Part shown: one piece after another, positions 1 to 64,000 of the stretch
How positions within the stretch are numbered: the stretch's first letter is position 1
Layout: the number at the start of each line of letters is the position of its first letter
NCBI GenBank assembly: GCA_023264735.1
Contig: JAHFVD010000026.1
Location: 28,033-92,032 of the forward strand
DNA: 64,000 nt
Reading direction: 5' to 3'
Source of the DNA: Mycobacterium sp.
GTDB lineage: Bacteria; Actinomycetota; Actinomycetes; Mycobacteriales; Mycobacteriaceae
Made by a program: the position numbers and the translations under genes
Notes under the pieces: generated by a model
Databases searched by the model: none
Told to the model about the DNA's origin: nothing
The model's input: the letters and a program-made list of their open reading frames with translations, nothing else

Positions 1-2
1 AG

Positions 3-41
3 CTGCCGGAGAGCTTCCCGGTGCTGACCGGCAAGCACTGA
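3..41 (+). CDS. C-terminal end of a CDS entering from the left edge (...LPESFPVLTGKH*)
   Basis: Open frame from the window edge to TGA at 39-41, immediately before the next start codon at 43. Confidence 0.35.
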   Translation: MPESFPVLTGKH

Positions 42-42
42 G

Positions 43-1704
43 GTGCACGATGCGTGCGCGCTGCTCGCGTCCGCGTTAGCGCGTCGACATCTCAGGGTCG
101 TGTACCGGCCGGACCAGGTCGCGTCCACCGACGGTGAGACACTCTGGCTGGCCGAGTTCGAGCCGCCGCTGATCCCCTTGGTTGCTCAAGCTGGGCTCGT
201 GGCGGCGGGGAGCCTGCACCCGCGCGTGATGGCTCGGCTGGTCGGGCGGCGCTCGGCCTGCGCGCGGTATGCCGTGTTCGAGGCCAGCCGACTTCCTCTG
301 CTACTGGGCGACGTGCTGCCGCCTGAGGCAGAGGACGCGTTCCGAAAGCTAGGGGTCGCACCGATTCCCGTCTCGGCAGACGAGTCGCTCATGCGGGCAC
401 TCGGCAAGGAGCCCCTCGCTCCAGCACCCGAAATTGTCGGAGTCATCCGTCCCTCAGCTGTGTTGCGCGCGCGAGCCACCGGCGGAGCCGAGGAGACTTC
501 TTCAGACGCTCGCCTGGACCGGTTACGCGATGTCACCAACGAGTGGGCGGAAGCCGATGACGAGGAATCGGCCCCGGTCCGTGACATGCTCACATCGGCT
601 TTCGGCAAGAGCCCCCTTTCACGACTGATGCGTGACCTGCTTGGCAGCGAGATGTCTTCGCGCTCGGTGCATTCGGACGGCGGAGAGCTTGCTGCCGGGG
701 CGGCGGTGCGAGTCCGCGAAATGGGCGGTCGGGGTCGGGTGACCACACACTCGCCACAGCTTGGCGCAGCGGACGGTGACGCCTCGGCCGGAACCGAGCA
801 CGACGAGTGGGACGAGGGGCGTCAGCGGTATCGGCCCCGTCACTGCACGGTCCACCACCTCGCGCCCGCGCCTTCACCCGCATCGCAGGTGTCGCCGCTG
901 GCCGACGACCCGCAATTACGTCGCGCGGTTGCCCGCATCGGGCTCGCCCTCGAGCGTCACGGTCGCCTCGATGACGGGGATGCCCTCGACCTGCGAGCCT
1001 TGGTGGAGTTCTCGGTAGGGCGCGCTGCGGGGGTACAGCAGGATGCTCGGGTCTACGAAACGCGGCGGCCCACGGCTCACGACCTCGGGGTGGTCGTGGT
1101 CCTCGACGCATCGGGTTCCACCAATGACGCACGGGGTGCCGGCGGCGCGATCTGGGACGAGCAGCGCAACCTCGCGGCCAGCCTCGCCGATGCGCTTGAA
1201 CAAGCCGGCGACCGGGTCGCCGTCTACGCGTTTCGCTCCCATGGGCGGCGAGATGTTCGGTTCCTTCATGTCAAGCATTTCGACGACCGCTTCGACCACG
1301 CCGCCCGTAGTCGGTTGGCCGCCCTCGAGCCGTCGGGTTACACGCGACTGGGCGCGCCGATCCGCCATGGCGCACTACTCGCGCGCGAGATGTCCGGCAC
1401 GAGCCGGCAACTGCTGGTCCTCGTCTCAGACGGTCTTCCATACGAGGACGATTACCAGGGTGTCTACGCCGAGGCCGATGTCCGTCATGCACTAGATGAG
1501 ACCGTCGCGAGCGGCGTCGGTTGTGTCTGTCTGAGCGTCGGCTCGGCCCAGAGTATCGAGGCGCTCGACCGTATTTGGGGAAGTTTCAACCACCTGCATA
1601 TGGACCAATCGCGCGACCTCGCCACGCGCTGCGAACCTCTGATCCGCGCTGCTCTTCGGAGCGCGTTGGACGCATCGCACGGCCAACGTCAGACCGTGGC
1701 CTGA
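43..1704 (+). CDS. VWA-domain protein (NorD/CbbO-like)
   Basis: 553 aa; C-terminal VWA/MIDAS-like VVVLDASGSTND and LVLVSDGLPYEDDY; followed by a MoxR-type ATPase. Confidence 0.8.
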   Translation: MHDACALLASALARRHLRVVYRPDQVASTDGETLWLAEFEPPLIPLVAQAGLVAAGSLHPRVMARLVGRRSACARYAVFEASRLPLLLGDVLPPEAEDAFRKLGVAPIPVSADESLMRALGKEPLAPAPEIVGVIRPSAVLRARATGGAEETSSDARLDRLRDVTNEWAEADDEESAPVRDMLTSAFGKSPLSRLMRDLLGSEMSSRSVHSDGGELAAGAAVRVREMGGRGRVTTHSPQLGAADGDASAGTEHDEWDEGRQRYRPRHCTVHHLAPAPSPASQVSPLADDPQLRRAVARIGLALERHGRLDDGDALDLRALVEFSVGRAAGVQQDARVYETRRPTAHDLGVVVVLDASGSTNDARGAGGAIWDEQRNLAASLADALEQAGDRVAVYAFRSHGRRDVRFLHVKHFDDRFDHAARSRLAALEPSGYTRLGAPIRHGALLAREMSGTSRQLLVLVSDGLPYEDDYQGVYAEADVRHALDETVASGVGCVCLSVGSAQSIEALDRIWGSFNHLHMDQSRDLATRCEPLIRAALRSALDASHGQRQTVA

Positions 1705-1732
1705 GCGCCACCGAATCGAGGACAAACCATTG

Positions 1733-2563
1733 ATGAGCACGCACACCACCAACGTTGCCGCCTACCTGCCCGCAGGCAGCGAGGTGGACATCTTCCGCAC
1801 CGCGTTCGAGCAACGCCTGGCTGTCCTGCTGAAAGGCCCAACCGGCTGCGGCAAGACCAGGCTCGTCGAGCACATGGCCGAACAGCTGGGCGTGCCCCTC
1901 TACACGGTGTCCTGCCACGAGGACATCACATCTGCCGATCTGATCGGGAAACACGTGCTCGTCGGCGGGGAGACCGTGTGGATCGACGGTCCGCTCACGA
2001 GCGCGGTGCGCGAAGGTGGGATCTGCTACCTCGATGAGATCGTTGAGGCACGGCAAGACGCAACCGTCGCCATTCATTCTCTGACAGATCACCGCCGCCA
2101 GCTGTTCATTGAACGGCTCGGCGGGGTGAAACTCTCAGCGCCAGATACTTTTTGCCTCGTGGTCTCCTACAACCCCGGGTATCAGAGCGTGCTGAAGGAT
2201 CTGAAAACCTCGACCCGCCAGCGGATGGTCTCCATCACGCTGGACTACCCCACTGCGGAGATCGAGCGCCAGATCATCAGCATCGAAGGGGGCGTGCCAC
2301 CAGCGACCGCCGACGCGTTAGTGCGTCTTGGTCAAGCAATCCGGCGGGTTGACGAAGCAGGACTTCGCGAGGTGCCATCGACGCGGCTGCTCGTGGACGC
2401 GGCCAAGCTCATCGCCGGTGGACTGAAGTCACAGGTTGCCGTCCGAGCCGCGATCATCGACACACTGACCGACGATCTTGCGCTCGCGGGTGCACTTGAA
2501 CGTGTCGCTGACGTGTACCTGCCCGGCTCACTACGACGTGGCATCCAGCCCGGCAGCGATTGA
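1733..2563 (+). CDS. MoxR/CbbQ/NorQ-family AAA ATPase
   Basis: Walker A GPTGCGKT, Walker B ICYLDEI, CbbQ-type VVSYNPGYQ; adjacent to VWA gene. Confidence 0.88.
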   Translation: MSTHTTNVAAYLPAGSEVDIFRTAFEQRLAVLLKGPTGCGKTRLVEHMAEQLGVPLYTVSCHEDITSADLIGKHVLVGGETVWIDGPLTSAVREGGICYLDEIVEARQDATVAIHSLTDHRRQLFIERLGGVKLSAPDTFCLVVSYNPGYQSVLKDLKTSTRQRMVSITLDYPTAEIERQIISIEGGVPPATADALVRLGQAIRRVDEAGLREVPSTRLLVDAAKLIAGGLKSQVAVRAAIIDTLTDDLALAGALERVADVYLPGSLRRGIQPGSD

Positions 2564-3199
2564 GCGAATGTCGGTGGAGGATGCGTAGAGCGCATACCAC
2601 ACCACCTGGCAGAAAGCGTCGACGTGGCGCTCGATTTCGCGATCGGACGCCCCCTTGAGGATCTGGGATTGCGCGCGTTCTGCCATCCATGTCAGCCAAG
2701 CTGCGGTCGGCTCGGCAAGGAGTTCGGGGTCGATCCAGCCCTGTCGCTGGCCGCGTTGGATGTGGCGGGTTAGCGCGGCCACGTGGTGGTCGGTTATCCG
2801 GCTGAGGTGGTCATGGACACGATCGTCGTAGACCGCGGCGTCGAATAGAGCAGCCACCATTCGCGCGCGGGGTTGGTGGGCGTAAACCATCTGGCTCAGT
2901 GCCTGATGGAGCTCCTCAAAGGTTGGGTCAGGCCCGAGGTCTGTCCACGCGGCCGATGCTGTGTCCATGTCGTCGCGCACGTCGTCGAGCCAGGCGCACA
3001 GGAACTCGCCCTTGTCACGGAAGTGGGCATAGAAGCGAGACCTGCTAATCCCCGCCCGCTTGGCGAGCTCTCCGACGCTGAGCTGATGCAGCGTCGCGCC
3101 TTCGAGGAGGGCTTGCTGCAAACCGTGGAGGATGGCGTCATACGCCTCTTGGCGGCGAATCTCTTTCGTGCTCTGCGTCCGACGAGTAACCGAGCGCAT
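2531..3199 (-). CDS. TetR/AcrR-family regulator
   Basis: N-terminal HTH LSVGELAKRAGISRSRFYAHFRDKGEFL; convergent 33-bp overlap with the ATPase gene. Confidence 0.85.
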   Translation of the reverse strand: MRSVTRRTQSTKEIRRQEAYDAILHGLQQALLEGATLHQLSVGELAKRAGISRSRFYAHFRDKGEFLCAWLDDVRDDMDTASAAWTDLGPDPTFEELHQALSQMVYAHQPRARMVAALFDAAVYDDRVHDHLSRITDHHVAALTRHIQRGQRQGWIDPELLAEPTAAWLTWMAERAQSQILKGASDREIERHVDAFCQVVWYALYASSTDIRSIAAGLDATS

Positions 3200-3200
3200 G

Positions 3201-3839
3201 TCACCGCCCCTGTGCGTAAAGAGCTCGCCAGATGATGTCTGTCGCCGCTGTTGTCAGGTTTTCGCGCTCTTCGACATCTGCATTAGCGACCAGTTGGTAG
3301 AGGCCACGCTCGATCATCCACGTGATCCACTCCGATACCGGTTCGACGTCGATGTCGTTGCGTGCGTCACCACTCTCCTGGCTGCGTCGGATGTAAGCGG
3401 CCACGTGGTGGGCCGCTTCGCGCATGAGCAGCGCGAACTGCTCAGCCACCGCGACGTCGTACGAAGAAGCCTCAACGATGGCGGCGATGAGCTTGTTGTG
3501 CGGCAAGTAGGCCCTGACCACCTCATCGAGTCCCTCTCGGAGCTGAGGTTTCGAGGCACTAGCCGGGAGCTCCCACCAGCCCCTCGCAGACTCAAACAGA
3601 TCCGCAAGAACCTCTGACGCGAGAAGCTGCAGGAGATCTCCCTTGTCGGAGAAATGAACGTAGAACCCCGAGCGCGAGACGCCAGCCTTTTGCACAAGTC
3701 GTTCAACGCTGATCTCGATGAACGACTCCTCTTCGAGCAACTCCTCGAGGGCCGGTAACAGCCGGCGGCCAAGCGCCGCCCGTCGTTCGGTGACAGCGCT
3801 TTCGCCGGTCGTCGCAGCGGTACTCACCGGCCCGAGCAT
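3201..3839 (-). CDS. TetR/AcrR-family regulator
   Basis: HTH ISVERLVQKAGVSRSGFYVHFSDKGDLLQ; similar layout to the neighbouring TetR; ATG at 3839 preferred over the upstream ORF start. Confidence 0.85.
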   Translation of the reverse strand: MLGPVSTAATTGESAVTERRAALGRRLLPALEELLEEESFIEISVERLVQKAGVSRSGFYVHFSDKGDLLQLLASEVLADLFESARGWWELPASASKPQLREGLDEVVRAYLPHNKLIAAIVEASSYDVAVAEQFALLMREAAHHVAAYIRRSQESGDARNDIDVEPVSEWITWMIERGLYQLVANADVEERENLTTAATDIIWRALYAQGR

Positions 3840-3942
3840 ATGCGATCCAGCCTGAACAGTGGGTGCTGAGGAATAGCAGCGATAACACAACCTGTGGTCC
3901 GGAAGCCAAGCGCGGAGATGCGTTGCTCGCCTCGTCGGCGAC

Positions 3943-3972
3943 TTGACATGGACGTAATGCTCGAACACTATG
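3943..3972 (+). promoter_or_regulatory. Candidate promoter for the 4.0-7.7 kb operon
   Basis: TTGACA at 3943-3948 about 17-18 nt before CACTAT/ACTATG; divergent from a TetR gene. Confidence 0.3.
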
Positions 3973-4020
3973 TCTATACCGTGAAACCAGCGCCGGTTTC
4001 AGTTATCAAGGAGGACGAGC

Positions 4021-4080
4021 ATGACCGCTCGCATACGGTGTGGGCGTCCGCTTTTCCCGCGTTTCGGGGCAAGTCGGTGA
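4021..4080 (+). CDS. Putative 19-aa leader peptide MTARIRCGRPLFPRFGASR
   Basis: AAGGAGG Shine-Dalgarno just upstream of ATG 4021; its TGA (4078-4080) overlaps an in-frame GTG (4077) of the downstream gene (GTGA). Confidence 0.4.
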   Translation: MTARIRCGRPLFPRFGASR

Positions 4081-5084
4081 TCGGAGCGGCTGGCGGGGCG
4101 CCGGCATGGCTCACCGCTGACGATGAACTCCCCCACGCTTGCGAACCGCACAGCCCGCCCACCTGGTCTGAGAACTACCTCTCCTACGTGTGGTCACCGG
4201 GAAACGAGGTCGGCATCTACGTCCATCTCGCCCGCCGCACGTCACCGTTCGAGATCTGGGACGAGGTCGTGAACATCGCACTCCCAGGCGATCGGTTCGT
4301 GACCGCGAAATCGTTCGGCCAGGGCGCCGCGGACGGCGTCGGAGTTGCGGCCGTGCGGATGACTTGCGAAGCGCCGTACCAGCGTTGGACGAAACGCTTT
4401 GTCGGTGCGGGTCGTGTGATGGACGGCGACACGTATCGCGCGGGTCCGGTCACTGACGGATTGCACACCCCGATGCGTTGGGAACTGTCCTTTACAGCGA
4501 CGAGCCCACCCTTCGACTTCGGCACGCAGCATCTGGATCAGCCGTGGGGTCACGGCCACTACGAGCAGCACGGTGTGCTCGAAGGCTGGCTCGAAATCGG
4601 TGATGAACAGTTCGAGATCGCGGGCACGGGTCTGCGCGACCACTCGTGGGGGGCTAGGGACTATCACGAGATCGGCACGACGACTTGGCTCCACGCGCAG
4701 TTCCCTACGAGTGGTCGGGCACTTATGGCAGTTCTGGTGACTGGGCGACCCCCGCGGCCACCATTCAGCGTCGCGACGATCACCGACAGGGCATCGGTGC
4801 ACCATCTCCAAGTCGATGCCCTGCCGCAGGCGACCACGCTCGACGAGACCAGCTCAGCGTTTCGGTTCACGCTGCGAGACGGGCTCGATATTGAGGCGGA
4901 AATCTCGGTCGAGGTAATACGACCACTTCGCGCGGCATGTGCAGGTTCTGCCGAGCTGGTACTTGGCACACATACCGCGGGAGCCGTCAACCACCACTAC
5001 ATCGATGCTTTCAGCCGTTTCACGTGGGACGGCGAGATCGGCTATGGCCTCACCGAACGCACCGTCGACCTCGAATCCCGTTGA
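4077..5084 (+). CDS. Uncharacterised protein with RDHSWG motif (DUF7064/DUF7065-like)
   Basis: Motif GTGLRDHSWGARDY; followed by a phosphotransferase; start set at GTG 4077 (ORF is open upstream to 3894). Confidence 0.65.
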   Translation: MIGAAGGAPAWLTADDELPHACEPHSPPTWSENYLSYVWSPGNEVGIYVHLARRTSPFEIWDEVVNIALPGDRFVTAKSFGQGAADGVGVAAVRMTCEAPYQRWTKRFVGAGRVMDGDTYRAGPVTDGLHTPMRWELSFTATSPPFDFGTQHLDQPWGHGHYEQHGVLEGWLEIGDEQFEIAGTGLRDHSWGARDYHEIGTTTWLHAQFPTSGRALMAVLVTGRPPRPPFSVATITDRASVHHLQVDALPQATTLDETSSAFRFTLRDGLDIEAEISVEVIRPLRAACAGSAELVLGTHTAGAVNHHYIDAFSRFTWDGEIGYGLTERTVDLESR

Positions 5085-5108
5085 ACCAGAACCACAGAAG
5101 GAGATCCC

Positions 5109-6173
5109 GTGCTAACGCAACAGATCGTCACCTCCGCCGAGGAGCTAACCCCTGCGTGGCTTAGCCAGGTCCTCGGTGTCAAGGTGACCCACGTCGATAT
5201 CGAGCCGATCGGCGGCGGGCTGATGGCACGGGCGACGCGTGCGACGCTCGAGTACGACGGCGGCGAGGTCGGCCCCGCATCCGTAGTCGTCAAGTATCCG
5301 ACCGATGATCAAGGAAGCCTGGGCCTCGCACTTGCCATGGGCATGTACGAACTCGAGGTCTGCTTCTACCGCGACGTTGCGCCCCTACTCATCAACATGA
5401 GTATCCCGCGGTGCTACCTGGCTATGCGCGACGACGCGACCGGCATGTTCACCCTCGTACTCGAGGATCTCCGCGGATCACGTCCCGGCGATGTACTCAC
5501 CTCGTGCTCGACCGACGAATGCTCCGCGGTCCTGGCCGAGCTCGTCGCGTTCCAAGCGCCGCTGTGGAACGCACCAACGACTGCCGCGATGAGCTGGCTC
5601 GCCGATCCGAGACGCACCCTCGGTGTCTTCGACGCACTCCCGGCAGGCCTCGAGCCCTTCATCGAGCGATTCGGCCACGGGTTGGACCCGGAACACGTCG
5701 ATCTCTTCCAACGCCTGCTACCGAGGGCTGGGGAATGGGTCCGCAGTTGGGCGCCACCAACAGTCGTGCAGCACGGCGACTTTCGCAGCGACAACATCAT
5801 GTTCGGGAACACGCCCGGCGCCGCGCCGGTCACCGTTATCGACTTCCAGACCATTCGTCTTGGCCCGCCCGGTCTCGATGCGGCGTACTTTCTCGGTTCG
5901 TCGATTCCGACCAAGGAACGACGCCTTGTCGAGGCGGATCTGGTCTGGGAATACCACGAGCGTCTTGTCGCGGCCGGCGTGGAAGGCTTTGATTTCGACG
6001 CGTGCTGGCAGTCATATCGCGAAGGAGCGCTCTACGGAGTGTTCCTCTTCGTGGGAATGGCGAGTCAAGTCGAGTCGACCGAACGGGGCGACCTCGTAAT
6101 CACCGACCAGATCCGACGATACGCGGACATGGCCATCGACCTCGACGCGGCGTCCGCCGCCGGCCTCTCCTGA
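5109..6173 (+). CDS. Phosphotransferase family protein (APH/ACAD10-like kinase fold)
   Basis: VVQHGDFRSDNIMF catalytic motif and VIDFQTIRLGPPGLDAAYFLG. Confidence 0.85.
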   Translation: MLTQQIVTSAEELTPAWLSQVLGVKVTHVDIEPIGGGLMARATRATLEYDGGEVGPASVVVKYPTDDQGSLGLALAMGMYELEVCFYRDVAPLLINMSIPRCYLAMRDDATGMFTLVLEDLRGSRPGDVLTSCSTDECSAVLAELVAFQAPLWNAPTTAAMSWLADPRRTLGVFDALPAGLEPFIERFGHGLDPEHVDLFQRLLPRAGEWVRSWAPPTVVQHGDFRSDNIMFGNTPGAAPVTVIDFQTIRLGPPGLDAAYFLGSSIPTKERRLVEADLVWEYHERLVAAGVEGFDFDACWQSYREGALYGVFLFVGMASQVESTERGDLVITDQIRRYADMAIDLDAASAAGLS

Positions 6174-6176
6174 GCC

Positions 6177-6923
6177 ATGGCAGCTAGGAATCAGTCCATA
6201 TCCCTGGCATTCGGGTACGCGTTCTTTGTGCTGTATCTGTTAGGAATCGTCGTCGTTGCCGGCTTCATTCCCCCACCCTCACCGAGTTGGGGACCCGAAG
6301 CCGTCAGTGCGTTCTTCCGCAATCGGCACGAGCGGATCTTGGTCGGCATGTCAATCTGCGCCTTCGCTTCTGTGCTCTACCTCCCCTGGGGAGTGGCCAT
6401 CGCGGGACAGATGTTGCGCACCGAGCGCGCGCGATTCCCCGCATTGACAATCATCCAAGTCATCGCCGCTGGGCTTGGCTCTGTATTTTTCGCGATCTCA
6501 CCATTTCTTTGGCTGACAATCGCCTACCGCGCCGGTCACGGCGGAGATATCTCCATGGCACTCAACGACTTCGCATGGATCTCGTGGATCGTCAGTTGGC
6601 CATTCTTCTTCATCCAGGCGGGCGCCTTCGGCTTGAGTCTTCTGATGTACCGCACCGTGGTCATTCCGAGGTGGGTCGGTTACCTGAGCCTATGGTTCGC
6701 CTTCAGCATGTTTCCTGCCAGCGCGATCGTGTTCTTCTACTCGGGCCCCCTGGCGTGGAATGGGGTTTTCGCGCTGTATCTGCCGCTGACCCTGTTTGCG
6801 CTGTGGTACAACGTGGCATCGTTCTGGACGCTGAAGGCCATTCGACAAGAGGCGCTGCTGGACGGTTCCGGAACCGCCGACAGCACAAAGCTTCCCGTAC
6901 CGAGTCCGCAGCAAGTCTCATGA
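6177..6923 (+). CDS. Multi-pass membrane protein
   Basis: 248 aa, multiple hydrophobic segments; paralogous to the next ORF. Confidence 0.7.
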   Translation: MAARNQSISLAFGYAFFVLYLLGIVVVAGFIPPPSPSWGPEAVSAFFRNRHERILVGMSICAFASVLYLPWGVAIAGQMLRTERARFPALTIIQVIAAGLGSVFFAISPFLWLTIAYRAGHGGDISMALNDFAWISWIVSWPFFFIQAGAFGLSLLMYRTVVIPRWVGYLSLWFAFSMFPASAIVFFYSGPLAWNGVFALYLPLTLFALWYNVASFWTLKAIRQEALLDGSGTADSTKLPVPSPQQVS

Positions 6924-7690
6924 CGCAGACCGATCCCGATATTGTGGACACCGTCAATCGCTCCCGGCGTGCCCGAATGCCGAAGTGGTGCATATGGTCG
7001 GGGCCGGCGTTCACACTGCTGTTCGCCATCGGATTCTGGGCCGTAGCGCGCATGGTGCCACCGCCCGCACCGAGCTTCACGGCTCAACAGGTGGCTGACA
7101 TCTTCGCGTCGAACCGGTTCCGCATCCGACTTGGGCTGATGATATCCATGGCCTCATCGACGTTGTTCTTCCCCTTCGTTGCAGTGATGTCGTCATATCT
7201 GCGCCGGATCGAAGGGCAATACTCCCCGATGGCCTACGTCCAGCTAGCCGGTGGCACAGCGTCGATCTGCGTATTCATCTTCCCGCTGATGAGCCTGCAG
7301 GCGGCCAACTTTAGGGCGGACCGGGATCCGGAAGTCGTACTGGCACTGAGTGATATCGGATGGATTCCGTTCGTCGGGCTCTTCGGCCCACCCTTCATGC
7401 AATGCGTCGCCATTGCAGTTGCCGTGCTGCAGGACAAGCGATCTATTCCCATCTGGCCGCGCTGGGTCGGCTATTTCAACATCTGGATCGCGATTCTCTA
7501 CCTGCCGGGCCTGCTGCTGGTGTTCTTCAAGTCCGGTCCACTCGCATGGAATGGCCTGGTGTGCTGGTGGCTGCCGGCGGCCGCATTCTTCTCATGGATA
7601 CTGGTGATGGCCTGGGTCATGCTGTCCAGCCCCGACGCAGTGACGCGCAAAGTGAGCGCGAGCCCGAAAAATGAGGTAGCCACATCGTAA
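6920..7690 (+). CDS. Multi-pass membrane protein, paralogue of 6177-6923
   Basis: ATG at 6920 overlapping the upstream TGA (ATGA); shared P-PSP-fw motif, SGPLAWNG and PRWVGY segments. Confidence 0.75.
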   Translation: MTQTDPDIVDTVNRSRRARMPKWCIWSGPAFTLLFAIGFWAVARMVPPPAPSFTAQQVADIFASNRFRIRLGLMISMASSTLFFPFVAVMSSYLRRIEGQYSPMAYVQLAGGTASICVFIFPLMSLQAANFRADRDPEVVLALSDIGWIPFVGLFGPPFMQCVAIAVAVLQDKRSIPIWPRWVGYFNIWIAILYLPGLLLVFFKSGPLAWNGLVCWWLPAAAFFSWILVMAWVMLSSPDAVTRKVSASPKNEVATS

Positions 7691-7752
7691 TTTCCCGGAG
7701 GACGCCACGGGTGCCCTTGTCATGGCAACCCAGGTCGCCTACCTAAACCGCG

Positions 7753-9363
7753 CTAACCCTTCGCATGATCGCGAAGAGCCGTCTGCGCGGCCAGCTTTCC
7801 CGGCAGGGCGCACACACCACCGACGGGATGGGTGCCGGCCCCGCTGAGGTAAAGACCTTTGACCGGGGTGCGGTAGGCGCCGAATCCGGCGGCCGGCTTC
7901 AGCGGTCCGAAGCGGGTGATCAACGGATCGACGTGATAGACGTTTCCGGCGGGCGCGTTGAACCGCTCTTCGATATCGGGGCCGCCCAACACCGCCCGGT
8001 CGATCTCGAGGCTGTCCAGCCCCTCGTAGTACAGCGCACTGTCGCGCAGCACCGAGTCACCGATCTTGTCGCGGACGTCTTCCCAGGGCTCCCGCGGCGT
8101 CACGGGGATCACGCCCGACCACAGCCACAGGTTGCTCTTGCCCGGGGGCGCCTGGGTGGGGTCGACCGCTGAGGGAATGATCGCGCAGCTCACCGGCACC
8201 GGGTCGGGCCATTCGCCGCGCACCAGTGAGTTCCACCCGGCGTCCTGCTCCTCCAAGGTGTGCCATGCCACCAGGTACTTGCGCAGATCGAGGTCGTTGC
8301 CCCGCCACTTCTCGTGCCGTCGCATCGACACTTCGCCGTCGATGGCGACGTTGATCTTCAGCGAGGTGGCGTGTGTCTTGCGGATCGGAATGTCCTTGGC
8401 ACGCGCGGAGAGTCTGCTGTCCAAAACTCCCTTTGGCAGCAACTCGTTGAGGGTGATCACCGGATTGCAGGTGCTGATCACAGCCGTGCGCGCCTTGACG
8501 ACCTGCCCGGTATCGAGCTCGACACCGGTGACCTGATCACCGGCCATGACGAACTCCTGGACCCGGCTGTTGGTGTGCACGGTTCCGCCGAGGGCGAGCA
8601 GGCAGCGATGGAGCGCCGCAGGCAACGCACCGGTGCCACCGACCGGCATCGCGTTCGCAACCTTTTGCACCACACCGAGATAGATCATCGCCCACGCCGT
8701 CATGTCGAGGCGCATCTGGGAGAAGGCGGCCATCGCAGCCAAGGCGCCCTTGGGCAGTTCTGAGTCGAAGGTCTCTTCGAGGAACTCGGTGTGCGATGCG
8801 GTGGCCATATTCCGCAGCGACCACAGTCGTTTGGGGTGGCGGGCCGCCCGCCCGACGGCCTTGCCCATCTCGGCATTCCACGGCCGCAGCGGATGGGACT
8901 TCATGTAGGCGACCACCACGTCCATGGCCGGGTCCAGAGCATTGGCCAGGTCCAGCCACGTGCGTGCATCCTTCGGCGAAAATTTGCGCAGTTCGTCGGC
9001 GGTCCGGCTGGCGTCCTTCCAGATCGCCAACGAGCTTCCGTCGGGCGCCAATTGGACGTGGGCAGGGTCGACCGAGATCTGCCGCAGCCCGTACTTGTGC
9101 AGCTCGAGATCTTCGGCGACGCCCGACAACCGGAAGATCCCGGTGAGCTGGATCGCGCCTTCGTTGAAGAAGTGTCCGGGTGCACTGGGCAGGGTCGCAT
9201 TGGTCGCGGTCATGCCCCCGACGAGCGATGATGCTTCGACGACGGCGACGCTATGGCCCGCACGGGCGAGATAACAGGCGGCCGTCAGCCCGTTGTGCCC
9301 CGCCCCGACGATGACATAATCGACTTCGGCGGGCAGGGGTTGGGGTTGGGTTTGCGATGACAC
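7753..9363 (-). CDS. FAD-dependent oxidoreductase, phytoene desaturase/carotenoid isomerase-like
   Basis: N-terminal VDYVIVGAGHNGLTAACYLARAGHSVAVVEA dinucleotide fold; C-terminal GLYLSGAGTHPVGGVCALPGKLAA. Confidence 0.85.
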   Translation of the reverse strand: MSSQTQPQPLPAEVDYVIVGAGHNGLTAACYLARAGHSVAVVEASSLVGGMTATNATLPSAPGHFFNEGAIQLTGIFRLSGVAEDLELHKYGLRQISVDPAHVQLAPDGSSLAIWKDASRTADELRKFSPKDARTWLDLANALDPAMDVVVAYMKSHPLRPWNAEMGKAVGRAARHPKRLWSLRNMATASHTEFLEETFDSELPKGALAAMAAFSQMRLDMTAWAMIYLGVVQKVANAMPVGGTGALPAALHRCLLALGGTVHTNSRVQEFVMAGDQVTGVELDTGQVVKARTAVISTCNPVITLNELLPKGVLDSRLSARAKDIPIRKTHATSLKINVAIDGEVSMRRHEKWRGNDLDLRKYLVAWHTLEEQDAGWNSLVRGEWPDPVPVSCAIIPSAVDPTQAPPGKSNLWLWSGVIPVTPREPWEDVRDKIGDSVLRDSALYYEGLDSLEIDRAVLGGPDIEERFNAPAGNVYHVDPLITRFGPLKPAAGFGAYRTPVKGLYLSGAGTHPVGGVCALPGKLAAQTALRDHAKG

Positions 9364-9407
9364 GGGGTGTAGTTCTCCTGGTTGACGGTTACGGCCCTGA
9401 TAGACGA

Positions 9408-10415
9408 TTAAGGCACAGTGGGGCCGGGGAGCATGTACGACGGCGGGGTGATGATCGAGTCCGGATTGACCGACATCCAGCTCCAGGGAATGAAGTACGC
9501 AAGCGCGGCCCACACGGCGCAGAACCCGATGACGGCCAACAGCTTCACGAGAGTGCGGAGGCTTTCGGGCCAGCGCTGGATTCCACGGTGCAGGAAGGGA
9601 TTTCCATCGGCACTATCATGTGCTGACATCCTCAGGTAGGTGAATCCGGCGGCGTAGATCGCGACGAAGAGGCTCTCGTACACCGGGAACTGATGGGGGG
9701 TGCCGGCGAAGAGCGTGAACGCCTCCCAGGTACGGGGAAACGCGTACACCCGGGTGCGGATGAACACCTGCTCGATCACGATGTCCACCCCGAAGATAGC
9801 CACGAACGCGATGCTGAACGAGCGGATGTTGGCGATGCCCGGGTAGCGCCGTCGCAGCGCGAGAATGAGGCGGCATTCGATGGCGGCCAGGCCGATGCCG
9901 AGGTAGAGATACTGGGGCACGAACCACGCCAGCCCCTCCGCGTAGCGGGTCGGGCCCTGGTGCAGCGGAAAGAACGCCAACCACGATCCGGCGTTGAGCG
10001 CGTGGGCATTCCAGGCGAACGTGTAGTGGAAGTAGTTGATCAGCGGGTCGATACCCGACGCCAACAATGAGCCGATCACGATCATGCCGTCGAGCGTCAG
10101 CCGCCGCTGGACGATCAACGGTTTGATGAGGAACACCCAGATGGTCCCGGCCGCGATCAGCAGACTGACGACTTCGATGACGCGGAGCACGACCAGTGCG
10201 GTGCCGTCGAAGGTGTCCGGCCCCTGGATGGGTGCCGCCCCGAACTGGGTGTCGGACAGGATCCAGCGCCCCCAGGCCTGACCGACGAAGAGGATCCACC
10301 CGACACCCAGCAGCGCCCATAGGGATACGGCACCGCGCCGCGCTTCGGCGCCGACCGTCTGTGAGGTCAGTGGGCCGGTGAGCTTGTCGGTCAACACGGG
10401 CTGATCCACCGTCAA
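9408..10415 (-). CDS. AveC-like (spirocyclase family) membrane protein
   Basis: 335 aa polytopic; same architecture as the 13343-14206 product (SG-DPLINYF/ EP-VDTLG segments). Confidence 0.6.
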   Translation of the reverse strand: MTVDQPVLTDKLTGPLTSQTVGAEARRGAVSLWALLGVGWILFVGQAWGRWILSDTQFGAAPIQGPDTFDGTALVVLRVIEVVSLLIAAGTIWVFLIKPLIVQRRLTLDGMIVIGSLLASGIDPLINYFHYTFAWNAHALNAGSWLAFFPLHQGPTRYAEGLAWFVPQYLYLGIGLAAIECRLILALRRRYPGIANIRSFSIAFVAIFGVDIVIEQVFIRTRVYAFPRTWEAFTLFAGTPHQFPVYESLFVAIYAAGFTYLRMSAHDSADGNPFLHRGIQRWPESLRTLVKLLAVIGFCAVWAALAYFIPWSWMSVNPDSIITPPSYMLPGPTVP

Positions 10416-11521
10416 CGATTGCCGATGAAGGTGGCGGTCTCACCCGTCGGCGCGGACAGGCCGAGCAGCTTGGCCAACAGTTGGCTGGCCGGGTTGTTCA
10501 GTGCCATCGGCGAATCCGCGGGCATCAGGCCCATCGTGATCATCATGTGTGCGGCGCGCACCATGATGATGGACAGTTTGGTGGCGGCGAGGATCTCGTA
10601 GTAGTCGACGTCAACCGGAGTGTGACCGGTGATCGACGCGTAGTACGCAAGGGTGGCGTCACGATCGGGAATCCCTTCTGGCAGCGGCAGTCCGATCCCT
10701 TCGGTGTGGTGCCGCATCAGGAACAGCCACCAGCCGAGGTCGAGTTCACGGCTGCCCAGGGTCACCATCTCCCAGTCGAGGACCGCGGATGCCGCGAGAT
10801 CGTCACTGAAGATGATGTTGCCGACCCGAGCATCCCCCCAGTTCAACACCTTTGGCGTCGGCCGCGCGGGAACGTTGTCGATGAGCCACTCGAGTGCGCG
10901 CTCGATGGTCGGATTCGGCTCACCCTCGGCCCCCCAAGCGAACGACTCGCGCCAATTGGCGATCTGCGCATGCACCCCGCTGCCGTTGGCATCGGTGTCC
11001 AGGAAGTCCAGACCGAGCGCCTGCCAGTCCGCAGCGTGAATCTGCGCGAGTGCCGTCAGGCTGTTGTGCCACATGACCGTTCGTTGCTCGGGCGTGAGGT
11101 CGAGAACCCAGCCGCCCGCGGTGAACGGCGGGTCGTCGGAGGGCACCCGGCCATCGACACGCTGCATCACCAGGAATGGCGAGCCGAACACCGCGGGATC
11201 CTTCTCAAAGAAGTACACCTCGGGTACCGGCACCCCCACCGAGCCGAGCGCGCTGATGACGCTGGCTTCCTTCCCGAGGTCATAGGACGCGAACACGCCC
11301 TGCCCGGCGGGCTGTACTCGGGCCACCATCTGCCGGGTCTGGGTCTGTCCGTCCTGGTTCCACGAGGCGGTGAAGAGCACCGTTTCGTTGGACAGCCCCG
11401 CCGACGCGGGCACATCGAGGTCGGTGACCCGGACTTGCTGGGCCCCATCGATTTTCGACTCGAGCCAGGCAGCTAGCCGCAGCGACGCGGCTTCGGTGTC
11501 GATCTCGTTCTTCAACGCCAT
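10412..11521 (-). CDS. Phosphotransferase family protein (APH-like)
   Basis: VLNWGDARVGNIIFSDDLAASAVLDWEMVTLGSRELDLGWW; ATG at 11521. Confidence 0.85.
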   Translation of the reverse strand: MALKNEIDTEAASLRLAAWLESKIDGAQQVRVTDLDVPASAGLSNETVLFTASWNQDGQTQTRQMVARVQPAGQGVFASYDLGKEASVISALGSVGVPVPEVYFFEKDPAVFGSPFLVMQRVDGRVPSDDPPFTAGGWVLDLTPEQRTVMWHNSLTALAQIHAADWQALGLDFLDTDANGSGVHAQIANWRESFAWGAEGEPNPTIERALEWLIDNVPARPTPKVLNWGDARVGNIIFSDDLAASAVLDWEMVTLGSRELDLGWWLFLMRHHTEGIGLPLPEGIPDRDATLAYYASITGHTPVDVDYYEILAATKLSIIMVRAAHMMITMGLMPADSPMALNNPASQLLAKLLGLSAPTGETATFIGNR

Positions 11522-11534
11522 CTCGGTGTCCCTC

Positions 11535-12647
11535 TCAGACCGTCGTCGATTGCAAGCGGTGGGCCAGCATTGCGCGCTGGTAGCGGTCGAACCAGATCTC
11601 CTGGTAGGTGCAGTGGGTGACCCGCCCGTGCTCGTCCTCCCAGCGGTAGACGCTGTCGTGGAACGAGACATTGGGCCACGCGGGAATCACAGCCGAGGCG
11701 ATCGCCTCGCCGCGGAAGCGGTATACCTCGCCGTGGTCGTCCTGCGCGGTGATCTCCTGGCGGGTGGCCAGGTGGATCGTCGGGTGATACTCCAACACGT
11801 CACGGCGCACGGAGGTCACCGATCGGGATTCGTCGCCGCGCTGCACCCAGGCGAAGTGATGCGAGGGCCGGTTGCCCACCTCGTAGAGGCCGGCCCAGCG
11901 GGGATCGGTGTCGAGCGGTTCGAAGCTGATCTGGTTGAACACCAGGTCCGGCCCGAAGTACATGGGCGACCATCCGACCGGGGGGCTGGGGACCGCTCCG
12001 CGCCGTTCCACCCGGACCTGGCGCCAGGAGCGGTCCCTCGGGGCGAAACAGTCGACGTCATACGTGGTGCCGTCCAAGTGCAGCTGGCCGGTGACATGCA
12101 TGAACTGCTCGCTGCCGCCGGACTGACGGGACTGGTCGTGATGGGCGTCCTCGCCGGGCATCACGTGCCCGCGGGCCAGCAGCGGAGTGACCGCCTCGGC
12201 GATGAGGTCGAACGCCATGCGGTCGTCGACAGCGCTATAGCGCAACCGGGCGGTCTTGCCGGGCTCGATGAACTCGATCGACAGACCGTTGTCGGTGGTG
12301 ATCGTGTTCCCGTCGACGGTCGGCCACGGCATCGTGATCTCGTAGTCGTGAAAGGCGATGTCGGTCAACTCGATGTTGTCGTTGCCCTGGAACACGCACA
12401 CGCCGCCCTGCGACAGCGGGAACGCCGGCTGATACCGGATGTAGAGGAACGCGCCGATCGCGGCCTCGGGCACCGAGAAGCCGAAATAGTGGGTGTGGAT
12501 CAGGTGCGGATCCCAGGTCTCGCCCGGTCGGGGCCGTGGGATCAGCAGATCGGTATCCCCGGAGTGAACAGCCAAACCACCCGGTCCCGCATTCGAACTC
12601 ACCACGCACCGTCCCTCATCGTGAACTTGCTCGACCTTCGCTAACAT
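11535..12647 (-). CDS. Uncharacterised protein with RDxSW motif (DUF7064-like)
   Basis: GQLHLDGTTYDVDCFAPRDRSWRQVRV, comparable to RDHSWG proteins at 4077 and 52442; adjacent to a phosphotransferase. Confidence 0.6.
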   Translation of the reverse strand: MLAKVEQVHDEGRCVVSSNAGPGGLAVHSGDTDLLIPRPRPGETWDPHLIHTHYFGFSVPEAAIGAFLYIRYQPAFPLSQGGVCVFQGNDNIELTDIAFHDYEITMPWPTVDGNTITTDNGLSIEFIEPGKTARLRYSAVDDRMAFDLIAEAVTPLLARGHVMPGEDAHHDQSRQSGGSEQFMHVTGQLHLDGTTYDVDCFAPRDRSWRQVRVERRGAVPSPPVGWSPMYFGPDLVFNQISFEPLDTDPRWAGLYEVGNRPSHHFAWVQRGDESRSVTSVRRDVLEYHPTIHLATRQEITAQDDHGEVYRFRGEAIASAVIPAWPNVSFHDSVYRWEDEHGRVTHCTYQEIWFDRYQRAMLAHRLQSTTV

Positions 12648-12667
12648 AACGCTCAATGAACGGACTA

Positions 12668-12688
12668 TCAAGTATGAAAATTCATTCA
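12668..12688. promoter_or_regulatory. Candidate TetR operator copy 1, TCAAGTATGAAAATTCATTCA
   Basis: 20/21 identity to 14268-14288; abuts the TetR start codon at 12688. Confidence 0.55.
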
Positions 12689-13338
12689 TGTTGAAGAATC
12701 ACGGTGTGCCGCCAACCGAAAAGCCCGCGACGCGGACCGAACGCCAGCGCGAACGGACCCGCCGGCAACTGCTGGATGCTGGCCGGACGCTGATCGCCGC
12801 GAAAGGTGTTCCCGGACTTCGCATCCAGGAGATCACCGAGCAGGCCGATATCGCGCTGGGCTCGTTCTACAACTATTTCCCGTCCAAGGAAGAGTTTCTC
12901 GAAGCGATCATCACCGAGAGCCTCTCCGACCTGGCCTCGGCCACCATCAGCAATGTCGACGACGCGACCGATCCCGCCGAAGTCGTGGCCTTGGCCAACC
13001 TGCGGGTGATCCAACTGGCCTACACCGAGCCCGATTTCGCGCGGCTGATCGTCAACATCAGTCACTCCGAAGCACTGTTCGGCGCCGCCGTACACCCCCA
13101 CGCCCGGGTCGCCGTCGAACGCGGGATCGACACTGGCCGTTTCGATGTCGCCGATGTCGAGGTCCTGCTGACGGCGGTGATCGGCGGAGCGTTCGCGCTC
13201 ATCCGCGAGATCCTCGATGGGCGCCACGGCGATCATGCCGAGCGGGCCTTCGCCCGCCTTGTCCTGGCCGCACTGGGACTCAGCGCGGCCGAAGCCAAGA
13301 CTGTGGTCGCCAAGGTCGCCAAGCTCGAACGGCCCTGA
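12688..13338 (+). CDS. TetR/AcrR-family regulator
   Basis: HTH LRIQEITEQADIALGSFYNYFPSKEEFLEAI. Confidence 0.9.
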   Translation: MLKNHGVPPTEKPATRTERQRERTRRQLLDAGRTLIAAKGVPGLRIQEITEQADIALGSFYNYFPSKEEFLEAIITESLSDLASATISNVDDATDPAEVVALANLRVIQLAYTEPDFARLIVNISHSEALFGAAVHPHARVAVERGIDTGRFDVADVEVLLTAVIGGAFALIREILDGRHGDHAERAFARLVLAALGLSAAEAKTVVAKVAKLERP

Positions 13339-13342
13339 CCGG

Positions 13343-14206
13343 TCAGGCCGGGACCTTGGCCCTGGCCAACTCGTCGGCTCCGAATACGGCCGCCTTGAGG
13401 ATGCCGACCTTCGACTTGATGAACACCTCGTCCTCGGGACGGGCGACCACAAACGACAACACCCACACGAAGGTGAGCGCCAGGCCCAGCGTCACCAGCC
13501 AGGCGAAATGGGTCACCCACAGCGACGCGTCGAGATTCAGTGCGGTCCACACCGGCCAGGCCGCCGCGCCGTTGGCGATTCCGTCCGACATCGGGATGAA
13601 CGCAATGACCAGGGCCAACCGCCACCCTGGCAGATGCGCCCGCATCCGGTAGATCAGAGCGCCGGCAGTCATCGGCATCAGTGGGTTGACGCACACCCAC
13701 CACAGCGGCAGACCCCAGAAGTTCAGCGGCTGCGGTCCGTAGTACTCGTAGGCACCCATCAGGACGCCCGGGCTCTCCAGAAAGATGTTGATGACCACGT
13801 CGATCACATAGAGCTGGAAGATCTGTTTGCGGGTCACCCCGGTGGAGTAGATGCGATAGGCCAGGTAGGCCAGGCCGCCCACGTACCAGATGTAGACGAA
13901 GTTGATGAACAGCGGAAAGTCGCGACCCATCGAGGAGAAGGTCATCGTCACCGCGCCCTGGCGGATATAGCAGAGACCCAAGGTGTCCACGATCGGCTCG
14001 AACAGGCACGCGATCCCGCCGCCGATCAGGCAGAACAGCAGCAGCGGCCCCTTGCCGACGATCAGGTGTTTGATCGCGAAGAACACCATGACGACCACTG
14101 GAATGCCCAGGAAGATCGTGAAGATCACCTCGGGTACGAATGGCATCGGGGTGGTCGGGTGCGCGGGGATCGGCGGTGCGGCAAGCACGTACTCGAGCGC
14201 AGACAT
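13343..14206 (-). CDS. AveC-like (spirocyclase family) membrane protein
   Basis: 287 aa polytopic; paralogue of 9408-10415. Confidence 0.6.
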   Translation of the reverse strand: MSALEYVLAAPPIPAHPTTPMPFVPEVIFTIFLGIPVVVMVFFAIKHLIVGKGPLLLFCLIGGGIACLFEPIVDTLGLCYIRQGAVTMTFSSMGRDFPLFINFVYIWYVGGLAYLAYRIYSTGVTRKQIFQLYVIDVVINIFLESPGVLMGAYEYYGPQPLNFWGLPLWWVCVNPLMPMTAGALIYRMRAHLPGWRLALVIAFIPMSDGIANGAAAWPVWTALNLDASLWVTHFAWLVTLGLALTFVWVLSFVVARPEDEVFIKSKVGILKAAVFGADELARAKVPA

Positions 14207-14267
14207 GTCTAACTCCTTCGGTGCTGATGCATCGGCACCGCGAGCGTAACCTCGAGTGAATCAGTAT

Positions 14268-14288
14268 TCAAGTATGAAAATTGATTCA
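14268..14288. promoter_or_regulatory. Candidate TetR operator copy 2, TCAAGTATGAAAATTGATTCA
   Basis: Lies upstream of the 13343-14206 gene; part of TGAATCA-N18-TGATTCA inverted repeat (14257-14288). Confidence 0.55.
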
Positions 14289-14438
14289 GGTAGCCCAGCG
14301 CGTCAGGGCAGAATCCGCAGCCCCCACTGCCCCAGCAAGGGCTGCACCAAAGTGAAGTACGTCGTGTAGTCGTCGCCGTCGGGTGAGGACATCGAAAGCG
14401 GTGGCCCGCCGCCGTCCAAGATGTTGAGCCACAGGACC

Positions 14439-14786
14439 TTACAGCGCGTGATGGATGTCGAGGATGCTCTCTTCATGGGGTACGTCGTAGCCGAGCATGT
14501 CCCGGCTCAACACTCGCTCCTCGCGAACGAATTCGCGTGCCACTTCTAGCTCACCGTAAAAATAATCGCCCGCCCTATGGGGATGCTCCACAGGCAGGGC
14601 CTGCACTGTCTCGGCCGAACCGGCGACGCGGCGTCGGCGCCCGCGCACGGTACCAATGACGAGCAGAATAAGGCCCAGAGCGCACAGCCCGACGCATGTC
14701 AACGCGACGGCGAGGCTGTTGATAAGCACCGAGGCGACAAGGCCAGCAATGCTGACGATGGCCACAATAACCACAACCATTAACAT
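14439..14786 (-). CDS. Small two-TM membrane protein, unknown function
   Basis: Two hydrophobic segments followed by an RGRRRR stop-transfer and a soluble tail. Confidence 0.5.
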   Translation of the reverse strand: MLMVVVIVAIVSIAGLVASVLINSLAVALTCVGLCALGLILLVIGTVRGRRRRVAGSAETVQALPVEHPHRAGDYFYGELEVAREFVREERVLSRDMLGYDVPHEESILDIHHAL

Positions 14787-15128
14787 CGAACGCCCCCCTT
14801 TCCGAGGGGAGTCTTCATGAACCACTATCGCCGATCATAGCGCTGGCGGGCCGTCGAAGCACCAACGCGGCAGCCCAAATATGGCTCGGACGAGGGCGTG
14901 CGCCGCCCCTCCCAGATAACCACCTTGGCTGGACGCACTGGCATCTGCGAAGTCGATGCCTTCGAGGTCGACGATCACCTCGCCGGCGGTGATCGCAATG
15001 CCCACTGGTCAGCAGGTAATAGTTGCTCTCCGCTGCGAAACAGTCTGTCTACCTATCGCGTTCGTCATCAACCTCAATATGAGTCGACTGCAGCCAAACC
15101 TGCCGCGCGCATGGGAGAGTTTCTCCAG

Positions 15129-16613
15129 ATGACGGCGACGGTCGCGGTGATCGGGGCGGGGCCCGGCGGGCTGGCGGTCTCGCGATGGCTGCTGTCGCAG
15201 GGATTTGAGCCGTCGATCTTCGAGCAGGGCCCGACGCTGGGCGGTCAGTGGACCGCACTGCCCGGCCGCAGCGGCGTATGGCCGGGCATGCACACCAACA
15301 CAAGTCGTATCTTGACCGCGTTCAGCGACCTCCCGCACGACGGCGATCTCGTCTTCCCGTCGGGCCGCGACGTCCTGGATTACCTGCACCGCTATGCCCG
15401 GATGTTCGACCTGGAATCCCGCCTCCGCTGCGACACCCGCGTCGAAGCCGTCACTCGTTGCGACCAAGGGTGGCTGGTATGCCACGACGGGAAGCAGGAG
15501 ACGTTCGACAAAGTCGTGGTGGCCGCCGGCCGGTTCCACACCCCGGCGCTCCCCGACGTTCCTGGCCTGGACAGCTTCAGCGGTGACGCCGGCGCGATCA
15601 GCTCCTACGACTACGGCGGGCCGTCGTCGTATCGCGGCAAGCGGGTTCTGGTCGCGGGCTGCGCGGTCAGCGCCCTGGAGATCGCCGCCGAACTCGCCGC
15701 CCGAGGCGCCGAGCGCGTCGTGGTCACGCAGCGCCGCCAGCGCTACGTGTTGCCCAAGTTCGTCGCCGGCGTGCCGTCGGATCACCGGATGTTCACCCGG
15801 TACGGAGCCCTGGCCAACGAAACGCTGGCTCCCAGCGAAGTCGACCGCCAGCTCAAGGAGATCGTGGTCGAGTCCGCCGGCAGCCCGGAACAGTACGGCG
15901 CCCCACGCCCTGCGGAGTCGCTCTTCGCAGCCGGGGTGACGCTGAGCCAGCACTACCTGCCTGCCGTCGCCGAAGGGGCGATCAGCGTCCGACCCTGGCT
16001 GCGGTCGGTCACCGGGACCGCGGTGACATTCGACGACGGGGGCGTCGAGGAGTTCGACGGCATCGTGTTCGGGACCGGTTTTCGGCTGAGCCTGCCGTTC
16101 CTGGACGGTGACGTCCGCGCGATCCTCAATCTGGAGGCTGGCGGCTTCGACACGGACCGGTACACGTTCCACCCCGATCTGCCCGGACTTGCGTTCATGG
16201 GGATGTGGGACCAGTCAGGCGGCTACTTCGTCCCGCTGGAACTGCAGGCCCGGTGGATCGCGTACACGTGGGGCGGCGTCGTCGAGGCCGCGAGCGAAGC
16301 CGACCAGCGCGCGGCGATTGCCGCCTGCCACGCTGACGGACCGAGCAAGACCCGGATGAATCTCGCCGCCGTGACGTTCGCCCGCGCCGCCGGGGTTGAG
16401 CCGCGGCTGGAGCGTTGGCCTGGTCTACAACGAGCTCTTCTGTTCGGGCCGCTGGCTCCGAGTTGTTTCCGGCTCGAAGGCCCCGATGCCCTACCGGATG
16501 CGCCGGCGACATTCGCCAGGGAGGCGGCCGCCTTCGGCGCGATCACCGATAACGAACTGACCGCCAGGGAGCTCAGCTACTGGTCGTGCGTCGAAGGACG
16601 CGTGAACGAATGA
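15129..16613 (+). CDS. Flavin-containing monooxygenase-like NAD(P)/FAD oxidoreductase
   Basis: VAVIGAGPGGLAVSRWL, second dinucleotide fold RVLVAGCAVSALEIAAEL, VFGTGFRLSLPFL. Confidence 0.8.
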   Translation: MTATVAVIGAGPGGLAVSRWLLSQGFEPSIFEQGPTLGGQWTALPGRSGVWPGMHTNTSRILTAFSDLPHDGDLVFPSGRDVLDYLHRYARMFDLESRLRCDTRVEAVTRCDQGWLVCHDGKQETFDKVVVAAGRFHTPALPDVPGLDSFSGDAGAISSYDYGGPSSYRGKRVLVAGCAVSALEIAAELAARGAERVVVTQRRQRYVLPKFVAGVPSDHRMFTRYGALANETLAPSEVDRQLKEIVVESAGSPEQYGAPRPAESLFAAGVTLSQHYLPAVAEGAISVRPWLRSVTGTAVTFDDGGVEEFDGIVFGTGFRLSLPFLDGDVRAILNLEAGGFDTDRYTFHPDLPGLAFMGMWDQSGGYFVPLELQARWIAYTWGGVVEAASEADQRAAIAACHADGPSKTRMNLAAVTFARAAGVEPRLERWPGLQRALLFGPLAPSCFRLEGPDALPDAPATFAREAAAFGAITDNELTARELSYWSCVEGRVNE

Positions 16614-17260
16614 AGTCGAAGCGGTTCCGGGGAAGTAACGGCCGAACAGCCTGATCGCGACGAACGGCCGTCGGCGGACCACTCGTTCGGGGTGCGGCGC
16701 ACCAAGAACATAATGGCGTTCTGGCAAATTTTCTTAGCGACGTATTACCGCTAGGACCCCGCCACCTTATTTTTGAGCCATAACGTCAATCACATGTTGC
16801 TCGACGTTCGCTGGCTTCAGTACCTCCTTAAGCGCCCCGCGCACAAGTAAGTCCCGCTACCCCGCGGCGACGGTCGGCCTGCCTTGCGCAGAGTCGGCCC
16901 GCGCCGGACGTTATCGTCTGACGACGCGCGCTCCCGCGAGCCTGTAGTTGTCGACACGGTTACTCGAACTTTTGCTCGATAACAACAGATTCGGCGAGTT
17001 CACGAACGTAGCTATGCCAGCCGTGCTGGATCGCGATTCTTGAAGTCCATGGATTTCCATGTGCACCAACCACTTGTCATCGGCGGTCAATCACATTCCC
17101 AGTGCGAAGAGGCGGCCTGGCTGGCCGCCGCGAGCCACTGATACCGAGCCTCACTCAGCATTTGTCCACGACCTCGATCGACGACAAGCGGCTCAGCGGT
17201 ACGCGAACGCGCTTGCCATCGGTGTCGAGAATTATTGCTCCCGAACCACTCTCGACGAGA

Positions 17261-17440
17261 TCACCGCACGCCGACCTGCAGCTGCTGCCAGCCGCGTGCT
17301 GATGCCCGCAGCGGATGCCCCTCGTGGATGGGATAGCTCATCCCTTCAATCGCCACCCAGTAGAGCGTCTCCCGCATTTCTGTCGACAACGAGAACAACG
17401 CCGCTCTGACATCGGGCTCCAACAGCTGCCGAAACACCTG
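17261..17440 (-). pseudogene. Remnant of an RpoE/ECF-type sigma factor (region 4 start)
   Basis: LFSLSTEMRETLYWVAIEGMSYP resembles sigma region 4 (LP.E.R..LYLA.VEG.SY.EIA), then loses the frame. Confidence 0.45.
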
Positions 17441-18075
17441 ACCTTCAGCGAGAACCCGGCGCTGCTGGGGCTGCCGACCATCCACTCCGGCTACTGGGAG
17501 CCGATGATGGCCGCGCGGAGACCGGCACGGTGGTCAACCTGCACATCGGCTCGTCGGGTACGTCGCCGTCGACGTCAGCAGACGCGCCGCCTGATGTGGC
17601 GGGTGTGCTGTTCTTCGCCTACGCCATCAGCGCGGCGGTCGACTGGCTGTACTCCGGCGTGTGTAGCCGTTACCCGGACTTGAAAATCTGCCTGTCTGAG
17701 GGCGGGATCGGCTGGGTGGCAGGGCTTCTGGACCGCCTGGACCACAGGCTGAGCTACCACGAGATGTACGGGACGTGGAAGTCGCTCGGCGAGACCCTGA
17801 CCCCGGCCGAGGTGTTCACCCGCAACTTCTGGTTCTGCGCGGTCGAGGACCAGTCATCGTTCATCCAGTACGAGCGGATCGGTGCCGACAACATCCTGCT
17901 CGAAGCCGACTACCCGCACTGCGATTCGACCTGGCCGCACACCCAGCGCACCATCCGCGAAGAGATCAGCGGACTGCCCGACGAGATCATCCGAAAAGTG
18001 ACCTGGGAGAACGCCTCACGGCTCTACCAGCATCCGGTTCCCGAAGCCGTCCAACAGAATCCGGACGCCTACTGA
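17410..18075 (+). pseudogene. 5'-truncated, frameshifted amidohydrolase-2 family gene
   Basis: FSENPALLGLPTIHSGYWEPMMAA in one frame continues as AETGTVVNLHIGSSG...NILLEADYPHCDSTWPHTQ in another (break near 17515). Confidence 0.65.
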
Positions 18076-19014
18076 TCACTGCCGGTCAAGCCACTCCGCG
18101 ATCGCGGCGCCAGCATCAGAAAAGAAGATGCGGTAGGGACGATCCGCGACGTAGCCGATATGCGGTGTGGCAATGACGTTGTCGAGGGTGCGCAAGGGAT
18201 GCCCGGCCGGAAGCGGCTCGGTGTCGAAGACGTCCAGCGCGGCCGCCCGGATGGTCTTGGCTTCCAGAGCCGCCACCAATGCGGCTTCGTCGATGAGAGG
18301 CCCGCGAGAGGTGTTGACCAGCAGCGCTGTTGGCTTCATCAACGCCAGTTCGGCCGCGCCGATCAGGCCGGTGGACCGCTCACTGAGCTTCATGTGAACG
18401 GTCAGCACATCAGAGCGGGCGAACAGCTCCTCCTTGCCGACGTGAGTCGCGCCGGCCTCGGCGGCCGCTTCCGGGGTCAGGTTCTGGCTCCACGCGATCA
18501 CCTGCATACCGAACGCCTCGCCGATGCGCGCGACGCGAGCACCGATGCGGCCCAGGCCCAGAACGCCCAGCACCCGGCCGGACAGTTCGCGTCCCACTGA
18601 AACCTGCCAGCCGCCGTCGCGGATCGAGACGCTCTCCGACACCAGATTTCGGGCCCCGGCCAGGATCAGCGCCCAGGTCAGCTCCACCGTCGATGCCACC
18701 GTGCCGCCGGTGGTCCCGACGTGGATACCATGCTCTTCGGCGGCCGCCATATCGATGGAGGCGTTGAACGGGCCGGTGGAGGCGATCATCTTCAGTCGCG
18801 GCAGTCGCTCGATGATGCTGCGCGGCAGCGGAGTTCGTTCTCGCATCACGAAGATCACGTCGAAGGGAGCCAGCCGCGCGACGAGTTCGTCGGGGTCGAA
18901 GATGTGGTCGTTGAACACCGTGATGTCGGCGCGATCGGACACCGCTGACCAGTCGGCCAGTTCGAGGGCAACGTTCTGGTAGTCGTCGAGGACAGCGACT
19001 TGCACCCGCGTCAC
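18076..19014 (-). CDS. D-2-hydroxyacid dehydrogenase
   Basis: GRVLGVLGLGRIGARVARIG NAD fold; LVNTSRGPLIDEAALVAAL; ALDVFDTEPLPAGHPL. Confidence 0.9.
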   Translation of the reverse strand: MTRVQVAVLDDYQNVALELADWSAVSDRADITVFNDHIFDPDELVARLAPFDVIFVMRERTPLPRSIIERLPRLKMIASTGPFNASIDMAAAEEHGIHVGTTGGTVASTVELTWALILAGARNLVSESVSIRDGGWQVSVGRELSGRVLGVLGLGRIGARVARIGEAFGMQVIAWSQNLTPEAAAEAGATHVGKEELFARSDVLTVHMKLSERSTGLIGAAELALMKPTALLVNTSRGPLIDEAALVAALEAKTIRAAALDVFDTEPLPAGHPLRTLDNVIATPHIGYVADRPYRIFFSDAGAAIAEWLDRQ

Positions 19015-19274
19015 GCGAGCTGCCCGATGAACTCGTCGGCGGTCATCGGCCGGGAAAACATCGGGTAGTCGTACTTCAGCGCGTTCTCGTGTTCCTCATG
19101 CATGACCGCCGCCCCGGCGCTGCGCACCGCGACCACGACATCGCGGGTATGCGCGAGCATGCCCGTCTTCGCCATCACCTCCGACACCGCCTCGTGCAGG
19201 ACGCCGCCGTCGGTGGTGAAGTCGTTCTGGTATTCGATCAACACCACGGCGGTGTTCTTGGGGTCAATGGTCAT
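19011..19274 (-). pseudogene. Isochorismatase/cysteine-hydrolase family gene with an internal in-frame deletion
   Basis: 87 aa: N-terminal TAVVLIEYQNDF joined directly to C-terminal EEHENALKYDYPMFSRPMTADEF; catalytic Cys region absent. Confidence 0.65.
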
Positions 19275-19314
19275 GTCCGCAGGCTAATCCGATCACCACT
19301 AGAGTCAACGATCA

Positions 19315-20169
19315 GTGATCATGCTCAGCTACACCGCGTCAGCTGCGCTGCTTGCCGACGGCAGGCCGGCGTTGGTCGTCGGCGAGGTGATCGGAACGCT
19401 GCTGTTTCCTGCCGTCGGAGTCCTTCTGCTGGTCCTCGGTCTGCGCGAGCGGTCACAAACCCGCCGCGCCCAGCCGCGGGGCTATCCCGGGTATTCCCCT
19501 TACCCGCCGCCGGGCTACCCGCCGCCGGGCTACCCGCCGCCCAGCTACCCACCGCCCGGCTACCCACCGCACTACCCCGTCGGCTATCAGCCCGGCTACC
19601 CTCCCGTTCCCCCGCCGCGACCGACAGCCGGCCAGGGAAAGATCACCGCGGGCACGATCCTCATCGTCATCGGTCTCGTAGGCGCAGCCGTCCAGGTCGC
19701 AAACCTCGTCGGCGAACAGAAAGCAGCCGAAAACACTGCTCCCCCAGTAAAAGTCGGCCAGTGCATCACCGGTGAGGCGATGGCATCCGGGGTTATCGGC
19801 GCGCACGACGTCACCGCGTGCACGCAACCGGCCGGCGTCTTCGAGGTGGTCAGCACCGGTGGGCGGGATGCACCGTGTCCCGATGGCGGGCACGACGATA
19901 CCGACTTCGCCCGCTGGACCAACGAGGCGTCCACGGTGTGTCTCGTGCCCAACCTGCTGACCGATCACTGTTATGCGACGATCAAGCACCCGGTCGCCGA
20001 CCGTGCGCGCACCGACACGATCAAACCCGTTGCGTGCACCGACAGCTCAGCCGATTTCAAGGTGCTGCGGCGGTTCGAGAAGGCCGACTACGACCTGTGC
20101 CCCGTCGGCTCGCACCAACGCATATGGACTGCGCCGCCAAGGACCTACTGCACCGGTCCGCCCGCCTGA
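19315..20169 (+). CDS. Membrane protein with proline/tyrosine-rich repeats
   Basis: YPPPGYPPPGYPPPSYPPPGYPPHYP repeats, TM helix, Cys-containing extracytoplasmic domain. Confidence 0.7.
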   Translation: MIMLSYTASAALLADGRPALVVGEVIGTLLFPAVGVLLLVLGLRERSQTRRAQPRGYPGYSPYPPPGYPPPGYPPPSYPPPGYPPHYPVGYQPGYPPVPPPRPTAGQGKITAGTILIVIGLVGAAVQVANLVGEQKAAENTAPPVKVGQCITGEAMASGVIGAHDVTACTQPAGVFEVVSTGGRDAPCPDGGHDDTDFARWTNEASTVCLVPNLLTDHCYATIKHPVADRARTDTIKPVACTDSSADFKVLRRFEKADYDLCPVGSHQRIWTAPPRTYCTGPPA

Positions 20170-20189
20170 TCCCCCACTTTGGCGCGCTT

Positions 20190-20510
20190 TCAGGCGCCCA
20201 GCGCACGGGAGCGCGCCGAAACCCCCGGCGTGTGCGCTCGACGCCGCAGATCGCGTTGTCCCCGCTCGGTAGCCGTCATCGCGCCCCATACACCGTAGGG
20301 CTCGGGCGTATTCAACGCGTGCTCGAGGCATCGAGATCGCACCGGGCAGCTGGCGCAGATTCCTTTGGCTTGTTGCTCCAGCCGCCGGCGATCACTTCGC
20401 GGATTGTCCTCGGGGAAGAACACATCGCCTGGATAACCAACACAGTTGCCCAACGCTTGCCATTCCCACTGCCAAACGGTCGGTTGCGGAAGGAGGCTAC
20501 GGGCTGGCAC
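20190..20510 (-). CDS. WhiB-family [4Fe-4S] regulator
   Basis: WQALGNC...GICASCPVRSRCLEHALNTPEPYGVWGAMTATER; GTG start at 20510. Confidence 0.88.
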   Translation of the reverse strand: MPARSLLPQPTVWQWEWQALGNCVGYPGDVFFPEDNPRSDRRRLEQQAKGICASCPVRSRCLEHALNTPEPYGVWGAMTATERGQRDLRRRAHTPGVSARSRALGA

Positions 20511-20610
20511 GCTCGCAATCCTGCGCCGGTACGGGCCGCGACCCGAGGTATTGGATCGGCGTGAATCTGAGCAGCGGAATACCTGGGCGTGCGACGGTGT
20601 TGCCGAGTCC

Positions 20611-21033
20611 GTGACTGAACATGCCGAGCTGAGCCCCACCGACTGGGTGCGCGAGCACACCGAACAGATTCTGAAGCAGGGCACCACCGACGGGGTCGAG
20701 GTCTTGGACCGACCGATCGTCCTGTTCACCACCACCGGAGCCAAGTCCGGCAAGAAGCGCTATGTGCCGTTGATGCGCGTCGAGGAGAACGGCCGCTACG
20801 CCATGGTCGCCTCTAAGGGCGGCGACCCGGCGCATCCGTCGTGGTACTTCAACGTCAAGAACAACCCGACCGTCACCGCTCAGGACGGTGACAAGGTGGT
20901 CACGCTGACCGCCCGCGAGGTGTCCGGCGACGAGCGCGCGCACTGGTGGGACTTGGCCGTCGAGGCATTCCCGCCGTACGCCGAATACCAGACCAAAACC
21001 GATCGGTTGATCCCGGTTTTCGTCTTGGAATAG
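20611..21033 (+). CDS. Nitroreductase/deazaflavin (F420)-dependent oxidoreductase, Ddn-like
   Basis: RPIVLFTTTGAKSGKKRYVPLMRVEENGRYAMVASKGGDPAHPSWYFNVKNNP. Confidence 0.88.
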   Translation: MTEHAELSPTDWVREHTEQILKQGTTDGVEVLDRPIVLFTTTGAKSGKKRYVPLMRVEENGRYAMVASKGGDPAHPSWYFNVKNNPTVTAQDGDKVVTLTAREVSGDERAHWWDLAVEAFPPYAEYQTKTDRLIPVFVLE

Positions 21034-21049
21034 CACTAGCATTCCTCCC

Positions 21050-22498
21050 ATGTCGGGGGAGATTTCCCGCCAGGCGTTCGTGCGGCGAGCACTCGGCGGG
21101 CTGGCGGGCGCAGCCCTGCTGGGGTCCTGCCGATCGGTGACGCCGAAGGCGGTCTCAACCCCATCCCCACCGGACTGGAATGCACTGGGCAACCAGCTCG
21201 ACGGCCAGCTGGCCATGCCGTCGTCCGCGGACTACGCCGCCGCTAAAGGAGTCTTCAACTCCCGCTTCGCCGGCTCCACCCCGGCAGCGATCATCGCCGC
21301 GGCGTCGCTCGCCGATGTGCAGAAAGCCGTCGCGTTCGCCGCGACCAATCACATCGGGATCAGCGCCCGCAGCGGCGGTCACTCGTACATCGGTGCGTCC
21401 GCCCTCGACGCGACGTTGGTGATCGACCTGCATGGGCTCCCAGGCGGGATCGACCTCGACGCGGGACGCGATCTGGTGACGGTGTCACCCGCGACAGATC
21501 TGGACTCGGTGCAGACCCAACTCGCGGGGAGCGGGCGCTCGATCCCGTCGGGCAGCTGCCCAACAGTCGGTGTCGCGGGGCTGACGTTGGGCGGCGGACT
21601 CGGTTCGGACGCGCGACGCTGTGGCCTGACGTGTGACACCTTGGTCTCGGCATCGCTGGTATTGCCCACCGGTGCGGTCGTGACCGCATCCGCGGACGAT
21701 CACGACGATCTGTTCTGGGCGCTGCGCGGTGGCGGCGGTGGCAACATCGGGGTGGTGACGTCGCTGACGTTCCGCACGTTCCCGGCCGCCGACCGCGACG
21801 TCGTCACGATGACATTCCCAATGGAGTCAGCCGCTGCGGTGATCGTCGGCTGGCTCAGCTGGCTCAGCACCGCCGCCCGGGACATCTGGGGCATGGTCAA
21901 CATCACCGTCGGTGACGGACCTGGACGCTGCACACTCATCTTGGCGACACCGCCGGGCACCGGATCGTCTGTTGCGAGTGAAATGCTTGCCACGGTACGG
22001 ATTTCAGCGTCGTCGACCCGTACCCGCACGCTGAACCGCATCGACTTCGTGCACCACTTCGAAGGCGGCGACGCCGCACGGGTGCCGCGCGCGTTCGTCG
22101 CCGGTTCGGACATCGTCGGCGAGATGACCTCGGCTGCCGGAGATTCCATCGTTGCGGCGATGTCGGCGTGGCCGCAATCGGCAGGTTCGGCTACCGCAGT
22201 GGTCGAGTCGCTGTCGGGTGCGGTCGACGATATCGACCCGACGGACAGCGCCTTCCCGTGGCGGCGACAGGCGGCGTCTGTGCAGTGGTACACCGAGGCA
22301 CCCTCCAACGCAGCGAGCGGCTGGCTGACCGCCGCGCATCACACGTTGGCGTCGGCCTCGGTGGGCGGCTACATCAACTACCCCGAAACCGGCGATCCAC
22401 TGGCGCGGTATCTCGGTCCGAATCTGCAGCGGTTCATCACTATTCGCCAGAAATACGACCCGACCGGATTGATGCGGTCGGGCATCGGCGCACCTTAG
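21050..22498 (+). CDS. FAD-binding (BBE-type) oxidase with twin-arginine/lipobox-like signal
   Basis: N-term RRALGGLAGAALLGSC; RSGGHSYIGAS; WALRGGGGGNIGVVTSLTF. Confidence 0.85.
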   Translation: MSGEISRQAFVRRALGGLAGAALLGSCRSVTPKAVSTPSPPDWNALGNQLDGQLAMPSSADYAAAKGVFNSRFAGSTPAAIIAAASLADVQKAVAFAATNHIGISARSGGHSYIGASALDATLVIDLHGLPGGIDLDAGRDLVTVSPATDLDSVQTQLAGSGRSIPSGSCPTVGVAGLTLGGGLGSDARRCGLTCDTLVSASLVLPTGAVVTASADDHDDLFWALRGGGGGNIGVVTSLTFRTFPAADRDVVTMTFPMESAAAVIVGWLSWLSTAARDIWGMVNITVGDGPGRCTLILATPPGTGSSVASEMLATVRISASSTRTRTLNRIDFVHHFEGGDAARVPRAFVAGSDIVGEMTSAAGDSIVAAMSAWPQSAGSATAVVESLSGAVDDIDPTDSAFPWRRQAASVQWYTEAPSNAASGWLTAAHHTLASASVGGYINYPETGDPLARYLGPNLQRFITIRQKYDPTGLMRSGIGAP

Positions 22499-25011
22499 GC
22501 GGCCGGGCTTACCACGACGCTGACAGTGGTTGCGCCCTGGTCCGACGCGATGACCAGTTGGGCGGCGTTCGGCGCCGAGACGACATGTCCCCCAGTGACC
22601 GTCACCTGATAGCCGTTCGGATACTGCACCGCGGGCACTGAGATCGTGCTCAGCGACCCTTGATCGAAAGCGCCGGATCCGTCGACCTTCGCGGTGGAAT
22701 AGCTGAAGTCAAGCGTGCCGTTCTTGAACGACCACGCGCTCGGGGTGCCCGACACTATTTGCGGGTACGGCGAAGACAGGATCGCCAAATTACCGGCGTT
22801 CACGTTGGCGTCGATTGGCGGAAGCGTCGGGTCGTACACCAGCGCCTCCACGTCCGGCGATCCGGTGATGTCACCTTTACCGGTGTATGCCCACTCGGCC
22901 CAGCCCATCAGGTATCGGTCACCAGCCCGCATTTCCTGGGTGAGCACGAAAGCGTCGCTGGTCGCCCCCCACTCATTCATCACCGCGGGGATGTTGTGGC
23001 GCTTCGAGTAGTTGCGCGCCTCGACGGCCAGCGTGTCGGCGATCTTGGTGCACAACGCACCACCGATGGGGCCGCAGTAATTGTGGAACGCCAGAACAAC
23101 GTGGGGATCAGTGATGCTGCCCAGCAGCGCCACCGGTAGACCCAGCAGAGTGGGAACTTCGGTCACCGCGGGGTTCGGTGGTTCCAGGTAGAGCGGGGTG
23201 GTTGCGTCGACGGAACGAATGGCGGCGGCTACCTGGTCATACATGGGGGTCAGCTGCTGTACGGCGAAGAACGAGCCACCAAACAGCGCGACCGGATAAT
23301 TCGAGCCCGGGAACGGCTCGTTCATGATGTCGTAGCCGATGACGGCCGAGTTGCCATTGAAGTAATTCGCGATATGCTGCCAGACCAACGCGTAATTATC
23401 TTGCAGGCCAATGCCATTCGGCGAATCGGCATTGCCCCAGAAGGCATCCCAGGCATGGTTCATCGCGGCATTGACGTAGTAGTTGCCCGGGAAGCCGGCG
23501 TTCTGGTTGGGGCGGCCGCCACCATCGGATGCCCAATCGGGAGCGCCTTCACCGTAGAACTCACTGCTGTACAGGTCCTGGTGCATATCGATGATGGTGT
23601 AGATCCCATGGTCGGCCAACATGTCCACGGTCGCCTTGATCGAGTCGAGGTACGCGGTGTTGATCACTCCGGGCTGGGGTTCGACGCCAGCCCAGATCAC
23701 ACCTAGCCGCACAACGTTGAAACCGTTGTCCGCCAGGAACTGTGCGTCCTGTTCATCGAAGCCACTGAGCGACGGCTCATAGGGCGCCAGCTTGTACACC
23801 TCATTGACGCCGTGCACGATGACGACCTGTCCGTCGCTCGTGGTCAGCCAGGTGCCGGTATGCGATAGCGGCGGCAGCGATCCGCTGGGCGTTGTCGCTG
23901 CGGCCGAAGCGCCCGAATTGCCAACCGCACCATGGCTACCCAGCCAGCCTGCGGTACCGCCCGCGCCGCCGAGTGCCGGTAGCCCCGTGGCGGTACCACC
24001 GACACCGCTCTTGCCGGCATCGCCGCCGTCGCCGCCGCCGCCCAGGAACGCCGCGCCGTCGCCGCCGTTACCGCCTCGACCGCCATCGGAACCGTCGCCA
24101 CCGGCACCACCATGGCCGCCGATACCGAACACCAAACCGGTCCCGTCACCGCCGGCGCCACCGGCCCCGCCGACCGCACCCGCCGCGCCGGCGCCACCAC
24201 TACCGCCCGTGCCGCCGATGCCCATCAACGAACCGCCAGCACCGCCCGTACCGCCGGCAGCGCCAGCGCCGCCCGCGCCACCCCTACCGCCGTTGCCCAA
24301 GACTCCGGCCGCTCCACCATTGCCGCCGACAACTCCGTCCAGATCGCTGTCCCAGCCGGCACCGCCGTCACCGAGGAACCACCCACCGGCGCCACCGTTG
24401 CGGTGGTCTTGGGTGCCGGCCGCGCCATTGCCGATCACATACGAACCCGCCGCGGCATTGATGAAATCGTCTACCTGGCGGCCGATCTCGCTGACGATCC
24501 AGGCCTGCACCACCGCGTGCAGCGGGGCGTAGACCAACTGCTGGAACACGGCGGTCAGGTTGGGCGGCGCCGATATCTGCGCACTTGCCTGCGCCGTAGG
24601 TGTCGTGGCGCCGTTGGTCACCACGACGGCGGCAGCTCTCGGCGTCGACGCCAGGCCTCTCCCCCGGTTTCCGGGTTGCGGCGTTTGCAATGCCGCGAGC
24701 ATGGTCGAGACCGCTGCCTGGGCAGCGTTTACCGGGTCGCCAGGAGTGGCGGTCGCCGATGCTGTCGCGGGCAGCGCGGTCACCTTCTGCGCCGGGGTCG
24801 AGGGCTTGGGCTTCCGGTTGGCCGTGGCCTTCGGCGCTCGCGGGCCCGTTGAGCTTCCGGTGTGCCCACGGGCCGATGCGGCGGTTGAGTGACCTGCGCC
24901 AGAGTCGTCAGTGTCGGCCCACGCCACCGCATTTGCCGAAGCCAGAGCCGCGCCGATACCCAATGCGATGGCCAAACCACCGACCCGACCGATATGAGCG
25001 GACGCGTTCAT
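22495..25011 (-). CDS. Secreted PGRS-like Gly-rich protein fused to a GH5 (endoglycoceramidase-like) domain
   Basis: Signal-like N-term; GGxGGx repeats; GH5 motifs YDIMNEPFPGS and AVMNEWGATSD. Confidence 0.85.
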   Translation of the reverse strand: MNASAHIGRVGGLAIALGIGAALASANAVAWADTDDSGAGHSTAASARGHTGSSTGPRAPKATANRKPKPSTPAQKVTALPATASATATPGDPVNAAQAAVSTMLAALQTPQPGNRGRGLASTPRAAAVVVTNGATTPTAQASAQISAPPNLTAVFQQLVYAPLHAVVQAWIVSEIGRQVDDFINAAAGSYVIGNGAAGTQDHRNGGAGGWFLGDGGAGWDSDLDGVVGGNGGAAGVLGNGGRGGAGGAGAAGGTGGAGGSLMGIGGTGGSGGAGAAGAVGGAGGAGGDGTGLVFGIGGHGGAGGDGSDGGRGGNGGDGAAFLGGGGDGGDAGKSGVGGTATGLPALGGAGGTAGWLGSHGAVGNSGASAAATTPSGSLPPLSHTGTWLTTSDGQVVIVHGVNEVYKLAPYEPSLSGFDEQDAQFLADNGFNVVRLGVIWAGVEPQPGVINTAYLDSIKATVDMLADHGIYTIIDMHQDLYSSEFYGEGAPDWASDGGGRPNQNAGFPGNYYVNAAMNHAWDAFWGNADSPNGIGLQDNYALVWQHIANYFNGNSAVIGYDIMNEPFPGSNYPVALFGGSFFAVQQLTPMYDQVAAAIRSVDATTPLYLEPPNPAVTEVPTLLGLPVALLGSITDPHVVLAFHNYCGPIGGALCTKIADTLAVEARNYSKRHNIPAVMNEWGATSDAFVLTQEMRAGDRYLMGWAEWAYTGKGDITGSPDVEALVYDPTLPPIDANVNAGNLAILSSPYPQIVSGTPSAWSFKNGTLDFSYSTAKVDGSGAFDQGSLSTISVPAVQYPNGYQVTVTGGHVVSAPNAAQLVIASDQGATTVSVVVSPAA

Positions 25012-25123
25012 ACATCTGTGTATACGGGACCCGACCCAGCGGCGGGGTCAATTTGCCGAGGTCAGCCGCGGGCCTGATCCGAAGGTCCGTCCCAGTTGCC
25101 ACCGAAGCGTCGAGGCACCACGC

Positions 25124-25558
25124 TCACGCGTGCGGCCACATCGCTAGATAGGCGACGAGGGCAACAGCTACGGCAAGAATGACGCCGAAAACGACGTACT
25201 CTATCGGCCGCTGTGCGAACAAGTATTGGTCCGAGACCGTACGTTTCACATGCCGCAACCTTCTACGGATCCGACGAGCTTTGAGCTGGATCCCGGCGGT
25301 GAAGACCAGGGTGAGCGGATTGGCCAGGATGGGCGTGATGAACGTGTTGAACGCGACCAGAGGATCAAGGCCGAGGACACCTGGCGCGGCATTCGCCTGC
25401 AGGAGGGCCTGCGTGACAGCACCGGCCCCGGAATCGCCGATCAACGATGTGGTGGGCACGCTGTTACTGAGCAGCGCCGGCGAGCATGCCGGCGCGGCCG
25501 ACGCGGTAGCGGCGCCGAATACGCCAGATACCCCGGCCGTCAACGCGGCACCGATCAT
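25124..25558 (-). CDS. Exported/membrane protein of unknown function
   Basis: N-terminal hydrophobic ATASAAPAC and a C-terminal TM helix. Confidence 0.45.
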   Translation of the reverse strand: MIGAALTAGVSGVFGAATASAAPACSPALLSNSVPTTSLIGDSGAGAVTQALLQANAAPGVLGLDPLVAFNTFITPILANPLTLVFTAGIQLKARRIRRRLRHVKRTVSDQYLFAQRPIEYVVFGVILAVAVALVAYLAMWPHA

Positions 25559-25737
25559 GGCACCACCGCCTTCTCGTGGCGTCCCGATGCAGCACTAATC
25601 GCACCGGACCGCGGTCGACAGGAAGTGGAGCCGAGGGCCCACCCAAAGACCCGGTGAAGGCGCCCTACGCTCAGCTTCACAGACCAGCCAGTGGTGCCCA
25701 GGAGTGGTTTACGCAGAGCCGGAGGGAAATCGACGTG

Positions 25738-25944
25738 GTGTCGATGAAATTGTTCCAGCAAGGCGATGTGTACATCGACTACCCATTTGAAGACGCGAAG
25801 TTCCGCTATGAGCACGCCACGAGCAGGGTTTTTTGTCGCTTCAGCAATCGTGAAGAGGTCGTGGTGGGCTATACCGACGGCCTGTTTCGCGATGCGATGC
25901 GTTCAGGCACGCAAATCGACCGTGAGCAGTACTTCGGCGACTGA
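25738..25944 (+). CDS. Small hypothetical protein
   Basis: Coherent 65-70 aa frame MKLFQQGDVYIDYPFEDAKFRYEHATSRVFCRFSNREEVVVGYTDG. Confidence 0.4.
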   Translation: MSMKLFQQGDVYIDYPFEDAKFRYEHATSRVFCRFSNREEVVVGYTDGLFRDAMRSGTQIDREQYFGD

Positions 25945-26038
25945 CCCCTGAGCTGCGCGACAACTGAATTCACCTGCGGCCGGGCCGCCTCCGCGAGTAA
26001 GTTGTGAACGACGCGCGACGGTGCGCGAAGGGGCTGCA

Positions 26039-27088
26039 ATGGCTGTCAACGAAGTCAAACTCAACGAATTTCTGGGCAAGGCCATCGGCGATCTGGGCGC
26101 CGCGATGAGCGCCGTTCTGGTACTTATCGGCGATGAGCTCGGACTCTATGCCGCGCTGGCCGAGGAGCGGTTGACGTCTGCCGAACTGGCCGATCGCACC
26201 GGCACAAGCGAACGCTACGTTCGGGAGTGGCTCGCCAATCAAGCCGCAGGCGGCTACGTCGAATACGACAGCGCGAGCGACCGATACCACTTGAACGAGG
26301 AACAAGCGCTGTGCCTGGCGAACCCCGATGGGCCGGTGGATCTACCCGGCGGCTACTCGGTTGTCGAGGACCTGTTCCACGTCAAGGAACGGGCAGTGCA
26401 GAACTTTCGCACGGGATCCGGGATGGAGTGGGGCGAGCATCATCCATGTCTGTTCCGCGGCACCGAGCGGTTCTTTCGGGCCGGGTACAACGCAAGTCTG
26501 CTGTCCGACTGGCTGCCCGCTCTCGACGGAGTTGTCGAGAAACTGAACTCCGGGGGCCGTGCCGCCGACATTGGATGCGGGCACGGCGTGACGACCATCC
26601 TTATGGCACAGGCGTTTCCGGATGCGCAGTTCGTCGGCATCGATTACCACGACGCGTCGATCGAGACCGCTCGCGAGCATGCCGCACAGGCCGGTGTGAC
26701 CAACGCGCGCTTCGAGGTAGCCGACGCGACGTCGTATCAGGGAGGCGACTACGACCTGATCGCCTTCTTCGACTGTCTGCACGACATGGCTGATCCGTCC
26801 GGTGCCGCCCGGCACGCCCGGGAGGCGCTCGATCCCGACGGCTACTGCCTGCTGGTCGAGCCGGCAGCGGGCGACAGTGTCTCGGACAACCTCAATCCGG
26901 TAGGCAGGGTCTTCTATGGGGCATCTTCACTGATCTGCGTACCCGTATCGCTGGCGCAGAACGGACCCGCGCTGGGCGCGCAGGCCGGCGAACGGCGGCT
27001 GGCAGAAGTGATGACCGATGGCGGGTTCACTCGCTTCCGTCGCGCAGCCCAGACTCCGTTCAACCTGGTGTTCGAGGCCAGACCCTAG
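26039..27088 (+). CDS. Class I SAM-dependent methyltransferase with N-terminal winged helix
   Basis: LTSAELADRTGTSERYVREWL; AADIGCGHGVTTILMAQAFP. Confidence 0.88.
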   Translation: MAVNEVKLNEFLGKAIGDLGAAMSAVLVLIGDELGLYAALAEERLTSAELADRTGTSERYVREWLANQAAGGYVEYDSASDRYHLNEEQALCLANPDGPVDLPGGYSVVEDLFHVKERAVQNFRTGSGMEWGEHHPCLFRGTERFFRAGYNASLLSDWLPALDGVVEKLNSGGRAADIGCGHGVTTILMAQAFPDAQFVGIDYHDASIETAREHAAQAGVTNARFEVADATSYQGGDYDLIAFFDCLHDMADPSGAARHAREALDPDGYCLLVEPAAGDSVSDNLNPVGRVFYGASSLICVPVSLAQNGPALGAQAGERRLAEVMTDGGFTRFRRAAQTPFNLVFEARP

Positions 27089-27127
27089 CCGCAGAGATGC
27101 GCTGGGAGTCAACAGAAAGCCCGATAC

Positions 27128-27159
27128 CCGCCCGGGCCGTAACTTCACGGCCCGGGCGG
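27128..27159. terminator. Bidirectional terminator-like hairpin
   Basis: CCGCCCGGGCCGT-AACTTC-ACGGCCCGGGCGG, 13-bp perfect stem between convergent genes. Confidence 0.65.
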
Positions 27160-27184
27160 ATCGGGTTAGCGGTAACGCCGGGAC

Positions 27185-27907
27185 TCAGAAGAACGTCGTC
27201 GCCGTCGTACTCGTGCCGTTGTCACAGGTGATCGTGACGGTCCAGTTCCGGAATCGCGGAACAGCGGGCACGATCCTCAGGTCGTACTTGGAGTTGGCCG
27301 GCAAGGCGAAGCCGCGGTTGTAGTTGTCCGTCGCATACGAGCACTGCGACGACACTCCGCTGCGGTCGGTGATGTGAGCGACCATGCCACCCAAGACAGT
27401 GTCGAACGAGACGGTCGGCCCCAGCTTCGGCGCGGGCGGCGGTGGCGGCGGGTCATTCGGCGGCGGCGGGGTGGCCCCGTTCGCACAACCCGACACGATG
27501 ACCTTTGCGCCCTGCTGGTTCTGCAGCATGCTCTTGGCCTTGCTCTGGGCGGCGGCGAGCGAGGGGGCGGATGCGCCGACCTCTTCGCCGTAGTCGTTCG
27601 ACGCGGCCGCCGCACATTCGTTCGTGGCGATGACCTCGGTCACGCAGTGGCTGCCGCCGTTGTTCACGCAGTTCGTGAGCGCCCCCTGGGCGGCCTGGTC
27701 TCGGTTGCCGTTGATCGCGGAGCCGCCGGCCATCGTGACGGGGGGATTCTCGTTGACGTATCCGAGGGCCAGGGCGATGTACTGGTCCGCTGCGTGTGCC
27801 GGCGCGGCTGCGCCGACCATTCCGACGACGGTTGCGGCAGCGGTCAGCAGGATCGCGGCGATGGTGTGGCCGCGCCGACAGGCGCTGCCCCGGTAGGTGG
27901 TTGTCAT
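27185..27907 (-). CDS. Secreted DUF4189-domain protein with proline-rich linker
   Basis: Signal peptide; YIALALGYVNEN...CVNNGGSHCVTEVIATNECAAAASN; PPPPNDPPPPPPAP linker. Confidence 0.7.
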   Translation of the reverse strand: MTTTYRGSACRRGHTIAAILLTAAATVVGMVGAAAPAHAADQYIALALGYVNENPPVTMAGGSAINGNRDQAAQGALTNCVNNGGSHCVTEVIATNECAAAASNDYGEEVGASAPSLAAAQSKAKSMLQNQQGAKVIVSGCANGATPPPPNDPPPPPPAPKLGPTVSFDTVLGGMVAHITDRSGVSSQCSYATDNYNRGFALPANSKYDLRIVPAVPRFRNWTVTITCDNGTSTTATTFF

Positions 27908-28154
27908 GTTTTGTCCTTGAGGTAGTCGGGTTCCCAAGCTCGTTCACCCGTGTGGCAATAGTCGCGTTCAACAACGGGCTGGGTAATCGCCGGGAAGCCA
28001 TAGTCCACCGGTCCAAGGACAGGGTTTCCTATCCGCCAGGCAAGCATCGACGGCGTATTACTCAATCCCCGATCAGGGTTCGCGCCGCATCGCTACCTCT
28101 CAACTACGACACATACGCAGCGGCGCCACGGTATGACCTTCTACGCTTACCGGG

Positions 28155-28906
28155 GTGATACGCGAGTCGCTGCGTTCAGTGCCGCAGGGCCAGGTGGACG
28201 TCACTACGCCAATCTCTATTGACGGTCTGAGCTTTGTCACCGGTGATGACCCGGCGATGCCGATGTACCGCATACTTGCCAACTTGCGACAGCCGGTAGC
28301 GTTGCGAGACTTGATGATTGCGCCCGTGCGTAGCGGGTATGTCGGCGACGGCCGCCCACAGGACCCCACCCTGGTGCCTATGACAGGTGCCGAGGCGATA
28401 CCGAACGTCGACGTCGACGAGGTCTACCTGCCGGTCACCGGCGGGGTGGCGCGATGCCAGCTTTACCGACCCACGGCAGCACCAACCGATCAACACCTTC
28501 CGGTGATCGTCTACTACCACGGCGGCGGATTCACGGTCGGTTCGTCTGATGACTGCGACTTCCTGGCCCGCAAGTTGGCGTTCACCAATGACGCCGTCGT
28601 GGTGTCGGCCAACTATCGGATGGCCCCGGAGTTCCCATTCCCTACCCCATTCGATGACGCCTACGACGTCTACAGCTGGGTTGTCGACAACACCCATGAC
28701 ATCGATGGCGACAGCTCCCACATCGCCGTCGCCGGCGATTCCGCGGGATCGACCCTGGCGGCGGCCGTTCCGCTGCGCGCCCGCGACGAGGGCAGGCGAC
28801 GCACGGGTATTACTTCTTTCCAAACGTGTTTCCTGAGGAGGACGCCGCCTACCAACTGATCGCCACAACGCTGGCCGAGGCGTTCGCCCGCCCGCGCGCA
28901 GGCTAG
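28155..28906 (+). pseudogene. Alpha/beta hydrolase fold-3 gene with internal deletion and frameshift
   Basis: HGGGF and GDSAGS in the first frame; C-terminal HGYYFFPNVFPEEDAAYQLIATTLAEAFARPRAG* (28802-28906) in another frame. Confidence 0.65.
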
Positions 28907-29150
28907 AGCGATTGAGCAACGTGACGCGGCGGACGACATGGGTGGCGACGCTCGCTCTTGCGTTGCGGGCAGTCGCTCGGAAACTGCAGACCCCAGTCGC
29001 CGGCCGTCGCGGACAGAGGCTGAGCGGGCGTCCTGGCGCTGGAGAACATCCGTGGATGGTCGTCCCTAGGCCGCTTAGCGGCCGCTGAGCCTCACCTGCC
29101 AGGCCCAGACGTGCCCGCTGCCGAATGCCTGTGAGCGCCAGGGGCGCCCG

Positions 29151-29408
29151 CTATTCCGCTGGGCGGAAATAGGGTTCAACCGTGCCGCTGAGCTTGACCA
29201 CCATCGGGTTTCCGCGGCGATCCTTGGCGGTAGGAACTTCAACACGCACCCAACCCTCGGTCACGTTGTATTCGTGAACATTGGTCTTCTCGACGCCATT
29301 AAAGCGAATGCCCACGTCGCGGCGGAGCACCTCTTCGCTATAGAAGGGGCTGCGCGGGTCGATGGAGAGGTGATTCGGTGGAACGTCTGTGTTCTGATCC
29401 TCGGACAT
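29151..29408 (-). CDS. DUF3297-family small protein
   Basis: PPNHLSIDPRSPFYSEEVLRRDVGIRFNGVEKTNVHEYNVTEGWVRVEV. Confidence 0.7.
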   Translation of the reverse strand: MSEDQNTDVPPNHLSIDPRSPFYSEEVLRRDVGIRFNGVEKTNVHEYNVTEGWVRVEVPTAKDRRGNPMVVKLSGTVEPYFRPAE

Positions 29409-29742
29409 GATGGCTTTCGTTTGGCTGCGGCGTGAGGTTCTTCTTGATTCTCGTAGAACCTACGCGACCCTGTAACAGCGATGCGGTACGACCGCCGAGA
29501 GATGGAGGCGCGGAGTTCGAAAGTGCGCAGACTGGACGCGATGCTTGAGGCGTTACAGCGAAGGTTTCGGGGCGTCGTCGGCGGCTAACCGGCTAACCGG
29601 CTATTGCCAACGGAGTCAAACTCTTGGGCTTGTCCAACCGTGCCCTGGCGTTGCGCTCCACAAACAGCGGCACAAAGTCCCTGATCGGACAACCACCGTC
29701 AACCGCTGGGCGAAGTCAACTCACCCACTCCGAGCCGCCCGC

Positions 29743-29884
29743 GTGGCTGACGCTGCGCGAGGCGGGTCTGCTGGATTGCGAGCGGCGCGGCACGTGGGTG
29801 TACTACTGGGTGGTGCCGGCGGCCATGGCCCAGTTGTCGGCGGTATTGACACTCGACCTGAATCTGGAAAGGACCCCGCGATGA
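29743..29884 (+). pseudogene. C-terminal remnant of an ArsR-family regulator
   Basis: LREAGLLDCERRGTWVYYWVVPAAMAQLSAVL aligns with LRTAGLIDSERRGSWVYYRVIPEALQQLSILL of the intact ArsR at 31362; N-terminal half missing. Confidence 0.6.
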
Positions 29885-30309
29885 GCGAAAAACCTTCGGT
29901 GTTGTTCGTCTGCGTGCACAACGCCGGACGTTCACAGATGGCCGCGGGATTCCTCTCGGCGCTCGCTGGCGACGCCATCGAAGTCCGCTCGGCAGGCAGT
30001 GCCCCGGGCAACGCCGTCAACCCCGCCGCGGTAGAGGCCATGGCCGAAGTCGGCATCGACATCTCCGACCAAACGCCCAAGATCCTCACCCCCGACGCGG
30101 TGGAAGCCTCCGATGTGGTGATCACCATGGGCTGCGGCGACACCTGCCCCATTTTCCCGGGCAAGAGCTACCGCGACTGGGTACTGGAGGATCCGGCGGG
30201 CAAGGGTGTGGACGCTGTACGTCCCATCCGCGACCAAATCAAGACGCGGATCGAAGGCCTCATCACTGAACTGCTGACCGACACCGCCGATACCGAAAAC
30301 CGCCTTTAG
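29881..30309 (+). CDS. arsC: Arsenate reductase (LMW-PTP-fold, arsenate-mycothiol transferase-like)
   Basis: MSEKPSVLFVCVHNAGRSQMAAGFLSALAG; ITMGCGDTCPIFPGKSYRDWVLEDPAGK. Confidence 0.92.
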   Translation: MSEKPSVLFVCVHNAGRSQMAAGFLSALAGDAIEVRSAGSAPGNAVNPAAVEAMAEVGIDISDQTPKILTPDAVEASDVVITMGCGDTCPIFPGKSYRDWVLEDPAGKGVDAVRPIRDQIKTRIEGLITELLTDTADTENRL

Positions 30310-30665
30310 GAACAGCAATTCGGATCGAGCACGGCGACCAGCGCGGCGACCGCGTCGCGGTGCGGACGGTGATAGACGTTCATACCTCGCCGGGTCGACT
30401 CGACCAACCCGGCATTCCGCAACTGGGTCAGGTGGTGGCTGGCCGTGGACTCGCCAACCCCGATCGCGGCGGCCAAGTCTCGACTGTTCTCCTCGCCATC
30501 AGCCGAACCGAACAGCAGCGACATGATCTTGACTCGTGCCGGGTCGGCCAGCGCCTTGAGCCGCAATGCAACGTGCAACGCGTCCTCGTCACTCATCACA
30601 CCCGCCGCCACCGGCGCGCAACACACCGGCGACGACATGTCGATCAAGGGCAACGTCTTGGGCAT
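30306..30665 (-). CDS. arsR: ArsR/SmtB-family metalloregulator
   Basis: LKALADPARVKIMSLL...GVGESTASHHLTQLRNAGLVESTRRGMNVYHR; Cys pairs SPVCCAP and PNCCS. Confidence 0.88.
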   Translation of the reverse strand: MPKTLPLIDMSSPVCCAPVAAGVMSDEDALHVALRLKALADPARVKIMSLLFGSADGEENSRDLAAAIGVGESTASHHLTQLRNAGLVESTRRGMNVYHRPHRDAVAALVAVLDPNCCS

Positions 30666-30686
30666 CACCCAATCATGCCACAAAGC

Positions 30687-30744
30687 TTGACATATATCGA
30701 AAAGGTGGCATGCTGGGCATCGTCCGATAGTTCGACATATGTCG
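30687..30744. promoter_or_regulatory. Divergent arsR/arsI operator region
   Basis: TTGACATATATCGAA (30687-30701) and perfect palindrome CGACATATGTCG (30733-30744). Confidence 0.65.
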
Positions 30745-30767
30745 CACAGGTCCCAAGGAGGCTCCCC

Positions 30768-31241
30768 ATGTCCCGCATCCAGTTGGCACTCAACGTCGAT
30801 GACATCGACGAGGCCATCACCTTCTACTCCAAGCTGTTCAACACCGAGCCGGCCAAGGTCAAGCCGGGCTACGCCAACTTCGCCATCGCCGAACCGCCCC
30901 TGAAACTCGTACTCCTGCAAAACCCCGGCCACGGCGGCAGCCTCAACCACCTCGGCGTCGAGGTGGAGTCCAGCGACCAGGTGCACGCCGAAATCGGCCG
31001 CCTGACCAATGCGGGCATGTTCACCGAGGAGGAGCTCGGCACCACCTGTTGCTTCGCTACCCAGGACAAGGTCTGGGTCACCGGTCCCGGAGGCGAGCGC
31101 TGGGAGGTCTACACCAAGCTGGCCGACTCCGACAGCTTCGGCATCAGCCCGCAGATCGGCACCCAGTCCGACCAGGCCGTCTGCTGCGGCACAGCGGCCG
31201 ACGAAAACGCCCCTGCCACAACCCAAGCCAGCTGCTGCTAG
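30768..31241 (+). CDS. ArsI/CadI-family heavy metal resistance metalloenzyme
   Basis: VOC-fold MSRIQLALNVDDIDEAITFYSKLFNTEPAKVKPGYANFAIAEPPLKLVL; TTCCFATQDKVWVTGPGGERWEVY; Cys-rich tail. Confidence 0.85.
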   Translation: MSRIQLALNVDDIDEAITFYSKLFNTEPAKVKPGYANFAIAEPPLKLVLLQNPGHGGSLNHLGVEVESSDQVHAEIGRLTNAGMFTEEELGTTCCFATQDKVWVTGPGGERWEVYTKLADSDSFGISPQIGTQSDQAVCCGTAADENAPATTQASCC

Positions 31242-31361
31242 TCCTGCATGTCAGCCCTGGGAACGGCGGCCGCCAGACTCCTTGGCGGCTGCCGCTCCCG
31301 GGATGCTTCGTTCACGATTTGTTCGCTTGTGCATTGATTCGATGACTGTCAATATCGATGA

Positions 31362-31718
31362 GTGTCGAAGTCGTCCGAAAGCGAGTGCTGCGAGGTCGCA
31401 CCTCTGGTCCGAGAGCCGCTGAGCATTGCGGCCGCGGCGGAGTTGGCGGCGATGCTGAAAGCGTTGTCGGACCCGATTCGACTTCGCCTGCTCAGCCTGA
31501 TTGCCAGCCACGGAGGTGGCGAGGCGTGCGTCTGCGACATCTCGCAAGGCATCGATGTCGGCCAGCCCACGATCTCCCACCATCTCAAGGTGCTGCGCAC
31601 CGCGGGGCTGATCGACAGCGAGCGACGCGGCTCGTGGGTGTACTACCGCGTGATTCCCGAAGCACTGCAACAGCTTTCGATACTGCTGGGCGCCGATAGC
31701 CTGGCCGGGATCCTGTGA
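31362..31718 (+). CDS. ArsR-family regulator (second intact copy)
   Basis: ALSDPIRLRLLSLIASHGGGEACVCDISQGIDVGQPTISHHLKVLRTAGL; ELCVCDL-type metal site. Confidence 0.9.
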   Translation: MSKSSESECCEVAPLVREPLSIAAAAELAAMLKALSDPIRLRLLSLIASHGGGEACVCDISQGIDVGQPTISHHLKVLRTAGLIDSERRGSWVYYRVIPEALQQLSILLGADSLAGIL

Positions 31719-32467
31719 TGGACACCATCGGTCTGCCGCGAAGGCTGTTGGCCGAGTTCGTCGGCAGCGCACTGTTGGTCACCGTTGTTGTCGGATCAGG
31801 GATCGCCGCTGCCCAGCTCTCCCCCAACGACGTCGGACTGCAGCTCCTCGAGAATTCGACGGCGACCGTGTTCGGACTGGCGGTGCTGATCCTGCTATTC
31901 GGCCCGATCTCCGGCGCACACTTCAACCCGGTCGTCACCGCATCCGACTGGCTCTTGGGTCGCCGGGCCGGCACCGGCATCACCACCCGCGATGCACTCG
32001 CCTACACGGGGGTCCAAATCGCTGGAGCGATCAGCGGCTCCTGGCTGGCCAACCTCATGTTCGATCGCCAGGTCTTCGAGATCGCGACCAAAGACCGCAT
32101 CACCACCGGGCATCTCGTCGGCGAAGTCGTGGCCACCGCAGGATTGATCGCGCTGATCTTCGCGTTGGCCCGTACCGGCCGCGCCGGAATGTCAGCTGCA
32201 GCCGTCGGCGCCTACATCGGCGCGGCGTACTGGTTCACCAGCTCGACCTCGTTCGCCAATCCCGCTGTCACGATTGGGCGGATCTTCTCCGACACGTTCG
32301 CCGGCATCGCACCAAGCTCAGCGCCAGGATTCATCGCGGCCCAAATCGTCGGTGCCCTCATCGGTTTGGCCCTGATCGCCACCCTGTACCCCGACATCGC
32401 CGCCGACGCCGATGACGTCGTCGTCCCCCATCCCCACGCCGACAGACACCCCAGCGACTCCGCTTAA
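31718..32467 (+). CDS. MIP/aquaporin-family channel in the ars operon
   Basis: Channel motifs GAHFNPVVT and FANPAVTIGR; ATGA coupling to arsR. Confidence 0.85.
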   Translation: MDTIGLPRRLLAEFVGSALLVTVVVGSGIAAAQLSPNDVGLQLLENSTATVFGLAVLILLFGPISGAHFNPVVTASDWLLGRRAGTGITTRDALAYTGVQIAGAISGSWLANLMFDRQVFEIATKDRITTGHLVGEVVATAGLIALIFALARTGRAGMSAAAVGAYIGAAYWFTSSTSFANPAVTIGRIFSDTFAGIAPSSAPGFIAAQIVGALIGLALIATLYPDIAADADDVVVPHPHADRHPSDSA

Positions 32468-32538
32468 CCCAGCACCACCGGTATCCAACCGGCGGCGGTA
32501 CCCAAACCCACTCCCAACGCCTTTCGAGGAGCCCCGTC

Positions 32539-33963
32539 ATGGCATCTCGCCATATCGTCGCGGTCGGCGGCAGCGACGCCGGCATCAGTGCGGCACTGCG
32601 CATCCGCGAACTCGACCCCGCCACCGCCGTCACCGTCGTGGTCGCCGACGCCTACCCCAACTTCTCCATCTGCGGCATCCCTTACTACGTCTCCGGTGAG
32701 GTCACCCACTGGACCAACCTCGCCCACCGCACCGCAGCCGACCTGGCCGCCACCGGCATGCACGTTCTCACCGATACCCGCGCCACCCGCATCAATGTCG
32801 ACGCCCACACCCTCGACGTGCTCGGCCCAGACGGCACCCCCGTCCAACTCGCCTACGACGCCCTGATCGTGGGCACCGGCGCCGTCAGCGCCCGCCCACC
32901 CATCACCGGCCTGTCCGGACCCGACGCGCTCGGCCCTGAGCACGGCGTGCATCTTCTGCACTCCATGGGCGACACCTTCGCCGTCATGGACTCACTACAG
33001 CAACGCAATCCGGCCACTGCGGTCATCATTGGCGCCGGCTACATCGGCCTGGAGATGGCGGAAGCACTCACCACGCGCGGCATTGCCGTCACCCAGATCG
33101 AAGCGCTGCCCGAAGTGCTGCCGACCGTCGACCCCGAACTCGGCGCCCTGGTCCACGCCGAACTCGAGCGCCACGGCGTCGAGGTCCTCACCAACACCGC
33201 CGTCACCGCCATCAACCGGACCGACAACGGCGCCTTGACCGTCGCCGCTCAGCACGACAGCAAAACATTAACCCGCACAGTTGATTTCGTCCTCGTCGTC
33301 GTCGGCGTGCGACCCGACACCGAACTGGCCACCGACGCCGGTGCCGAACTCGGCGTCAAGGGCGCCATCGCTGTCGATGACACCATGCGCACTAATCTGA
33401 CTGACGTTTTCGCGGCCGGAGACTGCGTGCACACCCACCACCGACTGCTCGGCCTCACCTGGCTACCACTTGGCACCACCGCGCACAAGCAGGGCCGTGT
33501 CGCTGGTGAAAACGCCATCGGCGGGCGGGCGCGCTTCGCCGGGAGCCTTGGCACTCAAGTCGTCAAGGTCTTCGACCTCATCGCCGCCCGCAGCGGCCTA
33601 CGCGAACACGAAGCCCTAGCAGCACAACGAGGTTGGCAGCCGGTCAGCACCACCGCAACTCCCGACGACCACAAGGCCTACTACCCCGGAGCAACACCCA
33701 TCCACATCCGCATCACCGGCGACGACACCACCGGCGCGCTGCTCGGCGCACAACTCATCGGCCACCGCAGCGCCGAAGTATCCAAACGCGTCGACACCTA
33801 CGCCACCGCCCTGTTCCACCACATGACCGTCGACGCGCTCAGCGAACTCGACCTGTCCTACACCCCGCCGCTCGGTTCACCATGGGACGCCACCCAGATG
33901 GCCACCCAAGCCTGGGTACGCGAACACCAACTCGCCCAACGGCAAGAGAGTTTGGCGGGGTAG
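32539..33963 (+). CDS. FAD-dependent CoA-disulfide reductase-like oxidoreductase
   Basis: FSICGIPYYVSGEV single-Cys motif; AVIIGAGYIGLEMAEAL; DVFAAGDCVHTHHRLLG. Confidence 0.85.
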   Translation: MASRHIVAVGGSDAGISAALRIRELDPATAVTVVVADAYPNFSICGIPYYVSGEVTHWTNLAHRTAADLAATGMHVLTDTRATRINVDAHTLDVLGPDGTPVQLAYDALIVGTGAVSARPPITGLSGPDALGPEHGVHLLHSMGDTFAVMDSLQQRNPATAVIIGAGYIGLEMAEALTTRGIAVTQIEALPEVLPTVDPELGALVHAELERHGVEVLTNTAVTAINRTDNGALTVAAQHDSKTLTRTVDFVLVVVGVRPDTELATDAGAELGVKGAIAVDDTMRTNLTDVFAAGDCVHTHHRLLGLTWLPLGTTAHKQGRVAGENAIGGRARFAGSLGTQVVKVFDLIAARSGLREHEALAAQRGWQPVSTTATPDDHKAYYPGATPIHIRITGDDTTGALLGAQLIGHRSAEVSKRVDTYATALFHHMTVDALSELDLSYTPPLGSPWDATQMATQAWVREHQLAQRQESLAG

Positions 33964-34259
33964 GTCAACATTCAGTCATCGAGCGCGCTAACGCAGAGCA
34001 CATACAATTAGCACGGCTTGAATCAGTCAAATAGCAGGAATCTAATCAGTCAATTAGCATAATTCCAGCTCAACCTGACACCAACAGATCGTTGGCCCAA
34101 CTCAGCCGTCTTTCCCGTGAACCTCCGGCGTGAAGACAGCGCCGAGCATCACTGGTTCTCAATACCTCGGTGTGGAGACACCCAAGACCAACCGCAGTTC
34201 ATAAATGAGGTGACGGTTGTCGTCAAACCTCCACTAACCTGAGCCCACCGCAAATGCGG

Positions 34260-34292
34260 AAACCCGCCCCGACCGAAGTCAGGGCGGGTTTT
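34260..34292. terminator. Intrinsic terminator-like hairpin outside the distal att copy
   Basis: AAACCCGCCCCGA-N7-TCAGGGCGGGTTTT, one mismatch in the stem. Confidence 0.6.
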
Positions 34293-34298
34293 CCAAAA

Positions 34299-34341
34299 GT
34301 GGAGCTAAGGGGATTCGAACCCCTGACCCCCACACTGCCAG
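34299..34341. repeat. Distal att copy (tRNA-Ala 3' end fragment)
   Basis: GTGGAGCTAAGGGGATTCGAACCCCTGACCCCCACACTGCCAG, identical to 36580-36622. Confidence 0.9.
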
Positions 34342-34413
34342 GAATGGGCAGAGAGCGTGACTAGGCATGATAGGCCGCGAATTGTCGTGTAGGAGACGTA
34401 GTTCAGGCAGCAA

Positions 34414-34448
34414 CTGTCGTCAGCGTTGTCGTCAAAACTGTCGTCAGC
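34414..34448. repeat. Three iterated TGTCGTCA elements, possible integrase arm sites
   Basis: CTGTCGTCAG (34414), TTGTCGTCAA (34426), CTGTCGTCAG (34439); further TTGTCGTCAA at 34217. Confidence 0.45.
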
Positions 34449-34499
34449 ACGCGAGGGACATGCTGATACGGCGGAGTCGGAGTCAGCGCAGTTTCGACG

Positions 34500-35258
34500 C
34501 TAGGAATGTACCGATGCGACAAGCAGCTCGGCAGTCAGCTCGATGTCGTCCAGCGTGACCGCTTGACCTTCCGGGATGCTTCTGATGCGGCTTAGTGACC
34601 GTCTCGCATGAGTACCCAACCAAAGCTGCACGTGGAGCAGGCAATCGGTGCGCAACTGCGGATCAACATTCGAAAGTTGCTGTCGCACAGCGGAACCAGC
34701 AGTCGGATCGAGAGTCAACCGTACGATGTCCAGTAGGTCGCTGGCTTCCTTGGCTGCGCCGCGGTCCATCAGTGATTGCAGCTTCATCGCGATGAGTGGC
34801 CCGGGCTCGGCGACGCGCACGGTCACCGGCGCGAGTCCTGGCGTCTGTAGCGACATCGGGGATGCCGTGGCTGCAGCCCAGTTGTGCGCCATGACGTGAA
34901 GGCGCCCGGTCGCATCGTTAGGAAGTTCCTCAAGTGCCGCGTCCGTTACCCCAAGAACGTCGATCTCGACAGTGCCGGCCACGGTGCTCAGCAGTGCCCC
35001 CGCCGGGCCGCGCGGGGTAGCGCCAGCATCGAGGAGCAGTTCAAGCTGCGATGGTTCGTCGTCCCGCCGGCGATCCACGGTGTCCAGATCACCAGTCGCG
35101 CGATGGGGTCGCCCTAGTCGGCACACGACCGCCAGTCCACCGATCAGCACAACCGGGCGTGACGTCTGTGCCTCAATGCGCGGGATTGCGTGGACCAGCT
35201 GCTCCATCGCCGTGCCGGCAAGGTTCACCACCGGCACAGGCCTCGGGCTACCAGACAC
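34500..35258 (-). CDS. Nucleotidyltransferase-fold protein (AbiEii/MenT-like candidate toxin)
   Basis: GGLAVVCRLGRPHRATGDLDTVD resembles the MNT GG-A-hG-pR-T-DLD signature; GPLIAMKLQSLMDRGAAKEASDLLDIVRL; start GTG 35258 or ATG 35207. Confidence 0.7.
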   Translation of the reverse strand: MSGSPRPVPVVNLAGTAMEQLVHAIPRIEAQTSRPVVLIGGLAVVCRLGRPHRATGDLDTVDRRRDDEPSQLELLLDAGATPRGPAGALLSTVAGTVEIDVLGVTDAALEELPNDATGRLHVMAHNWAAATASPMSLQTPGLAPVTVRVAEPGPLIAMKLQSLMDRGAAKEASDLLDIVRLTLDPTAGSAVRQQLSNVDPQLRTDCLLHVQLWLGTHARRSLSRIRSIPEGQAVTLDDIELTAELLVASVHS

Positions 35259-36306
35259 GCGCCCACGGTTCCGGCGGCGTCCACTGAGCGAGGATTTCGC
35301 GTCCCCGGCTCGGATCTTTGGCCAGGTCCAGGGCCACGAACAGCGGTCGAGCGATCGGCCAGCTCTCGCTGGATTCGGCGTGACGAACCCGCTCTGCACA
35401 AGCCGCCGCGACCGGGGCGGCCTTCAACGTTGCGGAGCGCGTGCTCGGATCGGCGGCGGGGCCGAGCACCTGTGTGGCACGGCGCAGAGTGCGCATGTCG
35501 GGGACATAGAAGTCGGCCGGATGGTCTGCGCGAAGTCCAACGGACGCCCCATAGAATGCGGCCGCCGTGGTGTCCGTCAGTGCCCAGCCAGTTCCGGCGT
35601 TGACGTCGTCATTAATGCGCAGGGCATCGCGAACCGCTCTGTCCCCCGGCGACGGCAACGACGCGACATCAGCTGTGACCGGACGCCAGGCCGATGCGAG
35701 ACCCCAGAACAGTTCCGGAATGGACGGGATGTGTTCGGCATCAATCAAATTCGCGCGCCGAAGGCGCGCCAGAACTTCTGAAACAGTGCTAGGCGCCCTG
35801 CCGATTCGATGAGCAAGCGAACGCACGCCGACAGACTGGGCCGGATTCAAGAGCAGTTCGACTGTGACTTCCAGGCCAGCTCGACCAGCGAACGGATCGT
35901 CGGAAGCCATCGTAAGCGTGTTCACTGGCGGAATATCGGCATGGACGTAGACTCCGGGTGCTGCCAGGTGTAGTCGACCGCGCAAGTCCAACCACCCCCA
36001 GCCGGCACTTTGCAACATCGCGCGTGCGTCTTCGGTGATCCGGTCCGCAATGAGCACACCGACTACGTGATTGCCAGCCCCGTTTTGAATTCGAGCAAGC
36101 TGATGCGCGAATTGGCCAAGCTGCCGCGGGAGTGCATCTGCTGATGCAAGTGTCCGATATTTGGCTTCAATGAGCAGGGTCCGACCGTCGGGAGTTCGGA
36201 CCTCGATATCGGCAGCGTCTCCAACAGAGTCGATCAGGGAAGCCGTCAGCCCTACCGCTTCTAGCGCGTCGACGAGCGCGTGTTCTGCGTCAGCCGCTCT
36301 CAGCAC
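35248..36306 (-). CDS. AbiEi-like wHTH protein with a possible PD-(D/E)xK-like N-terminal domain
   Basis: ADIEVRTPDGRTLLIEAKYRTL (D-x9-ExK pattern); wHTH VRSLAHRIGRAPSTVSEVLARLRRANLI; overlaps downstream NTase gene. Confidence 0.65.
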   Translation of the reverse strand: MLRAADAEHALVDALEAVGLTASLIDSVGDAADIEVRTPDGRTLLIEAKYRTLASADALPRQLGQFAHQLARIQNGAGNHVVGVLIADRITEDARAMLQSAGWGWLDLRGRLHLAAPGVYVHADIPPVNTLTMASDDPFAGRAGLEVTVELLLNPAQSVGVRSLAHRIGRAPSTVSEVLARLRRANLIDAEHIPSIPELFWGLASAWRPVTADVASLPSPGDRAVRDALRINDDVNAGTGWALTDTTAAAFYGASVGLRADHPADFYVPDMRTLRRATQVLGPAADPSTRSATLKAAPVAAACAERVRHAESSESWPIARPLFVALDLAKDPSRGREILAQWTPPEPWARVW

Positions 36307-36324
36307 AGGATCATTGTCTCTAAC

Positions 36325-36356
36325 GTTCGGTGTTCGGTCAATACCGAACACCGAAC
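36325..36356. promoter_or_regulatory. Operator-like perfect inverted repeat upstream of the AbiEi-like gene
   Basis: GTTCGGTGTTCGGT-CAAT-ACCGAACACCGAAC; each arm is a tandem GTTCGGT. Confidence 0.75.
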
Positions 36357-36543
36357 AGTCGGCTCGCCTGTGCCCCCCGACTCGCCGTTTTCGACAGCTG
36401 CGATACATCACTTGCCACATGGAACCCCGCGGGAAAGCCGGACTGTGTCCCGCAGTCTGAGTGTGGGGCGCGGGCGAAGGCTCAGACCACTGCGACCGGA
36501 GGCACAACTCTCGTCAATCGCTCCGCGCCCGCTCAACCCAGCA

Positions 36544-36575
36544 AAAAACCCGAAGTCATCTGACTTCGGGTTTTT
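36544..36575 (-). terminator. Intrinsic terminator downstream of tRNA-Ala
   Basis: AAAAACCCGAAGTCA-TC-TGACTTCGGGTTTTT, 15-bp perfect stem with A/T tracts. Confidence 0.85.
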
Positions 36576-36579
36576 CCTG

Positions 36580-36622
36580 GTGGAGCTAAGGGGATTCGAA
36601 CCCCTGACCCCCACACTGCCAG
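36580..36622. repeat. Proximal att copy within the tRNA-Ala gene
   Basis: Exact 43-bp match to 34299-34341. Confidence 0.9.
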
Positions 36623-36653
36623 TGTGGTGCGCTACCAACTGCGCCATAGCCCC
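36581..36653 (-). tRNA. tRNA-Ala (anticodon GGC)
   Basis: GGGGCTA...CTGGCAG anticodon loop...GGTTCGAATCC...TAGCTCCA; acceptor stem pairs. Confidence 0.93.
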
Positions 36654-36705
36654 AGGTGTGCCCACCGAAGTTACACCACCGGCACGCGCGCTTCAAAATC
36701 GCTGG

Positions 36706-37964
36706 TCAGGGCAGCTCGCCAGCGGCCTCCGGGCCCAGCGGCCGCGGTGGAGTGTGCTCTAGCGGCGGGGCATCCCGCGTTTCCGGCGCCAGCAGCCAGC
36801 CGATCGAGGCCAGGACCAGGATCGCGCCGCTGATCGCGAACGCCGACTCGAACGAGAAGTGCTGGGCGATCTCCCCGACGCCGAGCGACCCCACGATCGA
36901 CCCGAGATCCGACATCATCTGGAACGTCGCCACGGCCGTCCCACCGCGCGCCTTGCCGATGATGTCGGCCACCGCGGCCTGCTGCGGCGAGGTGAACACC
37001 CCGGTACCCGCGCCCGCGATGAACGCGCCCACCAGGAAAACCGGCAGCGACGTCGCCGCCCCGACCACCGCCGTCGTGAGCCCCGCAGCCGCCAGACCGA
37101 TAATCAGCAGCGGCCGACGACCCGTCCGGTCGGACAGCCGCCCCGACGGAATCACCGCCGCGACGTTGCCGGCCGCGAACGTCGCCAGCGCCGCACCCGC
37201 GACGCCCGGCCCGCGGTGCAACGCCTCGGTGATGAACAGCGGCACCAGCGCGACCCGCAGCCCGAACGCCGACCACCCGGTCGCGAAGTTGGACAGCAGC
37301 GCCGCCCGGTAGGCCCGGTGGCGCAGCGCCACCCGCAACGTCACCGTCAGCTCGTCGGCCGGAGCCGGCGCCGCCAGGTGAGAATGCCGCAGCTTGATGA
37401 ACACCACCGCCGCGGCGATCAGCAGCGCGACCCCGTAGATGAGGAACGGTGCGGCCAGGCCCAGCCCGGCGGTCAGGCTGCCCATCAGCGGGCCGGCCAC
37501 GGAGCCGACCAGGAACGCGCTGAAGAACATGCCCGCCACCCGACCGCGGGCGTCGTGCGGACTGATCCGGATCATCAGCCCCAGCGCCGAGACGAAGAAC
37601 ATCGTCGAGCCGATCCCACCCAGCGACCGGAACAACAGCAGCTGCCAATAGGTGTGGGCGAACGCGCATGCCCCCGTCGACACCGCCACGATGATTAGGC
37701 CGCTGACATAGATCCGTCGCTCCCCCAGCCGCTGCACCAACATGCCCGACACCGGGGCGAAGCACAGCCGCATCACCGCGAAAGCGGTGATGACGAACGT
37801 CGCGGCGCTGATGCTCACCCCGAAGTTGCGCGCGAACTGCGGCAACACCGGCGCGACCACGCCATAGCCGAGGGCGATGACCGCGTTGGCCGCGATCAGA
37901 ACCCAGACTTCCCGCGGAAGCTTGGCCTCGGCTTCCGAGGGACAGTCACCCTCCGCGACAGAAC

Positions 37965-37968
<4 letters not shown>
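36706..37968 (-). CDS. MFS transporter
   Basis: Polytopic 420 aa, [15 protein letters not shown] and [15 protein letters not shown] loop motifs. Confidence 0.9.
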
Positions 37969-39599
<1,631 letters not shown>

Positions 39600-39667
39600 G
39601 GAGCCAATTCTGCCCTCCCAGGGGCGATACTTGCTCGCGGATTCATCCACGGTTAAGGGGGTTGCCC

Positions 39668-40066
39668 ATGTTCGGCCATGACAACCGGGAATTGGCGGCC
39701 GTGTTCGTCGGCGGTGCGGTGGGGACCCTCGCGCGCGCGGTGCTGGCGACGGTGTTCGTCGATGACCCGGCGCGCTGGCCGTGGGCGACGTTCGGCGTCA
39801 ACATCGTGGGCGCGTTCCTGCTGGGTTACTTCACCACCCGCTTGCTCGAACGGCTGCCGCTGTCGAGCTACCGCCGCCCCCTGCTGGGAACCGGGCTGTG
39901 CGGCGGGCTCACCACGTTCTCCACCATGCAGGTCGAGACGTTGAAGATGATCGAGCATCACCACTACGCACTGGCGGCCGGCTACACCGTGGCCAGCATC
40001 GCCGCCGGTCTGCTGGCGGTGTACGTGGCGACGGCGCTGGTGCGCCGGGTCAGGATCCGGGCGTGA
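39668..40066 (+). CDS. crcB: Fluoride exporter CrcB/Fluc
   Basis: [38 protein letters not shown]. Confidence 0.92.
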
Positions 40067-40428
40067 ACATCGCAGTATGGGCCGGGGTGATGGCCATCGG
40101 CGGGCTGGGGTCGGTGGCCCGGCTCATGGTCGACCGGGCGGTGGCCCGCCGGGCGGCACGGTCGTTCCCATTCGGCACCCTGGCCGTCAACATCAGTGGC
40201 GCGGTACTGCTCGGCTTCGTCAGCGGGCTGACGTTGAGCCACCATGCCGCGCTGCTGGCGGGCACCGCGTTCGTCGGCGCCTACACCACGTTCTCGACCT
40301 GGATGCTGGAAACGCAGCGGCTGACCGAGGAGCGCCAGATCTGGCCCGCGGTGGCCAATCTCGTCGTCAGCGTCGTCCTGGGCGTCGCCGCGGCGATGCT
40401 CGGCCAGTGGATTGCGAGCCTGCCGTGA
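40063..40428 (+). CDS. crcB: Fluoride exporter CrcB/Fluc, second subunit
   Basis: [42 protein letters not shown] overlap with upstream copy. Confidence 0.92.
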
Positions 40429-41486
40429 GCGAGCCCTACCTGAAGCTGACCGCGTTCTTCGGCGAGCGCCAGCGCGCCGGTTCCCGATTCCTCGCCGAGG
40501 CGATGCTCGACCTCTACGCCCACCGCGAGGTGTCCAACAGCGTGATGCTCCGCGGCATCGCCAGCTTCGGCCCTCGGCACGTCATCCGCAGCGACGAGTC
40601 GCTCACGTTGTCCGAGGATCCGCCGATCGCGATCGCCGCCGTCGACACCGCGGCGACGATCGGCGGCCTGATCGATGACGTGGTCGGCATCACGACCCGC
40701 GGCCTGATCACCCTGGAACGGGCCCAGCTGTACAACGGTGAGCTGCCCGGTGGCGATGACGCCGTCAAACTCACCGTCTACGTCGGTCGCCGACGCAAGA
40801 TCAACGGCGCAGCCGCCTTCTACGCGGTGTGCGACCTCTTGCACAGCCACCACTTCGCTGGAGCGACGGTGTACCTCGGTGTGGACGGCACCGCGCACGG
40901 TCGACGACGCCGTGCCCGCTTCTTCAGCGGCAATACCGACGTGCCGATCATGATCGTCGCCACCGGCACCGCCGAGCAGGCCCAGCGCGCGGTGCCCGAA
41001 CTCGAAGCGATGATGAACCAACCGCTGGTGACGGTGGAGCGTGTTCAGGTCTGCAAGCGCGACGGCCAGCTGTTGGCTCGCCCGCCCGCAATACCTGCCC
41101 TTGATTCACACGGCCGCGAACTGCGCCAGAAGCTGACGATCCACACCGACGAGTCGACGCACCACGACGGGGCTCCCATCCACCGCGCACTGGTGCGGCG
41201 GTTGTGGGAGTCGGAGATCGTCAGCGGCGCCACCGTGCTGCGTGGCATCTGGGGCTTCCACGGCGACCATAAACCCCACGGCGACAAGCTGATTCAATAC
41301 GGCCGTCAGGTGCCGGTGACCACCATCGTCGTCGACACCCCCGACGTCATCGCGCGGTCCTTCGACATCATCGACGAGGTGACCGGCCGCCACGGCCTGG
41401 TCACCTCCGAGATGGTGCCTGCGCAGCTGATGCTCGACGGCGACGTACGCCAGGGCGCAACCGATCTCGCCGACTACCGGTATTAG
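40425..41486 (+). CDS. DUF190-family protein (two tandem repeats)
   Basis: LKLTAFFGERQRAGSRFLAEAML...GIASFG and LTIHTDESTHHDGAPIHRALVRRL...GIWGFHG. Confidence 0.85.
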   Translation: MSEPYLKLTAFFGERQRAGSRFLAEAMLDLYAHREVSNSVMLRGIASFGPRHVIRSDESLTLSEDPPIAIAAVDTAATIGGLIDDVVGITTRGLITLERAQLYNGELPGGDDAVKLTVYVGRRRKINGAAAFYAVCDLLHSHHFAGATVYLGVDGTAHGRRRRARFFSGNTDVPIMIVATGTAEQAQRAVPELEAMMNQPLVTVERVQVCKRDGQLLARPPAIPALDSHGRELRQKLTIHTDESTHHDGAPIHRALVRRLWESEIVSGATVLRGIWGFHGDHKPHGDKLIQYGRQVPVTTIVVDTPDVIARSFDIIDEVTGRHGLVTSEMVPAQLMLDGDVRQGATDLADYRY

Positions 41487-41490
41487 GTGA

Positions 41491-41823
41491 TCAGCTGTCC
41501 GCGAGGACGGTCAGCAGGATCACCGAGTCGTCGACCGCGTGCAGGCCGTGCCGCTCCCGTGGAACCACCAGCAGATCGCCTTCCCGACCCTCCCAGGCGT
41601 CGTCGGCGGTCGTCAGCCGGACGTTGCCACGCAGCACCTGCAGCGTGGTCTCCCCCGGGCTGTGGTGGTCGCTGAGATCCCGACCGCCCGCCAAGGCGAT
41701 CAGCGTCTGGCGCAGCTGATGATCGTGGCCGCCGTGCACGGTATGCGCGGCACGTCCACTGTTCGACGAGCGGGCCGTGGCCAGCTGTTCGTCTGCGAGC
41801 GCAGACAGCGAAACCGAATCCAT
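41491..41823 (-). CDS. Cupin-domain protein
   Basis: SDHHSPGETTLQVLRGNVRLTTADDAWEGREGDLLVVPRERHGLHAVDDSVILLTV. Confidence 0.85.
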   Translation of the reverse strand: MDSVSLSALADEQLATARSSNSGRAAHTVHGGHDHQLRQTLIALAGGRDLSDHHSPGETTLQVLRGNVRLTTADDAWEGREGDLLVVPRERHGLHAVDDSVILLTVLADS

Positions 41824-41838
41824 AACATCCTCCAATTC

Positions 41839-42276
41839 TCAAGAGTTAAGCAGCAGAACGCCGCTCACGAGCAGCGCCACCACCTTGACAACTTCGACTA
41901 CGACGTAGACGTGGTGCGCGCGTGATCGCCCCGACTCCGCCTGGCGCGCGTCGGCAAGTACCGCATCGGAGCGCCGCGTCAGAGCTGGGCGCACAGCGAT
42001 CACCTGGATCAGCAGTGCAGCGACGGCCACCAGGACCGCCGCGATGATTCCCGCGGTGGGCGTGCCGATCACCAAGGCGATGACGATGACCGCCGCCAGC
42101 ACGGCTTCACAGGTGTTCAGCGCACGGAAGACGAGCCGGCCGATTCCCAACCCGAGCGGGATGGTGACACCGGGAGCACGGAACTTCAGTGGCGCCTCGA
42201 GGAAGGAGATGGCAAGGACCATTCCCAACCAGACGAACAACGCCGCCACCGCGACCGCGGTCCAGTGCTCCACCAC
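41839..42276 (-). CDS. Membrane protein, four TM segments
   Basis: 145 aa, repeated hydrophobic segments. Confidence 0.65.
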   Translation of the reverse strand: MVEHWTAVAVAALFVWLGMVLAISFLEAPLKFRAPGVTIPLGLGIGRLVFRALNTCEAVLAAVIVIALVIGTPTAGIIAAVLVAVAALLIQVIAVRPALTRRSDAVLADARQAESGRSRAHHVYVVVEVVKVVALLVSGVLLLNS

Positions 42277-42282
42277 GTCTCC

Positions 42283-43140
42283 TCACTGCCAATCCGTGGC
42301 GAGTTCGGCCACCCAGTCGCCGGCCTGCGCCGGGTCGTCCGGCGGCGACGCGACCAGAACCAGTTCGCCGACACCCAACTCTGCCAGACGCTCCTTGTCC
42401 GCCGGGTCCGGTTGGCGCAGCGCGACCGCCACCCGCACGTCGGCCGGATCACGTCCGGCTTCCTGACACAGCCGGTGCAATGTCGCCACCTTGGCGGCGA
42501 CGTCATCGACGTCACGAAGATTGAAGCCGTACCAGCCATCACCCCACTGCGCGACACGGCGCAGAGCGGCATCGGTGTTACCGCCGCACAGGATCGGGAT
42601 CGCGCGCTCCCGGGGTTTGGGATTGACCCGGATGTTTGCGAAGTTGGCGAATTCTCCTGTGTACGAGGCGATATCGTCACACCAGATGGCACGCATCGCA
42701 GCGACATAGTCGGCGGTGCGGGCAGCTCGCCGCTCGAACGGAACCCCGATCGCGTCAAATTCTTCACGCGACCAACCGATTCCGATGCCAAGCGAGAACC
42801 GGCCGCCGCTGAGCTTGTCCAGGCTGGCGGCCTGCTTGGCCACGATCACCGGGTTGTGCTCAGGCAGTAGCAGGACGCCGGTGGCGATGCCGATCGTCGT
42901 CGTGGCGGCCGCGGCGAACGATAAGCCGATCATCGGGTCGATCCAGTCGGCGTCGGCAGGCACCGCGATCTTGCCGTCGTCGGCGTACGGATAGCGGGAG
43001 GCGCCATCGTCGACCATCACGACGTGCTCCCCCGCCCACAAAGTGGCGAAGCCGTTCTGTTCGGCGGCGAGAGCCACCGCCTGGATCACCGCGGACTCAG
43101 CGCCCGCGCCGATACCCAAAGCGTGCAACCCGAGTCGCAT
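42283..43140 (-). CDS. LLM-class F420-dependent oxidoreductase
   Basis: LSGGRFSLGIGIGWSREEFDAIG, RAIPILCGGNTDAALRRVAQWGDGWY. Confidence 0.88.
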   Translation of the reverse strand: MRLGLHALGIGAGAESAVIQAVALAAEQNGFATLWAGEHVVMVDDGASRYPYADDGKIAVPADADWIDPMIGLSFAAAATTTIGIATGVLLLPEHNPVIVAKQAASLDKLSGGRFSLGIGIGWSREEFDAIGVPFERRAARTADYVAAMRAIWCDDIASYTGEFANFANIRVNPKPRERAIPILCGGNTDAALRRVAQWGDGWYGFNLRDVDDVAAKVATLHRLCQEAGRDPADVRVAVALRQPDPADKERLAELGVGELVLVASPPDDPAQAGDWVAELATDWQ

Positions 43141-43205
43141 CTGCGCATCATCGCACGCGTCATGGTGCGAAGTTCTGCACCCGGCCACTGCTGTCCGGTA
43201 AACAC

Positions 43206-43724
43206 ATGAAGATGCGCTGCACGGGGTGGGCCGCGGTGGTCGGGCTTGCCGTCGCCACGTTGACGGGCTGCGGCGGGAGCAGCGACACCACACCCACGCT
43301 GACCACCACGAACACGTCCACCGCGGCGACGCCAACCAGCGCGGTGGCCGCCACGCCGGCCCCGCGGCCCCGGACGGTGAAGTGGGTGGACTTGAAAGCC
43401 GGTGACTGTCTGGTCGACCCACCACCGACGGATCCGGCAGTGGTGATGGTCAGTGTCGTCGACTGTGGCCAGCCACACTCGGCCGAGGCATATCTGCGCA
43501 CGCCGATCCCGGTGAACGCGGCCTTGGCCGATGTCGTGACCAGTGAATGCACCACCGGTTTCCAGCAGTACACCGGGGCCACTCCCGGGGTGGGCAGGTA
43601 CTCCAGCACCTACCTCATCGACTCCGACCAGGACCGCACATCCGACAACCCCTACCCGAGCACGGTGATCTGCCTGCTGCAGGGCGCCGACGGGAAACCC
43701 CTCACCGGCTCGGCGCGCCGGTGA
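43206..43724 (+). CDS. Lipoprotein with septum-formation-like domain
   Basis: Lipobox LTGC; VKAGDCL and VDCGQPHSAE motifs. Confidence 0.75.
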   Translation: MKMRCTGWAAVVGLAVATLTGCGGSSDTTPTLTTTNTSTAATPTSAVAATPAPRPRTVKWVDLKAGDCLVDPPPTDPAVVMVSVVDCGQPHSAEAYLRTPIPVNAALADVVTSECTTGFQQYTGATPGVGRYSSTYLIDSDQDRTSDNPYPSTVICLLQGADGKPLTGSARR

Positions 43725-43843
43725 TGGCGCGCCGGTACCCACTCAGGTTGGGCGTCCTAGGTCGAGCCGGTAGGGTTTATATGTTGTCTAACGAATTCCC
43801 TGGTCAAAGCGCGGCCGATCTGAACAAAAGGATCTGATGGCCC

Positions 43844-45052
43844 ATGCGCGCACCCTATGACCCACAGGAACTGAACCCTGTCGGCTTTGCCGGCGCCAGC
43901 AACCGACCGATTTCGCTGCTGCTGATCGAGGACGACCGGGGCGACGCGATTCTGGTCGAGGAGCTGATCGACGAGGCCGGCGCCGAGATCACGGTGGAGT
44001 GGGCGTCGTCGATCGCCATTGCGGCAGAACAGCTGTCGGTTCACCGACCCGATTGTGTCCTGCTGGATCTCAATCTGCCGGACGCGAACGGCATCTCGGC
44101 CGTCGACCGCGTCACGAAGCTCGACTCCACGCTGCCGATCGTCGTGCTCACCGGCCTCAACGACGAGCACTACGGCATCTCGGCGATGGCCTCCGGCGCC
44201 CAGGACTACCTCGTCAAGGGACACGTCGGACCCGAGACATTGCACCGCTCACTGTTGTACGCCATCGAACGCAAGCGGGCCGAGCTGACCGCTGTCGACC
44301 TGCACACCAGCCAGGCACGAGCCCAGGAGAACGCCCGGCTGGAACGGGCACTTCTACCGCTGCCGCTGCTCAACGAGAACCCCGGCGTCGAGATCGTCAC
44401 CCAATATCGGCCCAGTCGGGAGAACGCGCTGCTCGGCGGTGACTTCTACGACATGGTCCAGACGCCGGACGGCACCGTCCACGTCATGGTCGGCGACGTG
44501 GCCGGGCATGGTCCCGACGAGGCGGCGCTAGGCGCTGCGTTGCGAATTGCGTGGCGCGCCTTCACCTTCGCTGGGCTTCGCGGCAATGAGCGGATGCGGC
44601 GCCTCGAGCAGATCCTGCGGGCCGAGCGGGCCGGCTCGGGAATCTTCGCGACGGTGCTCAGCGTGGCGCTGTGGCCCGACGGGCGAGGCTTCACCGCAGT
44701 ACGCGCCGGCCACCCGGGCATGCTGCTGCACGGACCGGGCACCGTCGAATGGCTCGAACCGCCCGCCGGGCCGGCACTGGGCCTGGGCGCACAGCAGTGG
44801 CCGCAGAACGAGTTGGAGTTGCCCGACGGCCACGGGCTGGTGCTGCTCACCGATGGCCTCTTCGAGGGATATTCCGGTGTCGGCAACCAGCGTCTTGGCG
44901 AGGACGGCCTGCTGGAGCTGGCTCGTTCCATCGCGCCGCTGCCGGGTCCCGAGTTCGTCAAGTCCCTCATCGAAGGGGCCGAAGCCTGTGCCCAGTCACA
45001 CGGCGGGATCACCGACGACATCGCGGTGCTGCGCGTACAGCGGACGCGCTGA
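43844..45052 (+). CDS. Response regulator fused to PP2C/SpoIIE phosphatase (RsbU-like)
   Basis: REC LLLIEDDRGDAILVEELI...DCVLLDLNLPD; PP2C GGDFYDMV...VGDVAGHGPDEA. Confidence 0.9.
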   Translation: MRAPYDPQELNPVGFAGASNRPISLLLIEDDRGDAILVEELIDEAGAEITVEWASSIAIAAEQLSVHRPDCVLLDLNLPDANGISAVDRVTKLDSTLPIVVLTGLNDEHYGISAMASGAQDYLVKGHVGPETLHRSLLYAIERKRAELTAVDLHTSQARAQENARLERALLPLPLLNENPGVEIVTQYRPSRENALLGGDFYDMVQTPDGTVHVMVGDVAGHGPDEAALGAALRIAWRAFTFAGLRGNERMRRLEQILRAERAGSGIFATVLSVALWPDGRGFTAVRAGHPGMLLHGPGTVEWLEPPAGPALGLGAQQWPQNELELPDGHGLVLLTDGLFEGYSGVGNQRLGEDGLLELARSIAPLPGPEFVKSLIEGAEACAQSHGGITDDIAVLRVQRTR

Positions 45053-46641
45053 TGAAGGAGGTGGCGGGCACCCGGCTGTCCCGTCTGACGGTGCGGAGCT
45101 GGCTCAACCTCGTGCTGTTGGCGGTCGGCGTCGTGGTGCTCGGCGGCGCGTTGGCCGCGGCGGTGCTGCTCAACCGCACCGACGAGACAAGTCAGCAACT
45201 CATCAACAACATCCAGCCCGCTCGAGTGGGCGCCTACCGGCTGCAGGCCGCACTGATCGACCAGGAGACAGCCGTACGCGGCTATGCCATCGCCGCCGAC
45301 AAGCAATTCCTGGCACCGTATTACGACGGACAACGCACCGAACAGGGTGCGGCAGAGGCGATTCGGAAGCTTCTAGCTAGTCGGCCTGAGCTGACCGCCG
45401 ATTTGGACGCCATAGAAAAGGCCGCCGGCACGTGGCGCAGTCAGTATGCCGAGCCGCTGATCGCCACCGTGACGCCAGGGGTGCCCAGCGTGGCGACGAA
45501 GGCGAACGTCGTGGCCGGAAAGCCGCAATTCGATTCCCTGAGAGCGCTTTTCGACACACAGAATCAACATCTGGCTACCGCGCGCACCGATGCCATCGCT
45601 CAACTCGACACCGCCCGCGCCTGGCGCGACCGCGTTCTGGCCGGCATCGTCGCAGCCTTCATCATCACCGGGCTGGTGATCGCGGTCCTGTTTCGCAATG
45701 CGGTCACCCGACCACTGGAGGCGCTGGCAGCCGCCTGCCGTCGGATCACCGAAGGCAACTTCGGCGATCACATCGTCCCCCAGGGCCCCAAGGATATTCG
45801 CTCCATCGCCGCTGACGTCGAGGACATGCGTGGCCGCATCGTCGATGAGCTCGAAGCCTCCAGGTCGGCTCGCGAATTGCTAAACGAGCAGGCCGGCGAG
45901 CTGCGCCGGTCCAACGCCGAGCTGGAGCAATTCGCCTACGTCGCCTCCCATGACCTGCAGGAGCCGCTTCGCAAGGTGGCGGCGTTCTGCCAGCTGCTCG
46001 AGAAGCGCTACGGCGATCAGCTCGACGAACGCGGGATCCAGTACATCGATTTCGCCGTCGACGGCGCCAAGCGCATGCAGATCCTGATCAACGATCTGTT
46101 GACATTCTCCCGAGTCGGCCGACTCAACTCCACCCAGGTCAAAGTGAACCTCGACGCCGTGTTGGATGAGGCTATTGCCAACGTGTCCACGGCGATCGAG
46201 GAGACCGGCGCCGAGATCACCCGTCCGGAATCGTTGCCGCGGGTGCTGGGTGATCCGACGCTGCTGATCATGCTGTGGCAGAACCTGGTCAGCAACGCCG
46301 TCAAGTTCCGGCGCGACGACCAGGCCCCGCGCATTGCGATCACCTGCGAGCCCGGCTCGGGCGAGCAGGAGGGACAGTGGATGTTCACCTTCTCCGACAA
46401 CGGAATCGGCATCGCCGACGATTTCGTCGACAAGGTGTTCGTGATCTTCCAGCGGCTGCATGGCCGGGATGCCTACACGGGCACCGGAATCGGCCTGGCA
46501 CTGGTCAAGAAAATCGTCGAACATCACGGCGGCATCATCTGGATCGACACGTCCTATCACGGCGGCACCCGCTTTCGGTTCACCCTGCCCGTCATGACCG
46601 CAACCACGCACGAGCCGCTATTGGAAGGAACCGCTTCATGA
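45052..46641 (+). CDS. Sensor histidine kinase (CHASE3-like, HAMP, HisKA, HATPase)
   Basis: ASHDLQEPLRKVAAFCQLLEKRYG H-box, HAMP, WMFTFSDNGIGIADDF, GTGIGLALVKKIVEHHGG. Confidence 0.92.
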   Translation: MKEVAGTRLSRLTVRSWLNLVLLAVGVVVLGGALAAAVLLNRTDETSQQLINNIQPARVGAYRLQAALIDQETAVRGYAIAADKQFLAPYYDGQRTEQGAAEAIRKLLASRPELTADLDAIEKAAGTWRSQYAEPLIATVTPGVPSVATKANVVAGKPQFDSLRALFDTQNQHLATARTDAIAQLDTARAWRDRVLAGIVAAFIITGLVIAVLFRNAVTRPLEALAAACRRITEGNFGDHIVPQGPKDIRSIAADVEDMRGRIVDELEASRSARELLNEQAGELRRSNAELEQFAYVASHDLQEPLRKVAAFCQLLEKRYGDQLDERGIQYIDFAVDGAKRMQILINDLLTFSRVGRLNSTQVKVNLDAVLDEAIANVSTAIEETGAEITRPESLPRVLGDPTLLIMLWQNLVSNAVKFRRDDQAPRIAITCEPGSGEQEGQWMFTFSDNGIGIADDFVDKVFVIFQRLHGRDAYTGTGIGLALVKKIVEHHGGIIWIDTSYHGGTRFRFTLPVMTATTHEPLLEGTAS

Positions 46642-47090
46642 CCGATAACGGTCGCGCGATCGATGTCCTGCTCATCGAGGACGATCCGGGTGACGAATTG
46701 ATCACCCGGGAGGCGTTCGAGCACAACAAGCTCAAAAACACCCTGCACGTCGTGCACGACGGCGAAGAGGGCCTGGATTACCTCTATCGACGCGGCCGGT
46801 TCGGGGACGCGCCACGGCCCGATCTCATCCTGCTCGATTTGAACCTGCCCAAATATGACGGACGCCAGCTCCTCGAGATGATCAAGTCCGATGACGACCT
46901 GTGCCATATTCCGGTGGTGGTGCTCACCACCTCGTCGGCGGAAGAGGACATTCTGCGCAGCTACAAGCTGCACGCGAACGCCTACGTGACCAAGCCGGTC
47001 GACCTCGATCAGTTCATGGCAGCTGTCCGCCAGATCGACGAGTTCTTCGTCCAGGTGGTCCGGCTGCCGAACGGCGGGCAGCCGCGGTAG
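46638..47090 (+). CDS. Single-domain response regulator (Rcp1-like)
   Basis: DVLLIEDDPGDELITREAF, DLILLDLNLPKYDGRQLLEMIK, VVVLTTSSAEEDI, YVTKPVDLDQF. Confidence 0.92.
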   Translation: MTDNGRAIDVLLIEDDPGDELITREAFEHNKLKNTLHVVHDGEEGLDYLYRRGRFGDAPRPDLILLDLNLPKYDGRQLLEMIKSDDDLCHIPVVVLTTSSAEEDILRSYKLHANAYVTKPVDLDQFMAAVRQIDEFFVQVVRLPNGGQPR

Positions 47091-47107
47091 TCGCGGTGGG
47101 TTGCTGT

Positions 47108-47125
47108 CTATCCCTTCGGGGATAG
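47108..47125. terminator. Short hairpin with C(TTCG)G tetraloop
   Basis: CTATCCC-TTCG-GGGATAG downstream of the response regulator. Confidence 0.4.
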
Positions 47126-47172
47126 CGATACACCCCGGCGGGGTCTGATCGAATCGGCTCCACGGTGCTTGC

Positions 47173-47616
47173 ATGGTGGTGGATCTCACCATCAAGCCAG
47201 GAGCACCGATCGCCATGGGGTTTTTCAAGGACGCCAACGAACTCGACGAGTACATCGGCGGGGTGTTCCGCGAAGCGGGTGAACATCCCGAATCGGGGCC
47301 GAAACTCAAAGCAGCCAACATCGTCATGCGGGTCATCTACACCGATCCCGACTTCGAGATGACGATGGTTTTTCACGATGACTACCAAGTCATTTCCGGC
47401 CCCAATGACACCAAGCCCGACATCACGCTGTTGATGCGCGGGGATACCGCAGACCAATTCTGGCGCGGCGATTACAACCTCGCCGTCGGCTTGGCGAAGG
47501 GCCAGGTGAAGGCCAAGGGTCCGGTCAACAAGATCCTCAAGCTTGTGCCCCTCACCAAACCGTTGTTTCCGATGTACCGCGAGAAGATCGCCAAGAAGGA
47601 CGACGCGAGTGCCTGA
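47173..47616 (+). CDS. SCP2 sterol-binding domain protein
   Basis: PDITLLMRGDTADQFWRGDYNLAVGLAKGQVKAKGPVNKILKLVPLTKP. Confidence 0.75.
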   Translation: MVVDLTIKPGAPIAMGFFKDANELDEYIGGVFREAGEHPESGPKLKAANIVMRVIYTDPDFEMTMVFHDDYQVISGPNDTKPDITLLMRGDTADQFWRGDYNLAVGLAKGQVKAKGPVNKILKLVPLTKPLFPMYREKIAKKDDASA

Positions 47617-48664
47617 GACCATGCGGGCCGCCGTCCTGCGCGCGCCCCGCTGCGTCGAGGTCTTGGAGATCCCGAAACCGGTGATGTCCAACCCGACCGA
47701 CATTCTCGTACGGGTCGAGCTAACCGCGATTTGTGGCACCGACCTGCACCCCTACGAAGGCCGTCTCGAAGTCGAGCCGGACATCATCCTGGGCCACGAG
47801 TTTCTGGGCACTGTCGAAGCCGTCGGCAACGCGGTGACGCAGGTGAACGTCGGTGATCGCGTAGTCAGTTCGTGTGTCATCAGTTGCGGCAGCTGCTATC
47901 AGTGCCGGCGCCATCAGCCTGGAAACTGTGCTGGATCACGGATTTTCGGTCTCGGTCTCGCATTGGGCGACCTTGATGGTGGTCAAGCCGAATACGTCGT
48001 CGTCCCGAACGCCGACCTCAGTGCTCGCATAATCCCCGATAGTGGCGCGAGCGACGAGGACATCCTGTTCGCGGGAGACATCATGACAACCGGCTACGAG
48101 GCAGTCGCGCGGGCGATGCGTCCCGGTGACGTCGTCGCAGTCGTCGGCGCCGGGCCGGTAGGACTGTGCGCCACGATGGCGGCAACCGTTCCCGGAGCAG
48201 CGCAGGTGATCGTCGTCGACAAGGTCGACACGCGGCTCAAGGAAGCCGAGAGCATCGGCGCAGTGGCGGTCAACGCTTTGGACATCGATCCGGCCGACGC
48301 CGTGCTCGACCTGACCAGCTGGCGCGGAGCGGACGTGGTCATCGACGCCGTCGGCCACGAATCGGCGCTGGGGTGCGCGATCTCGCTGGTCCGCGCCGGC
48401 GGGGTGCTGTCCATCCCCGGCGTCTATACCGAGGATTCGGTGTCGATTCCGTTCGGGGAGCTATACCTCAAAGGCGTGACGCTGCACATGGGCGTCGCGC
48501 ACATCACCGAGTACATCGACGAGGTACTGGCACTGTCGGCTGCGGGGAAGCTGAATCCGGGCACGATCGTCTCGCACCGAATGGCCCTGTCGGAGGCCGC
48601 CGACGCCTATCACCTCTTCGAAGCCCGCGAAGCCACCAAAATCGTGCTCGACCCATGGGTCTGA
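47609..48664 (+). CDS. Zinc-dependent medium-chain alcohol dehydrogenase
   Basis: CGTDLHPYEG, LGHEFLGTVEAVG, CGSCYQCRRHQPGNC, VVGAGPVGLCA. Confidence 0.92.
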   Translation: MPETMRAAVLRAPRCVEVLEIPKPVMSNPTDILVRVELTAICGTDLHPYEGRLEVEPDIILGHEFLGTVEAVGNAVTQVNVGDRVVSSCVISCGSCYQCRRHQPGNCAGSRIFGLGLALGDLDGGQAEYVVVPNADLSARIIPDSGASDEDILFAGDIMTTGYEAVARAMRPGDVVAVVGAGPVGLCATMAATVPGAAQVIVVDKVDTRLKEAESIGAVAVNALDIDPADAVLDLTSWRGADVVIDAVGHESALGCAISLVRAGGVLSIPGVYTEDSVSIPFGELYLKGVTLHMGVAHITEYIDEVLALSAAGKLNPGTIVSHRMALSEAADAYHLFEAREATKIVLDPWV

Positions 48665-48685
48665 GCTAGCCCAGAGAGGATCACC

Positions 48686-50035
48686 ATGACCACTTTCGAA
48701 GATTCCGAGCTATCCTTCGACGACGACAGTGACGTCGACCTCGCTCCGACCAATGACGTTGCCGCCACCCGATCATTCGATGCGCTGAACGTGTCGAGCG
48801 ACGCGTTCTGGGATCTCGACCTGCCCGAGCGCGATCCGATCTTCGCTGAGTTGCGGCACGATCGACCGGTCAGCTGGCAGCCCCCGATCGAGACCGCGGT
48901 CTCACCCGACCCCGACGACCCGGGTTTCTGGGCCGTGGTGCGGCACAAGGACATCACCGAAGTGAGTCAGAACGCTGACGTCTTCGTATCGCGCTATGGG
49001 GTCATGTTCGACACGCTACCCGCGGTGTTCCTCGAGATGGCCATGTCCTTCCTGGCGATGGACAACCCCCAGCACCAAAAGGTGCGTCGACTGGTGAGCT
49101 CCGCATTCACCGCGCGCCAGATACAGCGGATCGAAAACGACATCGCTTCGCGCGCACAGCGGATCGTTGCCACTGCGGCGGCGAAGGCGGCCGATGGTGC
49201 GGCGATCGATTTCGTCGACGACATCTCCAAGCATCTGCCCGTCGAGATGTTCGGCGACATGTTCGGCGTTCCAGCTGATTTGCGGCCGAGGTTCTCGCAC
49301 GCCGCCGATGAAACCCAAGCGTGGGCAGACCCTGTTCTCCTCGCCGGCCGCGATCCCGCCGAGGTCCAGGTCGAGGCCGCACTGGTGATCCACGACCTCA
49401 CCGAGGAGTTGATCGCGCAGCGGCGAGCACACCCAACCGAGGATCTATTGACCAGCCTCGTTCAGGCCGAAGTAGACGGTGAGCGCCTCAGCGACTTCGA
49501 GATCGGCGCGACGATGGTCCTATTCGCCGTCGCGGCAACCGATACCACCCGCCACACCGCAAGTTTCGGCGCAAAGGCACTCAACGACCATCCTGATCAA
49601 CGGGCTTGGCTGTGGGAAGACTTCGAAGGGCGCATCGGCACCGCGGTGGAAGAATTCCTGCGCTGGGGTTCGGTTGTGCAGAACTTCCGCCGGACATGCG
49701 TCAGCGAGTACGAGCTGGGCGGCCAGAAGATCCTGCCCGGCGACAAGGTGGTGATGATGTACTCGTCGGGCAACCGCGACGAATCGGTGTTCGAGAACCC
49801 GAATCAACTCAACCTCGCCCGAGAACGCAATCCCCACATCGCATTCGGCGGGGGCGGCATCCACTTCTGCCTAGGCAGTCAACTCGCCCGTACGATGCTC
49901 AAGTCGCTGTTCCGTGAACTTCACTCGCAGATGCCCGATTTCAGCACCGGAACGCCGACGTTGGTGCGGACCAACTTCATTCGCGGTGTGGTGAGCATGC
50001 CGATCGACGTGGGGGCTCAAGCACCGTCTGACTGA
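48686..50035 (+). CDS. Cytochrome P450
   Basis: AATDTTRHT I-helix, EFLRWGSVVQNFRR, heme motif FGGGGIHFCLGSQLAR. Confidence 0.95.
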   Translation: MTTFEDSELSFDDDSDVDLAPTNDVAATRSFDALNVSSDAFWDLDLPERDPIFAELRHDRPVSWQPPIETAVSPDPDDPGFWAVVRHKDITEVSQNADVFVSRYGVMFDTLPAVFLEMAMSFLAMDNPQHQKVRRLVSSAFTARQIQRIENDIASRAQRIVATAAAKAADGAAIDFVDDISKHLPVEMFGDMFGVPADLRPRFSHAADETQAWADPVLLAGRDPAEVQVEAALVIHDLTEELIAQRRAHPTEDLLTSLVQAEVDGERLSDFEIGATMVLFAVAATDTTRHTASFGAKALNDHPDQRAWLWEDFEGRIGTAVEEFLRWGSVVQNFRRTCVSEYELGGQKILPGDKVVMMYSSGNRDESVFENPNQLNLARERNPHIAFGGGGIHFCLGSQLARTMLKSLFRELHSQMPDFSTGTPTLVRTNFIRGVVSMPIDVGAQAPSD

Positions 50036-51144
50036 TAGAGCATCGACACGGCTTCCACCCGGTTGGCGGCACGCAGCTTGCGCAGAATGTGTTTCACGTG
50101 TTGTTTGACGGTGCCCTCGGAGATGACCAACTGGGCGGCGATGGACGCGTTGCTCCGGCCCTCGGCCATCAGCTCGAGAATCTGAACCTCACGCGCGGTC
50201 AGGACATCTCGCACCGAACGAAGTGCCCGTCGCGTGACCCGAGTCGCCAGTGCGATGCCCGGGCTGTCAGCAACCTCGGTTGCCGGCTCGTCCAACGAGA
50301 ACTCGCCGACGGCCTCGACCCTGTCCTGACTGTCGTTCGCGGTACTTCTCAGAACTGAGCTGACGGCTTGCAGCGCTTCGGCCAGGTGGGCTCTGCTCAG
50401 TGCGACCTGCAGCCCCTTGGCGTACGCGGCCAACGATTCACAGTCCGTCCCGCCGGTTTGACGGCCTTGCAAGTAGCAGTCGGCGTGCAGCAGGCCCACG
50501 ACCCGGTTTCCCGAGATGATCGGAACCGCAACGTAGGACTGTGATCGCGATGCGTCAGCTATCGGCCGGTGGACGCGCGCGTCGGTCTGCACATCGGTGA
50601 CGATCATCGCCTCCCGCCGGCGGGCGATCTCCGTCTCATAAAGACCTGGGAACAAGGGTTGGGGACTGCTTTGGCCGACCTGGTTGATTTCATCCGCCCA
50701 CCGTGGGTCGTCGGCGATGTAGACCGCCTGCGAAATCCATAGGCCGTCAACGATCCGCGAGAGTATCGCCCGGTCGAAGCCGAGGTAGCGCGTCAACTGA
50801 GGAGCAAGACGCACCAGATCCGCCACCCTCGATGGCGCGGATTCCAGCCGGCCGAGTGCCTCACCGAGCTGGCGTGGGGCTGCCGTTGCCCGGGCCAATG
50901 CCGCATCGGCGAGGGTGAGCTTGCGCAGCAGGTTCAACACGGCCCCCGCTTGCGGCCGTTCATCGAGGAGGTCGGCGAGCACGGACCAGGCACCGTCGAG
51001 AACTGCGCGAGCGTCGGCCGGGCGCGGATTCCAATGCGGATCGTCGGCGTCGGCAATGGCACGCAGCCCGTCGAGGACTGCGCGTAACCGTTCTTGATCA
51101 GCGGCCTGCGCCGCGGCTGAAGACTCCGCAGCAGTGTGACCCAT
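50017..51144 (-). CDS. GAF-domain LuxR-family regulator
   Basis: VRDVLTAREVQILELMAEGRSNASIAAQLVISEGTVKQHVKHILRKL; GAF-like AVPIISGNRVVGLLHADC. Confidence 0.88.
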   Translation of the reverse strand: MGHTAAESSAAAQAADQERLRAVLDGLRAIADADDPHWNPRPADARAVLDGAWSVLADLLDERPQAGAVLNLLRKLTLADAALARATAAPRQLGEALGRLESAPSRVADLVRLAPQLTRYLGFDRAILSRIVDGLWISQAVYIADDPRWADEINQVGQSSPQPLFPGLYETEIARRREAMIVTDVQTDARVHRPIADASRSQSYVAVPIISGNRVVGLLHADCYLQGRQTGGTDCESLAAYAKGLQVALSRAHLAEALQAVSSVLRSTANDSQDRVEAVGEFSLDEPATEVADSPGIALATRVTRRALRSVRDVLTAREVQILELMAEGRSNASIAAQLVISEGTVKQHVKHILRKLRAANRVEAVSMLYQSDGA

Positions 51145-51264
51145 CACACAAGAATACACACGCGATGCATGCCGAATATCGGTGTTCCACCAGGCCAGCG
51201 CGGGAATGGTGACGGTACCTCGAAAGGGGTCACCGAACCATCCCCGAGGGGTCTTCACAGCCCC

Positions 51265-51409
51265 GTCAGGATGCCGCCGACCACGGCGTCGCCCATCTGA
51301 GCACGCACTCCGCATTCGGCACCAAGCTGGGCGCGATCCGCGAAGGCGCCAACGAGGTCAGCTGTGGAGCATCGCCAGGATCGCGGTAGGCCGCGACACC
51401 ACCGGCTAA
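51265..51409 (+). pseudogene. C-terminal remnant of an acyl-CoA dehydrogenase
   Basis: FGTKLGAIREGANEV then, after a frame change, QLWSIARIAVGRDTTG*. Confidence 0.5.
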
Positions 51410-51428
51410 CACGGCCGATCGCGACCTC

Positions 51429-52445
51429 TTACCAGTCGAGAACCTCACCTGCCCGCAGGAAGGAATCCACCAGCGCGGGGTCACCAAAGTAGGGATCACC
51501 GTGGCCGGCAACAGCCCTGCGGCGGCCGTATTCGTAGAGGGCAGCCAATTTGAATTGCGCCAGCGCGCAATACCAGTTGACCCCCTTAGCATCTGACCCA
51601 GTGCGTGAAGAGTATCGGGCCAGCAGTTCGTCTCGAGTCGGGAAACCATCCTCGAGCACGGCGGTGCCCATCGCCGCCGTCGGCGTAAGGGACTCGCCGC
51701 GTTGTGGATACGACGCCAGGAAATACCCCAGATCGGCAAGCGGGTCGCCGATCGTCGCCAGCTCCCAGTCCAGAACCGCGACAACGCGCCCTGGGGCGGT
51801 GTGCGCCACCATCAGATTTCCAATCCGAAAGTCATTGTGTAAGATGGCTTCTCCCGTCTCGGCCGGCACGCTGCGCGCCAACCGATCGGCGAGCGGGATG
51901 AAGGTGGCCGGAAGCGAGCCGCCGGCGTCGGCAACCATTGCGCAGACCCGACGCAGATGTCGGGCGTTGAACCCGACTGGTTTACCGAAATCGCCGAGAC
52001 CACAACCATGCCAGTCGATGCCATGCAGGTCAGCAAGTGTGTCCACCATCGAACGGGCAATCTGGCGGCGGATTTCGGGCGTGCCTAGGGATGCGGGAGT
52101 CTGTTCGGTGATCACCACCGCGTCGACGAATTCAGTGACGACAACTGGGACGTCCAGAATTTCGCCGGCTCCGGCAGTTGCAAGGACGTGAGGAACCGGC
52201 ACCTGCGTGTCCTGAAGCGCCGCGACCAGACGGGCCTCCCTTAGAACGTCATGGGCTCCAGGTGGAGTCGGTGGCGGCGGCGGTCTGCGGACCACAACTC
52301 GGCGCTGCCCGTCAGACACCAAGTACGTCAGGTTCGAGTGGCCATCACCGACCGCTTGTGCCGTCACCGCCGGACCGCACAATCCACGCTCGGCGAGATA
52401 GGTTCCCAGACGCACGAGCTCGGCGGGCGACCAGCACCAGGTCAT
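51429..52445 (-). CDS. Phosphotransferase family protein (APH/ACAD10-like)
   Basis: ILHNDFRIGNLMVAHTAPGRVVAVLDWELATIGDPLADLGYFLASY. Confidence 0.9.
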   Translation of the reverse strand: MTWCWSPAELVRLGTYLAERGLCGPAVTAQAVGDGHSNLTYLVSDGQRRVVVRRPPPPPTPPGAHDVLREARLVAALQDTQVPVPHVLATAGAGEILDVPVVVTEFVDAVVITEQTPASLGTPEIRRQIARSMVDTLADLHGIDWHGCGLGDFGKPVGFNARHLRRVCAMVADAGGSLPATFIPLADRLARSVPAETGEAILHNDFRIGNLMVAHTAPGRVVAVLDWELATIGDPLADLGYFLASYPQRGESLTPTAAMGTAVLEDGFPTRDELLARYSSRTGSDAKGVNWYCALAQFKLAALYEYGRRRAVAGHGDPYFGDPALVDSFLRAGEVLDW

Positions 52446-53374
52446 CGATTCGACCGAGACTGCGTGAGGTGATTCAGGTAGGAACCGACCCAATGGGTTT
52501 CGAATTGGCCGGCCCCCGGTTCGCCGCCGATCGTGGCACGACACGCCCCTTCCCTAATGACTGTCGCCATCGGGTCGTGACTAGGCAGTTCGACCACACC
52601 GAAGACGTCCAGCGTCACCTCCGTCTGCCCACCCGCGATGTCGGTGACGACAGCGCGAAGTCGCTGCTGGCGCATAGCGTCGTCGTAGTCAGCGTGATGG
52701 TCGATCGTGGCGATTGGCACCGTTTCCCCATCGCGGGTGACGTAACCACCAAACCCCCACTCACCCTGCGCGATCCAAATCCAACCATTCACCGCCACAC
52801 CCGCAGGCGTGTATGCGACGAACCATTTCCAGTGCTGTGGCATGTTCCAATCGCGCAGGCCCCACGAATGGTCCCGATGGCCGATACCGTCTAGCTCGAT
52901 CACCCGGTCGCCGATGGCTAACGATCCACGAACATGACCTGTTTGTTCCATCCGGTTCTCGGCGAACCAAGGCGGCAGGCCACCGGGATTGGACCGGTAG
53001 CTGAAGGCGTCATGGATGCCCTGGAAGCGGTAGTCGATCGCCACGTCTTCCCCGCGGTACGTGAGATCGCACGATCGCAGCGAGTCCTCTTGTCGCAGCG
53101 AAAGACCGTCGAGGCTAATGTCGTCGAGATCCGACTTGTCGGGCAGTCGTCCCGACCCGAGGCGAAGCACAAGTGGTTGGGAATCCTCTCCCCAGACGAC
53201 CACGTTGTAGCCAGCCCTGCCGCGCTCGTTGAGATAGAGGTAGACCTGCATGCCGAGCCGCTCCTCGGGCAGTGTCATCTGCCAGAAGAGGCTGTCTCGC
53301 ATGCGTTTACCCGGTTCGGGCCGGTGTCGGAGATCATCGGCTGGTGACAGATGCGGGCCAGGGGTGTTGCTCAT
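52442..53374 (-). CDS. Uncharacterised protein with RDHSWG motif (DUF7064-like)
   Basis: GSLAIGDRVIELDGIGHRDHSWGLRDW; ATGA-coupled to the phosphotransferase. Confidence 0.7.
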   Translation of the reverse strand: MSNTPGPHLSPADDLRHRPEPGKRMRDSLFWQMTLPEERLGMQVYLYLNERGRAGYNVVVWGEDSQPLVLRLGSGRLPDKSDLDDISLDGLSLRQEDSLRSCDLTYRGEDVAIDYRFQGIHDAFSYRSNPGGLPPWFAENRMEQTGHVRGSLAIGDRVIELDGIGHRDHSWGLRDWNMPQHWKWFVAYTPAGVAVNGWIWIAQGEWGFGGYVTRDGETVPIATIDHHADYDDAMRQQRLRAVVTDIAGGQTEVTLDVFGVVELPSHDPMATVIREGACRATIGGEPGAGQFETHWVGSYLNHLTQSRSNR

Positions 53375-53391
53375 GTGCGGGATGTTTCTCC

Positions 53392-54204
53392 CTAGAGCGG
53401 GGTGGCGGTCGCGCCGCCGCGTCCGGGGTCGACCTTGTCGAAGAATTGCTGTGAGCGGTCCATCACTGTTGTGTTACCACCGCACAACGCATATCCCCAC
53501 ATCGCTTCAACCCGCAGCTGGTCATGAAGGGGGCGGCCGATGACTTCGAAGACCGTTTCTTTGGCCGATTCGATGGCTGCCTGGTCGCAGCGCAGGATGG
53601 TCTTCACGACAGCGTCGACTTCTGTCATCAGTTGGTCGTGCGGCACGACACGGGACACCATGTTGGCCGTGAATGCTCGCTCGGCCGAGATCGCCTCCCC
53701 GGTAAGCAGGAGTTCGAGTGCCACCCCCACCCCGCAGATGTTCACCAGTCGGACGATTCCGCCGTCGGCCGGGTGCATACCTCGGCGGACTTCGAATGTC
53801 CCGAACTGTGCTTTGTCGGAGGCGATTCGAATGTCACATGCCAAAGCCAGTTCCACACCGTGGCCCACACACCAGCCGTTGATCGCCGCGACGATCGGTT
53901 TGGTCATCCTGGCCAGGGGGCCACGCGTTATGCCGCACAGGCCGTCTTCGAGGCGTTCGCGTCCAACCATCGGACCGACGGTTTGCCATTCCGGCGCGTG
54001 GGTTTTGAGGTCGGCGCCCGCGGTGAAGGCGTCGCCGGTGCCGGTGATGACCGCCACCCGCACATTCGGATCGTCACGAAAGTCGGTGAAGTACTCGACC
54101 AGCAAGTCGTGGCATTCGATGTCGATCGCGTTCTTGACTTCCGGGCGGTTCAGGGTGATGTAGGCAACTTCGTCGCGCTTCTCGTACAAGACCTTCTTGG
54201 ACAT
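53392..54204 (-). CDS. Enoyl-CoA hydratase/isomerase family protein
   Basis: VAYITLNRPEVKNAID, AFTAGADLK, KPIVAAINGWCVGHGVELALACDIRIAS. Confidence 0.92.
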   Translation of the reverse strand: MSKKVLYEKRDEVAYITLNRPEVKNAIDIECHDLLVEYFTDFRDDPNVRVAVITGTGDAFTAGADLKTHAPEWQTVGPMVGRERLEDGLCGITRGPLARMTKPIVAAINGWCVGHGVELALACDIRIASDKAQFGTFEVRRGMHPADGGIVRLVNICGVGVALELLLTGEAISAERAFTANMVSRVVPHDQLMTEVDAVVKTILRCDQAAIESAKETVFEVIGRPLHDQLRVEAMWGYALCGGNTTVMDRSQQFFDKVDPGRGGATATPL

Positions 54205-54219
54205 GCTGATCCTCACTGG

Positions 54220-55098
54220 TTAGGTGGCCGGTTGACGCAGAATGGCGGGCAGTTGGGCGCGATGGAAACCGTTGAAGGGGTCGTTGTGCCGGGCAGGCTC
54301 CAGCTCCCACCATCCGGGTTTGGCGTTCGGTGCGCCCCCATCGACCCGCAAGCAAGTCCCGGTGATGAAGCTCGCGGCCGGCGACAGCAAGAAGGCGACG
54401 CCCGCCGAGACCTCGGCCTCGGTTCCGAACCGCTGCAACGGGATCTCGCGAGCGACCTGACTCTGGATGAACTCGGTGTCCTTGCTGTCGTAGGTGTCCA
54501 AACCGCTGGATGCGATCGAGCCGGGAGCGATCGTGTTGACCCGGACCCCGGCCGCGGCCCATTCGGTAGCCGCCGACTCACTTAGCGCCAGCATGCCGCC
54601 GCGGGATGCAGCGGAGTGCGCGAAATGCGGCCAGCCGTGCCAGATGTCGGCGATCATGTTGACAATCGCGCCGCCGTGGTCCCGCATCCATTTGGTGTAG
54701 ACCTCGCGCATCACGATGAATCCGCCGGTGAGGTTGTTGCGCACTACCGCCTCGAACCCCTTTGTGCTGATGGTGTCGAGGGCTGCCCGGTACTGGCCGC
54801 CCGCGTTGTTGAACAGCCCGTCAATGCGTCCATGCTCGGCGAGTATGGCGTCGACGACAGCCGCTACTGCCGGCTCATCACGGATGTCGGCGCTGTGGGT
54901 CGACACCCGGCCGCCGTCGCTGATCACTTCGTCCTTGACCGCGGCAAGTTTGTCGGGATTTCGGCCGACTATGGCGACTTCTGCCCCCAACGCGGCCAGC
55001 TCGTGCACGGTGCACCGTCCAATCCCGCTGCCTCCACCGGTGACGACAACCGTTTGCCCTGCGAACAGGCCCGGCCGGAAGATCGACTGATAGCTCAT
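54220..55098 (-). CDS. SDR-family oxidoreductase
   Basis: VVTGGGSGIGRCTVHELA, LFNNAGGQY, VNTIAPGSI. Confidence 0.92.
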   Translation of the reverse strand: MSYQSIFRPGLFAGQTVVVTGGGSGIGRCTVHELAALGAEVAIVGRNPDKLAAVKDEVISDGGRVSTHSADIRDEPAVAAVVDAILAEHGRIDGLFNNAGGQYRAALDTISTKGFEAVVRNNLTGGFIVMREVYTKWMRDHGGAIVNMIADIWHGWPHFAHSAASRGGMLALSESAATEWAAAGVRVNTIAPGSIASSGLDTYDSKDTEFIQSQVAREIPLQRFGTEAEVSAGVAFLLSPAASFITGTCLRVDGGAPNAKPGWWELEPARHNDPFNGFHRAQLPAILRQPAT

Positions 55099-56639
55099 GT
55101 GAATTCCCTTGTTCGGATGCGGCGACGTAGCTCCCCTTTGGTGACCTTGCCGCTGCCATTCGTCGGTAGCTCGTCGACGAGGTAGATGTCCTTGGGGACT
55201 TTGTATCCCGCGATCCGCTGCCGGCAGTGTGCGGTCAGATCTTCGCGATCTATGGCCGAGTCAATGGCCGGGACAACAAACGCCACGACGCGCTCGCCCC
55301 ACTTCTGATCGGGTGCACCGACAACCGCAGCTGCGGCCACCGCCGGGTGCGAGACCAGCGCTCGTTCCACCTCGGCGCAATAGACGTTTTCCCCGCCGGT
55401 GACGATCATGTCTTTGAGCCGGTCCACCAGATGTACGTTGCCCGCTGCGTCGCGGTAACCGACGTCGCCGGTGTGATACCAACCCTCGGCCATCGACGCA
55501 GCGGTAGCATCGGGGCTGTTCCAATAGCCGTTGAACATCCACGGCGACTTCACTGTAACCTCGCCCGGGCACCCATCGGCTACATCGAGACCGGCTCGAT
55601 CGACGATACGCAACTGCACCGAACCCATCGGCTGGCCACAGGAGCTCAACGTCTGCCCATCGCCCCCGCGGTGTTGAGCTGGGCGTAGCAGGCAGATGAT
55701 GAAAGTCTCGGTGGTGCCGTAGAACTGGACGAGGTCGCAATCGAACGCATCGATCAGCGCGTCAAGAGTCACCGCGTCGATCGATGAACCCGCGTAGAGC
55801 ATGCGCCGCAGAACGGGCCGATCGTCTGCCGGGAGTGCCGAAACATGCTGCAACAAGCTATGTATAGCGGTGGGCACCAGGCAGGTCACCGTAACCCGGT
55901 GAGCGCGTAACGCAGCCAGGAATGACATCGGTTCGAAGGCCGGCAGCACGGCCAACGTTGCGCCGTGGAACAACGCGGGCACCGACACCCAACTGCCGGC
56001 AAGGTGAAAGTTCGGCATCACCATCAGGCCGGTGTCCGCCGCACTCCACGCTGTCTCGGGATCGAGCGCCGCGACCCGATGCCATTCGAGCAGAGCGGCA
56101 TTTGTGATCGCGACCCCCTTCGGAGCGGCCGTGGTACCCGACGTGTAGGCCAGTAAGGCGGTGCGGTCCGCGTCGGCCGCAAGGGGGGCAAGATCATCGG
56201 GGCGAGTGTCCGCCAGCCAACTTTCGAGGGTGTCGAGACCGACCACCGCGGGTTTGGTATCGGTCAGGACCAGCGCGCGTTCAGTCAGTTCGTCGAACCC
56301 GTCACCGACGAACAAGATCGCCAGTTGCGCGTCGTCGACGATCGCAGCCAGTTCGTGCGAACTGCTCCGCCAGTTCAATGGGGTCAGCGCAAAGGAGGCT
56401 CTATTCGCACCGACCCAGATCTCGAAGAAAGCCGCCGAGTTCTTGCCGAGGTATCCGACACGGGCCCCAGCATCGAGTCCGCTCGCCCGCAGCGCGGATG
56501 CGATGCGCTGCGAGACGGCATCCAGTTCGGTATACGTGACCGCACGCTCGCCGTCGATCAACGCGACCTTGTCCGGTGTCGCGGCTGCCCACTTCCGCAC
56601 ACAGTCGGACAGGTACGCGCCAGCAATCAGATCGGTCAA
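55095..56639 (-). CDS. AMP-dependent acyl-CoA synthetase
   Basis: LLAYTSGTTAAPKGVAITN, GWYHTGDVGYRDAAG, GSGKVTKGELRRRI. Confidence 0.93.
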   Translation of the reverse strand: MTDLIAGAYLSDCVRKWAAATPDKVALIDGERAVTYTELDAVSQRIASALRASGLDAGARVGYLGKNSAAFFEIWVGANRASFALTPLNWRSSSHELAAIVDDAQLAILFVGDGFDELTERALVLTDTKPAVVGLDTLESWLADTRPDDLAPLAADADRTALLAYTSGTTAAPKGVAITNAALLEWHRVAALDPETAWSAADTGLMVMPNFHLAGSWVSVPALFHGATLAVLPAFEPMSFLAALRAHRVTVTCLVPTAIHSLLQHVSALPADDRPVLRRMLYAGSSIDAVTLDALIDAFDCDLVQFYGTTETFIICLLRPAQHRGGDGQTLSSCGQPMGSVQLRIVDRAGLDVADGCPGEVTVKSPWMFNGYWNSPDATAASMAEGWYHTGDVGYRDAAGNVHLVDRLKDMIVTGGENVYCAEVERALVSHPAVAAAAVVGAPDQKWGERVVAFVVPAIDSAIDREDLTAHCRQRIAGYKVPKDIYLVDELPTNGSGKVTKGELRRRIRTREFT

Positions 56640-56715
56640 GCCGCGCCCACTTCGTCGATTGGCCAGAGTCGCCTACCAACATCGAACGGATTGACCCCCA
56701 CGATCAACACACCAA

Positions 56716-56761
56716 AGAGGGAATTCCCACTATCCCTCTCCCTCAAGCCCTCTCCCTCAAG
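56716..56761. promoter_or_regulatory. Repeat-rich divergent promoter region
   Basis: AGAGGGA/TCCCTCT inverted repeat around palindrome GGGAATTCCC (56719-56728), then tandem CCCTCTCCCTCAAG x2 (56734-56761). Confidence 0.5.
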
Positions 56762-56975
56762 GGGGCAAGAAGAGGGCGTGTCACACGCCACGGCGGCGAT
56801 GATCCGATCGGGATGATGAGTGCCGACGGCATGCGCCTAGCCGGGCCAGCCCAGCCATCCTTGCCTCCGAATGATCCGCGCCACATACTTTCGGGGAGGC
56901 AATCCTCCGACGTCATCCAGCCGCGCACCGGCGCGCCTACCTCGACGACGTCGAGCCGGAATACGAGGTGTCGCG

Positions 56976-58157
56976 ATGTCCACTCTGACCCCGCGTCCCG
57001 CCGAGAGTTCAGAGCTCGTCGCGCGAGTCATCGAGATCATCCGACTCTCGGAGGAGGCCCTCAACGTCGACATCGACCTCCCGAACGCGATCAACACCGA
57101 ACTGGGCATTGCCGATGCGGCGCTGTCGACGGCCCGCCAAGAACTGACGAAGCGACTCGGCCTCGGTAGCCCCGCCGACTCCCGCATCGCCGCGATGATC
57201 ATCCGTGCCGAACAAGTCCAACTGGCGCTCAAGGACACCCTGCTGACCATTCAGCGCGAAGAACTCGAGAAGGCCAAGGCGGCCGTCAACCGGCTGCGCA
57301 CGGCGACGTCTACCGAGGAGCTGGGCCAGCGGGTGCCCGCCGAGGCCTATCAGATGGGGTTCACCCGGGTGGTGTTCTCCCGTATCGAAAAGGGCACCTG
57401 GCTCGTGCGCTCCGCGTTCGTCTGGGACGACCAGAACATGGCGTACCGACTGGTCGAAGTCGGCACCGCCCATCCCCGTCGACTGGTCGGCCGCCTGGTG
57501 GAATCCGACATGGTCCGCAAAGGCATCCCGATCCTGGTCCGTAACCCGCGGGCAGACCCCCGGGTGCACCAAGAGCTGATCTCGGTGACCAACACACCGG
57601 CATACGTCGCCGCACCGGTGTTCTGCTACGGAAAGGCGATCGGTCTCATCCACGCCGATCGGCACACCGAGACCGTCGGCGTCCACGAATTCGACAGGGA
57701 TGCGCTGGGCATGTTCGCCGAGGGCCTGGGAATAGCGTTCGAACGCAATGTGCTTATCGACCAGGTCCAGATCATGCGACGGGCCGCCGCTGAGCATCTG
57801 CGGGTCGCCAATTCACTGGCCGACGATTTCACCTTGGACGTGATGGATCAGGCCGGCCCGGCTCCTGACTCGGCTGAGGAGTATTTGAGGCGGGCCGCGT
57901 TGCGGGAACCAGGCGCGGGGCTGGAGCACCGGAGTCCGCTCGGCGCGCTGACATCGCGTGAATCCGACGTCCTGCGGGCGATGGCGGCCGGAAAGACGAA
58001 CGCCCAGATCGCTACCACGTTGTTCGTCACCGAAGGCACCGTCAAGTCGCACGCCAAGCGCATCTTCCGAAAGCTCGGATCGAGAAACCGCACCGAGGCG
58101 GTGATCGTGTACCAGCAAGCCCACAACCCCTGGGCCGCGTCGGCTGACACCGAATAG
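56976..58157 (+). CDS. GAF-domain LuxR-family regulator
   Basis: LTSRESDVLRAMAAGKTNAQIATTLFVTEGTVKSHAKRIFRKLGSRNRTEAV; GAF-like AAPVFCYGKAIGLIHADR. Confidence 0.9.
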   Translation: MSTLTPRPAESSELVARVIEIIRLSEEALNVDIDLPNAINTELGIADAALSTARQELTKRLGLGSPADSRIAAMIIRAEQVQLALKDTLLTIQREELEKAKAAVNRLRTATSTEELGQRVPAEAYQMGFTRVVFSRIEKGTWLVRSAFVWDDQNMAYRLVEVGTAHPRRLVGRLVESDMVRKGIPILVRNPRADPRVHQELISVTNTPAYVAAPVFCYGKAIGLIHADRHTETVGVHEFDRDALGMFAEGLGIAFERNVLIDQVQIMRRAAAEHLRVANSLADDFTLDVMDQAGPAPDSAEEYLRRAALREPGAGLEHRSPLGALTSRESDVLRAMAAGKTNAQIATTLFVTEGTVKSHAKRIFRKLGSRNRTEAVIVYQQAHNPWAASADTE

Positions 58158-58291
58158 CCGTGTACGCCGCGGCCAAATCTCTCCAAAGCAAGAGCGATCA
58201 ACCCTCGTCGTGGTGACGCGCGAGGCGGCGTGGTCAATCACACTGTGCTGCACCGGAAGGCACGCGCCCTCCGGCAGGAGGTAGAGCAGCC

Positions 58292-58621
58292 ATGAATTTC
58301 ACCGAGGTCATCGCGATGCTCGACGACTCAGTCGGCGGTCCTGACGCGGACGTGGCCTCCCACGGCCCGTTTTGGCGAGGTATCACTCGAGACCGATTTA
58401 TCGCCATGAAGATTGGCGGCCGCCCGCTCGTCGTTCCGGGCGACGGCAACAGCTCGAATCTGGTGAAGTCGCTGAGGGGTCAGCCGCCGTTCGGCTCCGA
58501 CTTGTCGGAGCCGCCCACCGGTGCCCTCATACCGTTGATGCCCGCCTACTTGCCGCCGATCGCGCCGGACTCGATCGACCGAATCGTGCAGTGGATCGAC
58601 GACGGCTGCCCTGAGGCTTGA
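58292..58621 (+). CDS. Small protein resembling a PSCyt-type cytochrome c domain without CXXCH
   Basis: PLVVPGDGNSSNLVKSLRGQ...PLMPAYLPPIAPDSIDRIVQWIDDGCPEA. Confidence 0.5.
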   Translation: MNFTEVIAMLDDSVGGPDADVASHGPFWRGITRDRFIAMKIGGRPLVVPGDGNSSNLVKSLRGQPPFGSDLSEPPTGALIPLMPAYLPPIAPDSIDRIVQWIDDGCPEA

Positions 58622-58770
58622 CACCGCTCCTCCCCCCAACGCGGTAGCCAGAAACCCTCCTAGTGGGGGCGAACAAAGCGCCGAACGCCACAACACTTGA
58701 GTCAGCAGCGATCGCCCGCTACCCGATATCGCGGACGGCGCCGCTCAGGTACGACAGCAGGAGGAGATCC

Positions 58771-60099
58771 GTGACCACCACCCAGCAGGCCGACACCGCG
58801 ATTCTGCCCGAGGAAATCGCCCGCCGAATCGTGCTGCCCGAGGGGCACGCCGACCTTGAGGCACTGCATGGCGCATACAAGTGGATGCGCACCAACATGC
58901 CGGTCGGCAAGGCCATCGTGGAGGGCTACGACCCGCTCTGGCTGGTCAGTAAGTACGCCGACATCCAGGAAGTCGAGGGTCAGCCGGAGGTCTTCACCGC
59001 CGGCGGCGGTCCGGAGCACCCCGGCACCGACAACCCGATCCTGCAAAACGCCGCCGGAGACGAATTCACCAAAAGCCTTCTCGGCGGAAGTCTTCGGATC
59101 CTGGATGCAATCCCCTATCTGGATCCGCCCGAACACACCGCAGTGAAGAACATCGCGTTCGACTGGTTCAAGCCCGTGCAGCTCAAGAAATGGGAGGACC
59201 AGATCCGGGTCCTGGCACAAGCTGACGTCGAAAAACTCAAGAACCTCTCCGGCCAGCAGATCGATCTCCTCGACGACTGGGCGCTGCGTTTTCCCCTGCA
59301 TGTGATGATGACCCTCCTCGGGATACCCGAGACTGACGAGCCTAGGATGATGGCACTCACCCAGGAGTTCTTCGGTACCGCCGATCCAGAGCATCAGCGC
59401 GAAGACGTGGAGGCGATGAGCCCCGAGGCCATGGCCCAAATGTTCTCGGCCACAATCCAAGATTTCTTCAACTACTTCGACGCTTGGGTCGAGGACCGCC
59501 GCGCCAACCCTCGTGAGGATCTGGCCACTCTCATCTCGTTGGCCAGGCAGCCCGACGGTGAGTACTGGCCAAAGACATTCGCATACGGCTGGTTCACCGC
59601 CATCTGCACCGCGGGCCACGACACGACCTCGGCGACACTGGCCGGCACCCTCCAGCAGTTGGCGGCACACCCTGATGTCTTGGCCAGGGTGAAAGCGGAT
59701 ATGAGCCTGGTGCCCAAACTTATTCAGGAAGGCCTGCGATACGTGGCGCCTGTCAAGCATTTTATGCGGCGCGCCCAGCAGGACTACGAACTGAACGGCC
59801 AGACGATCAAAGCAGGAGAGCGCGTCATGCCGCTGTTCCAGTCGGGCTGCCGAGACGAGGATGTGTTCGCCGACCCAGAAGTCTTCGACATCGACCGTAC
59901 GCCCAACAACCACCTGGCATTCGGATTCGGCCCACACACCTGCGTCGGACAACACCTGGCCAAGCTCGAACTTCGAGTGATGTTCGAGGAGCTGTTGCCG
60001 CGACTGGAGACGATCGAGGTCACCGGACCCGGCAGCGTGACGCAGACAAACTTCGTCGGGGGGCTGAAGCACCTGCCAGCCAGGCTCACCGTCTCCTGA
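58771..60099 (+). CDS. Cytochrome P450
   Basis: [16 protein letters not shown]-helix, heme motif [18 protein letters not shown] start 58771. Confidence 0.95.
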
Positions 60100-60124
60100 G
60101 GTGACAGCAGGAAGCGACCTGACG

Positions 60125-61096
60125 ATGTCCAACGCCAGCGTCCACGAGTTCACCGCGGACCTGACCGTCCTGCACCGCAGTACCCCGGCCGAGGATGTCG
60201 TGGTGCTGGATCTCGGTTACCCGGACAACAAGGAACTGCCGCGGTGGCAGCCAGGGGCGCACATCGACCTGGTTCTCGATGACGGCCTGATCCGCCAGTA
60301 CTCACTCTGTGGCGACCCGCTCGATTCGGCGGTCTGGCGCATCGGTGTGCTGCTGGAACCCAGCGGTCGCGGCGGTTCGCGGTATGTGCACGACAAGCTT
60401 CACGAGGGGGCCGCGGTACGCGTACGCGGTCCACGCAATCACTTCCCGCTGGGTGATGCCGCACGCTATCGCTTCATTGCCGGCGGTATCGGGATCACGC
60501 CGATCGTTGCCATGCTCGAGACGGCCCACCGCGTCGGGAGCGAGTGGACGCTCCTGTACGGCGGCCGGACCAGAAAGTCGATGGCTTTTGCCGCTGACCT
60601 GGCTGAACGCTATCCCGATCTGGTGACGGTATGGCCACAGGACGAGCGCGGACTTCTTGACCTGGATTCACTGCTTGCGGAACCCGAGGACGACACGCTG
60701 GTCTACTGCTGCGGCCCGGAGGCTCTGCTCGGGGCTGTCGAGCAGCGTTGCGCACCCTGGCCGGCCGGGAGCCTCCATGTCGAACGATTCGCCGCCAAGG
60801 CTGCCCCAGATCCGGGTGCCGTGGCGCTCGACCAATTCCAAGTTGTGTGCCGACGTTCGGGGGTGACCCTGGAGGTGACGCCCGACAAGTCGATCTTGGA
60901 ACTGGTCGAGGAGGCTGGTGTTCCGATCACGACCAGCTGCTACGAGGGAGTGTGCGGCACCTGCGAAGCACGGGTGCTGGAAGGGACACCGGATCACCGC
61001 GACTCGGTACTGAACGCCGAGCAAAAAGAATCCGGCAACGTGATGCTGCCGTGCGTGTCGCGTTCGCGCACCGAACGACTGGTACTGGACCTGTGA
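60125..61096 (+). CDS. PDR/VanB-type ferredoxin-oxidoreductase
   Basis: RQYSLCGDP, GGIGITPIVAML, C-terminal [2Fe-2S] CYEGVCGTCEARVLEG. Confidence 0.92.
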   Translation: MSNASVHEFTADLTVLHRSTPAEDVVVLDLGYPDNKELPRWQPGAHIDLVLDDGLIRQYSLCGDPLDSAVWRIGVLLEPSGRGGSRYVHDKLHEGAAVRVRGPRNHFPLGDAARYRFIAGGIGITPIVAMLETAHRVGSEWTLLYGGRTRKSMAFAADLAERYPDLVTVWPQDERGLLDLDSLLAEPEDDTLVYCCGPEALLGAVEQRCAPWPAGSLHVERFAAKAAPDPGAVALDQFQVVCRRSGVTLEVTPDKSILELVEEAGVPITTSCYEGVCGTCEARVLEGTPDHRDSVLNAEQKESGNVMLPCVSRSRTERLVLDL

Positions 61097-62115
61097 GGAA
61101 CTGGCCCACGAAATGCTGGTACGTCGCCGCGACCTCCGACGAGGTAGCAGCATCCCCAGTTGGGCGCCGCTTGCTGGGTGAGGACGTTGTGCTGTGGCGC
61201 GGAATCGATGGGCGACTAGCGGCATTCGAAAACCGTTGTGCACATCGAGCTTTCCCCTTGTCGCACGGCACTGTCCACGCCGGCCGGTTGGTGTGCGGGT
61301 ACCACGGGTGCACCTACGATCTCGACGGCAGCTGCATACACATTCCGTCTCAGAACCACGTACCGACCGGAATGCGTCTGCGGCCGTTTCCCGTACACGA
61401 GACACCGCCGTTCGTGTGGGTTTGGCTGGGGCCACCCCGGTCGGCGGCCGGCAGCGTGCCGCCGACGCTCCCCTGGGTGGCCGAGCCGAACTGGGAATCG
61501 TTCACATCAAGCTGGACTGTGGACGCCAACTACCTCATGGTGCACGAGCACTACCTCGACTTCAGCTACGCGCCGATCGTCCACGCCGGCGACATTCCGG
61601 ACGGGATCCGAACAATGCCACCGTTCACTGACGTCGAGATCACCGAGACCACGGTGTCCTACACCCGGGTGCTGCCCAACGCAACGCTCACCGGCTGGGA
61701 AGCCGAGGCGACCGGACTCGACCGCACCGTTGGATACCAACGCCGCGAGACGGGAACTTTCGCTTCACCGGCCCTGCACCTGCAGCGTTGGGACATTGAC
61801 ACGATCGATGGAAAAACCCTCTCCACCACCAGGGTTCATGGAATCACCCCGGGCAGCGACACCTCGACCCATGTCTTCATGATCAGCTCGCGCAACTATC
61901 GCTTGAGCCAGCCCTCCGTCACCGACCGACTGCGGAAATTCTTGGAAGGCGTTGCCGGGCGGGACAACTCAATTCTGGAAATGGCGTCGAACCACTCGGG
62001 CTACGACAGATGGCAAGCAGGCGTAGAGTTTCAAGCCGATGCGGCAGTCATGCGGGCGCGAGGCATTGTCGCCACCATGATGACCAATGAACGCGGTTCA
62101 CTCATCCGCCGATGA
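61093..62115 (+). CDS. Rieske-type aromatic ring-hydroxylating oxygenase (VanA-like)
   Basis: Rieske CAHRAFPLSHG...CGYHGCTYDLDG; EHYLDFSYAPIVH; GTG 61093 overlaps upstream TGA. Confidence 0.92.
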   Translation: MRNWPTKCWYVAATSDEVAASPVGRRLLGEDVVLWRGIDGRLAAFENRCAHRAFPLSHGTVHAGRLVCGYHGCTYDLDGSCIHIPSQNHVPTGMRLRPFPVHETPPFVWVWLGPPRSAAGSVPPTLPWVAEPNWESFTSSWTVDANYLMVHEHYLDFSYAPIVHAGDIPDGIRTMPPFTDVEITETTVSYTRVLPNATLTGWEAEATGLDRTVGYQRRETGTFASPALHLQRWDIDTIDGKTLSTTRVHGITPGSDTSTHVFMISSRNYRLSQPSVTDRLRKFLEGVAGRDNSILEMASNHSGYDRWQAGVEFQADAAVMRARGIVATMMTNERGSLIRR

Positions 62116-62148
62116 TCGGCAACCACCAGGGCTGCAGTCCTAACTCTT

Positions 62149-62170
62149 TGGGGGTAGAAAATAGCCCCCA
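62149..62170. promoter_or_regulatory. Inverted repeat upstream of the yrbE operon
   Basis: TGGGGG-TAGAAAATAG-CCCCCA. Confidence 0.35.
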
Positions 62171-62360
62171 TTGAGGAGCAGCAACCACAGCAACGCTCAC
62201 GATACCGTTCGGCCATGCCGTCGGTCGTCATCGTTGAACCCAGGCTGCCGACAATTTCGGCGCCGGGCCGTACCGGCTATTGCACAAATATTGACGTTGC
62301 CAGCAAAAGCGATGCCGCCCTAGGAGGCGCCGCGACGATGCCCCTTTCGAGGGTCCCCTC

Positions 62361-63131
62361 GTGACCACGACGCACGCCCTTGCCAAGCCGGTGCGAGCGT
62401 TCGGCGGCTTCATCGGCATGTCGTTGGACACTTTGGTGCAGATGTTCCGCCCGCCGTTCGCCTGGCGCGAATACCTACTACAAACCTGGTTCGTCGCCAG
62501 GGTTTCGGTGCTCCCGGCCCTGATGCTGACATTGCCCTATTCGGTGTTGCTGGTCTTCACCTTCAACATCCTGCTTGGCGAGTTCGGAGCGGCCGACTTC
62601 TCCGGCACCGGAGCAGCAATCGGCACGGTGAACCAGATCGGCCCGATCGTGACGGTGCTGGTGGTTTCGGGAGCTGGGGCGACCGCGATGTGCGCTGACC
62701 TCGGCGCCCGAACGATCCGCGAAGAACTCGATGCCCTGCGGGTTATGGGCATCAATCCCATTCAGGCACTGGTGGTTCCGCGGGTGCTCGCCGCAACGAC
62801 GGTGGCGTTGGCGCTGTCGGCAACGGTGATTCTGGCGGGCCTGTCGGGCGCATATATCTTCTGCGTCTACATTCAGAACGTCTCGCCCGGCGCGTTCGCC
62901 GCAGGGATGACGTTGCTGACCGGCGTGGGCGATGTGGTGGTAGCGCTGACCAAGGCGACGCTGTTCGGATTGGCCGCGGGCCTGATCGCCTGTTACAAAG
63001 GCATCTCCGTCGGTGGTGGTCCGGCTGGCGTGGGCAACGCGGTCAATGAGACCGTGGTATTCACCTTCATGGTGCTGTTCGCGATCAACGTGATCGTGAC
63101 GGCCGTCGGCATCCAGTTCACCGTCTCATGA
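62361..63131 (+). CDS. YrbEA-type (MlaE) ABC permease of an mce-like operon
   Basis: GAGATAMCADLGARTIREELDALRVMGINPIQALVVPRVLA. Confidence 0.9.
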   Translation: MTTTHALAKPVRAFGGFIGMSLDTLVQMFRPPFAWREYLLQTWFVARVSVLPALMLTLPYSVLLVFTFNILLGEFGAADFSGTGAAIGTVNQIGPIVTVLVVSGAGATAMCADLGARTIREELDALRVMGINPIQALVVPRVLAATTVALALSATVILAGLSGAYIFCVYIQNVSPGAFAAGMTLLTGVGDVVVALTKATLFGLAAGLIACYKGISVGGGPAGVGNAVNETVVFTFMVLFAINVIVTAVGIQFTVS

Positions 63132-63141
63132 GGGCCGACCG

Positions 63142-63996
63142 GTGAGCGTCAGTACGCCGAGCAGATTGCACCCCAAACTGCTGAGCAGCCTGCAGGGCGC
63201 CGTCGACGGGTGGAACCGCATCGGGGCTCAGACCCGCTTCTACGTCAAGACCCTGGCCGCGATCCCGGAGGCCGTGACCCGCTACCACAAGGAACTGCTG
63301 CGGCTCATCGCGCAGATGGGGTTGGGGGCCGGAGCGTTGGCGGTGGTCGGCGGGACCGTGGCGATCGTGGGGTTCTTGACGATGACCACCGGTGCGCTGG
63401 TCGCCGTGCAGGGCTACAACCAGCTGGCCTCGGTCGGTTTCGAGGCCTTGACAGGATTCGCCTCGGCGTTCTTCAATGTTCGGCTCATCGTCCCCGGGAC
63501 GGTATCGGTGGCACTGTCGGCCACCATCGGCGCCGGTGCCACCGCGCAGCTCGGCGCGATGCGCATCAATGAGGAGATCGACGCCCTGGAAGTCATCGGC
63601 ATCCGCGCCGTCACCTACCTGGCCGCTACCCGAGTGCTGGCCGGAGTGATCGTGGTCATCCCGCTCTACTGCATCGCAGTCATGATGGCGTTTCTGGCAG
63701 CGCGGACCGGCACCGTCGCCATCTACGGTCAGGGTTCGGGCGTCTACGACCACTACTTCAACACGTTCCTCAACCCCACCGACGTGATCTGGTCGTTCAT
63801 GCAGTCGGTCGCCATGACCGTCGTGATCATGCTGGTGCACACCTATTACGGGTTCACCGCCAAAGGGGGCCCGGCAGGCGTCGGCGAAGCGGTGGGACGC
63901 GCGGTGCGAACCTCGATGGTGGTCGCGGCGGTCGAAATCGTGATGATCTCGCTGGCCGTGTACGGCCAGTCCGGCAACTTCAACCTCGCCGGGTAG
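63142..63996 (+). CDS. YrbEB-type (MlaE) ABC permease of an mce-like operon
   Basis: GAGATAQLGAMRINEEIDALEVIGIRAVTYLAATRVLAG. Confidence 0.9.
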   Translation: MSVSTPSRLHPKLLSSLQGAVDGWNRIGAQTRFYVKTLAAIPEAVTRYHKELLRLIAQMGLGAGALAVVGGTVAIVGFLTMTTGALVAVQGYNQLASVGFEALTGFASAFFNVRLIVPGTVSVALSATIGAGATAQLGAMRINEEIDALEVIGIRAVTYLAATRVLAGVIVVIPLYCIAVMMAFLAARTGTVAIYGQGSGVYDHYFNTFLNPTDVIWSFMQSVAMTVVIMLVHTYYGFTAKGGPAGVGEAVGRAVRTSMVVAAVEIVMISLAVYGQSGNFNLAG

Positions 63997-64000
63997 CGAT

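Follow-up and report, generated by a model that had tools for sequence, protein, structure and literature searches.

An integrase-less AbiE-like cassette bounded by tRNA-Ala(GGC) 3′ ends and candidate arm-type sites of AICE integrases in Mycobacterium

Results

A two-gene unit between two copies of the tRNA-Ala 3′ end

The window analysed here, 64,000 nucleotides of Mycobacterium sp. contig JAHFVD010000026.1, holds a single tRNA gene called by ARAGORN, tRNA-Ala(GGC), part of which is repeated at the far end of a small two-gene unit. Features are listed from the tRNA outwards, in window coordinates:

36578–36653, minus strand: tRNA-Ala(GGC) gene (ARAGORN), the presumed integration target, whose 3′ part is the tRNA-proximal core
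36580–36622, minus strand: tRNA-proximal copy of the 43-bp core (repeat search), the predicted att site adjoining the intact tRNA
36509–36517, minus strand: candidate proximal arm-type site, degenerate, reading TTGACGAGA with one mismatch to TTGACGACA (box comparison)
36325–36356, no strand: 32-bp perfect palindrome GTTCGGTGTTCGGT-ATTG-ACCGAACACCGAAC, a presumed autorepression operator (position upstream of the regulator's likely start; conservation)
35248–36306, minus strand: regulator in the AbiEi position and presumed antitoxin, 352 aa, with a weakly REase-like N-terminal domain, a central HTH and a C-terminal domain (domain searches, alignment)
34500–35258, minus strand: AbiEii-type nucleotidyltransferase (NTase), presumed toxin, 252 aa from a likely GTG start (Pfam PF08843, conserved motif residues)
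34415–34446, minus strand: candidate distal arm-type sites, three perfect TGACGACA boxes at a 12-bp pitch, the first beginning 107 bp ahead of the distal core (none in 100 shuffles; E 1.6e-24 with profile R1)
34299–34341, minus strand: distal copy of the 43-bp core (repeat search), which is also the tRNA-proximal core of the left-hand element
29420–34298, no strand: second tandem element, a decayed integrase-less arsenic-resistance island with cassette-type proximal sequence at its start (alignment to the island of genome G009)
29154–29408, minus strand: chromosomal gene for a protein of 85 aa, found immediately after tRNA-Ala where the site is empty and marking the far border of the insertions (comparison with relatives)

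The unit bounded by the two 43-bp copies of the tRNA-Ala(GGC) 3′ end measures 2,281 bp. The repeat is exact, the whole window has no third copy at up to three mismatches, and no further 43-nt copy is expected there by chance. Both this duplication and the two co-directional, overlapping genes between the repeats, with no integrase, had been described in a first-pass annotation of this DNA and are confirmed here, both genes lying on the minus strand. They are the only genes between the cores and neither is one for integration or transfer. No integrase was found between the repeats, the window gave no tblastn match to three integrases, and no oriT, excision factor or conjugation gene is present on the cassette.

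An AbiEii-type nucleotidyltransferase and an unusual regulator

The first-pass annotation had called the gene pair AbiE-like, and for the NTase this stands: it scores 23.6 bits against Pfam AbiEii (PF08843), narrowly passing the curated cut-off of 22.5. Its start is likely the GTG, the mechanical open reading frame beginning at 35399. Toxicity of AbiEii requires motifs I and II (hG[G/S]x15DhD), a K and, seven residues on, an R in motif III, and motif IV (+DxxD) (PMC3985639). The cassette protein has GGx15DLD, KLQSLMDR and DLLD, and in an alignment of seven members the 12 invariant positions include the residues GG..T.D.D, K..R and D..D; these match the toxicity motifs apart from a serine in place of the basic residue (K or R) that precedes DxxD. 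Three matches to the NTase lie in Rhodococcus plasmids and none in phage records.

The partner does not fit the AbiE label as well, since neither Pfam (searched to E 0.1) nor PADLOC (to E 1) matched it to an AbiEi model, and only generic HTH and weak NucS/REase similarities were returned. It had also been annotated as a plain wHTH protein, and this we correct: a domain of ~125 residues with weak REase/NucS similarity precedes the HTH, and the protein is longer than AbiEi. An AbiEi has an N-terminal wHTH followed by a C-terminal antitoxin domain; here the HTH is central. We considered a nuclease role for the N-terminal domain and dropped it because an IEAK-like motif is not kept among homologs. 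The regulator may still work like AbiEi. Searches with other resources gave little more. Neither cassette protein had a naming match in NCBIfam or PHROGs; PDB searches with the single sequences gave no match, and profile searches of PDB gave one weak match for the NTase, generic HTH and weak NucS matches for the regulator, and no close match to the MenT or MenA structures. AlphaFold2 models of the two proteins, built from 2–3 near-identical sequences each, reached pLDDT values of 40 and 45, too low for a fold search.

The regulator likely starts at a GTG that follows the 32-bp palindrome (the mechanical TTG frame begins at 36507). Three mycobacteria have exactly this palindrome, as does a copy on a Rhodococcus plasmid, even though the regulator encoded there is only 43% identical; a copy at tRNA-Leu, described below, has it nearly unchanged. 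This pattern of conservation is what would be expected of an autorepressor operator. We infer from homology that the cargo is an AbiE-like toxin–antitoxin operon, with the toxic and antitoxic activities assigned on the same basis.

Boxes at a fixed distance from the core mark the cassette ends

The key feature of the cassette, absent from the first-pass annotation, is the presence of candidate arm-type sites at both of its ends. Boxes that flank a core on both sides have the look of tyrosine integrase arm-type sites, as established for lambda-type integrases. Whatever the cargo, elements of this kind share a common distal end: three TGACGACA boxes, again at a 12-bp pitch, a stretch ending in a TGCCTGGTCA-like motif, and then the tRNA core. 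The distance from the first box to the core is 106–107 bp in most elements at tRNA-Ala and 105 bp in most at tRNA-Arg(ACG), although the cargo is unrelated. On the proximal side, most other elements have TTGACGACA-like boxes 40–125 bp past the core, and at least one box is present in most delimited elements.

At E ≤ 1e-8 a profile of the distal end (R1) matched 78 of the 397 Mycobacterium genomes, a count made by hand from the profile matches. Outside the genus, in a sample of the order, the best match had an E-value of 2.1e-7 and the remainder were at 1e-5 or weaker. A loose pattern scan also matched GC-rich sequence not followed by a core; these matches were discarded, and R1 was used for counting. 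Judging from the linkage described below, the TGACGACA boxes are probably the arm-type sites bound by an AICE integrase.

The same ends carry unrelated cargo, singly and in arrays

Eighteen delimited integrase-less units of up to 3.1 kb were classified by cargo: an AAA_14/DUF4143 ATPase in seven, BrnTA in four, an AbiE-like pair in three, and MazEF, a DUF5615 PIN-like pair, Fic and unknown cargo in one each. Representatives of the cargo calls were confirmed by Pfam, the others being made by similarity or reading. Arm-bearing BrnTA units of only ~0.82 kb occur at four loci. Larger integrase-less units carry arsenic genes (10.2 kb) or mce genes (10.2 kb). An AbiE-like pair other than that of the window, with a regulator of 336 aa and an NTase above the AbiEii cut-off, sits in a cassette with the same arms at tRNA-Arg(ACG) (L121:5511–8600).

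Units also stand in tandem. In genome G260 an array of four units at tRNA-Ala consists of ATPase, ATPase, MazEF and ParDE, the terminal ParDE unit being without a clear distal core; in G250 the order is ATPase, BrnTA, ATPase. Loci L107 and L108 are cassette arrays among those examined. Separately, a tRNA-proximal stretch of ~230 bp with repeated CTGATTCAAGC-like words is found in an ATPase cassette (L074:6750–6983), in the AbiE cassette of Mycobacterium sp. MBM (L044:9420–9735) and in the arsenic element of the window (33960–34299), and its being common to them suggests fusions by deletion between array neighbours.

Empty sites and exchange between species

The first-pass annotation had proposed looking in relatives for empty tRNA-Ala sites and for alternative cargo at the same tRNA, and we found both. 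Empty sites have the 85-aa protein gene (provisionally labelled by us DUF3297) ~90 bp after the tRNA core in G027 and G055 and slightly further away in G006. In the window this gene lies at 29154–29408, so that ~7 kb separate it from the tRNA; this insertion is made up of two elements, the two-gene cassette at 34299–36622 and the arsenic-resistance segment to its left. Alternative cargo is present between the same ends in dozens of genomes.

Mycobacterium sp. MBM has the same cassette, 2.3–2.4 kb long, at the same tRNA and with its own distal core. Between the window and MBM, DNA identity is 86–87% in the cassette genes, 73% in the MFS gene beside the tRNA and 79% in 3 kb of flank. Relatives that are nearer by their flanks carry an AAA_14 cassette (G024, 88%), an arsenic island (G009, 87%) and no such cassette (G044, 91%). 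Sequence comparison indicates that the cassette has been exchanged between species, by a movement that we infer.

Other copies are damaged or differently placed. In M. canariasense (L075) a truncated copy, with a truncated NTase, is fused to a foreign integrase, and in M. pinniadriaticum (G018) a copy with a disrupted NTase frame lies away from the tRNA-Ala of that genome, behind degenerate core-like sequence. A distant homolog (46–53% identity) forms a 2.08-kb integrase-less unit with a 51-bp flanking repeat at tRNA-Leu(GAG) of G056 (L061:8036–10170). This unit has no TGACGACA arms, and another attachment system is therefore to be expected there; Mycobacterium is known to have AICEs that use a serine recombinase and sit at tRNA-Leu (PMC3218068), which for the G056 copy is a lead only.

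Neighbouring and other elements of the same genome

The left-hand element aligns over 4.25 kb (29750–33933) at 83% identity to an arsenic island of 10.2 kb in G009 (L046), in which both cores and the same arms are present. Its proximal end resembles those of L044, L074 and L060, and between 29545 and 33963 it contains arsenic-type genes (ArsC-like, ArsR-like regulators, a VOC protein, aquaporin-like and an NAD-dependent oxidoreductase). Since no recognisable distal core of this element was found in the window, we regard it as decayed.

Elsewhere in the same genome (locus L005, C32:35000–54000), an 8.9-kb element with an integrase occupies tRNA-Ala(CGC) (5253–14273 of the locus). Reading, rather than profile, assigns it an apparent gene for a major capsid protein and a replication-like one, and the whole resembles a remnant prophage or a phage satellite; just beyond its distal core lies an AbiEii-like gene (3908–4981). 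The integrase of this element was rejected as a helper for the cassette because its flanking repeats read AGTACGCA.

AICEs with the same core and arms

A 23.4-kb element beside tRNA-Ala in G004 has the same arms and the same core, with cores at both of its ends, and encodes a tyrosine integrase (PF00589), RepSA (PF20199) and FtsK/SpoIIIE (PF01580), the gene set expected of an AICE. Reports of AICEs in Mycobacteriaceae are rare (PMC8190616). The integrase and distal end of the G004 type are present in several further genomes. Integrases at least 58% identical occur in 21 of the 397 Mycobacterium genomes, each of which has the arm profile too, a co-occurrence that is partly trivial, as AICEs bring the arms themselves. 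The arm profile is present without such an integrase in 57 genomes; a 22nd genome, whose integrase is 37% identical, lacks any arm match, and G204 has a fragment of the integrase only. The genome of the window has no homolog of the AICE integrase at E ≤ 1e-60.

At all 12 loci examined with an integrase of at least 58% identity, the integrase lies beside tRNA-Ala or tRNA-Arg, or else its contig contains that core, tRNA-Arg being the site of the clade at ~58%. The TGACGACA boxes are found between the tRNA and the integrase gene in 11 of them; in the remaining one, G189, examined as two overlapping stretches and counted once, the boxes and the tRNA-Arg core are elsewhere in the contig. In G177 (L122:7117–17502) a 10.2-kb integrase-less mce island comes immediately after an AICE whose attachment ends are the same.

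Discussion

From the boundaries of the cassette, its arms with their fixed spacing, the shared ends on unrelated cargo, the arrays, the empty sites, the exchange between species and the linkage of arms to AICE integrases, all of them read from sequence, we conclude that the cassette is probably a non-autonomous attachment-site unit that can be mobilised, in cis or in trans, by the AICE integrase of another element. The first-pass annotation had proposed a minimal, non-autonomous, integrase-dependent island, and that proposal is well supported by the MBM copy with the same borders, by the empty sites and by the other cargo in dozens of genomes.

The predicted course of events is as follows. The core would be the tRNA-Ala 3′ end, and the cassette ends would be arm-type sites for the tyrosine integrase of an AICE that uses the same tRNA. 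A visiting AICE would supply the integrase, for which the arms and cores of the cassette would make a complete att pair; by pairing arms and core the enzyme would excise a circle made of the cassette by itself or of the cassette and an adjoining AICE or cassette, and the circle would be inserted beside a tRNA-Ala end, rebuilding the tRNA. Because each insertion would restore a usable core, repeated insertion at the same end could stack units into tandem arrays. Between cells the cassette would travel by conjugation in cis with an AICE, the likely route, or as a circle. Recombination in trans and conjugative co-transfer are thus predictions of the model, as are toxicity, autorepression and defence on the side of the cargo: the regulator would repress its own promoter at the 32-bp palindrome and neutralise the NTase, addiction to the toxin would help to hold a cassette unable to move on its own and penalise its loss, and phage defence is possible.

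With no close AICE integrase in its genome, the cassette may be frozen where it now lies. Against mobility we also count the mismatch in the proximal arm of the window. Most cassettes are in genomes without the integrase, which fits past as well as present mobility.

That small units of this kind are simply what is left of a larger AICE after loss of its integrase and transfer genes, CIME-like remnants that no longer move, is in our judgement unlikely, even though their arms are those of AICEs and CIMEs are defined as such remnants (PMC5704250). Erosion does occur at such loci: L162 keeps integrase fragments, the arsenic element of the window is without a distal core and the NTase of M. canariasense is truncated. 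A remnant, however, does not readily account for a cassette whose borders are unchanged between two species and whose sequence differs less than the flanks do, or for ~0.82-kb arm-bearing BrnTA units at four loci; no AICE relic is seen inside the window unit, and the constant spacing of the arms points to selection acting on the ends. The related suggestion of the first-pass annotation, that the unit is the decayed core of a larger island, is likewise disfavoured by MBM, which has this unit, 2.3–2.4 kb long and unchanged in its boundaries, at the corresponding tRNA.

We give very little credence to a helper integrase from a prophage or phage satellite inserting at tRNA-Ala, which would make the cassette a phage satellite. 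Several actinobacterial phages and prophages do have 30–36 nt of the core, and a 5.9-kb IMG/VR contig with phage-like structural genes, possibly a chimaera, ends in the same arms and a tRNA-Arg core (L199, 5789–5923). This contig is nevertheless the only exact pattern match in IMG/VR, a collection of 50,697 phage records has no arm match beyond the core, and the integrase-bearing elements found at this tRNA (L075 and L047) have other flanking repeats; a phage helper was sought in both collections and not found. It is harder still to believe that the locus arose with no site-specific recombination at all, ordinary resident genes having become framed by tRNA 3′ ends through homologous recombination or duplication: the core is long enough for homologous recombination, and deletions between cores must occur in arrays, but the fixed distance between arms and core, the unrelated cargo with the same ends, the empty sites and the species-discordant identity would all stay unexplained.

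Mobilisation by AICE integrases, the reading we prefer, offers an explanation of how two-gene toxin–antitoxin units spread among mycobacteria with no vehicle in sight, and it points to a helper whose action in cis and in trans can be tested with a 2-kb substrate. The ~110-bp arm module beside a tRNA 3′ end is a searchable mark for mobile toxin–antitoxin and possible defence genes that would be missed by island finders keyed to integrases, and small cassettes with defined ends may be of use for site-specific integration in mycobacteria. More tentatively, and with slightly more doubt than conviction, we suggest that mycobacteria have an integron-like system on their tRNA genes: a shared pool of one-operon cassettes, mostly toxin–antitoxin or toxin-like, defined only by the tRNA core and phased TGACGACA arms, picked up and reshuffled in arrays by the integrases of AICEs passing through, and tied to no single element.

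Relation to known systems

As in the AbiE type IV toxin–antitoxin systems (PMC3985639) and mycobacterial MenAT, the cassette has two overlapping co-directional genes, the regulator first and the NTase second, the hGGx15DhD, K..R and DxxD residues and an upstream inverted repeat; it differs from them in the extra N-terminal domain of a regulator that matches no AbiEi model. With AICEs of the pSAM2 type (PMC3218068) it has in common the core and arms of the 23-kb G004 element, whereas it lacks RepSA, the FtsK-like translocase and the tyrosine integrase.

Integron cassettes are small single-operon units, often toxin–antitoxin, arrayed at one site and dependent on a tyrosine recombinase supplied from elsewhere. 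The tRNA cassettes resemble them, by analogy, in each of these respects; unlike integron cassettes, no attC hairpin-type site or IntI is proposed for them, and their core is a tRNA 3′ end flanked by arms of the phage type.

The islands at ssrA of Dehalococcoides are also tandem at an RNA gene, and some have no recombinase, these being believed to travel with their neighbours; the islands differ in their serine recombinase, larger size and reductive dehalogenase cargo, and the parts of that account available to us describe no conserved arm-type module (PMC3146451).

CIMEs and their site-specific accretion are known from the ICESt1 family (PMC5704250, and Pavlovic 2004 as cited there). Like a CIME, the cassette is bounded by att sites of a conjugative element, with 43-bp cores at both ends and arms that match those of integrase-bearing AICEs, is without integration and transfer genes, and belongs to units that stack in tandem at one site. 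CIMEs, however, are described as ICEs that lost genes (PMC5704250), whereas the cassettes are of 0.8–3 kb, consist of a single operon that is mostly toxin–antitoxin or toxin-like, recur with fixed borders across species and keep a conserved attachment end on unrelated cargo, in the present host without a helper. In the open-licence literature we found no report of arm-bearing integrase-less toxin–antitoxin cassettes or of cassette arrays at tRNA genes. Since CIMEs, accretion and recombinase-less islands are known, we therefore judge the cassettes to be a new variant on a known theme.
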